NCBI RefSeq assembly: GCF_002902965.1
Contig: NZ_CP026108.1
Coordinates: 434,001-498,000 of the forward strand
Source of the DNA: Paraburkholderia hospita
GTDB lineage: Bacteria > Pseudomonadota > Gammaproteobacteria > Burkholderiales > Burkholderiaceae
DNA: 64,000 nt
Reading direction: 5' to 3'
Below are positions 1 through 64,000 of the stretch, piece after piece. The position numbers and the translations under genes are program-made. Numbering within the stretch: the stretch's first letter is position 1; the number at the start of each line of letters is the position of its first letter. The notes under the pieces were generated by a model, which did no database searches, was not told the DNA's origin, and saw nothing but the letters and a program-made list of their open reading frames with translations.

Positions 1-197
1 ACGATACGGTGTTTTGGCGTCTGTTCGTCGGTGCGACACACGTGACGACGAAACTTGTCGTCGTGATGTCGAACCGGGCGCAGACGCAACTGATCGAACA
101 AATGTAGTAACGCGTGCGGCAACGCTTATTCCGCATCAAGCTGCTGCGCGATCATGCGCAGCACGTCGCGCCTCACGACGCCGTCTGTTCCCTCAGG

Positions 198-443
198 TCA
201 AAACGCATCGTCGGCGCGGCGCGCAGGCTTGACCAGATGCACGACGATGTCAGCATCGGTCTCGCGCCTGACACGTGAAATCTTCCAGACAATCGTGCCG
301 TTCATATCGGGCAACTCGCCCATCCACGGCTGAACCTCCAGTTGGTCGAATCCCCAAAGCCGCAATGCGATGCTCAGCGTCCGCCCGTTATCGCGCGGCG
401 TGTGTGAGATGTTCGTGCGAATCGGGTTCGTCGGCTTCGTCAT
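198..443 (-). CDS. Small hypothetical protein, 81 aa
   Basis: I do not recognise the family. The product is short, mixed alpha/beta in composition and has no signal peptide or membrane segment. It is kept because its composition looks protein-like (WGFDQLEVQPW, hydrophobic beta-like IVVHLV near the end) and because two copies of the GRGACA-N5-TGTCC palindrome lie 52-113 bases upstream of its start, as they do for other genes here. The ribosome-binding site is weak (GGGAG about 12 bases before the ATG). It could be a chance frame in a degraded region. Confidence 0.35.
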   Translation of the reverse strand: MTKPTNPIRTNISHTPRDNGRTLSIALRLWGFDQLEVQPWMGELPDMNGTIVWKISRVRRETDADIVVHLVKPARRADDAF

Positions 444-494
444 AGGTATCGGGCACTCCCAGTGATTGCGTGATCGAGATTGTGGGAGGCCCTT

Positions 495-678
495 GAGACA
501 AATGCTGTCCGCATTCTCGTAGCGATTCGCAATCGTATCGGGACACGAATTGTCCCGACCGGTTTTTAAATTTCGCTCGGGCCTTCGACGGCGGACGTAT
601 CGATCCGATCCACACGCTTCGCTACAATCCCCGAAACGTGTCGCTACGTGAAGCGATCAATAGAGACACGTTTTGTCC
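495..678. promoter_or_regulatory. Three copies of a GRGACA-N5-TGTCC palindrome
   Basis: The copies are at 495-510 (GAGACA, spacer AATGC, TGTCC), 540-556 (GGGACA, spacer CGAAT, TGTCCC) and 663-678 (GAGACA, spacer CGTTT, TGTCC). All have the same 5-base spacer between GACA and TGTC. The first two lie upstream of the minus-strand ORF starting at 443, the third 80 bases upstream of the sensor relic at 758. Similar copies lie before the operons at 4310 and 11729. The dyad form suggests a dimeric repressor or activator site; the protein is unknown. Confidence 0.5.
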
Positions 679-757
679 ATGCGAGCACCTACGGTGCCGC
701 CTCGTCGTTCGAAGGAACGAAGACGTAACAGGCGAGAAAAAGAAAATAAATCAGTCT

Positions 758-1345
758 ATGAACTTCAAGCGCTTTCAAAACACTATTGTTTCCACGTATC
801 GGATCACGATGGCATCGATTCTTCTGCTGATCGTTGTCGGCGTGATGTCGTATCTGTTTTTGATGGGCATTACGCCGTCAACCGCAACTGGTCGGCGCCT
901 ATCGTACTTTTTCGGACACAGGAAAAAGTGCTGGCGTATCAGCCTCAGTTATCGGCGCTAGAAGTGGCCTTGCTGAAGAATCGTGTAGATTTCGTGACGG
1001 CAACCGAGAAGCACCGCGTCATTACTCAGCAGATGGCCGACGCGCGAGCACTCATCGAACGATTCGATGCGGCGGCCCACAGCGAGTCGCATGCTCTCGC
1101 GTTGACGGAAGCCGACATGCGGTCCGCACTCGGCCGCAAGTACATCGACTCGATGCAAACGGAAAAGGCCGCCGCCGATGTGAAGCCCATGCTCGCATCA
1201 GTCGATTCTGATCTCGCCGCCGGCATCGGCCGCCTCGGTCAATCGGATTCGAATCCGTCGCTCAAGCGCAAGTCGTGGTCGGCTTGTCGAAGAGCCTGTC
1301 CCGCCATCTTCAGGGCATGTCAGCGACGCGGGCTGCGCAGCTGGA
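758..1345 (+). pseudogene. Frameshifted chemoreceptor-like membrane sensor relic
   Basis: The start ATG at 758 opens a basic N-terminus followed by one strong transmembrane helix (ITMASILLLIVVGVMSYLFL), the layout of a methyl-accepting chemotaxis or four-helix-bundle sensor. The reading then moves to another frame near 870-890, where a helical sensor-like region continues (KHRVITQQMADARALIERF and onward). It moves again near 1255, where VAQAQVVVGLSKSLSRHL follows. No frame carries the HAMP or signalling domain, so the gene is also truncated at its 3' end. The family call rests on layout and composition only. One GRGACA palindrome lies 80 bases upstream. Confidence 0.45.
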
Positions 1346-1439
1346 GTGTGGGTTGTGCAGCCGTACGCTGAATGTCGATCGCTTCGTCATATACGGGGCT
1401 GCCGTCGGTCGACAGACAGGTTGCGATCCAGCAGGTAGC

Positions 1440-1820
1440 GGATCTGAAGGCCTGCTGATTCCTGGAGCGCTACAGGTGCTCTGGCCGGCCATGTGCATTT
1501 ACGGTCTGGCGTCGGGGTGGCTCGCCGAGCATTTGTTGCAAGACATGCAGCTCTATTTCGGGGTTTGGGTCGTTATCGGCTTGCTCTACAACCTGTACGC
1601 GCGCTGGCACAACCCGGAGCAGCAGGTGAACCCGTTGCTTGTCGGCGCTTTGGGGATGTGGTTCATTGCGGATTCGTTCGTGATCACGCTCGTTGCGCTT
1701 TGTACTTTCGATGTCGGTGAATGGGGAGCGCCTGGGACTTCAGCGAAGAAGGGGGATGAAGGAAGGTCTGACGCCATTGCGTATGTATCAGATCTGCGTG
1801 GCACCAAACGTTTGCGATGA
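1440..1820 (+). pseudogene. Fragment of an unidentified membrane protein
   Basis: In this frame the sequence encodes two or three hydrophobic segments (around WPAMCIYGLASGW, YFGVWVVIGLLY and LLVGALGMWFIADSFVITLV) separated by a short polar loop with ARWHNPEQQ. No credible start codon with a ribosome-binding site precedes them, and the frame is entered from the preceding relic. It may be the body of a small integral membrane gene whose 5' end is lost. I cannot name the family. Confidence 0.25.
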
Positions 1821-2143
1821 CACGCTCTATGGCCGTCGCGAATTCCAGTACTCATCGTATTGCGATACGCAGATTAACCGCCCGCACTAAAGTTCCCCCC
1901 AAACATGCCGATAACATGCCTGTATGACTTTCTGCGAGGCCGCGTGCTGAACGGCGTGCGGTCCGGGCATATCGCTTGAATATTCTTGTGTCAGGCAGGT
2001 CGCCCGATGCGGATTCATCCGCCGCAAGCCGTTATTCCTTTTTTTTGCTTTACCGCGCATGACATGACGCGTCGTGCTTCGCCTTTCGATGGCATGGATC
2101 GTGGAGCATGTGTGCGTCGAGCGCGGCTTTCAACGAAACAAGA
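1821..2143. other. Intergenic, no gene seen
   Basis: This stretch upstream of the NERD/helicase gene shows no frame with protein-like composition. A T-rich segment at 2036-2050 is the only notable feature and may belong to the promoter of the next gene. Confidence 0.4.
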
Positions 2144-3766
2144 ATGGCTAGAGTCCACCCTCCGTTGACAGAGATTCGCGTGGCGTCCGCGGGCGAGCAT
2201 GCCGAGTTCGACATTCTCAGAAAGTTAGCTGATGGCCTGCCGGAGAGCTACGAGCTGTTTCATAGCGTCGACTGGACGCGCGCCGAGCCGCATCGCGACA
2301 GTCACGGCGAGTTCGACATCGTTGTCGTCAACAGCGCTGGCGACGTCGCGTTGCTTGAGGTGAAAGCGGGCGAAGTCGACATGACTGGCGACGGTCTGTT
2401 CAAGCAATATGGCTTGCAGCGAAAGGACGTCGGTCGGCAGGCGAGCTGGCAGTTCAGGTCGCTTCTGCAGCGTTTGAAAGCTGAGGGCATTGACGTGCGC
2501 CTGCTGCATTGCCTCGTTTTGCCACACTATCGAATTGGCGATCACGGGACGGTGAATTACCCGCGTGAACGTATCGCGGACGCGGAAGATTGCCGCGATA
2601 TGACAGGATTCATCCAACGCCGGCTAGGCGCTGGGCGGCCCGATCCGAATAAAGAACGGGTGTGCGCCTTCATGCTCGACCGCATTCGCGTCCAGCCCGA
2701 CATCTCGGCGCTGAGGGGCACGCTCCAGCGACGTGTCGACGAGATTTCCGGCGGGCTGGCGCGTTGGGTGCCTCGCATCAATGTGGTGAGCGGCGTCATC
2801 CACGTGCGGGCAACGGCCGGATCAGGCAAGACCCAACTCGCGCTCGCGTTGCTTCGACAGTCGCGTGTGGCGCTGAAAGCGGCTTCGTATGTATGCTTCA
2901 ACCGCCCTTTGGCCGATCAGATGCGCGTGTTCGCGCCGTCAGACGTCGAGGTCAGCAGTTTCCATCAGCTGTGCTGGGAGGCTGCTGGACGACCGCGAGT
3001 TTCACAAGACTTCGAGGCACTTGCACAGCGCTATCTTGAGGAACAGCAGCGCGCCGTGCCTCATCTCGATGTGCTGGTGATCGACGAACTGCAGGACATG
3101 CAGGCGGCGTGGGTGCAGGCGCTGATCTCGCGCGTGCAGGAAAACGGCCGCATTTATCTGCTCGAGGATCCCGAGCAATGCGTCTACACGGATCGAGTGC
3201 AGATCGAAATCAGCGACGCCGTGATGATGACGGCCCGGGAGAATTACCGGAGCCCGCGCAAGATCGTGGAAACAATCAACCTGCTCCGCTTGACCGAAGA
3301 GCCGATCGCGCCCTGTGCGCCGATCGCCGGCGTGCCGCCGGAATTCACGGTCTACAGCCCCGCTGCTCGGAATGTTGCGCAAGCGACTTCTGACGCAGTT
3401 CGCCGATGCATCCAGTCCGGTTATGCACCGGACGACATCGTCGTGTTGTGCTGGCGCGGGCGGGGCCATTCTGCGCTACTGGCTGACGACATGCTGGCGG
3501 AATGGAAGCTGAGGAAGTTCACGGGCGAGTATGACGAGGCGGGACAGCCGATCTACTCTGACGGCGAGCTGATGATCGAGACGGTTCGACGCTTCAAGGG
3601 GCAATCAGCACCCGCAATCGTGCTCACTGAAGTCGACTTTGATCGCTCGGATGCGTTGTGGCCGCAACTGTTATTCGTTGGGTTGACCCGGGCGCGGATG
3701 CATGTAGAAGTCGTCATTTCGGACACTGCGGTGCGGGCGCTGGAGTCGCGCCTGACGGCCATGTGA
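2144..3766 (+). CDS. NERD-domain nuclease fused to UvrD/PcrA-like helicase
   Basis: The protein is about 540 aa. The N-terminal ~130 residues look like a NERD (nuclease-related) domain: an E-rich start, then GEFDIVVV and ALLEVKAGEV, the acidic-x-K pattern of the restriction-endonuclease fold. A superfamily I helicase follows, with Walker A ATAGSGKT at residues 223-230, Walker B VLVIDEL with D314-E315, and a C-terminal VGLTRARM segment of the UvrD type. I chose the ATG at 2144 because the conserved region begins soon after it. An in-frame ATG at 2108 is also possible and neither has a strong ribosome-binding site. Such proteins are frequent in defence islands and the neighbours fit that setting, but the substrate is not known from sequence. 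Confidence 0.8.
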   Translation: MARVHPPLTEIRVASAGEHAEFDILRKLADGLPESYELFHSVDWTRAEPHRDSHGEFDIVVVNSAGDVALLEVKAGEVDMTGDGLFKQYGLQRKDVGRQASWQFRSLLQRLKAEGIDVRLLHCLVLPHYRIGDHGTVNYPRERIADAEDCRDMTGFIQRRLGAGRPDPNKERVCAFMLDRIRVQPDISALRGTLQRRVDEISGGLARWVPRINVVSGVIHVRATAGSGKTQLALALLRQSRVALKAASYVCFNRPLADQMRVFAPSDVEVSSFHQLCWEAAGRPRVSQDFEALAQRYLEEQQRAVPHLDVLVIDELQDMQAAWVQALISRVQENGRIYLLEDPEQCVYTDRVQIEISDAVMMTARENYRSPRKIVETINLLRLTEEPIAPCAPIAGVPPEFTVYSPAARNVAQATSDAVRRCIQSGYAPDDIVVLCWRGRGHSALLADDMLAEWKLRKFTGEYDEAGQPIYSDGELMIETVRRFKGQSAPAIVLTEVDFDRSDALWPQLLFVGLTRARMHVEVVISDTAVRALESRLTAM

Positions 3767-4309
3767 ATGGAGCGGGCGGCATCGTGCCATGTCATCTTGA
3801 CGATCGTTTGTCGGATCGACACGCGGACCGCGACGCTTGGCACCGAGTGTTTGCGGGTTGTACACGCGTGTTTGAAGACACGATTCAATCTGAGTCACGC
3901 AAGTCACTGATCTGTCGAAAGATTTTCGTGAAGATCGCGAGAACCTGCGCGATTCGGACGATTACGCCTTCGTTCACGGTTTCACGTCCAGTTCGCCGAC
4001 GTTTTTACCCTTACCCTCCCATCAGCGTCGTTCTGAACACCGGTAGCATCAAAAGTGCACCAGTTAGCTGCTCAAACATGGCCGGTGCATCCTGCGGGCA
4101 GAAGTCAACGGCACTACGCCCGCCTCTGCGCGTTAAATATTTGTTCTGGAATGCCGTTATCACAGCCGTTCCGTCACTTTTGATCTCATCCGTCGCCACG
4201 AAGTCGCGATTGCGCGCCGCCGCACGGGACGGCGTTTGTCCGGAGCGTACCGTATAGTCCGGATCGATAGCAGCATGGTCGCACACTAACAAAAACAGGA
4301 TACAAAGCA
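3767..4309. other. Long intergenic region upstream of the GTPase cluster
   Basis: No convincing gene is present on either strand. Frames that are open here lack a ribosome-binding site and have arginine/cysteine-rich, non-protein-like translations. The last 90 bases hold the imperfect palindrome at 4226-4241 and presumably the promoter of the GTPase genes. Confidence 0.45.
4226..4241. promoter_or_regulatory. Imperfect copy of the GGGACA-N5-TGTCC palindrome
   Basis: The sequence is GGGACG, spacer GCGTT, TGTCC, one mismatch from the copies at 540-556 and 11656-11671 and with the same 5-base spacer. It lies 69 bases before the ATG of the first GTPase gene, a position suitable for control of that operon. 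Confidence 0.4.
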
Positions 4310-5353
4310 ATGTCGATTCATCACGAAGCAAATCAGATGCGCGAAGAACTTGAGCGCGATCGCAATACGACAGTTTCCGTTGCGTTGTTTGGTCAACCCG
4401 GCGCGGGCAAATCGTCGCTGATCAACAAGATCGTCGGCAAGCGAGTGGCAGAAGTCGGGGTGGAAACGGACAAGACTGTCGATGCCACGCCTTATGAGGT
4501 AAATGGCCTGCGCTTTGTGGATTTGCCGGGTTACGGCACATCGAGATTTCCGAAGGCCAGCTACTTCAGCGATTTCCAGCTCCAGAACTTCGATCTCTTT
4601 CTCTGCGTGACCAGCGGTAAGCTCCATCAGGCCGACACGGAACTGTTTCGCGAACTGCACAAGCAAGGTAAGGTGTGTATCTACGTGGTAAACAAGGTAG
4701 ATGAATTGTGGGAGGAAGGCGTCGGGATAGAGGAACTTAAGGCGCGCAAGGAAAGGGACATCAGCAAGAACCTTGAGGTCCCAGTAAAAACCATTTTCAC
4801 GAGCTGTCGCACTTCCGAAGGTCTCGATCAATTAAACACTGAGATCAAGAACAACCTCGACGGCGCCAAACGTGAGCGATGGCTGCGCGATGCCAAGGCC
4901 TATAGTGCCAGGTTCCTTGAGGAGAAGAAGGAGGCATGCGAAAAATACGTCGTGACGGCAGCGGCAGCTTCGGCGGTCAACGCGATAAATCCGATTCCTG
5001 GCGCCGACATCGCAGTCGATCTTTCGATTCTCGTCGGGCTATTTGCGGGAATTCGCCAAGCCTACGGACTCGATGAAGCTGCGCTAGACAAGCTGAAGCA
5101 ATCGGCTATTCCCGTAGTAGGCAGGCTTGCCAGCAACGTGGTCTCCTATGCCGCACGTGAAGGGCTGATGCAGTTGCTGAAGCGCTGCATCGGCAGAGAG
5201 GCGCTCAAACAGTTCTCGAAGTACGTGCCATTTGTGGGGCAGGGCGTAGCGGCGACACTCGGCTATGTCATCACGAGCAATGTGGGTAGCATGTATCTTG
5301 ACGACTGTCATGAACTTGCAAAGCAGATCATCGAAAACAAGCTTGTGATTTGA
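4310..5353 (+). CDS. IRG/Era-like P-loop GTPase with DUF697-type C-terminus
   Basis: The product is 347 aa. Its GTPase motifs are complete: G1 GQPGAGKSS at 28-36, G3 DLPGYG at 71-76 and G4 NKVD at 128-131. From about residue 205 the protein turns hydrophobic and alanine/glycine-rich, with NAINPIPGADIAVDLSILVG and a second apolar stretch near 305-330. This is the pattern of DUF697/YcjF-like membrane-associating tails. The family includes interferon-inducible-GTPase-like bacterial proteins thought to act at membranes. The next gene starts 3 bases after the stop, so the two are co-transcribed and probably translationally coupled. Nucleotide-dependent membrane binding is an inference. Confidence 0.85.
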   Translation: MSIHHEANQMREELERDRNTTVSVALFGQPGAGKSSLINKIVGKRVAEVGVETDKTVDATPYEVNGLRFVDLPGYGTSRFPKASYFSDFQLQNFDLFLCVTSGKLHQADTELFRELHKQGKVCIYVVNKVDELWEEGVGIEELKARKERDISKNLEVPVKTIFTSCRTSEGLDQLNTEIKNNLDGAKRERWLRDAKAYSARFLEEKKEACEKYVVTAAAASAVNAINPIPGADIAVDLSILVGLFAGIRQAYGLDEAALDKLKQSAIPVVGRLASNVVSYAAREGLMQLLKRCIGREALKQFSKYVPFVGQGVAATLGYVITSNVGSMYLDDCHELAKQIIENKLVI

Positions 5354-5356
5354 CCC

Positions 5357-5986
5357 ATGCTGAAGGCTATCCTGCCGGCGGCGATCGCTAGCCTGTTAGA
5401 ACGGCGCAGACCCGTAGTGTCTCCGGATTCCATTCTCAGATTCAACATTAAGCGTCTCGGTAAGGAACTGGCTCGCGTGCCCGGTCGGAAGGTCGCCATC
5501 TTCGGTCAGCCGGGCGCGGGCAAATCCTCGCTTCTGAAAAACATGACCGATGCGCAAGTGAGGCCCCTGCCGTGCATCGGCTCTCAAACCGACGCGACCG
5601 ACTGGTCCACGGATCCGGCGTGCGAACTGCTCAGCTTTCACGAGCGCGAAGTGTACGTCGACGCACCGGGTCACGATACGCTGAACCACCCGGTCAATGC
5701 CTTCGCGCCGAACTTCCCGTTCGCAGCATTCGATGCGTTCGTATTCGTCATTAGCGGGAAGCTGCATGATGCCGACTGCCTGATGTTTCAGCGTGCAATG
5801 GAGTCGCGCAAATCGATGTGCATTGCCCGATCGTTCGCGGAATCACTGACAGTGGAAGAGGCTGTCGCGGTCGAGCGCGATTTGCGGCGCAAGCTGGCCG
5901 CTCCCGCGAAATTGAAGTTCGTGTTTTTCAGCAACCGTACGCGGGAGGGTGTGAAGCATGTGCAAAGGTTCGCGAAGGGAGAGTGA
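5357..5986 (+). CDS. Second small P-loop GTPase, tail separated by an in-frame stop
   Basis: The product is 209 aa. It shares the G1 sequence GQPGAGKSS (50-58) with its upstream neighbour and has G3 DAPGHD at 102-107. It also has a matching VISGKLHDAD segment (VTSGKLHQAD in the first GTPase). A canonical G4 NKxD is absent: the equivalent position reads SMCIARS, so guanine specificity is doubtful. The protein ends at a TGA (5984-5986). The same frame stays open for 46 further codons and encodes a basic stretch plus a transmembrane-like helix, described separately. With that tail the protein would resemble the membrane-anchored layout of its neighbour. It may therefore be a nonsense-mutated copy. 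The two GTPases probably act as a pair; no partner can be named from sequence. Confidence 0.75.
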   Translation: MLKAILPAAIASLLERRRPVVSPDSILRFNIKRLGKELARVPGRKVAIFGQPGAGKSSLLKNMTDAQVRPLPCIGSQTDATDWSTDPACELLSFHEREVYVDAPGHDTLNHPVNAFAPNFPFAAFDAFVFVISGKLHDADCLMFQRAMESRKSMCIARSFAESLTVEEAVAVERDLRRKLAAPAKLKFVFFSNRTREGVKHVQRFAKGE

Positions 5987-6127
5987 AAGAGCCGCAAGCC
6001 GGCCCTCAGGATACGGCTCATCTGGCTTGTTACATTGGTCACTGTCGTGGCCGGAGGCGCCACGCGCATCACGCACATCGAGGCTCGAGACGAACCATTA
6101 GCAGTTAACTCACATGGTTGCCCGTGA
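5987..6127 (+). other. In-frame transmembrane-like extension after the GTPase stop
   Basis: Read in the frame of the preceding gene, the codons after TGA 5984-5986 give KSRKPALR, then an apolar run IRLIWLVTLVTVVAGGA (6011-6061), then a polar tail ending at TGA 6125-6127. A positive cluster followed by a 17-residue hydrophobic helix is what a C-terminal membrane anchor looks like. It has no start codon with a ribosome-binding site of its own. Either the stop is a recent nonsense mutation, it is read through, or the frame is coincidence. Confidence 0.4.
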
Positions 6128-6167
6128 AGTGGGCTTACCATTTCTCGCTTAAAAGCTAACGACAGAT

Positions 6168-8618
6168 ATGCACGAAAAGAACATTGAAACGCTTCGGGAA
6201 GAGGCTACGCGATTGCTCCAGTACGGTAGCGAGCTGCTGGAGAGAATGACACTGAACCCAGGCATCGTGGCGGAGCCGAAGCGCGACGAGCCGCAGATCT
6301 TTGATCTCGAATCGACGCGCATTCGCATCGGCGAGATGCATAGCGAGCAGTGCAAGGTTGAACAGCTCGAAATGGTGCTTGCCGTTGTTGGCACCATGAA
6401 GGCCGGCAAATCAACGACGATCAATGCGATCGTGGGCGCGGAAGTGCTGCCGAACCGCAATCGCCCGATGACCGCGCTGCCGACGCTGATCCGTCACACG
6501 CCTGGCAAGATCGTACCGGTCCTGAAGCTTGACCGCACAGAGCCAATCAATGCGTTGATGCGCACGCTTGCGGAAGCGGCTGCGCGTCCCGAGCATAGCG
6601 AAATCATTCGAGGACTGCAGGACGACAAGGACATGGTGGCCCTGCTGCAGCTCGTGAAGAGCGGCGGCGAGTTCCAGCAGTGCTACGAAGGCGCAGACGA
6701 GATCTTTCGTTTCCTCAAAGGCCTGAACGATCTGGTTCGTCTTGCTGGCGAAATGGGCGTCGACTTCCCGTTCGACAGCTACAGCCACATCGAAGCGATT
6801 CCCGTGATCGAGGTGGAATTCGGCCACTTGCGCGGCAGGTCGGACTTTCAGGGGCGTCTCGCGCTGCTCGATACCCCGGGACCGAACGAGGCGGGTCAAC
6901 CCCATCTTCGCAAGATGCTACGCGAGCAGTTGCGTAACGCATCGGCGATTCTCGCGGTGCTCGACTTCACGCAGCTCAAGTCTGACGCCGACGCTGAACT
7001 GCGCAAGGAACTGGTGGATATCGGTGGCGCGCGCACCTATGCGCTCGTGAACAAGTTCGACCAGCGAGACCGCAACGGCGACGATGCGGACGACGTGCGT
7101 GCGCTCGTCGCCGGCAAGCTGCTGCCAGAGGTGGTACGCCCGGATGACGTTTTCCCGGTTTCGTCGAAGCGCGGCTATCTGGCGAACCGGGCGCGGACCG
7201 TGCTGGCCGCCCAGGGGCACCTGCCTGACCCGAAGACCGAGGGCTGGGTCGAAGACTTCGCCACTGAGGCCATGGGCAGCAGTTGGGACGAAGACGACCT
7301 GGACGATTCCGAAAAGGTCGAGAGCGCCGCCGGGAAGCTCTGGAAGAAGTCGAATTTCCAGACGTTACTCACGGACGTGATCGAATACGCGCACGCACGT
7401 GCGGCGGCGCTTGCGATCGACTCGGCTGCGCAGAAGCTCATCAAGCTCACTGGCGACGCGTCGAACTTTCTCGACATTCGCAAAACCGGCCTTGCGCAGG
7501 ACGCACAGAAGCTGCACGCGCAGATCAACGCCATTGTCGAGGACATCCGTAAGATTGGCGAGCTGGAACAGACGGCTCAGAAGGCGACGGAGAATGCATT
7601 GGCCGATATGGCAGGCACGGTCGACGAGCGATTCTCGAGGAGCCAGAAGGACGTCGAGGCCGTTGTGGATCTGTACTTCCAGCAAGGCAAGATGGCCGAA
7701 CTGGAAGCGGCGATCGAGCAGCAGAAGCCGCGATCGCGCAAGGTCATCAAGAAGTCATTGCGCTCTGGCGAGTCGGCGCCGTGGTTGAGCGGCATCCTCG
7801 CATCGTTCGCGAAGGCGGTCGGGGAGGCGTTCAATCCCGGCGGAGATACCGACTTCAATCCGAACATGGAGACGATTCAGTTCGATGACGCGAGCAAGGC
7901 GACGGAACTGATGGATACCATCCGCTCGCGGGTGGAAGAAGTCATGGCGCATGCGGAAAGCGACATGCAGCACGATCTGATGCAACTGATCGAGGACTTC
8001 AGGAAGCGCTTTAGCGACCACGTCGAGGCGCCAGCTCACCGGATTATCGGCGACCTGAACCAACGCCTCGGCGAAGACGGTTTCACGGTGAAGCTGGTCA
8101 TCCCGATGATCGCGCTCGACACCATCGAGTTTTCGAGTGGTGAGATGCTGGCCGATGCGATTCAGCACAAGACGCGCACGGTCACGCGCCAGCGCCGCCA
8201 ATCGGGTACATGGGGCAAGGTCTGCAGCTGGTTCAATACCAACGATTGGGGCTGGGAAGACTATAGCGTTTCGGTCGAATACTCGGAGATCCATCTTGGC
8301 ACGGTGAAGGAGATGGTCGCCAGACGAATCGGCGAGAGCTTCGATGGTCTCGCAGAACGCATCCACGCATCGGTCAAGGAGCCAGTCAACCTGGCGACGG
8401 GCGAGTTCTTCGCCGTGTTCAAGGGCGAAGTCCAGAAGATTCGCGGCACGCTGATGCAAAGCGAGCGCGACCAGCAGCGTGACAAGGCCGAGAAGGACCG
8501 GTTGATCGAGGAGCTGGTTGTCTTGATGCAGAATGTGCCGGCCGCGCGCGAGGACAGCGAGGAGCTGCGTCGCGAGACGCAGCACTGGCTGTCCGATGAG
8601 GTGGAAGAGCAGGCATGA
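6168..8618 (+). CDS. Dynamin-like GTPase of the RdcA/CrfC (YjdA) family
   Basis: The product is 816 aa, a little longer than the ~740 aa of E. coli YjdA (CrfC/RdcA). G1 GTMKAGKST lies at 75-83, G3 DTPGPNE from 235 and G4 NKFD from 295, followed by a long helical region (about 400-620) typical of the dynamin stalk and a C-terminal helical end. E. coli YjdA was described as a sliding-clamp-binding factor (CrfC) and, with YjcZ, as a regulator of a diguanylate cyclase (RdcA/RdcB). The next gene is the YjcZ homologue and overlaps by an ATGA, so that pairing is kept here. The distinctive context is the two extra GTPases upstream and the phospholipase downstream. Family assignment is firm; function in this organism is inferred. 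Confidence 0.85.
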   Translation: MHEKNIETLREEATRLLQYGSELLERMTLNPGIVAEPKRDEPQIFDLESTRIRIGEMHSEQCKVEQLEMVLAVVGTMKAGKSTTINAIVGAEVLPNRNRPMTALPTLIRHTPGKIVPVLKLDRTEPINALMRTLAEAAARPEHSEIIRGLQDDKDMVALLQLVKSGGEFQQCYEGADEIFRFLKGLNDLVRLAGEMGVDFPFDSYSHIEAIPVIEVEFGHLRGRSDFQGRLALLDTPGPNEAGQPHLRKMLREQLRNASAILAVLDFTQLKSDADAELRKELVDIGGARTYALVNKFDQRDRNGDDADDVRALVAGKLLPEVVRPDDVFPVSSKRGYLANRARTVLAAQGHLPDPKTEGWVEDFATEAMGSSWDEDDLDDSEKVESAAGKLWKKSNFQTLLTDVIEYAHARAAALAIDSAAQKLIKLTGDASNFLDIRKTGLAQDAQKLHAQINAIVEDIRKIGELEQTAQKATENALADMAGTVDERFSRSQKDVEAVVDLYFQQGKMAELEAAIEQQKPRSRKVIKKSLRSGESAPWLSGILASFAKAVGEAFNPGGDTDFNPNMETIQFDDASKATELMDTIRSRVEEVMAHAESDMQHDLMQLIEDFRKRFSDHVEAPAHRIIGDLNQRLGEDGFTVKLVIPMIALDTIEFSSGEMLADAIQHKTRTVTRQRRQSGTWGKVCSWFNTNDWGWEDYSVSVEYSEIHLGTVKEMVARRIGESFDGLAERIHASVKEPVNLATGEFFAVFKGEVQKIRGTLMQSERDQQRDKAEKDRLIEELVVLMQNVPAAREDSEELRRETQHWLSDEVEEQA

Positions 8619-9517
8619 GCAGAGCGCCCATCGATATCGAGTCGGCGGTCTGCAAGACGCTGACTTGCCTTCCTGAGAAGCTGGTGGTCGACTTCGCCAA
8701 TTGCGTCGCCGAGTCCACAGGACGGCTGGCCGGGCAGACTGGTCGCAACGGTTTCTTCACGCGCTGCTGGGAGGGCTTCACGGGCCGCAGCGCCGAGCGC
8801 CAATGGCGCCTGAACCAGAATTTCGCGGAAGGTCTCGACGTCACGCTGCAATGGTTGACGGAGCTGACGGAATCCGTCGCGCACAGCAATCTCGCGATTG
8901 GTCGCGTGCACGACACGGTCAACCGCATGATGCTCGAGCTCGCGGATGTGGCGGATTGCTCGGCGAATGTCAGGGATGAACTGCGGATGAGCACGTCGCG
9001 TCTGGAGAAGCGACTCGATGCGCTCGCCAGCGAACTCGCACGCGTGGACTTCATTCAGCGCGTGCAGTTGAATCTGGATCAGGTGTTCAACCGCTGGCGC
9101 GCGGGTCGCTTTGCAGGTCTCTCACCGGCCGGCCGGGCCTATGCGGCGCTCGAATGTCTGTGGTGGGGCACATTTGGCGACTACTGCCGCTATCAGAACG
9201 GGCCGCAACGCCATGCGTTTGTCGAAGACGCGATGAACCGCGTGACCGCTCAGCTGGCTGAAGATGCCCGATGCGGGACGCACGACCGGGTCGATTCGTC
9301 ATGGTGGCTCACGTCGGGCAGCGCGCCTGAGCAACTCGAAGGTGCGGCGGCACTCTCCTACCTCGGGGACACGCTGGACCCGGCGCGCTGTCCGGTCGCG
9401 TTCGCCATCGCTCATACGCCTGACCGCCTGCCGCTCGAAATGCCGTTGCGCGCGACCCCAAGGCGCATCGGCGATGCGTTGGTACGCGAACTCTTTGGAG
9501 AGCCTGCACGTGGATAA
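8615..9517 (+). CDS. RdcB/YjcZ-like partner protein
   Basis: The product is 300 aa, matching the ~290 aa of E. coli YjcZ (diguanylate cyclase regulator RdcB). The region WLTELTESVAHSNLAIGRV, followed by a heptad-like helical segment (residues 95-150) and GRAYAALECLWWGTFGDYCR, is characteristic of the family. The gene begins inside the stop of the dynamin-like gene (ATGA overlap) and its own end overlaps the phospholipase start by 8 bases, so the three proteins are made together. The predicted role is as a helical adaptor to the GTPase. It has no catalytic motif. Confidence 0.8.
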   Translation: MSRAPIDIESAVCKTLTCLPEKLVVDFANCVAESTGRLAGQTGRNGFFTRCWEGFTGRSAERQWRLNQNFAEGLDVTLQWLTELTESVAHSNLAIGRVHDTVNRMMLELADVADCSANVRDELRMSTSRLEKRLDALASELARVDFIQRVQLNLDQVFNRWRAGRFAGLSPAGRAYAALECLWWGTFGDYCRYQNGPQRHAFVEDAMNRVTAQLAEDARCGTHDRVDSSWWLTSGSAPEQLEGAAALSYLGDTLDPARCPVAFAIAHTPDRLPLEMPLRATPRRIGDALVRELFGEPARG

Positions 9518-10589
9518 ACTCAAGGTAGGTCTGGTGCTCTCGGGGGGCGGTGCCAAGGGCGCTTATCAGGTTGGCGTCATGCGCGCGCTGGCGGAACTCG
9601 GCGCGCAGGTCGACATGGTCGCGGGCGCGAGTATCGGCGCGCTCAATGGTGCGATCGTGGCGTCTGCCGTTACCCCGCAGAAGGCGCATGCGCATCTGGC
9701 CCAGCTATGGGACCGGCTTGCGCAGGCTTCGCCGGTGGAGTTTCAGGCGTTCGGCTATCTGACGATGCTGTCCTCGGCGGGTGTCGCGCTGGCGCCTACG
9801 CACGCGCTCGACCGCGTGCTCAAGGCGGCGCGGCTCGCCGCCGCAGCGCTCGACGTCGATCTGGCAAAGTCGCTCGACAGGCTGGAAAACAGCCTCGCCA
9901 GCGATGCACCTCTCAAGGCGCTGATGGACGAGTATCTCGATCCGGCGGCGCTGAAGGCCGGCTTGCCACTATATGTCTCGCTGTTCCGGTCGCAGTCCCC
10001 CTTCGACGATCTGCTTCGCATCGCTGCCGCCGAAGCCGGAGTTATGGACACACCCGAGTCCGCCTACGTGCACGTGCAAAGCTTGCCGGCAACCGAGCAA
10101 AAGGCAGCGTTGCTTGCGTCCGCCGCGATTCCGGTGATCTACGCGGCGAAAACGATCGACGGCAAGCGCTATTCCGATGGTGGCATCGGAGGTTGGCGCA
10201 CGATGCAGGGCAATACGCCTGCGGGTGCGCTACTCGATGCGGGCTGCAACATGCTGATCGTCGTGCATCTGTCCGACGACTCGCCGTGGTCGCGCCGCGA
10301 TTTCCCGCAGGCGACCGTGCTGGAAATCCGCCCGCAGCGCGCAATCGCGCGCGACCCTAGCTTGCTCGACCATCGCGATCTGCTCGGCTTCGACTCAACG
10401 CGGATTCCCTCGTGGATCGCGCAGGGCTACGAGGACACGCTTGCGTGCGCTCAGCGCATCATGCGGCCCGATGCGGCCAGGCGTGCGCTGCGCGAGTCGG
10501 AAAAAATATTGGAAGCGAAGCAGGCCCAAAGTATTTCGAATGAAGCGCGCCTCGCTGATGCAATGGCACGCTTGCGTCGCGACTTGTGA
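9510..10589 (+). CDS. Patatin-like phospholipase
   Basis: I take the GTG at 9510 as start. GGAGAG lies about 7 bases upstream and the conserved patatin beginning follows at once, giving 359 aa. The oxyanion loop is SGGGAKG (11-17), the nucleophile elbow GASIG has Ser41, and the catalytic aspartate is in DGG at 223-225. Both members of the Ser-Asp dyad are present, so an active lipid acyl hydrolase is likely. Its start overlaps the RdcB-like gene by 8 bases. A membrane-degrading enzyme directly coupled to dynamin-type GTPases suggests a membrane-targeted effector, as patatins are in CBASS (CapV). No cyclase is present, so activation would have to come from the GTPases. That is inference. Confidence 0.85.
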   Translation: MDKLKVGLVLSGGGAKGAYQVGVMRALAELGAQVDMVAGASIGALNGAIVASAVTPQKAHAHLAQLWDRLAQASPVEFQAFGYLTMLSSAGVALAPTHALDRVLKAARLAAAALDVDLAKSLDRLENSLASDAPLKALMDEYLDPAALKAGLPLYVSLFRSQSPFDDLLRIAAAEAGVMDTPESAYVHVQSLPATEQKAALLASAAIPVIYAAKTIDGKRYSDGGIGGWRTMQGNTPAGALLDAGCNMLIVVHLSDDSPWSRRDFPQATVLEIRPQRAIARDPSLLDHRDLLGFDSTRIPSWIAQGYEDTLACAQRIMRPDAARRALRESEKILEAKQAQSISNEARLADAMARLRRDL

Positions 10590-10641
10590 ACGAAGACCTG
10601 TTAGACAGAAAACCTGTGTGGGTGCTCTGTCGAGGCGGGAT

Positions 10642-11601
10642 ATGTGCGCCGCAGGGGTGGCCTGCATGGTGGCGTACCGGATTGAACACGCGAACCTTAT
10701 GAACCAGCAGCAATTTCTGAATGACATCGAGGTCAACGCATTTGTCGAATGGCTGGCTGGTTTTGCCGATCGACTGTTGGTGGATCTGAATATCAACAGA
10801 TCGGCACGCGTGCCGACTGCCGTTGTCAGGCACGTGCAGGGTTTCGATAGCCTGACCGATACGTATGTATGGCGCGCGAACTGGGAGGACGACGACGGCA
10901 CCCAGGTGGACTCGTTGTGCTGGGATAGTACGGCGCAGAGCCTTGCGCGTCTCGGCAAGAAATTGCGTACGGCGCTGGAAAGTCAATCTGCCGACGCCGT
11001 TATGACAGCATGTGAGGCTATTTTCCGCTGGGGCGGCGAGCGCAATTCCGGTCGAGGCGCGCGCCCCTTCCTTAACGTAAAGCATGCCAACGGGCAACTG
11101 GTCGACTACCTCGTCGCTGCACGTGAAGCGTTTAGCCTGAAGCGAGGAAGACTTGATCAGCTTCACGTGATCGAGCTGGTGAACTCCATGTTGACCAAAA
11201 TCTACGCATTGGCATCGGGCGACGGGCTGCCCATTTATGACTCACGCGTCGCCGCTGCAATCGCATCGCTAGTCGAGGTATATCGTATCGAGACGCACCG
11301 CGATTGGCAGCAGGTGCCAGGCAAGCTCTTGTTCCCGACGATGGCCGCGGAATCTCGCCGGATGTTAATTGGTCTGCACCCGGACGCACTCATCTCTACC
11401 GGCACAGTGATGCGCTACCAGGATGCCGATATGTCAGCACGCTGGGCATCGGCAAAGCTACGGCTTGGCTGGATCATTGAAGACGTGCTCAGACGAGCGC
11501 CGAACTTGCTGAGTTCCCAGCCGCATTCACGGCACCACGCCTTCGAAGCATCCCTTTTTATGATCGGTTACGACGTGCGATGCCTCACCCCCAATCTATA
11601 G
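10642..11601 (+). CDS. Hypothetical protein of unknown family
   Basis: The product is about 319, 311 or 300 aa depending on the start. ATG 10642 follows GAGGCGGGAT, ATG 10666 follows GGGGTGG and ATG 10699 is the last candidate. I give the first because of its spacing. The protein is soluble, mainly helical, with W-rich patches (VWRANWEDDDG, IFRWGGERNSGRG) and an RYQDADMSARW segment near the end. I recognise no catalytic motif. The gene starts 52 bases after the phospholipase and is followed by a 127-base gap containing a palindrome, so it may be the last gene of the GTPase cluster or a free-standing gene of the island. Confidence 0.65.
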   Translation: MCAAGVACMVAYRIEHANLMNQQQFLNDIEVNAFVEWLAGFADRLLVDLNINRSARVPTAVVRHVQGFDSLTDTYVWRANWEDDDGTQVDSLCWDSTAQSLARLGKKLRTALESQSADAVMTACEAIFRWGGERNSGRGARPFLNVKHANGQLVDYLVAAREAFSLKRGRLDQLHVIELVNSMLTKIYALASGDGLPIYDSRVAAAIASLVEVYRIETHRDWQQVPGKLLFPTMAAESRRMLIGLHPDALISTGTVMRYQDADMSARWASAKLRLGWIIEDVLRRAPNLLSSQPHSRHHAFEASLFMIGYDVRCLTPNL

Positions 11602-11655
11602 CGAATAGCACGTGCGACACTGCGAACGATGTTGTGGTTAGCGCGAGCGGCGTTA

Positions 11656-11671
11656 TTGGGACAAATTTTGT
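11656..11671. promoter_or_regulatory. Palindrome GGGACA-AATTT-TGTCC
   Basis: GGACAAA and TTTGTCC form a perfect 7-base dyad around one central T at 11657-11671. It matches the sites at 495-678 and 4226-4241 in sequence and in 5-base spacing between GACA and TGTC. It lies 58 bases upstream of the ATG at 11729, the first gene of the PLD/helicase operon. Confidence 0.5.
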
Positions 11672-11728
11672 CCGTTTGTCATTTCAGAATATGTACTCTC
11701 TGAAGCGATTCGACTTCCAGGAATGTGC

Positions 11729-12997
11729 ATGACCGAACTCGATACCCGTACACCGGACATCTATCTTCCGTACTTCACGGCTGTGGATCCTGCGCTGAGC
11801 AGATCGTCGGGAGGTCGCGATCCCCTTGGCCTGTTGCCGGTATGGAGCGCGTTCGGACGCCGGCTCGTGCCTAATCTGGCGTCGCCTGTCGCACAGGTCA
11901 CCGGCATCAAGGCCGTGGTCCTGATTCAATGGCTTGCGGATCAGGACAGCATGCAAAGGCTGTTGGAACGCGAGGGCGCGCGTCGACGTTTCTTCCGGCT
12001 CATGGAAGGGCTGCTCGAGTACTGGTTATACCGGCAAGACGGTGCAGCCCACTGCTTCGGCAGCAACGCGCTGGCCGCCGCAGAAGAGAATTTCTACGTG
12101 ACGGCGGCGTCGGCCAAGACCGTTGCGAACGGGCTCTATCAGTACTACCGCGGCAGTTGCCGGCGCGCCCGGCTCGTCGATGATACCTGGACCGTTCAGG
12201 CCGACGTTGCTCGTCAATTGTGCAAGTGCTGGACGCAAAAGGCGACGGAGGAGTTGATCGAAGCGCTTGCCGGGCCTCTCAAATCCTCAGCCACGCGGCT
12301 CTTCCCCGGAAAACATCTCAATGGTGCGCTCAACAATGCGCTGACGCGTGTGTTCGATCCGAACACGCTTCGCGACACGCTGCAGAACTGTTTGTTCGGC
12401 GACACGGACCAGCAATCGCTGGCTCGTGATTTTCTCGCGCTACGGCAAGCGGACGAGACGGAAAAACTGACATTCGAGGGCCGCGTCAAAAGACTCGTGT
12501 CACCGTCGCTCGATCACGAGATTGACTGTGTCCTTCGATGCGAGCCGTTTCTCCTGGTCATGCAGGACGTGTTCGACTATATGCGTGGCTCACCTGGCAA
12601 GAGGCTGGAACTCATAGCAGGCGAATTGAGCCGATATCAGCCGGAGATGGGCAAGCGCGCCACCCGCTTCCTGCCACTTGGGGCCGAACAGGATTCCGCG
12701 CGGATGAAGCACATGCAGGTACTCGCGCGCCTTCTTGCCAACACTGAATCTGCAGCGGGCGCCGCGAACCATGCCGTACCGGTGGCGTTCTTGCGTGAGC
12801 TGGCCGCTTATCACGCGCGATGCATGAAAGAACGCGGGCGTGACCCGATGGTGGTGATCGAGGGCGATGTCGTATTGGTCACCGTCGCCGGCGATCGCAA
12901 TGTGCAGGATGCGACGGCGCGGCTCGAAAAAGGACACCCGTGGATGAATGACTATTACATGAACACCGCGTCGAACCTCTACGGGCAGGTATTTTGA
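11729..12997 (+). CDS. Hypothetical protein, first gene of the PLD/helicase operon
   Basis: The product is 422 aa from ATG 11729, which has AGGA 7 bases upstream; ATG 11723 is too close to that site. I do not recognise the family. The N-terminal part (LGLLPVWSAFGRRLVPNLAS through LLEYWLYRQDG) is helical and resembles the small adaptor-like proteins that accompany helicase genes in defence loci, but no motif can be named. The middle holds ALNNALTRVFDPNTLRDTL and the end MVVIEGDVVLVTVAG is beta-rich. The gene overlaps the next by four bases (TTGA), so it is made with the PLD protein. Confidence 0.7.
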   Translation: MTELDTRTPDIYLPYFTAVDPALSRSSGGRDPLGLLPVWSAFGRRLVPNLASPVAQVTGIKAVVLIQWLADQDSMQRLLEREGARRRFFRLMEGLLEYWLYRQDGAAHCFGSNALAAAEENFYVTAASAKTVANGLYQYYRGSCRRARLVDDTWTVQADVARQLCKCWTQKATEELIEALAGPLKSSATRLFPGKHLNGALNNALTRVFDPNTLRDTLQNCLFGDTDQQSLARDFLALRQADETEKLTFEGRVKRLVSPSLDHEIDCVLRCEPFLLVMQDVFDYMRGSPGKRLELIAGELSRYQPEMGKRATRFLPLGAEQDSARMKHMQVLARLLANTESAAGAANHAVPVAFLRELAAYHARCMKERGRDPMVVIEGDVVLVTVAGDRNVQDATARLEKGHPWMNDYYMNTASNLYGQVF

Positions 12998-15018
12998 GTA
13001 CCACCATGAAAATATCGAAACCCGGCATCGACCGGGCAATGCGCGCGACGCTAGAGGATATCCGGGACCGTTTCTCAGCCGATCATCCGCGCTATGTTCT
13101 GTTCACGACGTTCAATTTCGCGTCGCAGTTTTTCGAATCGAATGTCTTGCCGCTGCTGGTCGGAGACACGGTCGACGATCTGAAAGGCGCCTCGGAAACA
13201 CGCTACGCGATCAACGCTGACCTCGAGACGCTCAGATGCCTCGTGGTGTGTGATCGCTCGACCTGTCCCGAACCAAAAGGCGACATGCGCTACGGTTTGC
13301 TGCCCGTCGGCCTTGCCGATGGCCGCTTTCATCCAAAGCTGATGTTGATGTTCGGTACGCTGAAGGACACGCAACAACCGGGCTTGTGGATGTCGGTCGG
13401 TAGCGGCAATCTGACGTTGTCCGGGTGGGGCGTCAATCGCGAGGTCGTCGGGATGACGCCAGTCACGTCTCGTCACGCGTCGGAACTGAATCTCCTGTTC
13501 GAGTGGCTTCGCGGCCAGGCAGCACTTCAGTTCGGATCGACATCAGAGGACAAGGAAGAGGGCGGCGTCCGCGAGATTCTGCGCGTATTGCACGAAGCCG
13601 TGCTTCGCGACGACAACCTTGTGCCGCATACGCGCGCTACACCGTCATTACATGTGTCGTTGCCGCAGAAGAGCGGGAGCGAATCGATGCTCGACGCGTT
13701 GAAGGGCGACGTAGCCTGGCATGCGGCGACGGTTGTTTCGCCTTATTGGAGCGCCGTGGATCAACTGGTCGAGGCGCTTGGCGTGAAGACATGCCGCTTC
13801 GTGCCATCGCTGACAGCCGATGGGAAGTACCGCTTCCCTGTGGATACCGTCAACCTGACGGACCGAACGTTCGCGGCGTTCGAGAAAGATAGCGAACGTT
13901 ATACGCATGCAAAGGCGCTGCTGCTTGAGAACGGACAGGAGCGGGTACTGTGCATCGGCTCGGCGAATTTCACTCAGGCGGCGATGCTTTCTGCCGGGAA
14001 TCAGACGCTGACGAATATCGAGGCGATGCTGCGCTACGAACTCGGCGCTGCGCCCGACCCCTGGAAAGCGCAACTGCGGTTGCTACCCGATCCTTCCTTT
14101 GCGTCGGTTGATGAGGATGATGAGGAGGACGGCGCGCCGCCGCTTCCGCCTTTCGATGCGACGGTACTATATGACTGGACGGCGGGTGAATTTCGCGCGC
14201 ATTTGACCGTCACGGGTAGCGAGCCGGTCCGTGATCTCGTTCTTTCGATCGGTGCGTACAGTTGGACGATCGCTACTGCGGCCGCCGGCGAGACGTGCGT
14301 CATGCAACCCTGGGTTTACAAAGGCGCACAACCGGTGCGATCGTTCTCGGTCCACTACCGCCTCGCTCAAGATGAACCGGCGATGTTTCGCGGATTGATC
14401 ACCCAGCTCAACGCCGGCGACGATCAACTCGGCTATCTGCCGCGTCCGCGCCTCAACCGGGTTCTCGAACTGCTGCGAAGCCTCAATCCACTTGCGACGA
14501 CCGGCAAGACCCGCGAGCGCGTTCTTTCCGAGCTTGCAGATGGCACGGGCGATGGCGAGGAAGAGTCCGCCGATCCGACCTTCGACTTTTTCGGTCTTTT
14601 CCAGGCTACCTGGAAGCTGCAAGAGTACTACCAGACGAAAGCAGCGGCTGAGCGCGACCCTTACGACAAGCTCGCACCTTATGGTGCAGTGACGCTTTAT
14701 CGCGCGATCACCGGGCAGGCGGCGATCACGCATGAAGAGAAGATCGGCCGGTATATCCAGCTGTCGGAAATGCGCGATGTTGTCGCGCGTCTGGACAAGA
14801 CGACGAAGTTCAAATCGACTGAAACATTCCGCAGCGACATCGAGACCGAAATCAGCGTGCTTGGCGCCGAGATGACGCAGTTGCTCGGCGAGTCGCAATC
14901 GTTTCGATCGATGTTCGGCGAGGCGACCCCCGAACGCATCGAAGCATTCCTGAGCTGGTTCCATGAGGAGCTACAGCGGGAAGTGAGTCACCAGGCGGGA
15001 GGCAATCATGGTCGATAA
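12994..15018 (+). CDS. Phospholipase-D-fold protein, probable nuclease
   Basis: The product is 674 aa from TTG 12994; ATG 13006 is an alternative start. Two degenerate HKD motifs are visible: H113-x-K115 in FHPKLMLMFG with N139 in GSGNLTLSGW, and H305-x-K307 in YTHAKALLL with N325 in GSANFTQ. These are the paired H-x-K...N signatures of the PLD superfamily, so the active site can form within one chain. An acidic linker (about 370-385) separates this part from a beta-rich middle and a helical C-terminus. The helicase gene starts 11 bases before its stop. PLD-fold proteins next to SNF2-type helicases occur in defence loci such as DISARM (DrmC) and Mokosh, so DNA or RNA cleavage is more likely than lipid hydrolysis. 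Confidence 0.8.
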   Translation: MSTTMKISKPGIDRAMRATLEDIRDRFSADHPRYVLFTTFNFASQFFESNVLPLLVGDTVDDLKGASETRYAINADLETLRCLVVCDRSTCPEPKGDMRYGLLPVGLADGRFHPKLMLMFGTLKDTQQPGLWMSVGSGNLTLSGWGVNREVVGMTPVTSRHASELNLLFEWLRGQAALQFGSTSEDKEEGGVREILRVLHEAVLRDDNLVPHTRATPSLHVSLPQKSGSESMLDALKGDVAWHAATVVSPYWSAVDQLVEALGVKTCRFVPSLTADGKYRFPVDTVNLTDRTFAAFEKDSERYTHAKALLLENGQERVLCIGSANFTQAAMLSAGNQTLTNIEAMLRYELGAAPDPWKAQLRLLPDPSFASVDEDDEEDGAPPLPPFDATVLYDWTAGEFRAHLTVTGSEPVRDLVLSIGAYSWTIATAAAGETCVMQPWVYKGAQPVRSFSVHYRLAQDEPAMFRGLITQLNAGDDQLGYLPRPRLNRVLELLRSLNPLATTGKTRERVLSELADGTGDGEEESADPTFDFFGLFQATWKLQEYYQTKAAAERDPYDKLAPYGAVTLYRAITGQAAITHEEKIGRYIQLSEMRDVVARLDKTTKFKSTETFRSDIETEISVLGAEMTQLLGESQSFRSMFGEATPERIEAFLSWFHEELQREVSHQAGGNHGR

Positions 15019-18000
15019 GACGGACATCATTCAAGACGGGCTGACCGCTCAGGCCGTTCGTTCCTACATCGACTTCGACGGACATGACGCCACGCGCTCG
15101 ACGCCAAGCGCGCAAGCCGTGCTTCAGAGCAAAGGGGTAGCCGCACTCTGGCATTTGCTGGAAACAAAATCCTTCGCGTATCTGGCTGATGAAGTCGGCA
15201 TGGGCAAGACCCGGCAAGCAATGGGTGTCATCGCGACGCAATTCCTGCGCAATCCCGACTCACGCGTGGCGATTGTTTGTTCGAGCGCGACGCTGCAGCG
15301 TCAGTGGCAAAGCGAGTGGTCGGAATTTTTGCGAACCTGTTACCGGTTGCTCGATGACCGGTTGCTCGACACAGTCAATGCCCGTCAAGTCGAGGATCTG
15401 CATCTTCACCATAGCCTGCGCGATTTCGTCCGTTCGCTGAGTCTTGGCGATGCACGCATTCATTTGCTGCGCTATTCGTCGTTTAGTCGCCCGCTGACTT
15501 TCAAGGGCAAAGACGCGGCCTCGATACTGGACGAATACCGGTCGCTGGTCGGCGTGTCGTCACTGGCCGATCTCGAAGACGACGAACGCGCGCTGTGCAC
15601 GACGCGCGGAACGTTGTCAGAGACGCAGAAGGGCGAGCTCACGCACGCATTGAGCGCGGCATACTGCAAGCGTATCGCGGCGCTGATGACGAATGGTTCG
15701 AGCCTTGACGCGCACGATGAGCCCATTCCCAATCACCCGCTTGATCTGGTCATTTTCGACGAAGCACAGTATCTGCGTCATACGACCAATTTCCAGAATC
15801 GGCATATCGCCGGCATTTTTCGCCGGAATGTCAAACGCTGGTTGTTCATGAGTGCGACTCCGCTGCACTCGAGAGCGAGTGACATTCGCAGTCTCGATAC
15901 CTATCTTTGCCGCCAACCTGCGCACAAGATTGGCGAAAATCGCATTCTGGAGATTCCGCGTGATTGCGGAGACTGCCAGTATCAGACATCGTGCAGCCGC
16001 ATGACCTGGCAATTGCGCGCGCAGCCCGAAGGCGTGAGAGATGTGGTGCCGCTGCTGCCGGACTTCATGGTCCGCCGGACACGCACTTATGCGGACAGGC
16101 ACAACAGGCACTACGGAAAAATCCAGTACCGCAAGTACGAGCGCGTTCGCTATGCGGGGTCGAATGATCCGTTCCTCTCGCTCACGATGGCGCTCGTGCA
16201 GAAACGCCTCGTCGGTGTGCTCGCGGGAAAGGGAAACAGATTCCGTCTTGGCGAGTGCGCTTCGTTTGAATCGTTGTCGACTTCTGTCGGGCGTCTGCTG
16301 GGGCGCAAAAAGGCGCACGTTGCCGAACCGGCCGTCGAGCGTGAATACGAGGCTGTGCGCGACGCGAAGCAAGGCACGAAGGAGGAGCCGGGCGTATCGG
16401 TGGATCGCACCGCCATCGACGAACTCAATCGTAGCTTCGTCGACGCGATGAATGTGCCGGATGTGCGCCTTGGGACCACGCAGCACACGACCTCGCTGCC
16501 GCACGCGAAACTGAATCGTGCCGCTGATGCGTTGTTTGCACACAGCCTCGCGAACGGCAGTTATCAGAAGACACTCGTTTTCGTGCGCCGTATCGACACC
16601 GTCGAAGAAATCCGCGATCTGCTGAACGTGAAGTTCCAGCGACAGCTCGATCAGCGAATCGAGACATGGCGATGCATCCTGATGCAACCTGCCTTGGGTG
16701 CAAACGGCAAAACGCCATGGGTCAAGGATGCGTTCTGGGAAACGGGCGCAGCGGGCGCGATGGATGACGCCGACGAAGAGGTGATCGGAGCGGAGAGAAA
16801 GGCCGACGAAGAGGCGGAGCGTGAAAGCATGAAGGAGTCCGGCAGCGACGAACCTTCGGGCGCCGAATCGCACCGCACGGCCTATCGCGACGCGCTCGAT
16901 CTTCCCTATTTCGAGGCGTTGAAACGGGCGGCAAAAGGCGGGCGTCACGGGATGCTGGTGTCGTTCGGCTCGCGTTTGCTCAGTACGAAGGACGCGTCGC
17001 GCAATCCGCTGCGAGGGTTCCTTCTGAAACGGCCAGAACCTTCTGAAGAACTCGTCAGCGAGGCGAACGAGAAGCACTGGAAGAACAATGCCGCACGTTG
17101 GCTGCGCTTTCTACAGATCGTTCTGGGTCGCGAGCGGGTCGACGAACTGTCCGCTGATCCGGCTCGCGGCTGGCTGTTCAACGGGGCCGCGGATCATCGG
17201 GACGATGCCTGGAAGCTGGCGGCATTGCAGCTCTGCGTGCTGCAATCGATCAGGCAGACCGATTTCCTCGTCGATCTGTTCATTCTCCATACGCACTTGA
17301 ACCGCACGCCGGATGGCGCGACCGAGTTGCCCGAGAAGCTGATGTGGCTGCTCGAATGCGATCGGCAAAGCACGGAAGGTCACGGGCTATCCGCCTACAT
17401 CGATAACTGGAAAGAAATGTTTCGTCGCTGGATCGAGCATTTCGATCTGATCGTCGACAAATGCCTGCGTAGCGGCGCAGCGGTCAGCTGGGAGGAGATT
17501 TACCGCGAGCGCGTGCATCTTGCGTTTCGCCAGATGTCGCCCGTGATTGGGCGTTCGAGCCGGCTGCGCAATCAGAACGCGGTGACGCAGTTCAAGTTTC
17601 CGACGCATCCGAACGTGCTGATCTGTACGGACGTGCTGAAAGAGGGCGTCGACATGCATCTCTTCTGCGACAACGTCGTGCACTATGGCGTCGCGTGGAC
17701 CTCGGGCGATCTGGAACAGCGCATCGGGCGGATCGACCGGTTGGGCAGTCTGATTGGACGACGGATCGAGCGCTTTGAACGCATCGAAGGCGAATCGCTA
17801 ACCGAACTGCCGCGTCTGGGTGTGGCTTTTCCGTATCTAGACGGGACGCTCGATCACTTCCAGGTCGAGCGCGTGATTCGCGCCAAGATTGTCAGCGATC
17901 TGCGCATGGACCTTGGCAAACGGAAGGATGAGATTGGCGAACTGGATCTCTCGACGTTCGACGATGACGAGTCGATTCAGGTTGCGGCGAAGGGCAATTC

Positions 18001-19507
18001 ACCGCACACCGACGGGGTGTTCTTTCCTGTCTCAGCGCTGGCACTGGTTGCGGAAAATGCAGCGCCTGCCGCGATCACATTGCCCGACGGCATTCGCCGC
18101 AAGGGCAGCGACGAACGGGTGCCTGCGACGCAAACGGTCGATAGTGCGTCCGAAGCGGCGGCATATCTGCCGGCGTTCAACTGTCTCCGCGTGACGCGCA
18201 TCGTGCCGACAGGACCGGGCGCGACCCGTCTGACGCGACGCATGCTGGACATGGCGGTGGGTGTACTCCGTCTATCCCGGTCCGCTCCGAAAGATGCGTC
18301 CATTGTCTGCACGGAGGAGATTCTTGTGCCGGGCGCCTGCTCAACCGGGCGCTCACTGAGCGTCGCGCTGGCTGAGGGCGATCAGACGTCGGTCGGGCAT
18401 GTCGACCTGGAGGGCTTTGCGTTCGATCAACGAACCAATACTGTCAGCCGCGAGATGGACATGTCATACGCGTTTGCCTCACGGGAGCACCTGAGCGGCA
18501 AGGTGATTCTGGAGTCGATCGGCGACGACTTCCTGCTGCTGCGCACGGCGGTCTGCTCGTTGGCCGCGGCACTCGCGACGGCGGATGGACGCAACTTGCA
18601 GCGCTGGCTCGCGGCGAAGAACAGTGGGCGACGTTGGGGCTATCTGATGGCGGATGCCGACACGGTGTGGTTCGCGGTCGTAGTCAGTGCCGCATCGGGC
18701 GATGACGCGCCCCTTCTGACGCGGCTCTCGCAGGAGATGGGGCGAATCGCGCTCTACTACCGGTCCACGGTTAAGCATCCCGGCGAACATGCAGTACGCG
18801 AATATCGTGCCCGCACTGCATTTCCGGCGCTTGCTTCCGTTAGTCAAGCGTACGGCGGCGATGCGGATCTGCGCGTTTCACGCCTTCTAAAAACCCTTGC
18901 AGAAGGAAACATATCAAGCATGAAAAACGTTGATCTTCAGGCATGCGGCAACTTGCTTGCTGGTGTTCAGGGATGGTTTGGTGACGTTTTCGATGAAGTA
19001 TTGGCTGCACTTTACGAAGGAGAGGAGGACAGTTCGGAGCGTCCCTTGCAGAAGATGCCGCTGGCCCTTCTGGATGGCGGGATCTTGCATCTGCGCGCGG
19101 CAGGCAAGGAACATTTTCGTATTCAGGCGTACTTGGATCTGAATGGTGCAATTTGCAGTGAGCACGTCATATCCGGCCCGAAAGTGGTCTGGGAGTTGGT
19201 AGCAAGCACGACCACGCGAGGCAAGAAGCCGGAGTTGCAACTCTCGACGTTCGAGCAGCTTCCGCACGCATTGCCGCAGGTGTGGGAAGGCGAGGCTGCA
19301 AATGGAGCGGCCGCGTTTGCGTCTACCGACGAGAAGTACCGCTTCGTGGTGCTCTATCACCATCCAGCAGCGTGGGAGACTGCACGTGCTGATCTGCTCG
19401 AAGCATGGAAAGCTGTGAAGAAGAAGATGCAGGAGCTGTCAACCTTTCAGCGTAAAGGTTGTCGGGACACGCTGATTCAGGCAGTCGAACCGGAGACGGT
19501 ACCATAA
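15008..19507 (+). CDS. Large SNF2/superfamily II helicase
   Basis: The product is 1499 aa from ATG 15008, which has GGGAGG just upstream. Helicase motifs: Walker A DEVGMGKTRQ at 61-70, DEAQ at 251-254, SAT at 282-284. Far downstream are CTDVLKEGVDMHLF and motif VI QRIGRIDRLG from 904. The gap between the two RecA-like lobes is unusually long and includes an acidic, charged insert near residues 585-620. Three cysteines at 320, 323 and 329 (CGDCQYQTSC) may bind metal. The ~500 residues after motif VI are of unknown fold. It shares an operon with the PLD-fold protein. An ATP-driven translocase that hands DNA to the nuclease is the simplest reading. It is not a match in gene order to DISARM, since no methylase or DrmA/DrmB gene is present. 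Confidence 0.85.
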   Translation: MVDKTDIIQDGLTAQAVRSYIDFDGHDATRSTPSAQAVLQSKGVAALWHLLETKSFAYLADEVGMGKTRQAMGVIATQFLRNPDSRVAIVCSSATLQRQWQSEWSEFLRTCYRLLDDRLLDTVNARQVEDLHLHHSLRDFVRSLSLGDARIHLLRYSSFSRPLTFKGKDAASILDEYRSLVGVSSLADLEDDERALCTTRGTLSETQKGELTHALSAAYCKRIAALMTNGSSLDAHDEPIPNHPLDLVIFDEAQYLRHTTNFQNRHIAGIFRRNVKRWLFMSATPLHSRASDIRSLDTYLCRQPAHKIGENRILEIPRDCGDCQYQTSCSRMTWQLRAQPEGVRDVVPLLPDFMVRRTRTYADRHNRHYGKIQYRKYERVRYAGSNDPFLSLTMALVQKRLVGVLAGKGNRFRLGECASFESLSTSVGRLLGRKKAHVAEPAVEREYEAVRDAKQGTKEEPGVSVDRTAIDELNRSFVDAMNVPDVRLGTTQHTTSLPHAKLNRAADALFAHSLANGSYQKTLVFVRRIDTVEEIRDLLNVKFQRQLDQRIETWRCILMQPALGANGKTPWVKDAFWETGAAGAMDDADEEVIGAERKADEEAERESMKESGSDEPSGAESHRTAYRDALDLPYFEALKRAAKGGRHGMLVSFGSRLLSTKDASRNPLRGFLLKRPEPSEELVSEANEKHWKNNAARWLRFLQIVLGRERVDELSADPARGWLFNGAADHRDDAWKLAALQLCVLQSIRQTDFLVDLFILHTHLNRTPDGATELPEKLMWLLECDRQSTEGHGLSAYIDNWKEMFRRWIEHFDLIVDKCLRSGAAVSWEEIYRERVHLAFRQMSPVIGRSSRLRNQNAVTQFKFPTHPNVLICTDVLKEGVDMHLFCDNVVHYGVAWTSGDLEQRIGRIDRLGSLIGRRIERFERIEGESLTELPRLGVAFPYLDGTLDHFQVERVIRAKIVSDLRMDLGKRKDEIGELDLSTFDDDESIQVAAKGNSPHTDGVFFPVSALALVAENAAPAAITLPDGIRRKGSDERVPATQTVDSASEAAAYLPAFNCLRVTRIVPTGPGATRLTRRMLDMAVGVLRLSRSAPKDASIVCTEEILVPGACSTGRSLSVALAEGDQTSVGHVDLEGFAFDQRTNTVSREMDMSYAFASREHLSGKVILESIGDDFLLLRTAVCSLAAALATADGRNLQRWLAAKNSGRRWGYLMADADTVWFAVVVSAASGDDAPLLTRLSQEMGRIALYYRSTVKHPGEHAVREYRARTAFPALASVSQAYGGDADLRVSRLLKTLAEGNISSMKNVDLQACGNLLAGVQGWFGDVFDEVLAALYEGEEDSSERPLQKMPLALLDGGILHLRAAGKEHFRIQAYLDLNGAICSEHVISGPKVVWELVASTTTRGKKPELQLSTFEQLPHALPQVWEGEAANGAAAFASTDEKYRFVVLYHHPAAWETARADLLEAWKAVKKKMQELSTFQRKGCRDTLIQAVEPETVP

Positions 19508-20022
19508 CGGCGGGTGACTGCGGCCTGGTGCCGCAGCCCTGCGCGTACCCCGGTCGAGCGCAAAAGACACCTGGCCGTTCCGCGTTGATCGTGAAGGTCC
19601 AGATTTCGACAGGGCATCATTTTGTCTATGGGACGACGCAGCGCGGCATGTCCCAGACCGAGCGAGAGTGCGCATATCTCAGAGCACCGCGGCGCGCATA
19701 GACTACTGCACCGGCGTATAAATGGAAGTCCGAAGGGCACTTGCGACCAGCCGTTCGCCTGGCAGCGCGCCGGACGCCTCAGAAGGCTCGCGAGTACCCG
19801 TGCGCTAGCAGTGAACGCTAACGTTTGCCGAAGCCCAACTGCGAATGTCGGCAAAGCGACTCATAGCAACCTGACGGAGCGCTACTTGAAGGTCAGGCAC
19901 GGCCGATCAGCGGGCATAGCGGGCGGTGCGGGAAAGGGCGGGTGTGGCAGGTCGAGTGCGGCCGCTTGACATAAAAACCGCTGGTGTCGACGGCGATGCG
20001 TGTCTTGCCGGATCAAGCGCGC
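19508..20022. other. Intergenic, no supported gene
   Basis: Both strands hold open frames but their translations are arginine-, serine- and proline-rich and lack ribosome-binding sites. The region separates the helicase operon from a convergent peptidase gene and looks like degraded DNA. Confidence 0.4.
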
Positions 20023-20982
20023 TTACGCACCGGCGCGACTGGCGATCACGCGGCGCGACGCGTGGCGATGTGACGGGCCGGTCGGCGCGAATCGCACCTT
20101 CACGCGATGCGGTTGGCTGGCGACGACCGGGTGGCTGTAATGCGAATGCGCCGAGGCGTGGTACAGCCAAGGTACGGCTACGGGGGTTTCATCGCCGTTC
20201 ACCCAGTTGCGGATCGTGGCCAGATCAGCGGAGCGGGCACTGGATGAACGTGCGCCAAGCAGCGCAATGATCACCGGGCCTCTCGGCATCGCGACGTCGA
20301 CCACGATGCAGCGACCCGCCTCGCGCGTGTATCCGGTTTTTGCGAGCTGAACGTCCCAATCCGTCCAGCGGACAACCGGATCCGTGTTGCGATAGAAACG
20401 GGTCCGGCTGCCAATTGTCTGTTCGTACGCTGTCAGCGTGGTAAATGAACTGATCATCGGATAGTGCGACGCTTCGATTGCCAGTTTGACAGCATCGCGA
20501 GCGGTCGAGACATTGTTCGGCGAAAGTCCCGTCGGATCCTCGAAATGCGTGTCGGACATGTTTAGCCTGTGCGCTTTCAGATTCATCTGCTCGATGAACG
20601 CCGATTGGCCCCCGGGGAACGAGCGTGACAGGGCGGACGCCGCACGGTTTTCGGACGACATCAGCGCAAGCCGAAGCATCGCCTCGCGTTCGAGCGACGT
20701 ACCGACAGGTATCCGGGAACCCGAGTGCTTGATCCGGTCGATGTCAGCCTCGTCAATGGTCAGGGTATCTCCCATCTCCTGTGCCTTGTCGAGTACGACC
20801 ATCGCGGTCATCAGTTTGGTCAGCGACGCGATGGGTCGGAGATCGTCAGCATTCTTTTCCAGTAAGACTTCGCCACGCGTGACGTCGTACACGATCACGC
20901 TAGGGGAGTGGAGCGACGGGGTGCCAGCACGCGCGCATAGAGACGTGGCCGCAAGCAGCAGTGCGCAGATCAATTTCTTCAT
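20023..20982 (-). CDS. Penicillin-binding protein 7-like D-Ala-D-Ala endopeptidase
   Basis: The start at 20982 begins a signal peptide (MKKLICALLLAATSLCARAG). The mature protein has the three peptidase S11 motifs: S-x-x-K as SLTK, S-x-N as SEN, and KTG as KTGYT. Length (about 319 aa) and the early VIVYDVTRGEVLLEKN strand fit PbpG/DacA-type low-molecular-mass PBPs that trim peptidoglycan cross-links in the periplasm. The C-terminal ~25 residues are basic and histidine-rich, unlike the family, and may have been gained by loss of the original stop. It stands alone, convergent with the helicase gene. Confidence 0.85.
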   Translation of the reverse strand: MKKLICALLLAATSLCARAGTPSLHSPSVIVYDVTRGEVLLEKNADDLRPIASLTKLMTAMVVLDKAQEMGDTLTIDEADIDRIKHSGSRIPVGTSLEREAMLRLALMSSENRAASALSRSFPGGQSAFIEQMNLKAHRLNMSDTHFEDPTGLSPNNVSTARDAVKLAIEASHYPMISSFTTLTAYEQTIGSRTRFYRNTDPVVRWTDWDVQLAKTGYTREAGRCIVVDVAMPRGPVIIALLGARSSSARSADLATIRNWVNGDETPVAVPWLYHASAHSHYSHPVVASQPHRVKVRFAPTGPSHRHASRRVIASRAGA

Positions 20983-21439
20983 GTCATTCTCACTTCGGAA
21001 CTGCGAACCGCAATTCGGAGGCAGGGCCACTCCATGCGCAAGATCGTCTTCCTACAATATAAATGTAGTCGCTTGAATCAGGATCGGGTGTGGGAAGGCG
21101 AACAGAATTTTTAGGGCCGTCGGACGCGATTCTCCGAAGCCCGCAGCGATGGTCAGAAGAGGGAAGGCAGTTCAGCGGGAGCGATGTCGGGCGGCGCTTT
21201 TCTGAGCCGCTGCGCGGGGAGGCACTCTTCCGTGTGCTCAGGTCGATAAAAGGTGAGGATTTCCAGGAGTCGCGCCGGCTCTAACCTCGAGATCGGGGCG
21301 AGTCGGGATGCTCGCGATGCGATATATCGAACAGCCTTTCCATCATTGCTTTTTCCCGCGGCCTGGAAGGCAACAGGGACCGCGCTATCGAATCCACCTG
21401 TCGCAGCCGGCGTCCGCCCAGCACAAGAAGGTGAACTTG
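20983..21439. other. Intergenic, no gene seen
   Basis: The region upstream of the peptidase has an AT-richer patch near 21050-21066 that may hold its promoter. No frame on either strand gives a recognisable product. Confidence 0.4.
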
Positions 21440-21835
21440 TCAGTCAGTGTGCTGCCGCGCGAGTGGACTCCCGGCGAAAGGGTCGTCGCGCCAGTCGATC
21501 GTCTTTCGCTGGCAATCCTGCATCGGTGACGCCGATAGCGTCTCAAAATGCTCGAGTCTTTGTCCTGCGCTAATCGCCTGCTTCAACCACTGGGGCATTT
21601 CCCCGTCGCCTGTCCAGGTATCCCCCGTCGCATTTTGATACCGGGCTGGTTTCTGCGTTACCTGATCGCCCGCTATTGCTGAAGCTGTCGGCGCTTTCCA
21701 GCAGAAGATTAAAGCAGCAGTTATCTCGTCAGGCCGCGTATTTAAGGTCGCGGTTCGGCGCCGGGGCTGAGTGAGGCCGGGTGCGAGCGATCCGGCTATA
21801 TCGGCTTTCGTATCGTCGCGATCGTCGTCGCTCAT
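21440..21835 (-). pseudogene. H-NS C-terminal DNA-binding domain fragment
   Basis: Within a 131-aa frame the stretch ARYQNATGDTWTGDGEMPQW matches the H-NS/MvaT-like C-terminal signature (aromatic-R-x-P-x-T-G-x-T-W-x-G-x-G-x-x-P-x-W). The usual oligomerisation helices are missing and the flanks are low in structure. The loop reads TGDGEMP rather than TGRGRAP, losing the basic AT-hook-like residues that bind the minor groove. It is probably a decayed copy or a divergent small regulator. The intact H-NS gene lies 150 bases away on the other strand. Confidence 0.4.
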
Positions 21836-21984
21836 CCCTTAGTCGTGCCTTAACCAAAAGCCGACGAAGCATCCGAATTGTTCGTTCGGCGTCTGAGCCT
21901 CTCTCAATTGTAGCGTGCCACTATCGACGTGCGTCTTACTTGCTGGCATAGTTCGGCCACTACTACATACAGAAAGAGGAAAGA

Positions 21985-22746
21985 ATGGCTACGCTCGAAA
22001 ACGTGCAGGCGAAAATCGCCAGGTTGCAGGCCCAGGCCACAGCGCTTGCCGCGAAGCAGTCGTCCAGCGTCATCGCAAAGATTCGTGACCTCATGGAAAA
22101 GCATGGCTTGACCATTGCCGACATCGAAGCACATACCGGCGGTAAAAAGCGTGGCCGCAAGCCAGGCGCCAACACGGTTGCCAGGCCAGCAGCATTGGCA
22201 AAGTACCGTCATCCGAAGACGGGGGCCACCTGGACGGGGCACGGCCGCGCGCCGGCCTGGATCGCGAGCGCACGTGACCGGACGAAGTTCCTGATCGACG
22301 GCAGCGCTGCACAACCGGCCATTGCTGCAAAGAAACCAGCAATGGCGGGCAACTATGTGAAGGGCCCCCAGGCGCCGAAATACCGCGACCCAAGGAGTGG
22401 GGCGACATGGAGTGGCCGCGGCCCGGCACCGGCATGGTTGGCTGGCGCCAAAGATCGTTCGAAGTTTCTGATTGTCGCCGCGGCAGAGGGCGCCTCGGGC
22501 TCGAAGGCCGTTTCGCCCAGTAAGGCAACCGCGAAGAAAGCCGCGACGAAAAAGGTGACGGGAAAAACGGTCGCCGCGAAGAAAGTCAAGGCAGTACCAA
22601 CCCCGGCACCGGCGAAGAAGGCAGCCGTCAGGAAAACTGCGGCGAAAGAAGCGGTGGCGAGGAAGGCACCTGCGAAGCGGGCGCCGCAGAACCCGGTAGC
22701 AGCTGCACCAGCCAGCGATAGCGCCTCGGCGCCCGTCGCCGCCTGA
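21985..22746 (+). CDS. H-NS-family protein with two DNA-binding domains and a lysine/alanine tail
   Basis: The start has a strong AGAGGAAAG site. Residues 1-45 form the oligomerisation helices (VQAKIARLQAQATALAAK and on). Two H-NS C-terminal domains follow: KYRHPKTGATWTGHGRAPAW near 73 and KYRDPRSGATWSGRGPAPAW near 132, each ending in a KFLI strand. From about residue 175 the chain is a run of A, K, P, V and T (KKAATKKVTGK and similar), like histone H1 or bacterial H1-like proteins. Total length is 253 aa against ~100-130 for ordinary betaproteobacterial H-NS. It should bind and condense AT-rich DNA and silence acquired genes; the doubled domain and tail suggest higher affinity. Confidence 0.9.
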   Translation: MATLENVQAKIARLQAQATALAAKQSSSVIAKIRDLMEKHGLTIADIEAHTGGKKRGRKPGANTVARPAALAKYRHPKTGATWTGHGRAPAWIASARDRTKFLIDGSAAQPAIAAKKPAMAGNYVKGPQAPKYRDPRSGATWSGRGPAPAWLAGAKDRSKFLIVAAAEGASGSKAVSPSKATAKKAATKKVTGKTVAAKKVKAVPTPAPAKKAAVRKTAAKEAVARKAPAKRAPQNPVAAAPASDSASAPVAA

Positions 22747-22783
22747 TTGACGCGGCCTGATTGTCGGTGGGGTGACTGGCCAT

Positions 22784-22807
22784 GAGCAGGACTTGTCCGT
22801 CCTGCTC
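22784..22807. terminator. Perfect 9-bp hairpin between convergent genes
   Basis: GAGCAGGAC and GTCCTGCTC pair perfectly around a 6-base loop 38 bases after the H-NS stop. There is no U tract, so it may act as a pause site or a 3' stabilising structure rather than a classical terminator. Confidence 0.4.
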
Positions 22808-22860
22808 GAACCGGCGCACCGTAATGCCACACAATGCACGGACTCCTGACACGCCGAACC

Positions 22861-22886
22861 AAAAAATTTGACCCGCGCAAGGCGGG
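22861..22886 (-). terminator. Probable rho-independent terminator of the cold-shock gene
   Basis: On the minus strand CCCGC, loop CTTGC, GCGGG is followed by TCAAATTTTTT, about 35 bases after the stop of the cold-shock gene. Confidence 0.55.
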
Positions 22887-22919
22887 GCGGGGCACCTGTC
22901 AGGACGATGCGCGCGCCGT

Positions 22920-23123
22920 TTAGACTGGCTTGATATTGGCGGCCTGCTTGCCCTTTGGACCCATCTTCACGTCGAAGCTTACTTTCTGATTTTCCTGCAA
23001 TGACTTGAAGCCTTCCGTCTTGATTTCGGAGAAGTGGGCAAACAGGTCTTCGCCGCCTTCGTCCGGCGTGATGAAACCGAAGCCCTTCGCATCATTAAAC
23101 CATTTCACTGTACCAGTTGCCAT
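22920..23123 (-). CDS. CspA-family cold-shock protein
   Basis: The product is 67 aa. It begins [18 protein letters not shown], the first RNA-binding motif (RNP1 KGFGFI), and contains DLFAHFSEI (RNP2-like), which places it in the single-domain cold-shock OB-fold family. It binds single-stranded RNA and DNA and melts mRNA structure. The start at 23123 is set by family length. A 10-residue in-frame N-terminal extension is possible but not conserved. A terminator follows on the same strand. Confidence 0.92.
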
Positions 23124-23658
23124 TTTTGAACCTGTAGACGTTGAAAGTCGCATTCGCGACGGCAGTACCGCAGAGCGACCGCCCGCGACAGAAGAATTTG
23201 TACCACGCCGGAATGATACCTGCCAATCGGCACGTCCACGGACGGCACCTGGTCCACTTTTCCTTGGTCCGGATCGGGTTCAGGGCCGACAGTGGCTGCG
23301 TCGCTGTTGCGCAATCCTGAGGCACCGTGATAACGGTTCCCTGTCGCCGCGGAGACTGATTCGATTGGAGCACGGCAGCCGGTTCTGAAGCGTCGCAGAC
23401 CATCGACACGCCACAGATTCTCTCCGGGCGATATGCAAAGGTCGGACTTCGGCCGCGCCTGGGCACAGTCCGTTAGCCGGCGATGGTTTTGTGCAGACAC
23501 GGCCTGGCAGTGAAGCAGAGACAATCATGTCCAGTCGGCCTGCGCGACGTTGGAAGGCGGACAGGGACTGCTTTAGCGCAGCGCTTGCAAACGGCGTTGG
23601 CAGCGCACGTCATCTCCACCGCGTCGATAGCTCTGCATGGCCTTCGCGCGGTCTGGGA
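23124..23658. other. Region upstream of the cold-shock gene, no gene seen
   Basis: Cold-shock genes often have a long structured 5' leader, and the first 150 bases may serve that role. The rest shows only shadow frames, and the far end adjoins the broken Sel1 gene. Confidence 0.4.
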
Positions 23659-24078
23659 TCACGTTGTTGTCATCTGCTCCCCACACCCCTCCCAGAAAAG
23701 TCCGAGATTGTGCGCCGAGGCCTTGTGCCGCCGGTCAACGGCTTGCTCGTAGAGCAAGCGCGCGCGGCTCACGTCTAGCTGTATGCCTCGTCCGAGCCGC
23801 GCGCTATCGGCAAGCGCGGCGGCCGCCATGCCGCGCAAACGACCTTCCGCGGTTTCATCGTTCATTACGTCCCCAAGAATCGCGTTACCTCTCTCGAGGT
23901 CTGCCTCACCGCCTGTTGGCGTAACCAGGGAAATGGCCATTGCGACTCGCCAGGCTGGATGGCGATTCACGCCAATGCGCTCCAGTAACCGGCGGCCCAG
24001 ACAGGGCGCATCGTTTAACGTGCTCGTGAGAAGTGCATTGGCGATTGCGGCGAGCTGGATGCGAACGGGGAACGCGGC
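23659..24078 (-). pseudogene. Sel1-repeat protein, 5' end lost to an insertion sequence
   Basis: The last ~140 codons survive and contain at least one Sel1-like repeat (AALADSARLGRGIQLDVSRA followed by ARLLYEQAVDRRHKASAHNL), the ~36-residue helix pair used for protein-protein contact. Upstream of 24078 the frame runs into the antisense of an IS4-type transposase, so the start and N-terminal domains are gone. The fragment has no promoter or ribosome-binding site of its own. Confidence 0.6.
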
Positions 24079-24630
24079 GGCATCAAGGAGAGTGTTCGGT
24101 GGACAGAGAGCTATGAGCGCGTCGCCGAACAGGCGGCGACGTTGCCAGCGACCCGCCTGGTCTATGTGGCGGATCGGGAAGGCGACATCGTTGCGCTGAT
24201 GGAGCGCGCTCATGAGCTCGGCCATCCTGCTGACTGGTTAATACGTTGTCAGCACAACCGCAGCCTTGGGGCTGGGGCCAAGTTGTGGGATATGGTAGAC
24301 GCCAGTCAGGTGCTGGGGGAGATCGCCTTCATCCTGCCGGGACGAGCTGGTCAGAAGGCGCGGGAGGTCAGGCAGGAGTTACGTGCCCAACGCGTGAAGC
24401 TACCGGGTCAGAAAGGACTGGCTATCACCTGCATTGTGGCCCAGGAGGTCGGTGCTCCGGCTGGCGTTACGCCTGTCGTGTGGCGACTGCTGACCAACCG
24501 GGAAGCGCAAGATCTTGATGCCGTGATCGAACTGATCGATTGGTATCGAGCCCGGTGGGAGATAGAAATGTTTTTCAATGTCCTGAAGAACGGATGCAAG
24601 GTAGAAGCCCTGCAGTTATCCCATATAGAC

Positions 24631-26102
24631 CATTTCATTACACACAACTCATTCGTCAAGTTCTCGTGCGTACCTGAGTCCGGCGGCGAAATCCATCACG
24701 CGCTGCAGACCTTGCCAGATGGTCTTGACTCCGGGTTCGCCATCGCCTTTGCGCGCCAGGAAGCCACCCAGCATGGCGACCAGACGCACGGCCTCATTCA
24801 GTCGCGGTGACGTCTTGGGTGGTTTCTTTTTGTTCAGAATGTATGCCGCGCGCCATTCATCGCGCTCGAACAGCAGTTGCGCGTCAAGGTCCGGGCAGGT
24901 TCGACCCAGTCGCATCAGCCGGGCGATACGCCACGCGACCACCATGTACAGCGCCAGGGCGCGCTCAAGCCGCGCCTTCGATGTGAGCTGCAACGCCTCG
25001 ACCCGACAGCCGTTCTTGAGTACGTGAAAGAATAGTTCCACCTCCCAGCGCGCCCGGTACCAGTCAATCAGCTGCGCCGCCGCATCAAGGTCGTTCGCAT
25101 CGCGGTTACTCAGCAGCCGCCATTCGAGCGGCTTGACGCCTGCCGGCGGGTCGAGTTCCCGGGCGACGATACACGTGACGTTCACCACGTCGCCTGCAGC
25201 ATCAGGCAGCGCGACACGCTGCGCCCACACCTGCTGGCGGACCGTACGCGCCGGCTGAGCCTGACGGGCCGCCAGCGTAAAGTGAATTGTGCCCAAGGGC
25301 TTGGCCGCCGTAACCTTGTTCCACAGTTTGCCGCCTTCGGGCAGGGTGCGATTGTGTTGCGAGCGCAGCAGCCAGTCGGCCGGGTTGTCCAACTCGCGTG
25401 CCTTGAGCATCAACGCCATGATGTCCGACTCCCGGTCAGCCACATAGACGAGCCGCGTGGCAGGCAGTGCCGCAGCCTGTTCGGCAACCCGCTCATATCC
25501 TTCGACCCAGCGAATGCTTTCCTTGAGGCCCGCACGCACACCATCCGCGCCTTTGGGTTCGCGTGCCCACATGAAGGCGTCAAGCACGCCCAGCGGCTCG
25601 CGCGATGGCGTGACCGCGTAAGTCGGGTGCAGATACATCCCGCGCTGGGCCTCATACGACAGCGGCCCCAGACCCGTAATCGTCTGGCCGTTAAAGTCCA
25701 GCTCCGTTGTGTCCTGGATGCATAGCACCACTTCGCAAGCTCGCATCCGCTCGACCGAGCTTTGCCAGTGGGGCGCCAGAATATCGCGCCAGTCCAGTTC
25801 ATCCTGGGCCAGAAACCGGTACGCCCCGGCCGTCTCCGCCCAGCCGCCGCATGCGTTAGGTATGCTTGCCGTCGGCTTCTGCGCGAGCCGCTCCGCCAGC
25901 AGCACGGCGCGCGCGTTCAGACGCTGATCACCCAGGTCGATGTCCTTGAATTCTGCCGCTGCCCAGCTCGCTGCCTCTTGCTTCATGCGCCGCCCAAAAT
26001 GCGACAGTAAACGACACTCCGAAGCAGTTTACAACCCACCCCGCTATGTCATTGACCGTAAACGACTTTCTCGGCGCCTACAGACTTATGTGTAATGGGA
26101 TG
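24631..26102 (-). mobile_element. Intact IS4-family (IS50-like group) insertion sequence, 1472 bp
   Basis: The ends are imperfect inverted repeats: 24631 onward reads CATTTCATTACACACAAC and the reverse complement of the right end reads CATCCCATTACACATAAG (14 of 18 identical). The target site CATATAGAC is duplicated at 24622-24630 and 26103-26111, 9 bp as in the IS50 group. The element carries one transposase gene that nearly fills it. Confidence 0.9.
24649..25986 (-). CDS. IS4-family transposase
   Basis: The product is 445 aa, the usual size for this group. The N-terminus (DLGDQRLNARAVLLAERLAQ, then PTASIPNACGGWAETAGAYR) matches Tn5/IS50-type transposases. The first catalytic aspartate lies in QDTTELDF, the second in YVADRESDI, and the Y-R-E-K signature is WYRARWEVELFFHVLK. 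All DDE residues are present, so it should be active. The stop abuts the inner end of the left terminal repeat. It is closely similar to the transposase it has interrupted. Confidence 0.92.
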   Translation of the reverse strand: MKQEAASWAAAEFKDIDLGDQRLNARAVLLAERLAQKPTASIPNACGGWAETAGAYRFLAQDELDWRDILAPHWQSSVERMRACEVVLCIQDTTELDFNGQTITGLGPLSYEAQRGMYLHPTYAVTPSREPLGVLDAFMWAREPKGADGVRAGLKESIRWVEGYERVAEQAAALPATRLVYVADRESDIMALMLKARELDNPADWLLRSQHNRTLPEGGKLWNKVTAAKPLGTIHFTLAARQAQPARTVRQQVWAQRVALPDAAGDVVNVTCIVARELDPPAGVKPLEWRLLSNRDANDLDAAAQLIDWYRARWEVELFFHVLKNGCRVEALQLTSKARLERALALYMVVAWRIARLMRLGRTCPDLDAQLLFERDEWRAAYILNKKKPPKTSPRLNEAVRLVAMLGGFLARKGDGEPGVKTIWQGLQRVMDFAAGLRYARELDE

Positions 26103-26453
26103 CATATAGACCGCGTGGAGCGAGCTCTGGTGTTGTACATGGTCGTGGCATGGCGGATTGCCCGGCTGATGCGTCTGGGCAGAACCTGCCCTGACCTGCA
26201 CGCGTCACTATTCTTCGACGCCGATGAGATACGTGGCGCGTATCTACTCGCGAAGAAGGCTCACCCAAAGAAACCAGCCACGCTCAATCAGGTGATTCGC
26301 CTGATCGCTTCACTGGGCGGTTTCCTCGGCCGCAAGAGCGATGGCGAACCCGGCGCCAAAACCATCTGGATCGGCTTGCAGCGAACCATGGATGCCGCGT
26401 TCATGATTCAGGCCCTCCGGGCGGAGAGCGCATGACTTCCGTATAACCGCATG

Positions 26454-27646
26454 GGTATAGGGTGCGCTGTTACTCGCGTATCGCTGCATCCCCACTAGCG
26501 GTTTATCGGCATTCGGGTCTGCCTCACAGAGCGATGAGACTATATAAAGTAATGACTTGTTGTAGATCGGTGGCACTTCCCAATAGGAGCCTTCGGTCTT
26601 GCTGTCGAGCCCGAAGACACGCAGCTTGCTCACACGCCGGTAGAGTGCTGGCAATCCGGCATTCATCCGTTCGAATGTGATCGCCGCTGCGAGCAGGACC
26701 ACTTCCATCTGCAGGGTGGAGGATGCCGCAAGTTGTGCGTCGAGCGCCTCTATGAATCTCTGCACGTAGATCGCTCCGGCACTGTGGCCAATGAGCGTGA
26801 CGCGAAGCGTCGGGTTTTCCTGCCATGCTTCGCAGAGATGGTTCAGGAATGTGGTACCACCAGCCGTGGCGTCATTCGAGAAAGAGTTTTCAATAAATCG
26901 CTTCATCTCCTCCAGATTGGTGCGCCAAGCTCATCCGCAACTCCCGCAGCTATCAAGAGCTCTTCGACGACTGTCGTATATACGCCGTGACCGTGTCCTG
27001 AATTCAGCCGTCGGATAATTCTTGCAAGAGGATTTTGGAGCCCGCGAAGACGCTTCACGGGAAATAGTGGCCGCTTGCGCGGAACTGATTTCCCCGCCGC
27101 CGTCAACCATTGTGCGAATTGATCCAGTTCGCTACTTGAGCAGGCGAGTTGCGCGCGAGTGCGCTTGTCCCATGCCATATCAAAAGGCTTTGAAAATGCA
27201 GCCAACTCCTTCAGGGTCATCGCCGGCGGTTTGCGGACTTTCGTCGAAGGCCGACGACTCATGAGTGATCGATCAGTGTCGAGCGCAACGGTGAGCTTCC
27301 GAGCTACGGCTCTTACTGTGAGATTAACGGCGCTCACGAAGCCAGGATCGTCGCTGTAGTGCTCGAGTTTCGCTGCCACCGTGGTAATGAGATCGGAATG
27401 CCAGATGAAGAAGAAGGGATATGCGCCGCCGCTCGTGTAGTTTCGGAGCAACTCATCGGCAGTCTTGAGGCCGTCGGCTTCCGATACCAGACCGCCGTGG
27501 AAAAATACGCACAGGTGCTGGGATGGGCCGTGTTCTTTGAGATTTGCGAAGGCTCTGCGGATATCCGCGGCTGTCGTCTTTTCGAACTTGCCTTCTTTCA
27601 AATCGATGTCGTGAAGCGAATCAATCGATATTGCGGGATTCTTCAT
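26454..27646 (-). pseudogene. Alpha/beta-hydrolase gene, frameshifted and 3'-truncated
   Basis: The start at 27646 has GGAG 7 bases upstream. The N-terminal part has CVFFHGGLVSEADGL (oxyanion HGG). Near 26905 the frame stops after APIWRR and the second frame carries on with MKRFIENSFSNDATAGGTTF, then the nucleophile elbow GHSAG. The sequence there (ATCTGGAGGAGATGAAG) would read I-W-E-E-M-K if one G were restored, so a single-base loss is likely. The 3' end is cut off by the older IS4 element at about 26453, removing the C-terminus. Residues after HAVIRKS are IS sequence. An overlapping two-gene arrangement (ATGA) is less likely because the GGAGG would be only 2 bases from the ATG. Confidence 0.65.
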
Positions 27647-27796
27647 TTCGTTTCTCCGCATTGACTCAAGACGCTCAGGTGACGAATCCGGGTAGCGAGG
27701 TAGTTTTCGTATCTTTCGCGCGCGGATATTTCCGGGAGCTATTGGACGCCTGGCAACATTATGGCGCTTGGTTAGTTGTGGAATAGACGATTTCAC

Positions 27797-27824
27797 AGGT
27801 ATAGATACACACGTATTTATACCT
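27797..27824. promoter_or_regulatory. 28-bp near-perfect palindrome, probable operator
   Basis: AGGTATAGATAC and GTATTTATACCT are reverse complements at 11 of 12 positions around the centre ACAC. It lies 121 bases before the ATG at 27945, next to TATGGCACAAT-like promoter sequence. It fits an autoregulated operator for the coiled-coil DNA-binding-type protein encoded downstream. A recombinase core site is an alternative. Confidence 0.55.
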
Positions 27825-27944
27825 CTAACTATGGCACAATCCGATGAAAGGGAGGCTGCACCCGCGGGTTACGCGCCAGCGTGACCCGCCCACCCGGGAC
27901 GGTCCGGCCTCAACGCAACGTCACCTGGGAGAGTTCGCTTCACG

Positions 27945-28307
27945 ATGGCTGATGCATTTGAACTGGTCGCGCTGGCATTGCCTGGCGACACCGCCCCCGA
28001 GTCGCTGCCCGCGACTGTCCGGCAGTTCGTCGCCGATTGCTGGCCCGGCATGAGCCGCGGCCAGCTCGTCGCTCGCGCGCGGCGCCACGCGCTGCGGCCA
28101 TCGTTGCGCGCCGTGCGTTTGTGTGGCGCGAGCGCGCCGGGCGAGGTTGGCCTGTTTGCCCTGACGCTGACCGCGGGCGCGCAGGTCGTGTCGCTGATCG
28201 CCCATCTGCGCCGGGTGGCGCAGCGCCGCGCGTCGGCGCGCAGTCGCAAGGCGGCCAACGCGGCGCGGCCGCCCGCGCGCGATCCGCGCCAGGCGTCGCT
28301 GTTCTAG
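27945..28307 (+). CDS. Small basic hypothetical protein, 120 aa
   Basis: I do not recognise the family. The protein starts with an acidic helix, then RQFVADCWPGMSRGQLVARA and a strongly basic C-terminal third (RRVAQRRASARSRKAANAAR) that ends in the motif QASLF. That ending resembles a beta-clamp-binding peptide (QxSLF), seen in several replication-linked proteins and transposition helper proteins. GGGAGAG lies upstream of the start. The next gene begins 9 bases after the stop, so they form one unit under the palindrome at 27797. Confidence 0.6.
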   Translation: MADAFELVALALPGDTAPESLPATVRQFVADCWPGMSRGQLVARARRHALRPSLRAVRLCGASAPGEVGLFALTLTAGAQVVSLIAHLRRVAQRRASARSRKAANAARPPARDPRQASLF

Positions 28308-28316
28308 GAGGCGAAC

Positions 28317-29243
28317 ATGGGGCGTCCGCGCATCGAGTGGAATGACGCACAGCTGCGCGCGATCATGGGCGCGCTTGCCGCGCTCGACCGGGATTTCCCG
28401 CTGGACAATGCGCGTTTTCTGGACGGGCTGGTCGCCGCGGTGCGTGCGATCACGGGCCGCGTGTATGGCGCGATAACCTACGGCCGGCTGCTGCGGGATG
28501 TCGCACCGCAGTCGGGCGTTACCCGGCGGCCGAGCACGCCAACCATCCAGGCGGCGGTGCTGCGCGCACAGGCCCTCGAGCACGGCGCGGTCGAGGCAGC
28601 GGCTGAAGCAACGGCGCTGGTTCCGGTTGCGTCACGTTTCGCGTCGATGGGTGGAAGCACGATGCGCCCTGCGGCAGCACAGGGCGGGGCAGGCGAAGGC
28701 GCCAGCTATCCCGTTGCCCTCGGCGCCGATGCACTGCGCGGGGCGCTGGCGCCGCTGGTGCGCGAGCTGCTGCGCGAGAGCATTGCGCCTGTGCATGCGC
28801 TGCTCGTCCAACCGGGGAAGTCCGCTGTTGCTGGCGACGGGGACGGGCGCCAGCTGCAGCTGACGACGGCGGCGCTCGAGGATGCTTATGCGCGGATCCG
28901 CCAGCTGGAAAAGGAAATGGGGGAGCTACGCCGCGAACTCGGCGCCGCGCAGGCCGCGCGCGATCTCGCGGGTAAACACGTCAATGCCATGCTCGCGGAC
29001 CTGCGCGAGGCGATCGCGGCGTCGGGTCGGGATGCGGAGTCGCTCGCCCGGGCGGCCGGGCAGCTCACCAGGACCGAGCGACTCCTCAAGACGCAGAACG
29101 ACGCCTTACGGCTGCAGGTGTCTGCCGAAGCGGAAGCGCTGCGCGCGCAGAACCGGCAGTTGCGCGAGCGGATCGACCACCTCATTGTCGACAACGACCA
29201 GTACCGGCGCGCGATCGCCAGTCGTGGGGCGGAGCGTAGCTGA
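28317..29243 (+). CDS. KfrA-like coiled-coil protein
   Basis: The product is 308 aa, with GGAGG 6 bases before the ATG. The first ~80 residues are basic with a helix-turn-helix-like composition (MGRPRIEWNDAQLRAIMGAL and VYGAITYGRLLRDV). The C-terminal half (about 185-300) is a continuous coiled coil with heptads (IRQLEKEMGELRRELGAAQA and LRAQNRQLRERIDHLIV). This layout, a DNA-binding head plus long coiled coil, is that of plasmid KfrA proteins, which bind a palindrome at their own promoter. The operator-like palindrome upstream agrees. Homology to KfrA is not proven by sequence here. Confidence 0.6.
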   Translation: MGRPRIEWNDAQLRAIMGALAALDRDFPLDNARFLDGLVAAVRAITGRVYGAITYGRLLRDVAPQSGVTRRPSTPTIQAAVLRAQALEHGAVEAAAEATALVPVASRFASMGGSTMRPAAAQGGAGEGASYPVALGADALRGALAPLVRELLRESIAPVHALLVQPGKSAVAGDGDGRQLQLTTAALEDAYARIRQLEKEMGELRRELGAAQAARDLAGKHVNAMLADLREAIAASGRDAESLARAAGQLTRTERLLKTQNDALRLQVSAEAEALRAQNRQLRERIDHLIVDNDQYRRAIASRGAERS

Positions 29244-29392
29244 TGTCCCAGCCATTCGTTGTTGCCGAACGGTTCGCGGGAACGCTGTCGCGCGACGTGT
29301 TGCGGGAAGCAGACTGCGTGAAGGACGTGCTTCCGGCGAGGCAAGCGCTTCCGCGGTGGCGCGAAACAAGGGGCGGTCTGGCCGCGCTGTGC

Positions 29393-29581
29393 TTAGAACC
29401 CGACCCCGACGCCGACGCCCACCCCACCGCCGAGGCTGCCGCCTCCCACACCCACGCCGATGCTGGGGCCCGGCGCGTAATAGCCTGGGCCGTACGCTGG
29501 ATCGCTGTAACCGTACGGCGGAGCAGCCACGCATCCCGTGACGGCAGTTGCTAGTGCCAGGATGCCGAAAAGTCTGAGCAT
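29393..29581 (-). CDS. Small glycine/valine-rich lipoprotein
   Basis: The product is 62 aa with GGGAGA upstream of ATG 29581. A lipoprotein signal (MLRLFGILALATAVTGC, lipobox TGC after AV) is followed by a proline/tyrosine-rich part and a GVGVG-repeat tail. It should be anchored to a membrane facing the periplasm. Similar YxxPxYGPGYY lipoproteins are common in the group and have no known function. Confidence 0.7.
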   Translation of the reverse strand: MLRLFGILALATAVTGCVAAPPYGYSDPAYGPGYYAPGPSIGVGVGGGSLGGGVGVGVGVGF

Positions 29582-29876
29582 GATCGTCTCCCGGGCGCAA
29601 ATTGCGTCAGTCGGGCTTCCAGCGTACACCTCAAGAACGCGGTGTGCCGCATGGCGCTCGGGCGCCCTCGCAAGCAAAAGCGCGTCCGGCTGGGGCGATC
29701 GGCCAATTTTTTCCGTCCGAGAGGACGGCTGGCGAACGAGAGGCAATCGGCGTTAATGGAGTCGGGATTGTGCACGCCCGAACCCTCGGGGGCGCGGATG
29801 CTGCGCTGTCACCCACGCGCGACGTGCTCGCAGGGTTGCCCGTGCGGAATGTGAGCGCAAAAAGAAAGGACAAAAA

Positions 29877-30828
29877 ATGACCCTGGGATTTCCCCGAAGA
29901 AGGCCCCGCCTTTCCGACCGAACTTATCGACCGCATGATCGAGGGCCATGTTGTGTTCCTTTGCGGCGCTGGCGTCAGCGCGCCGCAAATGCCGACGTTC
30001 GGAAGGCTGGTCGATTGTGTGTATAAAAGAATCGGTGTTGAACGAACGGCAGCCGAAGCGCTTGCGATAAATAACTGGCGATACGAGGAGGCACTGGGCG
30101 CCGTCTCGCGTCGGCTGGCCAATCCTGCATGGATCTTTAGTGAAGTCACCAGTATTCTCACCCGGGATACCGTCGATCTAGGCCATCACAAGACGCTGCT
30201 ACGGCTGTCGCGCGCTCGCGATAACCGGTTACTGCTTGTCACCACCAACTTCGAGTGTCTATTCGAACGTGCGGTCGACGAGAATGAGGGCCGTGGGCGA
30301 GGAAAGGCCTTAAGCCTAGCAGGACAGGCGTTACCACCCCCTGGCTCCGAAGCGTGTCATGGCATCATCCATCTGCATGGCCGGACCCACGATGCGACGG
30401 CCGGGTTAGATGCAACACCGCTAGTGCTGACAAGCGCTGAATATGGTGACGCCTATATGCGGTCAGGCTGGGCCTCGCGATTCCTCTTCGATCTCGTGCG
30501 GTGCGAGACGCTTGTCCTGGTCGGATACAGTGCGAACGACGCCCCCGTCCGCTATTTTCTGAATCTGCTAGAGGGCGACCGGGATCGCTTCGAGGATCTG
30601 CGGACTGTCTACGCGCTCGATTCACATGACACCGACGCCATCGAGACCGAAGCGCGCTGGGCAACGATTGCGGTTACGCCGCTACCGTACCGTAAAGGCA
30701 GGCGTCGGGGCGTCGCTGCCGCCCCCACCGCCGCACGCCACCAGCACATAGCTGCTTGCCGCCTCCGTCAGGCACTCCACCGAAAGCGACATACGCTTCG
30801 GCAAGCGGAGTGGCCGCAGTGCAAGTAA
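29877..30828 (+). pseudogene. SIR2-like gene, frameshifted at the start and 3'-truncated
   Basis: The frame from ATG 29935 encodes SIR2-fold motifs: FLCGAGVSAPQMPTF (NAD-binding GAG), TTNFECLFE (usually TNxD; here E), IIHLHGR and VLVGYSANDAPVRYFLN. In-frame sequence upstream (PWDFPEEGPAFPTELIDR) also looks coding but has no start. The nearest ATG, at 29877 with GGA upstream, joins it only if one C of ATGACCCTGG is removed, so a single-base insertion is likely. After about residue 255 the translation turns to arginine-rich nonsense, so the long C-terminal part usual for this family of SIR2 defence-type proteins is missing. Probably an inactivated NADase-type immune gene. Confidence 0.6.
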
Positions 30829-30837
30829 CGACAGTCG

Positions 30838-31836
30838 CTAAACTACTTTTGTCTGCTGGTCGCATCGACCGATACCCGACGACTCGACAATTTGCCAGGC
30901 AAACAAGCCCGGCACGAAAATCAGCAGATCGCGAATCCGTCGCGCGCCCGCGAGCGCGAGGCAGGTTGAATGGTCGAGACCGAGCGCGCTGCCAATCAGA
31001 ATGAAGCCGCCCTCCTGAACCCCCAGGCCACCGGGCACAAAAAAGGCTGCACTACTGACCGCCTGAATCAGCGACTCGATCACGACCGCCTCGGCGAAGC
31101 TCACCTGCACACCGAGAAAGTAAAGCGCGAACCAGATCTCCAGCGCGGTCAGCACGCACTGCAGCGGTTGCCAGAAAAACAGATAGCGTAGCACCACGCC
31201 ACGCCGGCGCCAGATCAGTTTGATCGACTGATCGATCTGTGCGGATTGACCAACGAGAGAGGCCAGCTTGCCGCTGGTCGCATGGTTGAGCATGCGGGTG
31301 AGGCGTTCAAACGGGCTAGCGTGCTGTACCAGCGAAAACAACACGAGCAGCGGTGTGAGCGCGACGATGCCCCATGCCAGACCGGCGGCGAGGCGCAGCG
31401 TGCCGGACGCCGCATGGGCGAACAGGAAGCCAATGCCGACCATCGTGAACATTAACTGGCTGATCAGCGTGAGCTGCATATCGACGACGAGACTCGCCGC
31501 TGCGGTCGAGCCGCGCAAGCCGCGCCGCCGCATCATGCGGAACGACACCACCTCACCGCCGATGCGCGCGACCGGCAGCATGCTGTTGACCGATTCGCGG
31601 ATCCAGACGAGCTGCAGCATCCCCGTGAGGCCTGGCCGGTTCGCGCCGCGTATCAAGCTTTGCCAGTCGCGCGCGTTGGCGAGCATCGGCAGGACATGGG
31701 CCAGCCCCGCCAGCACCAGTCCGGCGCCTGCGGCACGCATTAGTCCGAGCACGGTACGCGGGTTGTCGTGTACGACCAGCCAGAGCGACGCAATCAACCC
31801 GGCCAGCGCGGCGATACGACCCAGATGCTTCATCAT
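30838..31836 (-). CDS. hpnL: HpnL-like integral membrane protein (LPG-synthase flippase fold)
   Basis: The product is 332 aa with about 7-8 transmembrane segments. The pattern RESVNSMLPVARIGGEVVSF and SAAFFVPGGLGVQEGGFIL belongs to the lysylphosphatidylglycerol synthase transmembrane/flippase-like family that includes HpnL of hopanoid clusters. The second conserved glycine-rich segment (PGGLGVQEG) is diagnostic. The start at 31836 (MMKHLG) follows GGTGGCGGC. It lies downstream of hpnJ and hpnI on the same strand and probably moves or organises hopanoid lipids. That role is inferred. Confidence 0.75.
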   Translation of the reverse strand: MMKHLGRIAALAGLIASLWLVVHDNPRTVLGLMRAAGAGLVLAGLAHVLPMLANARDWQSLIRGANRPGLTGMLQLVWIRESVNSMLPVARIGGEVVSFRMMRRRGLRGSTAAASLVVDMQLTLISQLMFTMVGIGFLFAHAASGTLRLAAGLAWGIVALTPLLVLFSLVQHASPFERLTRMLNHATSGKLASLVGQSAQIDQSIKLIWRRRGVVLRYLFFWQPLQCVLTALEIWFALYFLGVQVSFAEAVVIESLIQAVSSAAFFVPGGLGVQEGGFILIGSALGLDHSTCLALAGARRIRDLLIFVPGLFAWQIVESSGIGRCDQQTKVV

Positions 31837-32175
31837 GCCGCCACCGTCGTCCACTGCTCGTCCCGCGTCGCGGCCGTGGTGAAAACGCTGTGCTGTAGCA
31901 GGCCCGCTGCTGCGAACCCGCGCAACCTTCCACGTAAATCTGCATTACCAGGGTGGCCTTGTGGATCCACTCCGTGAAGCTGCAACACATTCCTGGCCAG
32001 ATCCGGTCCAACAGTTGCCATATTCATAAAGAAGGCTCCTTTGCCGTGGACGTCACGACCTGTCGACTTTGAGATGAATCTCTTGCCGCTCAGCGGTCGC
32101 TCACTACATCAAAACCATCAGTGACACGCCTCCCAGTTCCGAATTGGTCCGCTGATGTTCGGGACACGTGCCAGA
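31837..32175. other. Gap between hpnI and the hpnL-like gene
   Basis: The 339 bases do not encode a carbohydrate deacetylase (HpnK), which in many genomes sits beside hpnI/hpnJ. A minus-strand frame at 31833-32027 has no recognisable motif. The gap is too short for hpnK (about 280 codons) and no H-x-H or NADDFG-like deacetylase motif is visible. Confidence 0.5.
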
Positions 32176-33438
32176 TTATGTTGGCTGTCGTCCCGGCTTT
32201 ACCTGTTCGTCACGTACCGGATGTAGCATGCCGTTTCCGTCGACGCGGAAAGTAAAGCCGCGCCAGGTGACCTGCGTCGAAATGTGGCTCGCGACGAAAA
32301 CAAGAAACAATGCAATGTCCCATAGTGGCAACAACCAAAGCCCCCGATGGACGTGGCTCAACGCCTGGTCCGCCCGGAACTTTAACCATACGCGCGTCAG
32401 GAGCGCGAGCGCAGCAAGTGACCATGACCAGGTTGCCGCGCCCGACATTACGACGGCCAGGATGGCAAACGCGAACGGATGCATCAGCGCAGAGCCGAAA
32501 TGGCCTGCCGGGTCGATGGAGCGGATCGTGCGGCTCCAGCGCAATTCGTGCGAGATCAGTCTCCTGGCACTCGTTTCTACGCAGGCATGGGAAATGGAGA
32601 ACGGTGGAATCGCAACGCTCTCACCGGTCATACGCACCGCCTGGCCAATCGCGTGGTCCTCGGCAAGGTGATGGGCAAACTGCTCGAAACCGCCGATCTT
32701 TTCCAGCGTAGCGCGCCGCATTGCAATCGTCGGTCCCATACAGGGTTTTGCCAGACCTAGTGTCAAGCCGGTTACTACGCCGGGAAAAAAATGATAGTTG
32801 ATCGCATTGGCAGCCAGATGCGGCCACAGTCCGGGGGCTGGTTTCCCGCGATAGATACACGTTACGAGGCCCACGCCCGGTTTTTGCAATTCGCCGACGA
32901 TGGTGCGCAAATAGTCCGTGCTCACACTCACATCGCTGTCTGCAAAGACCAACACATCATGCGACGCCTGCGGCAGCATGTTCACGATGTTGCTGATCTT
33001 CCTGTTCGGTCCGTACAGGCGAGCATCCGCGACCACGGTGATCTGCGCCAGAGGGTAGAGCGAGCGCAACGCGTCAACCGATTTCAGCGCTGGGTCTGCC
33101 GCATCATGCACGCCGAACAGATACTGCACTTCCCCTGGGTAATCCTGCTGGCAGAAGCTCGACAGGTTGCTGAGCAGATCCCGCTCGTCACCGTGCAGCG
33201 GCTTGACGACCGTGACAGGCGGATAGCTGAAGGCCTCGGAAGTCGGCCTCGCGAAGAATCGCGCGATCAATGCGCTGGCCAGAAGCGTGTAAACGATGCC
33301 GAGTGCGGCGGCCGTTCCGCACACCGCCGCCAACCAGACGCGAAGCATATGCACTGCGCGCAGAGGTCCTTGCAGATCGATGAGTCCGATCACGAGAAGC
33401 AGGAGAGTCGGGCAGACAAGCCACGCCAAACGCTTCAT
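32176..33438 (-). CDS. hpnI: Hopanoid glycosyltransferase HpnI
   Basis: The product is 420 aa. The N-terminal membrane helices are followed by a GT-A domain of the ceramide-glucosyltransferase type (GT21): VTVVKPLHGDERDL, then the DSD motif in LVFADSDVSV, HLAEDHAIG and the end motif ELRWSRTIR (Q/R-x-x-R-W). C-terminal membrane segments complete the fold. HpnI adds N-acetylglucosamine to bacteriohopanetetrol at the cytoplasmic membrane. The gene follows hpnJ after 43 bases on the same strand, which supports the assignment. HpnK normally deacetylates the product and is not seen nearby. Confidence 0.88.
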   Translation of the reverse strand: MKRLAWLVCPTLLLLVIGLIDLQGPLRAVHMLRVWLAAVCGTAAALGIVYTLLASALIARFFARPTSEAFSYPPVTVVKPLHGDERDLLSNLSSFCQQDYPGEVQYLFGVHDAADPALKSVDALRSLYPLAQITVVADARLYGPNRKISNIVNMLPQASHDVLVFADSDVSVSTDYLRTIVGELQKPGVGLVTCIYRGKPAPGLWPHLAANAINYHFFPGVVTGLTLGLAKPCMGPTIAMRRATLEKIGGFEQFAHHLAEDHAIGQAVRMTGESVAIPPFSISHACVETSARRLISHELRWSRTIRSIDPAGHFGSALMHPFAFAILAVVMSGAATWSWSLAALALLTRVWLKFRADQALSHVHRGLWLLPLWDIALFLVFVASHISTQVTWRGFTFRVDGNGMLHPVRDEQVKPGRQPT

Positions 33439-33481
33439 GCGTCTCCCCTCTGCGCTGCACGGCAGGAGCGGCGCACGGCCC

Positions 33482-34903
33482 TCATGCTTCGTGTGCGCGC
33501 AGGAAACGGAAGAACTCCACGCCTTCGCGCAGCCGCCGCTTCATCATATCCCAGCTCGTCAGCATCTCGCGCACGATCTCCCAGATCTTCGACGGACGGA
33601 AATAGAAGCGCTTGTAGAAGCTCTCGACGTGGTGATAAATCTCCGCACGCGAGAGGTGCGGATAACCGATCGCCGCCAGTTGCACGCCTTCCTTGCTGAC
33701 GAGATTGATCACCTTGTTCTCCTCGAGCCAGCCGTTTTCCACCGCCTGGTTATAGAGCGTGGTGCCCGGATACGGCGCGGCGAGCGACACCTGGATCGTA
33801 TGCGGGTTGATCTCTTTCGCATACTCGATCGTCTTCTGGATCGTGTCCTGCGTCTCGCCGGGCAGGCCAAGAATGAAGGTGCCGTGTATCTTGATACCGA
33901 GCTTGTGGCAGTCTTCGCTGAAACGGCGCGCGATGTCGGTGCGCAGGCCCTTCTTGATGTTCAGCAGGATCTGGTCGTCGCCGGATTCGTAGCCTACCAG
34001 CAGCAAACGCAGGCCGTTTTCCTTCATGATCTTCAGCGTCGCGTACGGCACGTTCGCCTTTGCGTTGCACGACCAGGTCACACCCAGCCTGCCGAGGCCG
34101 CGGGCGATTTCCTCGACGCGCGGCTTGAAGTCGGTGAAGGTGTCGTCGTCGAACATGATCTCCCTGACTTCAGGCATGTTGTCGCGAATCCACTTCACTT
34201 CTTCCAGCACGTTTTCGACCGAGCGCGTGCGGTAGCGATGGCCACCAACCGTTTGCGGCCACAGGCAGAACGTGCATTTCGAGCGGCAGCCGCGGCCCGT
34301 GTAAATCGACACATACGGGTGCTTCAGATAGCCGATGAAGTAGTTGTCGATCTTCAGGTCGCGCTTGTAGACCGGTGTGACGAACGGCAGCTCGTCCATG
34401 TTCTCCAGGATCGGGCGTGCCTCATTGTGCTCGATCGAGCCATCGGCCGCGCGATAGCTGAGGCCCTTGATCTGCGCGAACGGCAGCCCTTCGGCGATTT
34501 CCTTGCAGGTGAAGTCGAATTCTTCACGGCAGACGAAGTTGATCGCCTCGCTGGCGGTCAGCGAATTGTGCGGATCGACCGCGACCTTCGCACCGACCAT
34601 GCCGATCAGCACGGAAGGCTTGCGCTTCTTCAAGTCTTCGGCGAACAGTGCGTCGGTGGGAAAGGACGGCGTGCTGGTGTGGATGATCACCAGATCGTAT
34701 TGCTGCGCGATCTCGAGTGATACGTCGACGGACAGGCCGTCGGCAGGGGCGTCGAGTACACGGCTATCGGGGATGAGTGCGGCGGGCTGCGCGAGCCACG
34801 TCGGATACCAGAACGAGCGGATCTCTCGCTTGGCCTGATAGCGCGAACCCGCACCACCATCAAACCCGTCGTACGACGGCGCCTGCAAGAACAGGGTTTT
34901 CAT
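33482..34903 (-). CDS. hpnJ: Hopanoid-associated radical SAM enzyme HpnJ
   Basis: The product is 473 aa. A B12-binding-like N-terminal domain precedes the radical SAM core, whose cluster motif is CRSKCTFC (C-x3-C-x2-C) in YTGRGCRSKCTFCLWPQTVG. Downstream signatures such as MFDDDTFTDF and HGTFILGLPGET are typical of this subfamily. HpnJ acts late in hopanoid side-chain modification (cyclitol ether formation). The start at 34903 is set by the MKTLFLQAPS beginning common to these enzymes. It is the first gene of the hpnJ-hpnI-hpnL-like set. Confidence 0.9.
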   Translation of the reverse strand: MKTLFLQAPSYDGFDGGAGSRYQAKREIRSFWYPTWLAQPAALIPDSRVLDAPADGLSVDVSLEIAQQYDLVIIHTSTPSFPTDALFAEDLKKRKPSVLIGMVGAKVAVDPHNSLTASEAINFVCREEFDFTCKEIAEGLPFAQIKGLSYRAADGSIEHNEARPILENMDELPFVTPVYKRDLKIDNYFIGYLKHPYVSIYTGRGCRSKCTFCLWPQTVGGHRYRTRSVENVLEEVKWIRDNMPEVREIMFDDDTFTDFKPRVEEIARGLGRLGVTWSCNAKANVPYATLKIMKENGLRLLLVGYESGDDQILLNIKKGLRTDIARRFSEDCHKLGIKIHGTFILGLPGETQDTIQKTIEYAKEINPHTIQVSLAAPYPGTTLYNQAVENGWLEENKVINLVSKEGVQLAAIGYPHLSRAEIYHHVESFYKRFYFRPSKIWEIVREMLTSWDMMKRRLREGVEFFRFLRAHEA

Positions 34904-35266
34904 GAGTGCTCCAGGAGCGTGAAGCCAGACAGGCGCAGAGTAGAATCCACGGCGCCGGAAATGTGACGATCAGAAAGGCGAAGCCCCACGGATTCAACGA
35001 ACGTATGGTTCGCAGCCAGCGGGTTTCGCGTTGCCCAATCGTAATGAAGGTCGGATAAAAAAGGGGCTTTCGACATCTCGGAGGTTTATATCAGGCAGAG
35101 ATTTCAATCGCATTTCATTTGCACCGCTGATCCTGACATAGATTGTTCACCAATTCGTAATAAAATATGGTGACTGTTCCGACAGCAAATGTTCCCGGCG
35201 CTGGGACTCAGGATTGGGGTGATCGCACTTCTCGTGTAGAAAACGGCCGTCACGGGACGTGGGCCC
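34904..35266. other. Promoter region of the hopanoid genes
   Basis: No gene is seen. The AT-rich patch at 35155-35170 (TCGTAATAAAATATGG) is the likeliest promoter element for the leftward hpn genes. Confidence 0.35.
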
Positions 35267-35723
35267 CTAGGATACAGAGACACCTAGCAGATGTCCGACA
35301 CCGAAGGTGAAAGCAGCGGCCGCAAGACCGATGATGACCTGGCGAATCGCCGAGAAGCTTGCGCTACGGCCATTGAAAAGCGACGTGAAAACGCCGATCG
35401 CAGCCAGCGCAAGGATGCTAAGCGCGATGCACTGTGTGATAGCTGGGAAACCGGATGTCCACAGGAACGGCATGGCAGGAAAAATGGCACCCGTGGCAAA
35501 CAGGAAAAACGAAACGGCAGCTGCCGACCACGGATTCCCACCAAGCTCCGCGGGATCCAGGCCAAGTTCCTCGCGGGTGAGCACGTCGAGTGCCTTGTCT
35601 GTCGCGCATGAGTTGCGAAGCGACCCGTTTCGCCTCATCGCTGTCGAGTCCTCTCGCATAAATATTGCCAATGCTGGTTAAGAAGCTGTTTGTTGCAGAA
35701 TGCTGTATGGGCGGTTCAGGCAA
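35267..35723 (-). pseudogene. VIT/CCC1-type Fe/Mn transporter, C-terminal remnant with frameshift
   Basis: One frame gives IYARGLDSDEAKRVASQLM, the cytoplasmic loop of VIT-family transporters. Near 35610 the reading moves to another frame with LTREELGLDPAELGGNPW and three membrane helices ending in GLAAAAFTFGVGHLLGVSVS, the C-terminal half of the same family. The N-terminal membrane segments are absent. The gene cannot make a working transporter. Confidence 0.6.
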
Positions 35724-35894
35724 TTCGGGCGCTTGCGGACAGAATTGCGGGTATCGATCATGAACTCATGCTTTAACGCATGAGACTGGTTTACGATCTT
35801 GAACTCCACCGGGGCCGCCTGAACCTGCGCCGGCTGTGTCATGCCATATGTTCGAGCACATATTGGTTGCTTTGATATCCCCTGCTGGTCAGCT

Positions 35895-36164
35895 CTATTG
35901 CGGATGTCCTTTCCGAATCACGCAGCAGCAGCAGCGATCGTAGGTGAGGTAAGTTTTCCATCTTGCCGTGGTCTGGCTCTGACTCAACAATACCGTATGA
36001 CCCGAAGACAGCGCAGATCGCTGCGCGGGTTTTATCGTCAGCGACATTTTCCCATCGTGACCGTCAGAAAGCCTAACCGTAACTGGAGCAGGCCCGCCCG
36101 CGATAGCAATTGTTGGTGCAAGGCCCGAGACTAGCGATAGAGACGCAAAGGTTCTACAACGCAT
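35895..36164 (-). pseudogene. Periplasmic cupredoxin-like protein, N-terminal remnant
   Basis: The first ~45 residues comprise a signal peptide (LVSGLAPTIAIAGG) and VTVRLSDGHDGKMSLTI, like the start of small periplasmic copper-binding cupredoxins. After that the frame becomes random and cysteine-rich and the copper ligands are not found. It may be a leader fragment left by deletion. Confidence 0.35.
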
Positions 36165-36594
36165 TCAAAAAACCATCGTTCGCCCTTCCTGAAGGATGTC
36201 ATGGGCTAAACGCGGAAGCTCCGGTTGCCCGAATCAACATCAGAGGAATCTCTCCTCCGGCGTTCGCACGTAGATGAATGGCAGTTCTTGAATACCATTT
36301 CATGAGGATAATGCGTATGTCTTAAGGGAAGAAGAGAAACTGAACGGGTTGCGGGGCGTTGAGGATCTCGATCCGCGGGAGACAGTGGCGTCGCCCGCTT
36401 CACCCTCAAACAGGGACACTACATTGTGTTTTGCAATGGACCCGGACTTTTCAAGCATGTCATCCGGGAAGTAGCCCGACATGACGCACAACAGCCGTCG
36501 AGATGGCGCGTCGGCAGATAGCGCCGTCCGCCACTGGCCGGCAGTGCGTCACGCGAAGCGTGCACGAAGTCTGGGATGTTGTTGCACCCGTTAA

Positions 36595-36611
36595 GTTAAG
36601 CGCATCTTAAG
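36595..36611 (+). promoter_or_regulatory. PmrA/QseB-type box GTTAAG-N5-CTTAAG
   Basis: GTTAAG, spacer CGCAT, CTTAAG lies 106 bases before the sensor-kinase start at 36717. The TTAAG half sites with a 5-base spacer match the box recognised by OmpR-family regulators of the PmrA/QseB type. A third TTAAG precedes it directly. Confidence 0.5.
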
Positions 36612-36716
36612 CTTCCCGGCCTGATACTGGAAAAGTCGCTGCCAACAGATGTCCTGCCTGAGATAGCCAATACACTAAGACGATCAACTATCAGCGGTAT
36701 GCTTTGCGGAGGAAGC

Positions 36717-38088
36717 GTGAAGTCCGTACGGTCACAGCTACTAGCCGGGTTGCTTGTTGGACTGGGGGTGGTGAGCATCGTCGCGGGATATGGGATTTTC
36801 CGTAGCGCGTTGGAAGAAGCGAACGAACTGTTTGACTACGAACTTCGCTCCGTCGCCGTGTCGTTGCCGCAGTCACTATCTTATGCGAGCATCGCGAACG
36901 CGGAACCCCACGATATTGACCGGATTGGGGATGACCGTGTTGCAATTCAGGTATGGGATGGTGACGGCAAACTGGCTTACTACTCGCATTTGGGCTCACC
37001 ACTTCCGCGCCGAGGAACTGGTTTCCATGATATCGAAGTGGCAGAGCGTCACTTCCGGGTTTTTGGTGTCGAACAGGCTTCGCGGTTTGTTCAGGTGGGA
37101 CAACCAGTTTCGGTGCGCGATGAGCTCGCGTCGCAGGTGGCGTCCAGAACGCTCTGGCCGTTACTTGGAATAGTCCCACTCGAGATCGCTCTGGTATTGC
37201 TCGTAGTGAGGCGGGCGTTACGACCCATACAGCGGCTATCGACGTCTCTCGCAGCACGCTCCCCGGAGACGTTGACTCCCGTCGACCTGGCCGATGATAT
37301 TCCGACGGAAATAGCTCCATTGGTGAACGCACTGAACGACCTTTTGACCCGACTGGCCAAGGCAGTCCACGCGCAACGCGTGTTCATCGCTGATGCTGCC
37401 CACGAACTGCGAACGCGTTTAACGGCACTGAAGCTCCAGATTCAGGTTGCACGTATTGAATCTGGCTCGCTCTTTCAGAAGCCGGAGGATCGGACAAACC
37501 GCGCCATTCACCTCGTTCAACAGTTGCTGTCGCTTGCCCGGGAAGACGCAGACACAAGTGACGGAAAGCCTCCTGCGAACCTAGCCAAGCTTGCATCTCA
37601 GGTTGTTGCTGACCTGTCTGTACTCGCTGAAGAGAAGGGAGCCGATCTGGGTCTTGAGCGCGTACGAATTGAAGCCGGGTCTGATTCCCTTTACGTCGCG
37701 GGAGACGAGACATCTTTGGGATCAATGCTGGCGAACCTGGTTGACAACGCTATCCGGTACACGCCACATGGGGGCATGGGTAGACGTCCGACTGGTTATC
37801 GCACACGACACGGTGGACGTTGAGGTCATCGACACAGGTCCAGGGATACCGGCCATGGAGCTTCACCGTGTTCCCGACCGGTTTTTTCGTGCCGGGAATA
37901 CCTCGGGGACAGGGAGTGGACTTGGGCTTGCGATTGCGATTGTGATTGCGGCCAAGGTAGCAACGAAATGTCGTGCTGAATTGCTGATCCGTAACAGGCA
38001 GGACAGGACCGGCTTGAGCGTAGCGGTTATCGGCCTGAAACTGGTTGGCAACGTCAATGGGGGCGTTGCAAAAAAAAATGGCACGTGA
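36717..38088 (+). pseudogene. QseC-like sensor histidine kinase with frameshift
   Basis: The GTG at 36717 has GGAGG 6 bases upstream. The N-terminus has a membrane helix, a periplasmic sensor part, a second membrane helix (LLGIVPLEIALVLLVV) and a HAMP-like linker. The H-box reads AAHELRTRLTALK, with Arg where Pro is normal. The N-box LANLVDNAIRYTPHGG is followed by a change of frame at about 37772. The other frame carries VDVEVIDTGPGIP and GTGSGLGLAIA. A one-base change thus splits the ATPase domain. No response regulator lies next to it. Confidence 0.75.
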
Positions 38089-38239
38089 GATGTAGCACTG
38101 ACCGGCGGGCATCAGCTTGGTCTATCGCTTTTTGTGAATCGGCATCAATCCTGTCCACGCGGGTGGTTGTTGTGAAGTTGCACCTTGCCGCGGCATAGCT
38201 GTCTGTCCCGGCAATATCAGCAACGACCGCCTATTTGGG

Positions 38240-38270
38240 GCCCGGACCGTGTCCGGGCTCGCTTTTTTGC
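38240..38270 (+). terminator. Rho-independent terminator
   Basis: GCCCGGAC, loop CGT, GTCCGGGC forms a perfect 8-bp GC stem followed by TCGCTTTTTTGC. It lies 150 bases after the kinase relic, in an otherwise empty stretch (38089-38539). Confidence 0.7.
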
Positions 38271-38539
38271 TTTGCGGCCATGGTTCCGTGCAAGCGAATT
38301 TGTGATCGAATCGCCGATTACGGCGAACGTGAAGGCTGACAGGAGTCGGGCCATTCTGGAGCCGGCGCTTGAGATTTCGGAGTGAAGAACGGATGCCGCA
38401 GCAATTCGTCCTTACGAATGGTTCGTGCCACTATGAAAGTCTCGTTTCGATGGCAATCCAGGTAGCCTCATGGAGCCCATCCCGTGCCCGATTACCCCGA
38501 ATCGTGAGAGGGGTATGAACGAGGCTACTGCAACTGGCT

Positions 38540-39073
38540 ATGAGAACAATTGAGGAAATGACTGTGGTCAGCCTGAACAGGTTTCTTGACGAAAAGAATC
38601 TCCATCTGTTCTTTGAGGTGAGCCTGTGGTCTAAAGCTGTCTTCGCACTTTCGGAAATCGTCGCCGGCGTTGCCACATACTATGTTCCGCTGCGATTTTT
38701 TTTAACCGTCGTGCTGTGGGTTACCAGGAAGGAATTCGTCGAAGATCCTCACGATCTCGTCGCCAACTTTCTCCTCCATACCGTCCAGCATCTGTCCATC
38801 GGTGTCCAGAAATTCGCTGCAATCTACCTGGTCGGGCACGGCATGATAAAGCTCTGGCTGATCGTCGGCCTCTTGCGACAGAGGCTTTGGTATTACCCCG
38901 TCTCGATTATCGTCTTCGGCCTGTTAATCTCGTATCAGGTCTACCGATACACATTCACGCAATCGGTGTGGTTGCTGCTCGTAACCGCTCTGGACATCGT
39001 CATTATCGCGCTCACATGGCACGAGTACCGGTACCTTCGAAACAGGCAGCGAGCAGCCATTGCGAGTTCCTGA
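38540..39073 (+). CDS. DUF2127 integral membrane protein
   Basis: The product is 177 aa with four predicted membrane helices. HTVQHLSIGVQKFAAIYLVG followed by HGMIKLWLIVGLLRQRLW, and VYRYTFTQSVWLLLVTALD with a closing HEYRYL, match the DUF2127 family, whose function is unknown. A weak alternative start is ATG 38558. It stands alone between a terminator and convergent cytochrome genes. Confidence 0.75.
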   Translation: MRTIEEMTVVSLNRFLDEKNLHLFFEVSLWSKAVFALSEIVAGVATYYVPLRFFLTVVLWVTRKEFVEDPHDLVANFLLHTVQHLSIGVQKFAAIYLVGHGMIKLWLIVGLLRQRLWYYPVSIIVFGLLISYQVYRYTFTQSVWLLLVTALDIVIIALTWHEYRYLRNRQRAAIASS

Positions 39074-39135
39074 GTGCGCCGCGTTCCGCCGACTGCTTTG
39101 CCGGCAGTGTTTGCCTTGAGGGCCGCACCCACGAC

Positions 39136-39699
39136 TCAACCTCGCTCGCTCGTTGGCATCTTCCGTTCGACGCGCCTGGGCAAAGGCAGTATCCGGGGAA
39201 GAATGTTTTCCGACTTGAGTACCCGGTGCGCTAGCGCCCCCAACACGTGCAACCCGACCAGTGCAGCCAGCCCATAGGCCGTCACCGAATGCAGTTCGCC
39301 CAACCAATGCGACAATTCGCGGCTTTTCGGTACCAGCGTTGGGAGCGAGAAGAGCCCGAAGCAACTGGCCACGTGTCCGGCCGCGTTGGTCTTCACCCAA
39401 CCAAGCAGCGGAATGGCGAGCATCAATACATAGAGGAAGTGATGGACGGTCTTCTCGACGAGGTAAGCCGGCGTACCGGCCCGGTTGGTCGAGGGCGGCA
39501 GCCGACGCCGCACGCGCAACCGGTTCGCGACACGGACCGACACCAGCCCGAGGATGATGATGCCGAGCGACTTGTGCAGGGCAAGCAGATTCTCGTTGTC
39601 GTCGAGCATCCAACCGATGATCAGATTGCCAATCAGCGCGACGGCCAGCAGCCAGTGCAGCAGGCTGATCGAGATAGGGTAGCGGGACACGTGTTTCAT
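39136..39699 (-). CDS. Cytochrome b561-type membrane protein
   Basis: The product is 187 aa with four membrane helices. Haem-ligand histidines appear in ISLLHWLLA (helix 1), LALHKSLG (helix 2), and in LSHWLGELHSVTAYGLAAL plus GLHVLGALAHR near the C-terminus, as in bacterial b561 proteins. Such proteins pass electrons from the quinol pool to superoxide or periplasmic acceptors. It follows the cytochrome b562 gene by 35 bases on the same strand, so both form an operon divergent from the two-component genes. Confidence 0.85.
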   Translation of the reverse strand: MKHVSRYPISISLLHWLLAVALIGNLIIGWMLDDNENLLALHKSLGIIILGLVSVRVANRLRVRRRLPPSTNRAGTPAYLVEKTVHHFLYVLMLAIPLLGWVKTNAAGHVASCFGLFSLPTLVPKSRELSHWLGELHSVTAYGLAALVGLHVLGALAHRVLKSENILPRILPLPRRVERKMPTSERG

Positions 39700-39734
39700 G
39701 GTACGGGATTCCTGTTCAACGCGTTTCAGGTCTG

Positions 39735-40109
39735 TCAGCTCAGCAGGTCGTGATAATGCTTCCTCGTACCGTTAATCCGGTGCAATGCCCGCTTGGCGGC
39801 GTTCATGTCGTCCGCCTGGATTGCACGGTCCACCTCGGTCAATTCCTGCTGCAGCGCCTGCATGCCTTCGTCGTAGGTGGATTGGTCGCCGCGATAAGGC
39901 TGACGGCTTACGCGCTGCGCGTCGCTCTCGAGCCTGGCCACGTAGCCGCGCAGCTCGGGCATCGTGGTACTGGACATCGCGCCCTGCATGGCCAGCTTCA
40001 TGTCCTTCATCAGTGTCTTGATCTCGCCCGCATGGGCCAGCGGCGCGACGACAAGCAGCGAGACGCACAGTAACGTGCGGAAATGGGGGTGGAACGGCAG
40101 CGGCGCCAT
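39735..40109 (-). CDS. Cytochrome b562 family periplasmic protein
   Basis: The start at 40109 is preferred because AGGA lies 9 bases upstream; 40115 is possible. A signal peptide (LLCVSLLVVAPLAHAG) precedes a four-helix-bundle protein of ~100 aa. The axial Met is expected in IKTLMKDMKLAMQGAM and the axial His in NGTRKHYHDLL at the end, equivalent to TRNAYH of E. coli CybC. It should carry a b-type haem in the periplasm. With the adjacent b561 it may form an electron relay. The PmrA/QseB-like box at 40161 lies in its promoter region. Confidence 0.8.
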   Translation of the reverse strand: MAPLPFHPHFRTLLCVSLLVVAPLAHAGEIKTLMKDMKLAMQGAMSSTTMPELRGYVARLESDAQRVSRQPYRGDQSTYDEGMQALQQELTEVDRAIQADDMNAAKRALHRINGTRKHYHDLLS

Positions 40110-40160
40110 GGGCATTGATCCTGTAAGGACAGTTAGTGCCCGCGAGAATAGGCAGGTCAG

Positions 40161-40177
40161 GTTAACGGAATCTTAAC
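40161..40177. promoter_or_regulatory. PmrA/QseB-type box GTTAAC-N5-CTTAAC
   Basis: GTTAAC, spacer GGAAT, CTTAAC lies between the divergent cytochrome operon (start 52 bases left) and the response-regulator gene (start 100 bases right). It has the same architecture as the box at 36595-36611. It is the probable site of the adjacent regulator and could control both directions. Confidence 0.6.
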
Positions 40178-40276
40178 GACCACCCATGCCGGCGGACGGG
40201 CTTGATACACGTCTGCTTAAACGGGTATCGTTGCCGCCAGGGACGCTTTGCCGGAACGAACAGGAGCACGACAACG

Positions 40277-40939
40277 ATGCGCGTATTACTCGTCGAGGAC
40301 GACAGACTGATTGGCAGCGGCGTGGAAGACGGCCTGATCGAGGCGGGCATGACGGTCGACTGGGCGTGCGACGGCAAGCAGGCACAACTGGCGCTGGAAA
40401 CCACGCCATACGACCTGGTCGTACTCGATCTTGGGCTGCCCCGCATGTCGGGGACCGAACTACTCGACTGGATTCGCAAGCGCCGTGACCATACTCCCGT
40501 GCTTGTCATGACCGCGCGCGACACCGTCGCCGACCGGGTGAGCGGTCTGAGCGCCGGCGCTGATGACTATCTCGGCAAGCCGTTCGACCTGACGGAACTG
40601 GTCGCGCGCTGTCGCGCGCTCGTGAGGCGCTCGCAGGGCCGAAGCACCGACACGATTGAATACGGCGACATGCTGGTTGATCCCGGGCGCCTGACGGTCA
40701 TGCGCGGAAGCGAGCGCATCGCGCTCAGCTCGCGCGAGTGTGCATTGCTGGTCGAGCTACTGGCGAATCAGGGCCGTCCTCTTTCCCGCGCGCGTCTCCA
40801 GGACAGCCTTTACGGCTGGAACGAGGAGATCGAAAGCAATGCGATCGAGGTGCATATCTCGAACCTGCGCAAGAAGTTGGGCGCCCATCTGATCCGTACG
40901 ATCCGCGGCGTCGGGTATGTGGTGGAGAAGGCAACGTGA
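40277..40939 (+). CDS. OmpR-family response regulator (QseB/PmrA-like)
   Basis: The product is 220 aa. The receiver domain has the acidic pair in VEDDR, the phospho-acceptor Asp in LVVLDLGLPRMSG, Thr in VMTARD and Lys in GKPFDL. The winged-helix domain ends with SNAIEVHISNLRKKLG and IRTIRGVGYVVE, typical of QseB/PmrA. The ATG at 40277 starts the conserved MRVLLVEDD. Its stop overlaps the kinase start by one base. The box at 40161 is its likely target, linking it to the cytochrome b561/b562 genes. Confidence 0.92.
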   Translation: MRVLLVEDDRLIGSGVEDGLIEAGMTVDWACDGKQAQLALETTPYDLVVLDLGLPRMSGTELLDWIRKRRDHTPVLVMTARDTVADRVSGLSAGADDYLGKPFDLTELVARCRALVRRSQGRSTDTIEYGDMLVDPGRLTVMRGSERIALSSRECALLVELLANQGRPLSRARLQDSLYGWNEEIESNAIEVHISNLRKKLGAHLIRTIRGVGYVVEKAT

Positions 40940-42285
40940 TGCGGTCGATCCGGCGACGGCTGACCTTGCTGGTATTGTCTGGCATCGTGCTGGTGTGGTT
41001 GTACTCGTTATATTCGAGCTATCACCAGGCAATCCATGAAGTCGAGGAATGGGACGAAACACGTATCGAACAGGTCGCCCGTGCGCTACTCGTGCTCGAC
41101 GCGCGCGATCTGCCGGCTTTTGCAGGCGCGAGCCTCACGCCTCGCGACGACGACGGAGACAACGATGCGTCAACGCGGCTGCTGTACGAGGTGACTGCTG
41201 CAGACGGACGGGTACTGGCCGCCAGCCCCGGCTTGTCCTCGCTCGGCCTGCCGGCACGTCCGGCCCACGCATCCGGCCTGCTGCGGATAGACGATGCGAA
41301 GTGGCGCGTCTACGTGCTTGGCGATGCTGCACGCGACCGTACCGTGCGAATCTTCGAGCAGCGCACGCATCGCTCAGAGCTATCCTCGATGGTCGCGCAG
41401 CGCATCGCCCGCCCACTTGCGTTCGTGTTGCCCGTGCTGGCCATGCTGGTCTGGTTTGCGATCGGCAGGAGCCTGACACCCTTGCGCACGCTGTCGGAGG
41501 CGATCGAGGCACGATCCCCCGACAGTCTCGATGCCATCGCGGTCAAGGGCGTTCCCGATGAGGTCTTTCCGCTCGTCGCTGCGCTCAATACGCTGTTGCA
41601 ACGTCTGCGCCGGTCGCTCGATCGCGAGCGCGCGTTTACCGGCGACGCGGCGCACGAACTCAAGACCCCGCTCGCCGCGATCAAGGTCCAGGCACAAGTC
41701 GCGCTCACCGCGTGTGATCCGGAACGTCAGCGTCGCGCCATGCAGCGCGTGGTGGAAGCCGTGGACCGAAGCACGCACCTGGCCGACCAGTTGCTCGCGC
41801 TGGCGCGGCTTGAGGAAAGCACGCCGCTTCCCAGTGCGGGGGTCGATCTCGCGGACATGGCCAAAGCATGCATCGTCGACCAGCATGCCCATGCGGACCA
41901 CAAGCAGATGTCGCTGACGCTGCGGGCCGATGGAGCGACCACCGTGTGTGCGCCGCCCGCGCTGGTGCGGATACTGCTCGACAATCTCGTCGACAATGCA
42001 ATCAAATACGGGCGCGTGCAGGGGCGCATAGAAATCGCGACCTGGCGCGACGCCGACACGATATTTTTAGAGGTGCGAGACGATGGCCCGGGTGTCGCGG
42101 AGGAGAACCTGTCACGCCTGCACGACCGTTTCTTTCGTGGCGCGAACCACGTCGAGAAAGGAAGCGGGTTGGGCCTGTCGATCGTTGCCCGCATCGTGGC
42201 CCAATTGCGCGGGAAGCTGGAGTACACGGCGGGAATAGATGGGGGCTTCGGTGTGCGCGTCGGGTTGCCTTTGCGTATGCGCTAG
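40939..42285 (+). CDS. QseC-like sensor histidine kinase
   Basis: The product is 448 aa, with two membrane helices near the N-terminus and around LAFVLPVLAMLVWFAIG and a ~130-residue periplasmic sensor between. The H-box is GDAAHELKTPLAAIK (intact Pro), the N-box LLDNLVDNAIKYG, and the G-boxes DDGPGV and GSGLGLSIV. All catalytic residues are present. It forms a pair with the regulator just upstream. Compared with the broken kinase at 36717 it shows the same layout, so the two may be paralogues. Confidence 0.92.
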   Translation: MRSIRRRLTLLVLSGIVLVWLYSLYSSYHQAIHEVEEWDETRIEQVARALLVLDARDLPAFAGASLTPRDDDGDNDASTRLLYEVTAADGRVLAASPGLSSLGLPARPAHASGLLRIDDAKWRVYVLGDAARDRTVRIFEQRTHRSELSSMVAQRIARPLAFVLPVLAMLVWFAIGRSLTPLRTLSEAIEARSPDSLDAIAVKGVPDEVFPLVAALNTLLQRLRRSLDRERAFTGDAAHELKTPLAAIKVQAQVALTACDPERQRRAMQRVVEAVDRSTHLADQLLALARLEESTPLPSAGVDLADMAKACIVDQHAHADHKQMSLTLRADGATTVCAPPALVRILLDNLVDNAIKYGRVQGRIEIATWRDADTIFLEVRDDGPGVAEENLSRLHDRFFRGANHVEKGSGLGLSIVARIVAQLRGKLEYTAGIDGGFGVRVGLPLRMR

Positions 42286-42369
42286 TCGACGGGAGGCAGG
42301 ATGAGAATGGCACCCGACGGCGCATAACATTATAATCAGTCATCCTACGCATGTTACATAAGCCTAAAT

Positions 42370-42464
42370 ACCCATACATCGGGACGATCAGCGTTGACTC
42401 ACCGGGAGAAACGATATTCCGGGTGCGCCTGCCACTCAATCTCGGTCAGGCGGCAGCGGACTGA
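42370..42464 (+). pseudogene. Histidine-kinase ATPase end fragment
   Basis: The frame ending at TGA 42462 reads IGTISVDSPGETIFRVRLPL, the closing strand pattern of HATPase domains. Nothing upstream in this frame belongs to a kinase, so it is a short relic. Confidence 0.3.
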
Positions 42465-42494
42465 ATACGCGGCGCCATTCGGTGACCGGCCGTC

Positions 42495-42944
42495 TCAGCA
42501 TGCAAAGGGCAGGCCTGCTTCCCTGCGAACATGATCCCGTGCGGAGACATTGCCGTTTGCCGCATCCCAGAGAACACGCCATTCATAGGTACGGTTCGAA
42601 AGCCAGTTGTCGATCCGTTCGCTCGCCGCTTCTTCGCCGGGTTCGCCAAGACCGTCCGCGAGCTGCTCGCTCCACAGCATCATTGCGAAGGTGATGACCT
42701 TGTCGGCATCCTCTTCGGTTGCCTGACAGCCCAACCGTTCCATCACGCAATGCGTCATGGGCCAGACGCCTGTATCAGTCACCCGCAGTTCTCCATGTCG
42801 AGCAGGCGCGGCGCGTTGCGCATCCGCGTGATCGACAAAACCCGCGTCACGCGCCATTGCGTCGAGTCCGTCCCCATCGGATCTGGCCTGGTATTCGCCA
42901 ACTATGACTCCAGAAATCGTGTTTTCGATTCGGAAGGTTTTCAT
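42495..42944 (-). CDS. Hypothetical protein, 149 aa
   Basis: The start at 42944 has AGAGAAAG upstream. The beginning MKTFRIENTISGVIVGEY followed by DGLDAMARDAGF resembles small soluble Burkholderia proteins that pair an N-terminal beta-hairpin with helices. The second half (VITFAMMLWSEQLADGLGE and on) is helical. No function can be assigned. The gene stands alone. Confidence 0.5.
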   Translation of the reverse strand: MKTFRIENTISGVIVGEYQARSDGDGLDAMARDAGFVDHADAQRAAPARHGELRVTDTGVWPMTHCVMERLGCQATEEDADKVITFAMMLWSEQLADGLGEPGEEAASERIDNWLSNRTYEWRVLWDAANGNVSARDHVRREAGLPFAC

Positions 42945-43131
42945 GGTCTTTCTCTGGCCTGGATTCGCGGAACCGTACGCACGGTGCGTCCGTGGAGGAA
43001 ATAATACTTGCAGCACGCGCAGCGTCAATGATCCGCACGACGCGGCGCTTCAAGCCAGTCTGTACGGGGCGCGGACAGGTGTTGCACGCATTGAGCGGCC
43101 GCACGATCTGTGCGAATCTATGATGTGGGCA

Positions 43132-44190
43132 CTAGTCCGCTGAACCGGATGAATTGCACCGGATGCGTCGAGTTGGATCGGAATACTTCCATTTCAACGG
43201 GGCGGCCTGCTTGTTGTATTGGCGGATATAGCGCATGAGTTTTTTGTCGAGATCTTTGGTGCTGGTGAATACGCCGCGCGTGATGACGTCGCGCTGGATG
43301 CGGGCAAACCAGTTCTCGACCTGGTTCAGCCATGACGAATACGTGGGGGTGTAATGGATCGAGACGTTCGTATGGTCAGCCAGAAAGGTTTGGACGGCGT
43401 CGGTCTTGTGGCTGCTCACGTTGTCGCAGATCACGTGAATCTCCTTTCCGGCGGGCTGCGCCGATACCACTTCGGTAAGGAACGCGACGAACTGGGCACT
43501 GGTATGGCGTGGCGCAGTCTTGCCCAGCACTTCGCCGGTGGCGACATTCAACGCTGCAAACAGGCTCAGGGTACCGTTGCGTCTGTATTCGAAGCCGTGA
43601 CTTTCGGCGCGCCCGGGCGAGAGCGGCAACATCCGGTCTTTGCGATCGAGCGCCTGAATGGCCGTTTTCTCGTCCACACAGAACACCGCCGCATGCAACG
43701 GCGGGTTCAGATACAGGCCGATCACATCGGCAGCCTTGTCCTCAAAGTCGGGATCGTTCGACACCATGTGGGTATCGAGACGATGCGGCCGAACGTCGTG
43801 CTTGCGCCAGATACGTTGAACCGTCATGAAGGGCACGCCCAACTGCGCGGCCAGTTTGCGGCTGCTCCAATGCGTCGAGCCGTCGGCCGGTTTGCGCCTG
43901 AGCGTGTAGTCGAGCACTCTCGCTTCAAGACGCGCCAGGTCACAGCGCGCCGCACGACCTGGGTGCCTGCCATACAGGCCCGCCAGACGTTCACTGGCGA
44001 AGCGCGTTTGCCAGGTGGTGATGAAACGCGAATCGCATCGCAATTCGTTCATGATCGCCCCGCGCGAGGCCCCTTTGTCGAGCAGCAGGATCAACCGCGC
44101 TCGCCTTACTTGGCCAACGGCCATCGTTCGGCTGCGCTGCATCGACAACAGTTCTTCGCGCTCGGCTTCACTCAGATTCATTTTGCCCAT
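43132..44190 (-). CDS. IS630-family transposase
   Basis: The product is 352 aa. N-terminal HTH regions (RRARLILLLDKGASRGAIMN and KLAAQLGVPFMTVQRIWRKH) are followed by the DDE domain: first Asp in AVFCVDEKT, second in HVICDNVSSHKT, and the glutamate in SWLNQVENWF. All three are intact, so it is probably active. The stop codon TAG uses the TA of the left target duplication, so translation ends only at the insertion junction. Confidence 0.92.
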   Translation of the reverse strand: MGKMNLSEAEREELLSMQRSRTMAVGQVRRARLILLLDKGASRGAIMNELRCDSRFITTWQTRFASERLAGLYGRHPGRAARCDLARLEARVLDYTLRRKPADGSTHWSSRKLAAQLGVPFMTVQRIWRKHDVRPHRLDTHMVSNDPDFEDKAADVIGLYLNPPLHAAVFCVDEKTAIQALDRKDRMLPLSPGRAESHGFEYRRNGTLSLFAALNVATGEVLGKTAPRHTSAQFVAFLTEVVSAQPAGKEIHVICDNVSSHKTDAVQTFLADHTNVSIHYTPTYSSWLNQVENWFARIQRDVITRGVFTSTKDLDKKLMRYIRQYNKQAAPLKWKYSDPTRRIRCNSSGSAD

Positions 44191-44229
44191 GCACCTTTAG
44201 ATCAGTGCAATTTCATTGGTTCAATGGAC
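43135..44229 (-). mobile_element. IS630-family insertion sequence, 1095 bp
   Basis: The element is bounded by TA dinucleotides at 43133-43134 and 44230-44231, the duplication typical of IS630. The inverted ends read GTCCGCTGAACCGGATG at the left and GTCCATTGAACCAATG as the reverse complement of the right. It carries one transposase gene. Confidence 0.88.
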
Positions 44230-44268
44230 TAGGGTCCGCGTTCAGGTCACTCGGCAGGGGAGACGGCC

Positions 44269-45177
44269 ATGTCCCTCGATCCAACCGCTCATCCGGGATT
44301 GACCGCCTTCGTTTTCGCGGGCGGCGGCAGCCTCGGCGCAATTGAAGTCGGCATGCTGCGCGAGCTTCTTCACCAGGGCGAACGGCCCGGTTGCGTGGTC
44401 GGCGCGTCCGCTGGCGCGATCAACGCCGCGTATTTCGCCGGACAACCTGATGGCGGCGGGGTAGCGATGCTCGAATCCTTATGGCGCAGCATCCGGCGGC
44501 AGGACATCATGCCGTTCTCGATGGTTGGACTGCTCAGGATGATCCTGCAAAACCGCACGCACCTCGTCGAAGCGACGGCGCTGCGGATGCTGTTGGAAAA
44601 GCATTTGCGGTACAAACAGATCGAGAAGGCGGCGCTGCCGCTGCACATCGTTGCGACCGACATGCTCAGCGGCAACGAAATCGTATTTTCATCGGGCCCG
44701 GTCGTGGACGCGGTGCTCGCCAGTGCGGCGATTCCAGGCGTGTTTCCGCCGATACGAATTGACGGCCAGCTTCTGGTCGATGGCGGCGTCGCCAACAACA
44801 CGCCCGTCTCAGTGGCCGTGGCGCTGGGCGCCACGCGCATCATCGTGTTGCCCGCCGGCTTTGCCTGTGGGTTGCACAAGCCGCCCGGGAGCGCAATCGG
44901 GCAGGCGATGCATGCGTTGACGCTTGTGATCGCGCGGCAGCTCGTGCGCGACCTCGAGTTCTATTCGACCCGCGCAGCGATCTACGTCGTGCCGCCGCTG
45001 TGTCCGCTCGACGTCTCGCCGTACGACTACACACAGTGTGATCGCCTGATCGAGCGTGCGGCGGAGAAGACGCGGGCGTGGGTAGGCGAGGGCGGTCTTC
45101 AACGCACGTTCATTCCGGGTGCGCTGCGGGAGCACACGCACACGGCAGCGCATCCGACCTGCGACGCCAATGCCTAG
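44269..45177 (+). CDS. Patatin-like phospholipase (second)
   Basis: The product is 302 aa, with GGGGAGAC upstream of ATG 44269. FAGGGSLGAIEVGML forms the oxyanion loop, VVGASAGAINAAY the nucleophile elbow, and VDGGVANNTPV holds the catalytic Asp. It belongs to the RssA/NTE-type patatins and differs clearly from the enzyme at 9510, which is coupled to GTPases. It has no signal peptide. Neighbours (an IS630 and a GH27 gene) give no functional hint. Confidence 0.88.
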   Translation: MSLDPTAHPGLTAFVFAGGGSLGAIEVGMLRELLHQGERPGCVVGASAGAINAAYFAGQPDGGGVAMLESLWRSIRRQDIMPFSMVGLLRMILQNRTHLVEATALRMLLEKHLRYKQIEKAALPLHIVATDMLSGNEIVFSSGPVVDAVLASAAIPGVFPPIRIDGQLLVDGGVANNTPVSVAVALGATRIIVLPAGFACGLHKPPGSAIGQAMHALTLVIARQLVRDLEFYSTRAAIYVVPPLCPLDVSPYDYTQCDRLIERAAEKTRAWVGEGGLQRTFIPGALREHTHTAAHPTCDANA

Positions 45178-45263
45178 GTGATGATCCTCGGCGGCGTGGC
45201 GCGCGGCGCCTGCAATCGCGCGACACCTATTGTTCAAACAGACCCCATGCGAACCAGACAGCT

Positions 45264-46991
45264 ATGCGACCATCTTGTCATCAGCGCGTGTTCATTGTTC
45301 TGTGGCTGATTTTGGGCTTATGCGCTTGCGGGCGCGCAGTTGGGTCAAGAACAACAGATGTAGCACGATCCACGCCTACAAACCTGCCCGCGCCCGCTCT
45401 ACGCGCAACGCAGATACGCGTGCCTCCACCGCCGACGGGCTGGTCATCCTGGAACAGCCTCGGTGAAGGCGTGAACCATGACGTCATCAAGGACGAAGCC
45501 GACGGGTTGGCGGCGCTGAACACTCACATCACTTCGGGAGCCCGATACGAGTACGTGAACATCGACGAAGGCTGGTGGCGCTCAGGGCAGAGAGATGAAA
45601 GCGGCAATTTCATCGTCGACACGACGCAATGGCCCGGCGGAATGCAGGCCATTGCCCGTTATATCCATGGCAAGCTCCTGAAGGCGGGCATTTATATCGA
45701 TGCGGGTCCGCGAGGCTGCGGCAAGCGAGCTGATGGTACGCATTTCGTTGGAAGCGACTTCGCGCACTACGACCACGATTTTCTGCAATTTGCGGAATGG
45801 GGATTTGATTTCGTCAAGGTCGACTTTTGCGGGGGCGCGGCAGAACACTACGATCCGCAGACAACCTACCGTTCCATCGCGCAGGCCATCCGTCGGGCCT
45901 ATTCGCAGACTGGCCAGGTGATGACGTTCAGCCTGTGCGACGGGGGCACGATCCCCACCGACAAATCGTTTCCCGACTACGGCGAAGGGCCGTGGGTGTG
46001 GGGTGCCGGGGTGGGCACGATGTGGCGAACCACTCGCGACATCACACCGAACTTCGACAGCGTCATCTATAACCTGGCCGGCAACTATCACCCGGAAGGT
46101 CAGCATACCGGCTACTACAACGACCCCGACATGATGGTCGCCGCAATGGGGATGTCCGCCGTTCACGATCAGGCGCACGTCAGCCTCTGGGCGATTGCAG
46201 GCGCGCCGATGATTCTCGGCAACGATCTGGCGAAGCCGCTCGCCGCCGACACGGCAAGCCTGCTGACGAATCCCGAGGTGCTTGCGATCGATCAGGATGG
46301 ATTGGGCCTGCAAGGGCTGCTGGTGGCACAGTCCGGCGGCCTGCAGGTCTGGGCGAAGCTGCTGGCCGGGGCGGGACAGAGAGCGGTCGTCCTCTTCAAC
46401 AACTCGGCGACGGATGCGCCGATGGCGGTCACATGGGACGCACTCGGCTTCGTTCCGTCATCGCAGGCGACGGTGCGCGACGTCTGGGCCCGGAAAGACC
46501 TTGGTCGATTCACTGCGTCCTATACGGCGCCGGCCGTGCCCGCCGGAGGCGTGACGATGCTCACGGTGAGCGGCGCCGATACAGTGCCGGTAGCGTGGCA
46601 ACCGGGCCCGCTGGCCGGGACGGCCGCTTATTCGCGTTGTCCAGCCTGCCCGGGCGGCGAGAAAGTAACGCGGCTCGGTACGGCGTATTTCCGCGGGAGC
46701 GCGCCTACCGCGCGCGGGCGCTTCGTCGAAATCGGCTATGTCAACGACGGGGCACAGACCGCCTACGCGCAACTCGCCATGAATGGCAAACGGCCGACCA
46801 CGCTCGCTTTCCCTCCGACTGGCGGCGACGGACGGGTGGGCGCCGTTACCGTCTATGTGCCACTTCGGGCAGGGTCCAACATGCTTGCGTTGTCGAATGC
46901 GGACCCGTCGATACCCGCGCCCGACATCGGGTACGTGATCACAGTTGGCGGGCCGGTGCCGGTCGCGTCAGCTATCTCGACAGCGGATTGA
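45264..46991 (+). CDS. GH27 alpha-galactosidase lipoprotein
   Basis: The product is 575 aa from ATG 45264. The lipoprotein signal IVLWLILGLCACG carries a lipobox cysteine. The GH27 fold shows PTGWSSWNSLG, YVNIDEGWW, the nucleophile Asp in DFVKVDFCGG and the acid/base Asp in YYNDPDMMV. A C-terminal beta-sandwich (about 480-570) with VTVYVPLRAGSNMLAL looks like a carbohydrate-binding module of the CBM35 type. It would remove terminal alpha-galactose from plant or microbial glycans at the cell surface. No partner sugar genes are adjacent. Confidence 0.88.
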   Translation: MRPSCHQRVFIVLWLILGLCACGRAVGSRTTDVARSTPTNLPAPALRATQIRVPPPPTGWSSWNSLGEGVNHDVIKDEADGLAALNTHITSGARYEYVNIDEGWWRSGQRDESGNFIVDTTQWPGGMQAIARYIHGKLLKAGIYIDAGPRGCGKRADGTHFVGSDFAHYDHDFLQFAEWGFDFVKVDFCGGAAEHYDPQTTYRSIAQAIRRAYSQTGQVMTFSLCDGGTIPTDKSFPDYGEGPWVWGAGVGTMWRTTRDITPNFDSVIYNLAGNYHPEGQHTGYYNDPDMMVAAMGMSAVHDQAHVSLWAIAGAPMILGNDLAKPLAADTASLLTNPEVLAIDQDGLGLQGLLVAQSGGLQVWAKLLAGAGQRAVVLFNNSATDAPMAVTWDALGFVPSSQATVRDVWARKDLGRFTASYTAPAVPAGGVTMLTVSGADTVPVAWQPGPLAGTAAYSRCPACPGGEKVTRLGTAYFRGSAPTARGRFVEIGYVNDGAQTAYAQLAMNGKRPTTLAFPPTGGDGRVGAVTVYVPLRAGSNMLALSNADPSIPAPDIGYVITVGGPVPVASAISTAD

Positions 46992-47805
46992 GGGGTGACC
47001 GACCTTCTGGTGCAAAACATGTCGGTAGCAGGGCGCCGAGCCGCCTGCGTCGTCTTTGCAAATATGAGAGTCGCGACAAATCGAGCGATTTCCAGGTGAT
47101 TGACAGGGCGGACTTTTTCGATCCTATCCGCCAAGACTTACACTGACATGGCCGTCCCCGTCTCTGCAGTAACAGGCTGGACGGACCGCACCGGTAATAC
47201 CGGTGGCGGGGGCTTGCAATGGCCCCGATCTGCTAGACTAATTCCAGGCGGCTCAGGGCTATGAGCTGGTGGTTTCCGCGTCGACGCCTCTCCGCGCTCG
47301 GTCGACGAAGGTTGCTCCGGCTAATCAATGCCCTGAGCTTGAGCGCCCGCTTCCACGCTACTTGCACCTGCGAAAGGTGCATACGAATCTCCATTGATGC
47401 ACGAAAGGCATTTCACCTGGTTCAAGGCAGCACCATCAGCCTTACGGCGGGACAGGTTCTGCATTTCTCTGGTCGACGTTCGAATTGTCCTTCTACCAGC
47501 TTCACCGCCGTAAGGGGGTATCCGTTCGATCATCTTTCCATGCTTGCCCGCGTAATCCGCCAGCAAGTGAGAGGGTAGATCAAAAGGTTCTACATCAGGC
47601 GTGAGCTGACGGGCAGGTCATCGGCCTCAGCGGACGTTGAACGAACGACGCGCAGTGGCCGTTCAACGATGCAGAACAGTCATTGGTCACATAGTCAGAT
47701 CGAACGGGAACTACCTTCCTGGTCAGTGGGTGCAATAGGCCCTGAACAGACCTTCAGATTTACCCAAAGCGGCCGTTCGACGCTAGAGCTCCAGGTTCGA
47801 TCGGA
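46992..47805. other. 800-base stretch without a supported gene
   Basis: Frames at 47261-47578 (+) and 47321-47566 (-) are open but have no ribosome-binding site and no recognisable composition. The stretch separates the galactosidase from the secreted paralogue. Confidence 0.4.
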
Positions 47806-48858
47806 TTAGTTGTTACCGGCTGAGTCCTTTCCACGAGCGTCGTCATTTCCATTCTGTTGTCCGCCTCCGCGCGATCGCGCCGCGATCCCTCCCTGGGTGG
47901 TTGGACCCAGGGTGGAGTCCTCGATGACCTGAGAGGGTGCAACATTGCCCCTTGCTCCCGGCGCGAACGCGAGAATGCGCAGGTTCGGCGCGGCAACCAG
48001 GAGCCGCCCGTCCGAGGAGACGGCGATCGTGTTTCCCGGCAAGCCAGAGGCAGTGAGTCCCGTGGCTGGACCACTGATTGTCCGTACCGGCCGCACATCG
48101 CCGTGGGCCTTCGCGGCGAAAACGCTCACCTGGCTCTGCGCCAGGTCCATGGTCGCGTTGAAGACGAATAATTCGTCCGTATCCGGATCGACAGCGAGCG
48201 TCATCGTGTTCCTGGCAAAGAGTCCGCCCGCCGGCAGCAGGCCGGTTTTGCTACCCGTGAGGCTGCGCAGCAGCGGCGGCGCGGTCAGGCTCCGGCTCGT
48301 GCCAAGCGTGTCGATCAACGCCGTCCCCCGGGCGTCGTACCCCGCGATCAGCAGATTGTCGTCGCTGTCGATCGCAATGCTCACGTACTGCACGACATTC
48401 GGATCGGTGATGTGAACCGGACTGGTTACGGGCCCGGAGCTGTTCTTGGGAACAACGTATACACCTGCCTCGGAGGGGCGAACGCTCAGGACGAAGTCAT
48501 TGAGGTGGGAATCCACCGCGATGCTGAGCAGGTCATTGGTCGTCGTCAGCATGAACGAGCGGCTGGGCGCCTCATTGCCCTCAGCCTTGCGCGGGAAGAT
48601 GTCGACGGTGCTGCTGGTGAGAAACTGCGCGACGTGAAAGGCGTTCTTTCTGTCTATCACCGTCGCGCCAGCCGTCATGAGGGTAGTGAGCGGCCCCTGC
48701 AGGACCTGGCAGGGCTCAGTCGCTCCGTTGGCGCGCATCGGGTAACCGCGAATCTGATCCCCGAGAACGAGGAAGACGGCGTCATTGGGGCAGGCGGCGT
48801 GCGCCAGTTGGACCCCGAACAGCATACTGAAGACGGCGACACATAGCGCGGGTTTCAT
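47806..48858 (-). CDS. Secreted repeat-type protein, paralogue A
   Basis: The product is 350 aa with a signal peptide (MKPALCVAVFSMLFGVQLAHA). Repeated beta-strand units of the type IAVDSHLNDFVLSVRPSEAG and LAVDPDTDELFVFNATMD suggest a beta-propeller. The C-terminus is glycine/asparagine-rich and disordered. It is about 70-75% similar by eye to the protein at 49731 on the other strand. Gene start and the upstream TGACCAAGGAGGC region are shared with that copy. Function unknown; export to periplasm or medium is expected. Confidence 0.75.
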   Translation of the reverse strand: MKPALCVAVFSMLFGVQLAHAACPNDAVFLVLGDQIRGYPMRANGATEPCQVLQGPLTTLMTAGATVIDRKNAFHVAQFLTSSTVDIFPRKAEGNEAPSRSFMLTTTNDLLSIAVDSHLNDFVLSVRPSEAGVYVVPKNSSGPVTSPVHITDPNVVQYVSIAIDSDDNLLIAGYDARGTALIDTLGTSRSLTAPPLLRSLTGSKTGLLPAGGLFARNTMTLAVDPDTDELFVFNATMDLAQSQVSVFAAKAHGDVRPVRTISGPATGLTASGLPGNTIAVSSDGRLLVAAPNLRILAFAPGARGNVAPSQVIEDSTLGPTTQGGIAARSRGGGQQNGNDDARGKDSAGNN

Positions 48859-49730
48859 GACACGCCTCCTTGGTCATATAGTGCGAATGCGCCAATCAAG
48901 CATAGACTCCGGGCGGAGGCCGAATGGGGTTCCGCCAGTTCGAACCTGTGTTTTGGCGGGCGATGCGAGGGAATACCCATCGATATCGAACGGTAGTCCG
49001 GTGTGCTAACGTGTTATGGACCCATGTCGCATATGGACGACCGGTTTTTTAACAGAGGTTGCCTGATTTCCCACTGCCGAAAGAAGGGGCACGCTGAGCC
49101 TCACAAGTGACTGTCAATCCGGGACTACGACAGCGCTGATTGTCGGACGATTTATGTTGCCAGGTCGACCGTCCGGAGTTGGCCGGGAGTACGCGTACAC
49201 CGACGTCACCGGAAAGTTGTCGGTGAGACTCGAACGTCAGCTCTGTAGGAAGTTCACGGGACTGGTGCTCTCGGCCAACAGTTGCCATTCGCGCAACGCA
49301 GAAGGCCGTCGTTCCAATGGCCGCTTCACTTCGGAAACTTCCGGATGCCCGATCGAAGGAAGTCGGCCTCAGCTGACGTTCACGTGTCTTCGTTGGTAAG
49401 GCAGCTTTAAGTTGCTCTTTTGTAATTCGGACCGGTGCGACCGTGTATTTCGCGTGTCACTGTCGATAAATGAGTTCTTCTCGACCCCGGAGTGGTCATC
49501 GCCTATTCATTTTTTAATGGCTGTTAAAGCGCAACTGAGGGCCCGACAACCGTCGACCGCGTCAGGCGGCAGTCGACCCGTCTGATGCGGTCAAAAACGC
49601 GTCGCCCGTTGGGCCTTCCCCTGCATCGTCCGCCAAAACACAGGTTATAGCTGGCGGAGCTTCGTTTGATCTCAGGCGGCCATCTATGCTTGATCGGAGC
49701 ATTCGCACATTATGACCAAGGAGGCGTGTC
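48859..49730. promoter_or_regulatory. Divergent promoter region with mirrored upstream sequences
   Basis: The 872 bases between the two paralogues hold matching flanks in inverted orientation. AACCTGTGTTTTGGCGG at 48943-48959 is exactly the reverse complement of 49630-49646. CAATCAAGCATAG near 48893 matches CTATGCTTGATCG near 49684 but for one base. Each copy lies ~85-100 bases before its gene. The central part has no gene or shared sequence. Confidence 0.6.
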
Positions 49731-50792
49731 ATGAAACCGGTGCTATGTGTCGCCATTGTCAGCATGCTTTTCGGGGTCCAAGTGGCGCATGCCGTCTGTC
49801 GCAACGACGCCGTCTTTCTCGCTTTCGACGATCAGATTCGGGGTTACTCCGCGCGCGCCAACGGAGCGACCGAGCCCTGCCAGGCGCTGCAGGGGCCGCT
49901 CACTACCCTGATGTCGGCTGGGGCGATGGTGATCGACAAAAAGCATTCCTTTCACGTTGCGCAGTTTGGGCAGAGTACGGTCGACATCTTCCCGCGTAAG
50001 GCAGAAGGCAATCAGGCACCCGAGCGCTCGTTCATGTTGACGATGACAAATGACCTGCCCGGCGTCGCAGTGGACTCTCGTTTGAACGACTTCGTCCTGA
50101 GCGTTCGTCCATCGACTGCGGGCGTCATGGTCGTTCCCGTCAATAGCTCAGGGCCGATACCTAATCCGGTCCGCATTACTGATCCGAATATCACCCATTA
50201 CCAGAGCATTGCGATCGACGGAGACGACAATCTGCTGATCGCAGGTTATGACATACAGGGAACGGCGGTCATCGACACGTTTGGCACGAGCCGAAGCGTG
50301 ACCGCGCCACCGCTTCTTCGTAGCCTCACGGGTCCCAAAACCGGCCTGTTTCCGGGCCGCGATGTTTTTTTCTCACAGATCGCCACGTCGATCGCTATCG
50401 ATCCTCGCACGGACGAATTGTTCGTCTACAACACGACTGCGGATGCGACGCAGACCCAGGTGAGCGTCTTCGCCGCCAAGGCGAATGGCGACGTTCGACC
50501 GTTACGGACAATCAGTGGTCCAGCGACGGGAATCATCGGCCAACCTTTGGCGCGGCCGGGTACCAGGATCGCCGTCTCACCGGATGGACGGCTCTTCTTT
50601 GCTGATCCGAGTCAACTGCGCATACTCGCGTTCGCACCGGGCGCCAGGGGCAATGTGGCGCCGTCTCAAATCATCGAGGACTCCACGCCCGGTCCGGCCA
50701 ACTCTGGAGGAGTCGCGTTCCGGTCGGGGCGAGGCGTGCACCGGGATGAAGACGGATGCTCGTTAAAAGGTGACGAAGACGATAGAAACTAA
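49731..50792 (+). CDS. Secreted repeat-type protein, paralogue B
   Basis: The product is 353 aa with AAGGAGGC before the ATG and signal peptide MKPVLCVAIVSMLFGVQVAHA. It has the same propeller-like units (VAVDSRLNDFVLSVRPSTAG, IAIDPRTDELFVYNTTADAT) and common segments such as VDIFPRKAEGN and ILAFAPGARGNVAPSQ. The disordered tail differs from paralogue A, being charged rather than glycine-rich. Duplication by inversion and later divergence is the simplest history. Function unknown. Confidence 0.75.
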   Translation: MKPVLCVAIVSMLFGVQVAHAVCRNDAVFLAFDDQIRGYSARANGATEPCQALQGPLTTLMSAGAMVIDKKHSFHVAQFGQSTVDIFPRKAEGNQAPERSFMLTMTNDLPGVAVDSRLNDFVLSVRPSTAGVMVVPVNSSGPIPNPVRITDPNITHYQSIAIDGDDNLLIAGYDIQGTAVIDTFGTSRSVTAPPLLRSLTGPKTGLFPGRDVFFSQIATSIAIDPRTDELFVYNTTADATQTQVSVFAAKANGDVRPLRTISGPATGIIGQPLARPGTRIAVSPDGRLFFADPSQLRILAFAPGARGNVAPSQIIEDSTPGPANSGGVAFRSGRGVHRDEDGCSLKGDEDDRN

Positions 50793-50839
50793 TCCCGGCC
50801 AAACTCGGACCTCTGACATGGGATGGATACTTTAGAAAG

Positions 50840-51565
50840 CTACCTTCCGCTTAGCAACCCGAAGACCGCCACGCCGGTCGGCGTGCCGACATACACCTTG
50901 CCGTTTGCGATCATCGGCGTGATGAACTTATTGCCCGCGCCAAACTGGTCACGCCCATTCGCGGCCTGATTGCTGTTGTAGAGCTCGGTCGCGAGGTTTG
51001 CCGCGTCGTAGGCATGCAGCACAGCAGTATCGCCGTTTTCTACGGCCCACACGATCCCGTTCGCGCTGCCATCCGCAGAGATGCTCGGCGTCGCGCCCGG
51101 TGTGCCAAAGCTCGTCGGCGTTTTGCTGGTAGGCGTCGCCGTCAGGCCGGTGGCGCTCACGCCGAAAGCCTTGATGTTGTCACCGATAGAGCCGAAATAG
51201 ACAGTGTTGCTGTAGTAAGCGGGCGCGCCGAATTCCATTCCGGCCAGTTCGCCACCGAGTTGCCGGAAAATGTTGTTGGACGCCGCGTTGAATTTCCCCA
51301 TCGAGTCGCGATTGACCACGTAGATGATCCCGTCCTTGCCGGCTCCGACCGCCAAGCGATGGACCGTTCCGTTCGAAGCGGTCATGTCCGGCAGCACGAG
51401 CGCCCCGCCCGAGCCCAGGTCCTCGTCCGCCTGCGATTCCGTCAGCGTGTTGGACATGACGAAGTAGTCGGTGACGGTCAGGCCAACGGCGGTCCCTAAC
51501 TTGATGAACGCATTGCCGAAGTCGCCATACAGGGGGCACGCTGAACCGATCACCCATCTGCTCAA
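50840..51565 (-). pseudogene. PQQ-type beta-propeller protein, C-terminal fragment
   Basis: The segment KLGTAVGLTVTDYFVMSN, then DEDLGSGGALVLPD, YVVNRDSMGKFN and YYSNTVYFGSIGDNIKAF, belongs to the C-terminal blades of secreted quinoprotein-like propellers. The first ~250 residues and the signal peptide expected in the family are absent. The ATG at 51565 has no ribosome-binding site. Confidence 0.6.
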
Positions 51566-51803
51566 TCCTTTTCAGAACCCGTTCATGCGCGCCCGTATCG
51601 AAGCATGCCGGCTCCGCTGAGAAAGCGCGCCGCCCCTGCCAGCCGTACATGCTCAGCAGGCTTGCTATTTTCTTCATCCTCCCCACGGTTTGGCGCCCTG
51701 CCAGGCGCATACCAGGTCATCGGCCGGAATCGCAAGGACTGTAGGCCAGGACGGGTCCAGGACAAACCCGGCCCTCGGCCTCCGTTCGCTTTAAAGATTC
51801 CTA

Positions 51804-51933
51804 CTATTCGTTGAGCGTTCTTTCGATGACCTGTCGCGAGTCATCGGTCGAACCGTCATCGATGACCAGGACGCGCACATACGGACAGTCCTGGGCGAGC
51901 GCTGAATCGATTGCATCACCGACGAACTGCCCG
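51804..51933 (-). pseudogene. GT2 glycosyltransferase fragment
   Basis: About 43 codons survive: YGQFVGDAIDSALAQ, then VRVLVIDDGSTDDSRQVIE. This is the nucleotide-binding start of a family 2 glycosyltransferase, including the first aspartate motif. A stop follows directly and no upstream start is present, so it is a relic on the flank of the ISNCY-type element. Confidence 0.55.
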
Positions 51934-52287
51934 TATCACGGCCGCGGTCAGCATTATCAGGCATTGAGACTTTCAGACCGGTTCCCTACGACCCTGACGA
52001 ACGGACTGTTCTCCGTGTATGCCCGAGTCGCGACCACAGGCGAGCCATGCAACCATGGAACAGCAGTACGTCGGCGAGGGGATCGCTGGCCGGTACCGGA
52101 TACGTTGCGTGAAGCCTCGAATCGGCCGAGAAGACGCGAGATCGTCTGAAACGGGCTGCCGAGGCCGCTGAGATCTGTACGTTTTATTGCCCGCGGCGCT
52201 CGGCAGACTCCACTGGAACCGGCGCTGCAAGAAACTGCAATCCGCGCGGTTGCAATCGCCGCCGCAACGCTCTGGAGTCCAATTTGC

Positions 52288-53769
52288 TTGGACATGGGAC
52301 TGAAGCCCGGCCGGGCCGCGGAGCGTCTCGGCCTGACGGTACGCCAGGTCGAGCGGCTGGTGGCGCGGTATCGTGAATCGGGCGCGGCGGGACTGGCCTC
52401 GCGCAAACGCGACACGCCAGGCAACCGGAAGCTCGATGAAGGCCTGGCGCTGCGTGCGCTGACCATCATTCGCGAGCGGTATGCCGATTTCGGGCCGACA
52501 CTGGCGTGCGAGAAGCTGCGCGAATGCCATGGGCTCGTGCTGTCGAAGGAAACCGTGCGGCACCTGATGACGGACGCCGGCCTGTGGGTGCCGCGCAGCC
52601 AGCGCCCGCCGAGGATCCACCAGCCGCGGGCGCGACGCGCGTGTTTCGGGGAGCTGGTGCAGATCGACGGCTGCGAGCATGCGTGGTTCGAGGACCGCGC
52701 GCCGGAATGCACGCTGCTGGTGTACGTCGACGATGCGACCAGCCGCCTGATGGTGCTGCACTTCACGGTCACCGAATCGACCTTCAGCTACTACGAGGCC
52801 ACGCGCGCGCATCTGGAGCGCCATGGCAAGCCGGTGGCGTTCTACAGCGACCGCGCCAGCGTGTTCCACGTCAGGAACCGGGCAAGTACCGCGGGCCAGG
52901 GTGTCACGCAGTTCGGCCGCGCGATGTACGAGCTGAACATCGACACCTTCTGCGCGAACAGCAGCCCCGCCAAGGGCCGCATGGAACGCGCGCACCTGAC
53001 GCTGCAGGACCGGCTCGTGAAGGAGCTGCGGTTGCGCGGCATCAGCACCATCGAGGCCGCCAACGCGTATGCGCCCGCCTTCATGGCGGCCTACAACGCA
53101 CGCTTCGCGAAGCCGCCCAGGAGCCCGTTCGACGCGCACCGGCCGCTGCGTGAGGACGAGGATCTCGACGCGATCCTGACGTGGCGGGTCCAGGGCAAGG
53201 TGTCGGATTCGCTGACCATGCTGAACGATCGCGTGATCTGGCTGCTCGATGATACGCCGGCGACCCGCCGGCTGATCGGCCGCTATATCGACGTGTGGGA
53301 GTATCCGGACGGACGCCTCGAGATCCGGGCCGACGGCGTCGCGCTGCCCTGTGTCCCGTACGACAGGCTCGCGGAAATCGACCAGGGCGCCGTGGTCGGG
53401 CACAAACGGCTCGGTCATGCACTCCAGGTTGCGCAGGCACTGCAGGCACTGCAGGCGCAGCGCGACAGCCGCCGCACCTCGGGCTCGCCCTCCCGCACGA
53501 ACCGGGGCCTGCCCGTACGCGCCAAGGACCGCCAGCCGGGCACGAAGAAGCCGCGCGAGATCATGCAGGAGGACCTGAACGCCGCGGTGATGGCCACACA
53601 CTGGCAACCGGCTTCGCAAGGTCGCAAGCGCCCGGATGCCGCGCCTGCGACCGTTACCCAGCCTGGGAAACCGGCGGCGCGTCAAGGGAAGCTGCGCCGG
53701 ACTGATGTCCGGCCCTTGACGCGTTATACATCCCTGGAACGCCCCGCCCACCCCAGGACTACAAATTAA
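52288..53769 (+). CDS. ISNCY/IS1202-like transposase, N-terminus probably lost
   Basis: The frame gives 493 aa. An HTH region (KPGRAAERLGLTVRQVERLV) is followed by an rve/DDE core: VQIDGCEHAWF with the first Asp, VYVDDATSRLMVL, FYSDRASVF, and the C-terminal glutamate expected around GRMERAHLTL. The C-terminal ~90 residues are basic and disordered. Family members usually have about 20-30 residues before the HTH. Here the frame upstream has no start with a ribosome-binding site, so the left end may be deleted. No left inverted repeat was found. Confidence 0.75.
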   Translation: MDMGLKPGRAAERLGLTVRQVERLVARYRESGAAGLASRKRDTPGNRKLDEGLALRALTIIRERYADFGPTLACEKLRECHGLVLSKETVRHLMTDAGLWVPRSQRPPRIHQPRARRACFGELVQIDGCEHAWFEDRAPECTLLVYVDDATSRLMVLHFTVTESTFSYYEATRAHLERHGKPVAFYSDRASVFHVRNRASTAGQGVTQFGRAMYELNIDTFCANSSPAKGRMERAHLTLQDRLVKELRLRGISTIEAANAYAPAFMAAYNARFAKPPRSPFDAHRPLREDEDLDAILTWRVQGKVSDSLTMLNDRVIWLLDDTPATRRLIGRYIDVWEYPDGRLEIRADGVALPCVPYDRLAEIDQGAVVGHKRLGHALQVAQALQALQAQRDSRRTSGSPSRTNRGLPVRAKDRQPGTKKPREIMQEDLNAAVMATHWQPASQGRKRPDAAPATVTQPGKPAARQGKLRRTDVRPLTRYTSLERPAHPRTTN

Positions 53770-53773
53770 TATT

Positions 53774-53899
53774 CACCCACACCCACACCCACACCCACAC
53801 CCACACCCACACCCACACCCACACCCACACCCACACCCACACCCACACCCACACCCACACCCACACCCACACCCACACCCACACCCACACCCACACCCG
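53774..53899. repeat. Hexanucleotide tandem array (CACCCA), about 21 copies
   Basis: The array of ~126 bases is uninterrupted, starting just after the transposase stop and ending at GAAACCAAAACC. All C and A on this strand (G and T on the other), it looks like a slippage-prone microsatellite. Copy number in this assembly may not be exact. Confidence 0.95.
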
Positions 53900-53923
53900 A
53901 AACCAAAACCAAAGTCAAAACAC

Positions 53924-53967
53924 GACATTTCTATCTAGCCGGAACCCCGACATTTCTATCTGGCCTT
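53924..53967. repeat. Two direct copies of GACATTTCTATCT(A/G)GCC
   Basis: The copies are at 53924-53940 and 53949-53965, spaced 25 bases start to start. Such repeats can be the transposase-binding end of IS1202-type elements, which would place the right end of the neighbouring element here. Confidence 0.5.
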
Positions 53968-54087
53968 GACAACAGACAGGCAAACCCGTCGAGCTGGCTC
54001 TGCCCGATGAACGCGGGCGGCAGAACTTCTGTCGACCCCACGCCAATCGTCGCTTCATGCAGTTCAAATCTGGACCGGATGTGATTT

Positions 54088-56481
54088 CTACGCCGGAGTG
54101 GCCGTGGATGAGATGGCTCGAGTATCAGCATCATCAGGAGAAGAGCATGGCCGATGGGTTCGCACCCAGCGCGCGAAGTCGCAAGGTGCGAGCGGCGGCG
54201 AGAACAGAAAGCCTTGATACAGATGGCAGCCGTGAGTGCCCAGAAACGCACGTTGTGCATGTGTTTCCACGCCCTCGGCAGTAACGGTCAGTTTCAGGAT
54301 TTCACCGAGGTGGATCAGTGTTTGCGCCAGCGATTCTGCCATCCTGTCGTGGCCGATCCGCTGCACGAAGTTTTTGTCGATTTTTAGTTCCTTGACTGCG
54401 AACCGGTGGAGGTAGCTCAGGGATGAGTAGCCCGTGCCAAAATCGTCGATCGAAAGTGCGACGCCAAGCACCTGAATGGCATCGAGCGTCTTGCGAATTT
54501 CGTCGACCGATTCATCGAAGAGAACCCGCTCGGTCATTTCGAGCGTCAGATCTGCGGCAACCAGACCATGAGACTGCAGCGTGTCGGTGATGAAGCCTGG
54601 GTAATTGGGACGCTTGAAGTCTGCGGCGCAGACGTTCACCGAAATGTTGGGTACCTCAAGACCTTCGACTCGCCACTCGGCCAGTTGCCTGCAGGCCTCA
54701 ACCATCACCCAGGCATCGATCTCCGTGATCAGCCCGCTTTCCTCCGCGATGGCGATGAAGCGATCCGGCGCAATGCTGCCTTGCGCGTCGCTGTCCCACC
54801 GCACGAGCGCCTCTACACCCCGTAGCACGCCAGTGCCATCCACCTTGGGCTGGTAGGCGACATGGAGGGCGTTGCCTCGCAACGCCCGCTGCAGTGCGAT
54901 CTCCAGCTCGAGCTGCTCCTTGGCCTGACGCTCGTACTCGGGAGCATAGAACCGCACCTGGTTGCGGCCCGAACTCTTGGCCTTGTACATCGCCAGATCT
55001 GCGTTGCGCAGCAGGATGTCGGTTTCTTCTCCGTCGTGCGGTGAGAGCGCGATACCGATGCTGGCGCTGATCGTGATGCGGGTGTCTTGCTCCGGGTTGA
55101 TGAGGATAGGTTGGCACACGGCCTGCAGGATGCGCCCGGCGACATGTTTGGCTTTTAGCACGTCGCACTCCTGGATGACGGCGAGAAACTCGTCTCCCCC
55201 AAGGCGGCCAATTACGTCACCGGTCTGGATCTGGCTCTGGAGGCGCCGTGCAATCTCGCTGAGAACCTGATCGCCGATGGCATGACCTTGCGTGTCGTTC
55301 ACGCGTTTGAAACGGTCCAGATCGACGAAGAGTACCGCGAGCGTTGCCCCGTTCTGTTTTGCGTTCGTCAGAAGCCGGTGAGCTTCTCTTTGAAGCTGTG
55401 ACCGGTTTGGCAGACCAGTTAGCGAATCGAACCATGCGAGTCGTTGCAAGTGCCGCTCCATGGTCAGTCTCTTGCGCAATTGTCTGCTGAACATCAGCGA
55501 CAACAGGATGAGAAGTCCGTCAAGAATGACGCTGACGATACCAATTGCGATCGCTCGTTTCCGCCATCCCGCGAAGATGTCGTCCGTTGCGAAGCCCACG
55601 ACGACGACGAGCGGATAGCTCCCGACTCGCCGGAAAGTGTACAGGCGCTCGATGTGGTCGAGCACGGCTATGTCGATATAGGTGCCGTGATCGGATTGTA
55701 CGAGCGGCTCAAACGAGTGACCGCCCGCGAGAGACTTGCCGATGTCACCCTCGTGAAACGGTTGGCGCATAAGAACCGTTCCGTCTGTGCGCAGCAACGT
55801 AATCGTGTCGTGCCGGCCGAGTATCGAATGTTCGAAAAGTTGCCGGAAATAGCTGAGCCGCAGTGTGCTGCCGACGATTCCTGCGAAATCGCCGCTCTTG
55901 TCCTCGAGCCGCCGGCTTAGCGCGATATGTGCCTGTGGTAGTCCGGGTGCGGCTGTGAACGGCAGGTACGGCGCGCTGATATAGAGGCCGGCATCCTTTT
56001 CGCGTCGCTGAATCTGGAAGTAATCGCGACTGCTTACATCGAGCTTTCGCGGCTGAATGGAATGCGAATCGAGCACCAGCTTTCCCGTTGCGTCCGTTGC
56101 AAACAGGGTACCCAGTTCCTTCGCATTGGTGGCCGAACCGAACGCGACGAGCTGCCGGACTTCCGGGGGAAGCCGTGAGATGCTGGTCGTCCCGACACTT
56201 GTCGCAACGTCGCGCATGGCGAGTTGGTAGAGGTCAAGATTGCGCTCGATCTCGTTTTGCAGCGAGACCACCATATTCTGCGCGGCATCGCGAGCCTGCG
56301 ACATCGCATCGAGCCTCATTTGATAAAGCGAGGCGACCGTGACTCCCGTAGTCGCGAGCGAGATTCCAATTCCCGCGCAAATAAACAGCGCCGGCTTGTT
56401 AATGAGGGAGCTTGAAAGTCGAATCATGGTCTTCTGGAATGCTCGGGAAAGCTGCACGTAAGCAACCGGGCTCACACGCAC
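54088..56481 (-). CDS. Membrane-bound GGDEF-EAL protein with periplasmic sensor
   Basis: The product is 797 aa from 56481; a start at 56427 (MIRLSS) is also possible. Two membrane helices (near LFICAGIGISLATTGVTVAS and IGIVSVILDGLLILLSLMF) enclose a Cache-like sensor of ~270 residues. GGDEF follows with GRLGGDEFLAVIQ and an upstream DLDRFKRVNDTQGH. EAL shows GVEALVRW and, downstream, DDFGTGYSSLSYL and TAEGVETHAQ. Both catalytic signatures are intact, so it could make and/or degrade c-di-GMP. The last ~30 residues lie beyond the EAL domain. The gene stands alone. Confidence 0.9.
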   Translation of the reverse strand: MRVSPVAYVQLSRAFQKTMIRLSSSLINKPALFICAGIGISLATTGVTVASLYQMRLDAMSQARDAAQNMVVSLQNEIERNLDLYQLAMRDVATSVGTTSISRLPPEVRQLVAFGSATNAKELGTLFATDATGKLVLDSHSIQPRKLDVSSRDYFQIQRREKDAGLYISAPYLPFTAAPGLPQAHIALSRRLEDKSGDFAGIVGSTLRLSYFRQLFEHSILGRHDTITLLRTDGTVLMRQPFHEGDIGKSLAGGHSFEPLVQSDHGTYIDIAVLDHIERLYTFRRVGSYPLVVVVGFATDDIFAGWRKRAIAIGIVSVILDGLLILLSLMFSRQLRKRLTMERHLQRLAWFDSLTGLPNRSQLQREAHRLLTNAKQNGATLAVLFVDLDRFKRVNDTQGHAIGDQVLSEIARRLQSQIQTGDVIGRLGGDEFLAVIQECDVLKAKHVAGRILQAVCQPILINPEQDTRITISASIGIALSPHDGEETDILLRNADLAMYKAKSSGRNQVRFYAPEYERQAKEQLELEIALQRALRGNALHVAYQPKVDGTGVLRGVEALVRWDSDAQGSIAPDRFIAIAEESGLITEIDAWVMVEACRQLAEWRVEGLEVPNISVNVCAADFKRPNYPGFITDTLQSHGLVAADLTLEMTERVLFDESVDEIRKTLDAIQVLGVALSIDDFGTGYSSLSYLHRFAVKELKIDKNFVQRIGHDRMAESLAQTLIHLGEILKLTVTAEGVETHAQRAFLGTHGCHLYQGFLFSPPLAPCDFARWVRTHRPCSSPDDADTRAISSTATPA

Positions 56482-56729
56482 TCTATTGCGCTGGTCTTCG
56501 CAAACCCACCGAATTGTATCGGACCATGTAAGCAGGAAGGTGAACGCCGGGACAGGCGAAGGATGTCTCTTAGGCCAATTTCCCCAGGCGAAGCATCAGT
56601 TGAGATATCGGCCGGGACAGGTGAAACTTTACCTTCAGCGCGAGGCGGGCTCCGTCATTGGCCAAGCGATGATGGCAACGGAAGGAGAGGGGAGGCCCGA
56701 GGCGAACGGTCTCGCGACATCACGCAGCT

Positions 56730-57049
56730 AAACGCGAATGCCAGCCCGAAGTCCCGCCGGATTAGTCGCCCAACCGCACCGATAGTCCAACGATCAGCAT
56801 CGATAGCATAGTCGCGGGGAACTCCGGCGAGCGCTTCGGCAAGCTTGCCCCGTGCACGTCTGTCGAGCACTGATTGTCGGCCGCCGAGGGAAAGGTTTCG
56901 AAGGGCGGCCATTCCTCCGCGTTCCACCATTGCTCGGTATTGTCGGAAAGGCCCAATTCCTGTGCGATACGCGTGACGCTGTGACCCGCCATGAGCATCT
57001 CGCCTGCCTTGATCCGTAAGGAGACTTTATGTCGTTCTCGAGTTGGCAC
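56730..57049 (-). pseudogene. IS630-like transposase N-terminal relic with frameshift
   Basis: One frame gives AGEMLMAGHSVTRIAQELGL, the first HTH; another continues LRNLSLGGRQSVLDRRARGK and ALAGVPRDYAIDADRWTIGA, the winged second HTH of IS630-type transposases. The DDE part is missing. Confidence 0.5.
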
Positions 57050-57141
57050 AGGGCAATCGTAGTCCGGGGATCCTGGCGAGCGTGCATTATCGGCGCATTC
57101 CGTTTGCGATACAGTATATGCATTAACCGTCCGGCAGGACT

Positions 57142-57286
57142 GTGCCCACCATACTTATTGTCGACGACGATCCTGGCGTCGCGCGCGCGTGGCGCCGCCT
57201 GCTGTCTCTGGAAAGAGACACGGTGGAGACGGCATCCGATGGACTGACGGGACTCGCGGCTGCAACAGCAACCAGACCTGCTGTCC
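57142..57286 (+). pseudogene. Response-regulator receiver fragment
   Basis: From GTG 57142 the frame reads PTILIVDDDPGVARAWRRLL, then TVETASDGLTGLAAA, the first beta-alpha-beta part of a receiver domain with its acidic pair. The sequence breaks near 57286, before the phospho-acceptor aspartate, against the end of a GGDEF relic. Confidence 0.5.
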
Positions 57287-58252
57287 CTATCGCTGGTCAG
57301 CACGTTTCATCAGCAGTTCGAAGGAATCATCGCGGTTTGCGAAGGCGATACCGACACTTGCGCCAATGGTCGCGGTGATGCCCGTCGACAGCAGATAGGG
57401 GAAGGATAGCTGTTCGATGACACGCTGGGCCAGCGCGGCGCTCGCGGCAGGGTAGCGTTCACCGCGACGACGAGGAATTCGTCGCCGCCGAGCCGTGCCA
57501 CGATATCATCGTGTCGGAGTACCGTGGTCAGACGCTCGGCCACCGTTGCCAGAACCTCGTCTCCGGCGTGGTGGGCAAGCGTGTCGTTGACCCGCTTGAA
57601 ACCGTCAAGGTCAACATACATGACGTTCACGGCGGGTCCCTGGTCCGCCGTTTGGCGCGAAAGCAGCCCCTCGAGCCGGTCACGCAGATCGCGCCGGTTG
57701 GACAGACCCGAGAGCGGGTCATGACGTGCCAGATTTCGCGCCGTTCGGTGACATCCTCGATGACGATGACGGCGCTGCCATCCGGCACTGGATTGTGTGT
57801 GATCTCGAGCTGTCGACCGTTGCACAGTTCAAGGTCGAGCGGGTTGCGCTCCCCGGCCAGCCAGGCGGTACACCGTTCGACCATCTGCTGTCTGAGCGTG
57901 TCGCCGAACTGTGCCGGTCCGACATGCCCGATGGATTCAGGCAGGGGCACATTGAGTTCCAGTCTTTCGACGGTCGCACCGAACAGCTCCGCTGTGCGGC
58001 GGTTCGCGATAATCACCTTGTCGTCTTCGTCGAGCGTGCACAGGCCGTGTGGCATGTGGGCGAGCGGACGATGGAAATCATCGCAACGATGTAGACCACG
58101 AGCGGGACCATCAGAATCAATGAGCCAACGCGGGGTGCGAGGAGCGCGCCGAGTCCGATAGGGACCGCACCGAGGCAAATCTGCGTTATGGCCAGATGGG
58201 GCAGGGCGGCGTTGCGTGATGCGATGCCGCCCAGAATACCAGCTGTCACCAT
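57287..58252 (-). pseudogene. Membrane-PAS-GGDEF protein, multiple frameshifts
   Basis: Pieces in different frames line up in order. A membrane region (ITQICLGAVPIGLGALLAP) is at 58252-58090 and a PAS domain (MPHGLCTLDEDDKVIIANRR, then VIVIEDVTERRE) to about 57740. A GGDEF domain (DLDGFKRVNDTLAHHAGDEV, RLGGDEFLVV) reaches about 57460, with its end TIGASVGIAFANRDDSFELL in yet another frame closing at 57287. At least three shifts are needed to restore it, and the start is lost. It is a dead diguanylate cyclase gene. Confidence 0.65.
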
Positions 58253-59137
58253 GATGGCGAGCGACGTCAGATTCGGAACCTGGTGACATGACGCACTTCA
58301 TTGCATCGCGCGCGACTTTACGGCGCGCAGTCGCACGGCGGCTGTGCAATCGGGCATATGGGTAAGCTTTTACGGGCGGGCATCGCTCGGTACCTCACTA
58401 CTACTCGGTATGAGCACATTGCCGACCTCTGCATTCTCTCTTGAGCCATAGCAGCGCCCACAGTTGATGCAGGCGGACATGATTCACGGCCGGACAATAT
58501 CGAACGGCGTCGAGAGCAGCGACGAGCGGGTGGACGGGGTAACGCTGTTTTGCCCTCGCGCTGGTGTCGCGAGCATCGACTCAAGGATAAGTGGCGTACG
58601 TGACATGGCGGGGCCGCAGGTTCGTTTTGCTTTCCGGGCCGAGTGCGGGACGGCTGCTTTCCGAACTACGGCATAACGACGGATTACTTGATGGCTTCAC
58701 TCGTCCGTAACATCCCCAAGCCAGGCGCCAGAGGGATCTCTGCAGCTACGAGCAGCCGCCGCGCTGCGCCGAGGTACGAGCCGCCGGGTTTTCGCAAAGT
58801 GGAGGTGCCTGTTCCGGTTAAGTGGCTAGCCGCGTTCGTAGCAGAGCTGGCTTTGCAGAACAGCTTGAGGTCACCAGAGAAAGTGCGGACGCTGTGAAGC
58901 AACGAGGAGGGCGTCGAACGGCTCTTTTCATTTCTCAGCGCGGACACGTAGAAGACTTACGGCCTCTATGAGGCGCCCGATGCCGAAGCCACCGCACCGC
59001 TGCACGCCGTGCGAATCTGCCGGCTGATGTGACCGGCGAGGTGAGCGACTTGCGGCCAGAGATGTTCAGCCAGAAGGCAGCGATCGACATGGTATGCGGG
59101 GACATGGGTGCCTTTTCTCTCGCGCCGCTAAACATTG
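58253..59137. other. Stretch of 885 bases without a supported gene
   Basis: The open frames here lack start signals and family motifs. The first part is the lost 5' end of the GGDEF relic; the rest may be IS remnants I cannot identify. Confidence 0.4.
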
Positions 59138-59914
59138 CTACAGTGCAAACAACCGCCCTAGTTGCGGCTCACTATCGGGCACGCCAGCAAGCCGCAACGC
59201 GTGCCAGGCCATCGCGAAGTTGCTCGAGATGATGGGCTTGCCTGTCGCCGCCTCCAGTTGCGGGATCAGCGCAGCTACACGCAGGCTCGTGCAGGAGACG
59301 AACACCGCGTCCACATCGGCGTGCCGCGCAAGCTGCCCGATCGCCGTGCAAAGCGACCGGGCGTCGATCCGGGCGACCTCGTTATCGTCTGCGTGTTCGA
59401 ATGATGCGATGCGGGCCACGGCAATCCCGCGCGCTTCGATGTAGTCGCACATGAACTCGTTAATGGAGCGGATATACGGCGTCAGCAACGCGGCACGCCG
59501 CACCTGTAGCGCATCGAGGGCTGCGACGGCACCCGTTATTGGGGTCGTGCAGGCGATGCCGGGACGCGCCTCGCGTATGCGTGAAAATACGCGCTCCTCG
59601 CCGATCACCATGGCCGCCGACGTGCAGCCGAACGCCACCACATCGAGCCGCTCCCCAGGAAGGAGCAACCCGACAGCCGGGGCGATGCGCGATTCAATTT
59701 CCGCCAGTCGTGCCGGTGTGATATCCGGCGAGTTCCGCAAGCGGCTTTCATAGAAAGCGACGCCGTCCTGCCGGAGCAGCTGACGCCATTCGTGTTCGAT
59801 CGTGTGGTCGGTTGCCAGCACGATGAGGCCGATTGCCGCGCGCTGCGCGACTCCGCCGTCGAGCGCGAAATCGAGCTTCATGTAGGCATCGTGCTGCAGT
59901 GAGGTCATGCTCAT
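59138..59914 (-). CDS. Maleate isomerase/EutA-type Asp/Glu racemase-superfamily protein
   Basis: The product is 258 aa. The first catalytic cysteine lies in VVAFGCTSAAMVIGEE and the second in AVFVSCTSLRVAALIP, the two-cysteine arrangement of the maleate cis-trans isomerase/arylmalonate decarboxylase/EutA group. IGLIVLATDHTIEHEWR is the typical N-terminal strand. The start at 59914 overlaps the oxidase stop as ATGA, so the genes are coupled. In ectoine pathways EutA-like proteins sit near transporters, but the substrate here cannot be read from sequence. Together with the DadA-like enzyme, amino- or dicarboxylic-acid breakdown is likely. Confidence 0.8.
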   Translation of the reverse strand: MSMTSLQHDAYMKLDFALDGGVAQRAAIGLIVLATDHTIEHEWRQLLRQDGVAFYESRLRNSPDITPARLAEIESRIAPAVGLLLPGERLDVVAFGCTSAAMVIGEERVFSRIREARPGIACTTPITGAVAALDALQVRRAALLTPYIRSINEFMCDYIEARGIAVARIASFEHADDNEVARIDARSLCTAIGQLARHADVDAVFVSCTSLRVAALIPQLEAATGKPIISSNFAMAWHALRLAGVPDSEPQLGRLFAL

Positions 59915-61161
59915 TTCATCGTCATCCCTGTCAGGTCCAGTTCGGGCGTGCGCCCCGTCATAATGTCGGCGAGCAGTCTTGCGGTGCCGCAAGACATCGT
60001 CCATCCCATGTGTCCGTGCCCCGTGTTCAGAAAGAGATTGCGGTGGCGTGTACGGCCGATCAGCGGGGTGCCCTCGGGTGTCATGGGTCGCAGCCCGGCC
60101 CAGTAGCTCGGCTTCGTGTAGTCGGCGCCGTCGGGGAACAACTCGCGCGCCGCGCGTAGCATCGGGACAAAGTCTGCGGGCGTGTGGCGCGTGTCGTAGC
60201 CTGCAAATTCGGCCGTCGCGGTAAAGCGGAGGCGTTCGCCGAAGCGTGCCCATGCAACGAGATGGTTTTCGTCTACGCCGCCAATCTGCGGAGGCCGGTA
60301 TTCGCGTCCGGCCGGAAATGTCGCCGAGTAGCCTTTGACGGGATAGATCGCCAGCCTGTAGCCGAGCGGGCGCGCGAGAATCGGCGAATACGAGCCGAGC
60401 GCGATCACAAAGTCGTCGCCGTCGATCAGACCCGCCGGCGTGCGGACACCTGTTATCCGGTCGCCGGCCGTTTCGATACGACTGATCGGGGTGTCAAACA
60501 TAAAGCGTACGTCAAGTCGCTCACAGACTTTCTGCAGCTCGCGGGTGAACTGATGCGCATCGCCGCTTTCGTCAGTGGGGCAGTAGATCGCGCCGGCAAT
60601 CCCGTCGCGCGCGTGCTCAAGCGCTGGCTCACGCACGACTACCTGTGCGACGTCCAGCGTTTCGAGCGGCAAACCATTTTCGACAAGGATCGACATATTC
60701 GAGCGGCCGCGCTCGAACGACGCCGCGTCACGATAGAGATACAGCAGGCCGCGGCTGATCCGCTCGTACTGCAATTGTTCTCTTGCAGTCAATTGCTGTA
60801 GCTGATCCTGTGCGTATCGGCACAACCGTACCTTGCGCGAAGTGTTTTCGCGCGAGCGCGTCGCGGTGCAGTTGCGCAGGAACAGCACACACCACGCCCA
60901 CATGTGCGGATCGGCGTTGAGTCGCAGGCGAAGCGCCTGTCCTTCGACGAAGAGTGATTTCAACAGGATTTTGGGTGCGTGCGGTGAAGCCCACGCATAC
61001 GAATGCCCCGGCGCGACGAGCCCGGCATTCGCAAAGCTGGTTTCGAGCGCAACACCCGAGCGGCGATCGAGCACGGTGACGGCGCGACCGTCCCTCGCGA
61101 GGTAATACGCCGTCGTAACACCTGCAAGGCCGGCGCCGAGCACGATGCTTTTCATCTGCAC
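59911..61161 (-). CDS. DadA-like FAD-dependent D-amino-acid dehydrogenase
   Basis: The product is 416 aa (MKSIVLGAG at 61155 is an alternative start). The FAD-binding motif is VLGAGLAGVTTAYYLARDG at the N-terminus, followed by LDRRSGVALETSFANAG, as in DadA. The C-terminal GLRPMTPEGTPLIGRTRHRN and NTGHGHMGWTMSCGTARL are the conserved FAD-contact end. It should oxidise a D-amino acid or related secondary amine at the membrane. The gene is divergent from the Liv transporter and coupled to the EutA-like gene. Confidence 0.87.
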   Translation of the reverse strand: MQMKSIVLGAGLAGVTTAYYLARDGRAVTVLDRRSGVALETSFANAGLVAPGHSYAWASPHAPKILLKSLFVEGQALRLRLNADPHMWAWCVLFLRNCTATRSRENTSRKVRLCRYAQDQLQQLTAREQLQYERISRGLLYLYRDAASFERGRSNMSILVENGLPLETLDVAQVVVREPALEHARDGIAGAIYCPTDESGDAHQFTRELQKVCERLDVRFMFDTPISRIETAGDRITGVRTPAGLIDGDDFVIALGSYSPILARPLGYRLAIYPVKGYSATFPAGREYRPPQIGGVDENHLVAWARFGERLRFTATAEFAGYDTRHTPADFVPMLRAARELFPDGADYTKPSYWAGLRPMTPEGTPLIGRTRHRNLFLNTGHGHMGWTMSCGTARLLADIMTGRTPELDLTGMTMK

Positions 61162-61414
61162 CCCTGTTGTCGTCTAGTAAATATAGGTCTGCCGCCGCTT
61201 TCTTGGGTGATTTATACGCGGATACCCTATATCGGCTCAGCGGTTCGGGGGACCTATCATGAATAAGGCATCTTGCTCGGGCATTGCACGAAAGGTGTAC
61301 ACGAGGCTCGCGGAATACCGCGCAGGACGATTTATTACGTTACGCTAACTGATCGCGCCGGCTTACCCGCGTCGCGGGACCGTCCGGTCGGATTCACAGT
61401 CAGGAGCCGAGAAC
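61162..61414. promoter_or_regulatory. Divergent promoter region of the catabolic and transport genes
   Basis: These 253 bases lie between the leftward oxidase and the rightward transporter genes. AT-richer patches near 61175-61190 and 61325-61350 are the candidate promoters. No clear operator dyad was seen. Confidence 0.45.
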
Positions 61415-62608
61415 ATGAATGCTCAGAACAATGGCATGCCCGACGCCTTCCGCGTGCTACGGCAAACCGTTGCTGCGGCTACCTTCGGTCTGGCGACACT
61501 CGCCGCGCTCGCCCCCGAAGTGGCGCATAGCCAGACCATCAAGATCGGCGTACCGGTGCCGCTTTCGGGTAGCAGCGCCAACGCCGGCACCGATATCGTC
61601 AACGGCGCCAAACTGGCCGCCGCGAAGATCAACGCGGCGGGCGGTGTGCTGGGTAAGCAGGTCGAACTCGTGCCGGAGGACGATGCCTGCGACGCGCAAA
61701 CGGCGGTGCAGGCCGCGCAGAAGCTGGTCGACGCGGGTGTGGTCGCGGTGGCCGGTGGGTATTGCTCGAGCGCCGCGCTTCCCGAGCTGACGACCTTTCA
61801 TCGGTCCGGCATTCCGTACGTACTCGATGCGTCGACCAACCCGAAGCTGACCGAAATGGGCTACGACAACGTCTTTCGCACCATTGGCCGTGATGATCAG
61901 CAGGGCCCGTTCGCTGCCAGCTTCATCAAGAACTCGCTGCACGCGAAGCGCGCGGCGGTCATCGACGACAATACAACTTATTCGAAGGGGCTGGCGCAGA
62001 ACACGGTCGACGCGCTCAAGAAGGGCGGTGTCGAAGTCGTGTACGCTGACTCGATCACGCCCGGCCAGATGGATTACTCGCCGACCCTGACCAAAGTCGC
62101 GTCGCTCAAACCCGACGTGATCTACTACACCGGTTACTTTTCCGAAGCCGGACTGCTCGTGAAGGAGGCGCGGCAACTGGGCCTCAAGATGACCCTCATG
62201 GGTGGCGACGCCACCAACGACCCGACGCTGATGAAAACGGCCGGCCCGGCCGCCGACGGCATGATCATCACGACCTCTCCGCTGGCGCAATTCCTTTCCG
62301 GCGCGCACAGCTACGTCGACGACTACACAAAGGCATATGGACAGGGTCCCGGCCCGTATTCCGTCTATGAATACGATGCCGTCGCCGTAACGGCAAAGGC
62401 GATTGCCGATGCGAAATCGGCGGACCCGAAGGCGATCATCGCCGCGCTGCACAAGATCAAGGACTATGCGGGCCTGACTGGAACGATCGGATTCGATCCG
62501 AAGGGCGACCGCAGCCGCGCGGTGTACATCACGATCATCGTGCGGAACGACCAGTTCGCGGCTTACCAAAGGCAGGACGCGGGCGGTCACTGGGTGGCAA
62601 TGAAATAG
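61415..62608 (+). CDS. Branched-chain-type amino acid ABC transporter, substrate-binding protein
   Basis: The product is 397 aa. A long signal peptide ends near ALAPEVAHSQ. The mature part begins TIKIGVPVPLSGSSANAGTD and contains DDACDAQTAVQAAQKLV and a YCSSAALPELTTFHRSGIPY segment, characteristic of the LivK/leucine-isoleucine-valine binding family (peripla_BP_6). It is exported to the periplasm. GGAG precedes the start. The two permease genes follow at 26 and 4 bases. Confidence 0.9.
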   Translation: MNAQNNGMPDAFRVLRQTVAAATFGLATLAALAPEVAHSQTIKIGVPVPLSGSSANAGTDIVNGAKLAAAKINAAGGVLGKQVELVPEDDACDAQTAVQAAQKLVDAGVVAVAGGYCSSAALPELTTFHRSGIPYVLDASTNPKLTEMGYDNVFRTIGRDDQQGPFAASFIKNSLHAKRAAVIDDNTTYSKGLAQNTVDALKKGGVEVVYADSITPGQMDYSPTLTKVASLKPDVIYYTGYFSEAGLLVKEARQLGLKMTLMGGDATNDPTLMKTAGPAADGMIITTSPLAQFLSGAHSYVDDYTKAYGQGPGPYSVYEYDAVAVTAKAIADAKSADPKAIIAALHKIKDYAGLTGTIGFDPKGDRSRAVYITIIVRNDQFAAYQRQDAGGHWVAMK

Positions 62609-62633
62609 GCGCCGCGGCTCACCCGTTGCGGCC

Positions 62634-63533
62634 ATGAGCACCTTTTTCCAGTACGTCGTCGAAGGGCTGACGATCGGCTCGTTCTACGCGCTCGTGGCCC
62701 TCGGGTACACGATGGTCTACGGCATCATCCGTCTCATCAACTTTGCGCACGGCGATCTGTTCATGGTCGGCGCATTTATCGGCTGGACCAGCCTCGCAGC
62801 GTTCGCGAGCGCGCATCTGTCGCTTGCGCTCGCGCTGGCGGCTGCTTTCGCGGTGTCGATGGTCGCGACGGGTGGACTCGGCGTCGCCATCGCGCGCGTC
62901 GCGTATCAGCCATTGCTGCGCGCACCGCGCCTGTCGATCCTCATTACCGCGCTAGGCATCTCGCTGGCACTCGAAAACGCCGTGCTTCTTATTTACGGCG
63001 CCGGCTTCAGGACCTATCCGCACCTGCTCACCCACGCGGGACTCAATCTGCTCGACGTGCAAATAACGTTCGCGCAGATCGGCATCGTCGCCGTCAGCTT
63101 TACGCTGATGCTGGGTCTCTACTTTTTCGTGCATCACACGTTCCTCGGCACCGCGATGCGTGCGCTCGCTATCGATCAGGATGCAGCGCGCCTGATGGGC
63201 ATTGATGTCGAGCGGATGATCCAGCTCACCTTCTTCATCGGATCGGTTCTCGCTGCAGTCGCGGGCGTGATGGAGGGCCTCTTTTATACGCAGATCAACT
63301 TTTTCATGGGCTTCGTGCTCGGCCTGCGCGCATTTACCGCGGCCGTGCTCGGTGGCATCGGCAATATACCGGGCGCCATGGCGGGCGGACTCCTGATCGG
63401 GCTGCTGGAGGCATTCGGCGCTGGTTATGTGTCGTCGCGGTGGACGGATGTGTTCGTGTTCGGCGTGCTGATCGCCGTGCTGGTGGTCAAGCCGACGGGC
63501 CTGTTCGGCGAGCGCGTCGTCGAGAGGATGTAG
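62634..63533 (+). CDS. livH: LivH-type ABC transporter permease
   Basis: The product is 299 aa, with about 8 membrane helices. The start YVVEGLTIGSFYALVALGYT and GIIRLINFAHGDLFMVGAFI are hallmarks of LivH. The conserved cytoplasmic loop MRALAIDQDAARLMGIDVER contacts the ATPase. The final GLFGERVVERM ending is typical. The next gene starts 3 bases after the stop. Confidence 0.92.
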   Translation: MSTFFQYVVEGLTIGSFYALVALGYTMVYGIIRLINFAHGDLFMVGAFIGWTSLAAFASAHLSLALALAAAFAVSMVATGGLGVAIARVAYQPLLRAPRLSILITALGISLALENAVLLIYGAGFRTYPHLLTHAGLNLLDVQITFAQIGIVAVSFTLMLGLYFFVHHTFLGTAMRALAIDQDAARLMGIDVERMIQLTFFIGSVLAAVAGVMEGLFYTQINFFMGFVLGLRAFTAAVLGGIGNIPGAMAGGLLIGLLEAFGAGYVSSRWTDVFVFGVLIAVLVVKPTGLFGERVVERM

Positions 63534-63536
63534 CGT

Positions 63537-64000
63537 ATGCGCGCACCGGTTCCGATGCGAGTGCGGACCACGATCGTCACGGTGGGGCTGCTCGCGCTTG
63601 CCATCGCGCTGCCGGCTTTCGCCAGCAACTACGTGATCGATGTCGCCCTGACGATCGTCACGTACTCGATCCTCGGCCTGGGGCTGAACATCGTGGTCGG
63701 CTATGCCGGCCTGCTCGATCTCGGCTACGCGGCATTCTTTGCGATCGGCGCCTACACCACCGCATTGCTCGAAACGCTGCTGGGTTTCTCTTTCTGGGAG
63801 ACGCTCCCTTTCAGCGTGGCGTTTGCCGGGGTATCGGGGGTGGTGATTGGCTATCCGACGTTGCGTCTGCGTAGCGACTATCTGGCCATCGTCACGCTGG
63901 GGTTTGGCGAGATTACCCGGATCGTCGCGACCAATCTCGACATCACGGGCGGTCCAAACGGGATTTACGGTATCGCCAGCGCGAGTCTCTTCGGCTATGA
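63537..64000 (+). CDS. livM: LivM-type ABC transporter permease, cut by the window end
   Basis: From ATG 63537 the frame runs open to the end, 154 codons. ILGLGLNIVVGYAGLLDLGY and AAFFAIGAYTTALL, and later IVTLGFGEITRIVATN and DITGGPNGI, are LivM signatures. The C-terminal half and the ATPase genes (livG, livF) should lie to the right of this window. Confidence 0.9.
   Translation, partial: MRAPVPMRVRTTIVTVGLLALAIALPAFASNYVIDVALTIVTYSILGLGLNIVVGYAGLLDLGYAAFFAIGAYTTALLETLLGFSFWETLPFSVAFAGVSGVVIGYPTLRLRSDYLAIVTLGFGEITRIVATNLDITGGPNGIYGIASASLFGY

Follow-up and report, generated by a model that had tools for sequence, protein, structure and literature searches.

An accessory rdcA-rdcB-patatin gene triplet as a possible GTP-governed phospholipase system

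Gene Organization of the Locus

Five consecutive genes in a 64,000-nucleotide stretch of Paraburkholderia hospita DNA (the window) encode two small GTPases, a dynamin-like RdcA/RdcB pair and a patatin, which raises the question of which of these genes belong together and what the resulting unit does. All five open reading frames (ORFs) are open at their coordinates within positions 4310-10589 (Table 1), and an earlier note on this DNA had correctly described both their placement and their spacing, with 3 bases between the two GTPase genes, a 4-base ATGA overlap of rdcA and rdcB and an 8-base overlap of rdcB and the patatin gene. The GTG start of the patatin gene at 9510 was our choice; its ORF is open farther upstream. 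The same note treated the genes as a single five-gene cluster, and their order is indeed contiguous, however, a 181-base gap between GTPase 2 and RdcA splits a pair (4310-5986) from a triplet (6168-10589), leading us to regard the cluster as two groups. A simple scan of the gap revealed no promoter- or terminator-like site, and the promoter, terminator, and RNA-family scans yielded nothing useful.

Table 1. Features of the locus, in window coordinates
Feature	Position	Strand	Evidence
GTPase 1, interferon-inducible-GTPase-like (IIGP/MMR_HSR1), 347 aa	4310..5353	+	Pfam, structure matches, motifs
GTPase 2, short GTPase 1 paralog, 209 aa	5357..5986	+	Pfam, motifs
Gap of 181 bases, boundary of GTPase pair and triplet	5987..6167	+	ORF coordinates
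rdcA-like dynamin-family GTPase, 816 aa	6168..8618	+	Dynamin_N, NF007368, residue alignment
rdcB/yjcZ-like partner, 300 aa	8615..9517	+	PF13990
Patatin-like phospholipase, 359 aa, GTG start	9510..10589	+	Patatin Pfam, catalytic residues, dN/dS
Minimal shared unit	6162..10584	+	Sole window part matching L012
NERD + UvrD-type helicase (context only)	2108..3766	+	Pfam
308-aa ORF of unknown kind, then three ORFs matching PDC-M27A/B/C (context only)	10675..19507	+	Pfam, PADLOC

Distribution of the Triplet

The conserved unit is the triplet rdcA-rdcB-patatin, a mobile and accessory cassette with a scattered distribution on islands and plasmids. A 19.9-kb piece from a relative in the same family (L012) matches the window over the minimal shared unit only, at 83% DNA identity, and the same gene order was found at other loci of the window's family, in Enterobacteriaceae and on two Nostoc plasmids. 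All 11 patatin-bearing loci in our trees have this order, their genes overlapping or lying no more than 10 bases apart, although the agreement is partly a selection effect because the loci were located through RdcB, patatin, or RdcA matches. Identity among the tree loci falls as low as 24% for RdcA, 18% for RdcB, and 29% for the patatin, and the triplet genes recur as a set in distant bacteria.

The claim that a complete patatin is coupled to the dynamin-like pair was borne out. The earlier note had envisaged that the patatin might be unlinked to rdcAB in relatives; instead, RdcB was also present in 31 of the 34 plasmid records with a window-type patatin at E ≤ 1e-20 (30 by tblastn, with 40 of the 41 RdcB records listed, and one by annotation), while the remaining three cover 43% of the patatin and are absent among the RdcB records listed. 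Nor is the cluster core genome at a constant locus, the second outcome envisaged, as, among 398 genomes from the window's family, four have a match to PF13990 (three of them exceeding the cut-off). The five-gene order fared differently when sought across genomes: among the loci examined, only the window genome and P. diazotrophica have it, and we rejected it as the conserved unit.

The E. coli pair had been described as lacking a lipase, which holds for the core copy (found in 5354 of 5426 complete genomes), however, rdcA-rdcB-patatin is carried by 2426 of those 5426 genomes. These genomic-island genes are the same three in the same order as in the window, with 4-base overlaps and ~41, 40, and 44% identity, and are annotated in public records as "dynamin family protein," "RdcB family protein," and "patatin-like phospholipase." They often lie beside a GTPase gene, yeeS/yeeT and cbtA/cbeA; there is one upstream GTPase gene, on a different island, whereas the window has two. 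In the literature searched we found no study on the triplet and no functional study of its E. coli island form. A phage-borne origin was rejected: a search of 50,697 phage records found no RdcA, and scanning viral contigs with two patterns likewise gave no match; patatins occur on nine viral contigs.

Features of the Triplet Proteins

The RdcA-like protein matches Dynamin_N (Pfam, 65.9 bits) and scores 616 bits with the CrfC equivalog model NF007368, under its cut-off of 1146, from which we consider it a relative of CrfC and not its ortholog. Motifs G1-G4 of its dynamin-type G domain are intact, residues K81, S82, T102, D235, P237, G238, N295, K296, and D298 are invariant in 18 of 18 sequences, and K81 and T102 correspond in the alignment to K82 and T103 in K-12 RdcA. 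The RdcB-like protein, encoded directly downstream, matches YjcZ/PF13990 with 167.1 bits (cut-off 27). Its AlphaFold model, from two near-identical sequences, was uninformative (pLDDT 38); a profile search of solved structures returned mostly coiled-coil segments of unrelated proteins, and RdcB probably carries a long coiled-coil-like stretch.

The patatin ORF (Patatin, 104.8 bits, Pfam) has the GGG loop, Ser41 in GASIG and Asp223 in DGG, and all 10 sequences compared share G12-G14, S41, and D223. The protein is likely a membrane-lipid-cutting enzyme. Its dN/dS is 0.095-0.144 in three pairs, within a range of 0.095-0.25 for rdcA, rdcB, and the patatin gene (three pairs per gene).

Relationship to the E. 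coli Core Pair

The E. coli core RdcA/RdcB (YjdA/CrfC and YjcZ), known as the activator of DgcE, agree with the window genes in protein families, gene order, the 4-base overlap and the conserved GTPase residues; core-type RdcA is ~35% and core-type RdcB ~25-32% identical to the window proteins. The core pair is without a patatin and belongs to the core genome, whereas the window unit has a patatin and is accessory. RdcA, RdcB, and the patatin have diverged together (Mantel r 0.974-0.980; in all three comparisons, none of 2000 permutations reached the observed value). The patatin-less RdcA/RdcB pairs form one clade, and the core clade, which contains K-12, branches as the sister group of the patatin-bearing L023 with support of 100/100 both with and without Nostoc, a placement that did not change once K-12 RdcA/RdcB were added to the tree. 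No patatin match was present in the fetched DNA of any of the eight core-type loci examined (L006, L024-L026, L043-L045, and L050); for one of them, L043, the E. coli collection contains no close match. Since the core pair groups with a patatin-bearing pair, loss of the lipase is the most likely course of events, and K-12 RdcA/RdcB would then descend from the triplet. The root placement is weak because the attachment of Nostoc is weak (support 23.5/52 in the tree without K-12; adjacent nodes 24.2/54 and 78.2/83 in the tree with K-12).

Possible Role of the Triplet

In PMC6510439, E. coli core RdcA is described as binding RdcB and docking on DgcE, GTP is proposed to inhibit RdcA, such that falling GTP leads to activation of this membrane enzyme, and mutants in RdcA GTPase residues are characterized. 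The GTP-gauge part of our model follows this logic. Our best explanation, for which we judge the chances to be about even, is that the mobile triplet works as a GTP gauge controlling the activation of a phospholipase of its own, plausibly in phage defense or a stress response. RdcA and its partner RdcB would form a soluble complex that GTP holds off its target; upon a drop in GTP, or hydrolysis of GTP by RdcA, the nucleotide-free complex would dock at the inner membrane and recruit or activate the co-produced patatin, which would then cut membrane phospholipids, the likely result being that a stressed or phage-infected cell is arrested or killed. In Enterobacteriaceae one lineage may have lost the patatin and turned the same gauge on the diguanylate cyclase DgcE. 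We infer both the control of the patatin by RdcA/RdcB and the nature of its substrate, and a role in phage defense or stress is plausible.

More tentatively, the triplet may represent a mobile system spanning phyla, its phospholipase switched directly by a dynamin-like GTP gauge: when GTP drops (through phage takeover or starvation), the lipase would be freed to act on the membrane of its own cell. E. coli RdcA/RdcB would then be a domesticated, lipase-less copy rewired to a cyclase. If so, this would account for the source of an orphan E. coli signaling pair, make RdcB the likely adaptor linking the GTPase to its output enzyme, and establish that a membrane-cutting effector can be triggered by the sensing of a metabolite (GTP). 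The occurrence of the triplet in 2426 complete E. coli genomes makes the idea directly testable, and the conservation in window RdcA of the residues mutated in E. coli RdcA provides clear predictions.

We think it unlikely that the cassette is instead a mobile c-di-GMP/biofilm regulator, whose RdcA/RdcB act on diguanylate cyclases and whose patatin is a minor membrane-tuning enzyme. The RdcA/RdcB families are identical to those of the DgcE activator, the L003 cassette adjoins the autotransporter gene cah, and MASE1-domain proteins were found in three of the four cassette genomes searched (G000, G684, and G1612); however, the fourth (G641) has the triplet without a MASE1 match, the recurring neighbor is a patatin and not a cyclase, and the patatin-less pairs are confined to their single clade.

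That all five genes constitute one membrane-acting immune system, with the IRG-like GTPases as sensors for a dynamin-controlled lipase, was the view of the earlier note and appears quite doubtful to us. The genes are contiguous on one strand, GTPase 1 is nearly unchanged relative to P. diazotrophica (dN/dS 0.067), and the E. coli islands likewise have a gene of the GTPase family upstream. Against this, the gap precedes rdcA, no match to the window GTPases or the E. coli island GTPase was found beside the triplet in the 17-20 kb pieces of L011, L012, L022, and L023, an autotransporter gene sits between the GTPase gene and rdcA in L003, and in L031 an internally shortened GTPase stands beside three genes annotated as whole. 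GTPase 2 (MMR_HSR1, 23 bits, cut-off 21.9; 36% identical to GTPase 1 over 165 columns) has G1 and D-x-P-G and lacks the N/T-K-x-D (G4) motif. GTPase 1 scores above the gathering threshold of its family (IIGP, PF05049, 66.9 bits, cut-off 24) and has the motifs GQPGAGKS (G1), DLPG (G3), and NKVD (G4); its best matches among solved structures are vertebrate immunity-related GTPases. We regard the triplet's neighbors, namely the GTPase pair upstream and the helicase genes, as optional.

It is improbable that the triplet is a selfish or stabilizing toxin-antitoxin-like module in which RdcA/RdcB restrain a patatin toxin and their loss frees the lipase, for while the genes are tightly coupled, occur on plasmids and islands, and would have been lost in the order such a unit permits (the core lineage has the pair and no patatin), the triplet contains no small antitoxin-type gene and an 816-aa GTPase would be an unusual antitoxin.

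Known Defense Systems and Neighboring Genes

Patatin-like phospholipases of the CapV type are immune effectors of CBASS, and the triplet patatins match CBASS effector models weakly (PADLOC). Membership in CBASS was rejected, as the score with the CBASS lipase model NF041079 was 26.3 bits (cut-off 200); no CD-NTase/cyclase family was found among ten ORFs scanned (2108-19507). Eleos (LeoA + LeoBC), which is not known to include a patatin, was likewise rejected, matches to the LeoA and LeoBC models being partial and none full-length. Eleos/LeoABC resemble window RdcA in being dynamin-like GTPases on islands, and LeoA, B, and C are termed bacterial dynamins in PMC4159319.

In the window, the best PADLOC matches of three downstream ORFs are, in order, PDC-M27A, PDC-M27B (a PLD-like protein), and PDC-M27C (a SNF2-type helicase), for which no curated cut-off is given. 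Defense-like neighbors were identified by PADLOC in the window, L011 and L029, and none among the flanking genes scanned in L012 (two), L022 (two), L023 (one), and L028 (one); window RdcB and L003 RdcB had no match. Enrichment of such neighbors is not established because two of ten control proteins taken from other parts of the window matched as well and the flanking genes without a match are few. The ORF at 10675-11601 was not taken for a homolog of a 415-aa gene of L011, the match spanning 34 residues alone (E 0.007, single comparison). Membership of the NERD-helicase gene in the cassette is doubtful because its dS relative to P. diazotrophica is 0.59, while the eight genes that begin with GTPase 1 and end with the PLD gene have far lower values of 0.05-0.16. 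A homolog of this NERD/UvrD helicase, 37% identical, lies directly 3' of the patatin gene in L011.

Gene organization of the cluster

The earlier note had read this cluster as a five-gene immune system built on what would be a new combination, a GTPase-controlled phospholipase beside helicase/nuclease genes. All five reading frames are open as it described, and the patatin is a true and conserved partner of rdcAB, but the five-gene reading should give way to that of a mobile three-gene unit, rdcA-rdcB-patatin. The genes for GTPases 1 and 2 are separated by 3 bases and encode related proteins (36% identity across 165 columns); a motif check of the GTPase 2 sequence identified no N/T-K-x-D motif. 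As a 181-base gap follows GTPase 2, the cluster consists of a pair and then a triplet, with overlaps of 4 bases (rdcA/rdcB) and 8 bases (rdcB/patatin). A second patatin-like gene in the window is unlinked and shares 26% identity with the cassette patatin across 252 columns, and a Tn5-type transposase gene lies downstream of the cluster.

Positions of the features discussed (window coordinates unless a locus is named)
Feature	Position	Domain or match
NERD-helicase gene	2108-3766	
GTPase 1	4310-5353	IIGP/MMR_HSR1 (Pfam)
GTPase 2	5357-5986	MMR_HSR1, barely above cut-off (Pfam)
RdcA	6168-8618	Dynamin_N (Pfam)
RdcB	8615-9517	YjcZ (Pfam)
Patatin	9510-10589, GTG start	Patatin (Pfam)
Three genes, candidate defence system	11723-19507	PDC-M27A/B/C-type (PADLOC)
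Transposase gene	24649-25986	Tn5-type
297-aa ORF	29935-30828	SIR2-like
Second patatin-like gene	44269-45177	
Split dynamin gene, Klebsiella plasmid	L005:4471-11743	
Shortened upstream GTPase, E. coli ECSC054	L031:11349-11783	
K-12 RdcA	L050:12136-14364	

The conserved unit is rdcA-rdcB-patatin

It is the triplet that is conserved as a unit. A 19.9-kb piece of G641, a genome of the window's family (locus L012), gave a sole DNA match, to window 6162-10584 (83% identical); the match begins 6 bases upstream of the rdcA start and stops 5 bases short of the patatin gene's end. Paraburkholderia diazotrophica (L002) contains window 2044-19498 at 94% DNA identity. The triplet is also present in L011, L022, and L023 (genomes G684, G1200, and G1299), with no match to the window GTPases near it, and on enterobacterial plasmids and E. 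coli islands, while two Nostoc plasmids (L028 and L029) have a dynamin gene, a YjcZ-like gene, and a patatin gene arranged in this order. Among 11 loci, the rdcA/rdcB overlap is 4 bases long in the window, L002, L003, L004, L005, L011, L012, and L022, 1 base in L023, and 23 bases in L029, and the two genes are 5 bases apart in L028. RdcB and patatin overlap by 1-8 bases in nine of the 11, the lengths in the window, L002, and L012 depending on patatin starts that we chose; gaps of 8 bases (L029) and 10 bases (L011, barring use of an in-frame start further upstream) occur in the others.

RdcA, RdcB, and patatin show concordant pairwise divergences over the 11 loci (Mantel r 0.974-0.980; 0 of 2000 permutations reached the observed r), and dN/dS of the three genes was 0.095-0.25 (three pairs per gene). 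Patatin Ser41, Asp223, and the glycine loop are invariant in 10/10 sequences with identity down to 29%, as are RdcA K81, S82, T102, D235, P237, G238, N295, K296, and D298 in 18/18. On the Klebsiella plasmid mobile elements interrupt rdcA upstream: IS1 elements and a codB/codA segment lie between a piece matching the start of the dynamin gene and its remainder. E. coli ECSC054 has an upstream GTPase with an internal shortening, and rdcA, rdcB, and patatin genes that are annotated whole.

Origin of the E. coli RdcA/RdcB pair

In a 19-taxon RdcA+RdcB tree, the eight pairs that lack a patatin, K-12 RdcA/RdcB and Citrobacter CrfC/RdcB among them, formed one clade (100/100). This clade was sister to the patatin-bearing L023 (100/100), and Nostoc fell outside; the fetched DNA around all eight pairs had no patatin match. 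The grouping was kept without Nostoc and had support of 99.2/100 in an 18-taxon tree without K-12. With Nostoc taken as outgroup, a single patatin loss would be the simplest history, and E. coli RdcA/RdcB is probably a patatin-less descendant of the three-gene unit. Rooting the tree on the core branch is formally an alternative in this small sample (18-19 taxa), in which the exact placement of Nostoc was poorly supported (23.5/52 with 18 taxa; 24.2/54 and 78.2/83 at neighboring nodes with 19). Under patatin loss, K-12 RdcA looks as if it had changed fast thereafter: its branch is long, and identity to cassette RdcA is 49.6% over residues 37-495 (the G-domain half) but much lower, 20.8%, in the middle/C-terminal part (residues 579-788).

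PMC6510439 describes E. coli core RdcA as binding RdcB and docking on the MASE1 domain of DgcE, and mutant T103D as failing to activate and K82A as activating; it proposes that GTP inhibits RdcA so that a fall in GTP activates the membrane enzyme. The counterparts of K82 and T103 are kept in cassette RdcA. By direct extension of this logic, the ancestral output enzyme of RdcA/RdcB may have been the patatin whose gene accompanies theirs. The cassette seems to need no DgcE-type partner, since a search of the cassette genome G641 gave no MASE1 match. Our literature search, whose coverage excluded most subscription papers and bioRxiv preprints, found no study of the triplet; PMC13182975 mentions rdcB and patatin-like phospholipases as part of the gene content of an E. 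coli island but makes no study of them.

Distribution

PF13990 matches (E<=0.001) were found in 1/369 genomes of the class, 4/398 of the window's family (3 above cut-off), 8/398 of the phylum (6 above), and 7/256 of the order of G1040 (6 above), in overlapping samples that count the window's genome in class, family, and phylum. The window patatin (E<=1e-30) matched 2/295 genomes in the family of G1040 (presumed Enterobacteriaceae), both times adjoining rdcAB. Among 5426 complete E. coli genomes, 2426 had at least 80% of the triplet DNA of L003, an E. coli island cassette, with 3384 of 3385 matching places chromosomal. For the K-12 core pair, coverage reached at least 80% in 5354 of the 5426, so that most cassette-bearing E. 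coli hold both.

Thirty-four plasmid records matched the patatin (E<=1e-20), 29 across 80% or more of its length. Thirty of the 34 recur in the RdcB plasmid records, of which 40 out of 41 were listed; in one further record (Nostoc MS1) an annotated YjcZ gene adjoins the patatin, and the other three contain 43% of the patatin. The remaining 10 RdcB records of those 40 have no patatin match and, with RdcB 25-31% identical, look core-type.

Neighboring genes and a possible role in defence

PADLOC matches (E<=1e-5) were obtained for 4/5 non-cassette ORFs at 2108-3766 and 10441-19507, three of the four matching PDC-M27 components. The three genes directly downstream of the cassette, one encoding a 1499-aa SNF2-type helicase, are a candidate defence system by these matches. 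Elsewhere, flanking genes matched in 2/5 tested at L011 (a NERD-helicase and an AAA gene with IetA-type matches) and 2/2 at L029 (Mokosh-type), and in 0/2 at L012, 0/2 at L022, 0/1 at L023, and 0/1 at L028. RdcB of the window and of L003 had no PADLOC 2023 match. Given these mixed results and matches for 2/10 control proteins encoded in the 20-63 kb part of the window, a defence role for the cassette is graded only as plausible.

The window's NERD-helicase gene has a dS of 0.59 relative to P. diazotrophica, in contrast to 0.05-0.16 for the eight genes that run from GTPase 1 through the PLD gene; the shared recent history therefore seems to begin after the NERD-helicase gene. Its homologue in L011 is nevertheless the gene directly behind the patatin. 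The SIR2-like ORF matches Dsr1 defence models over their initial part only.
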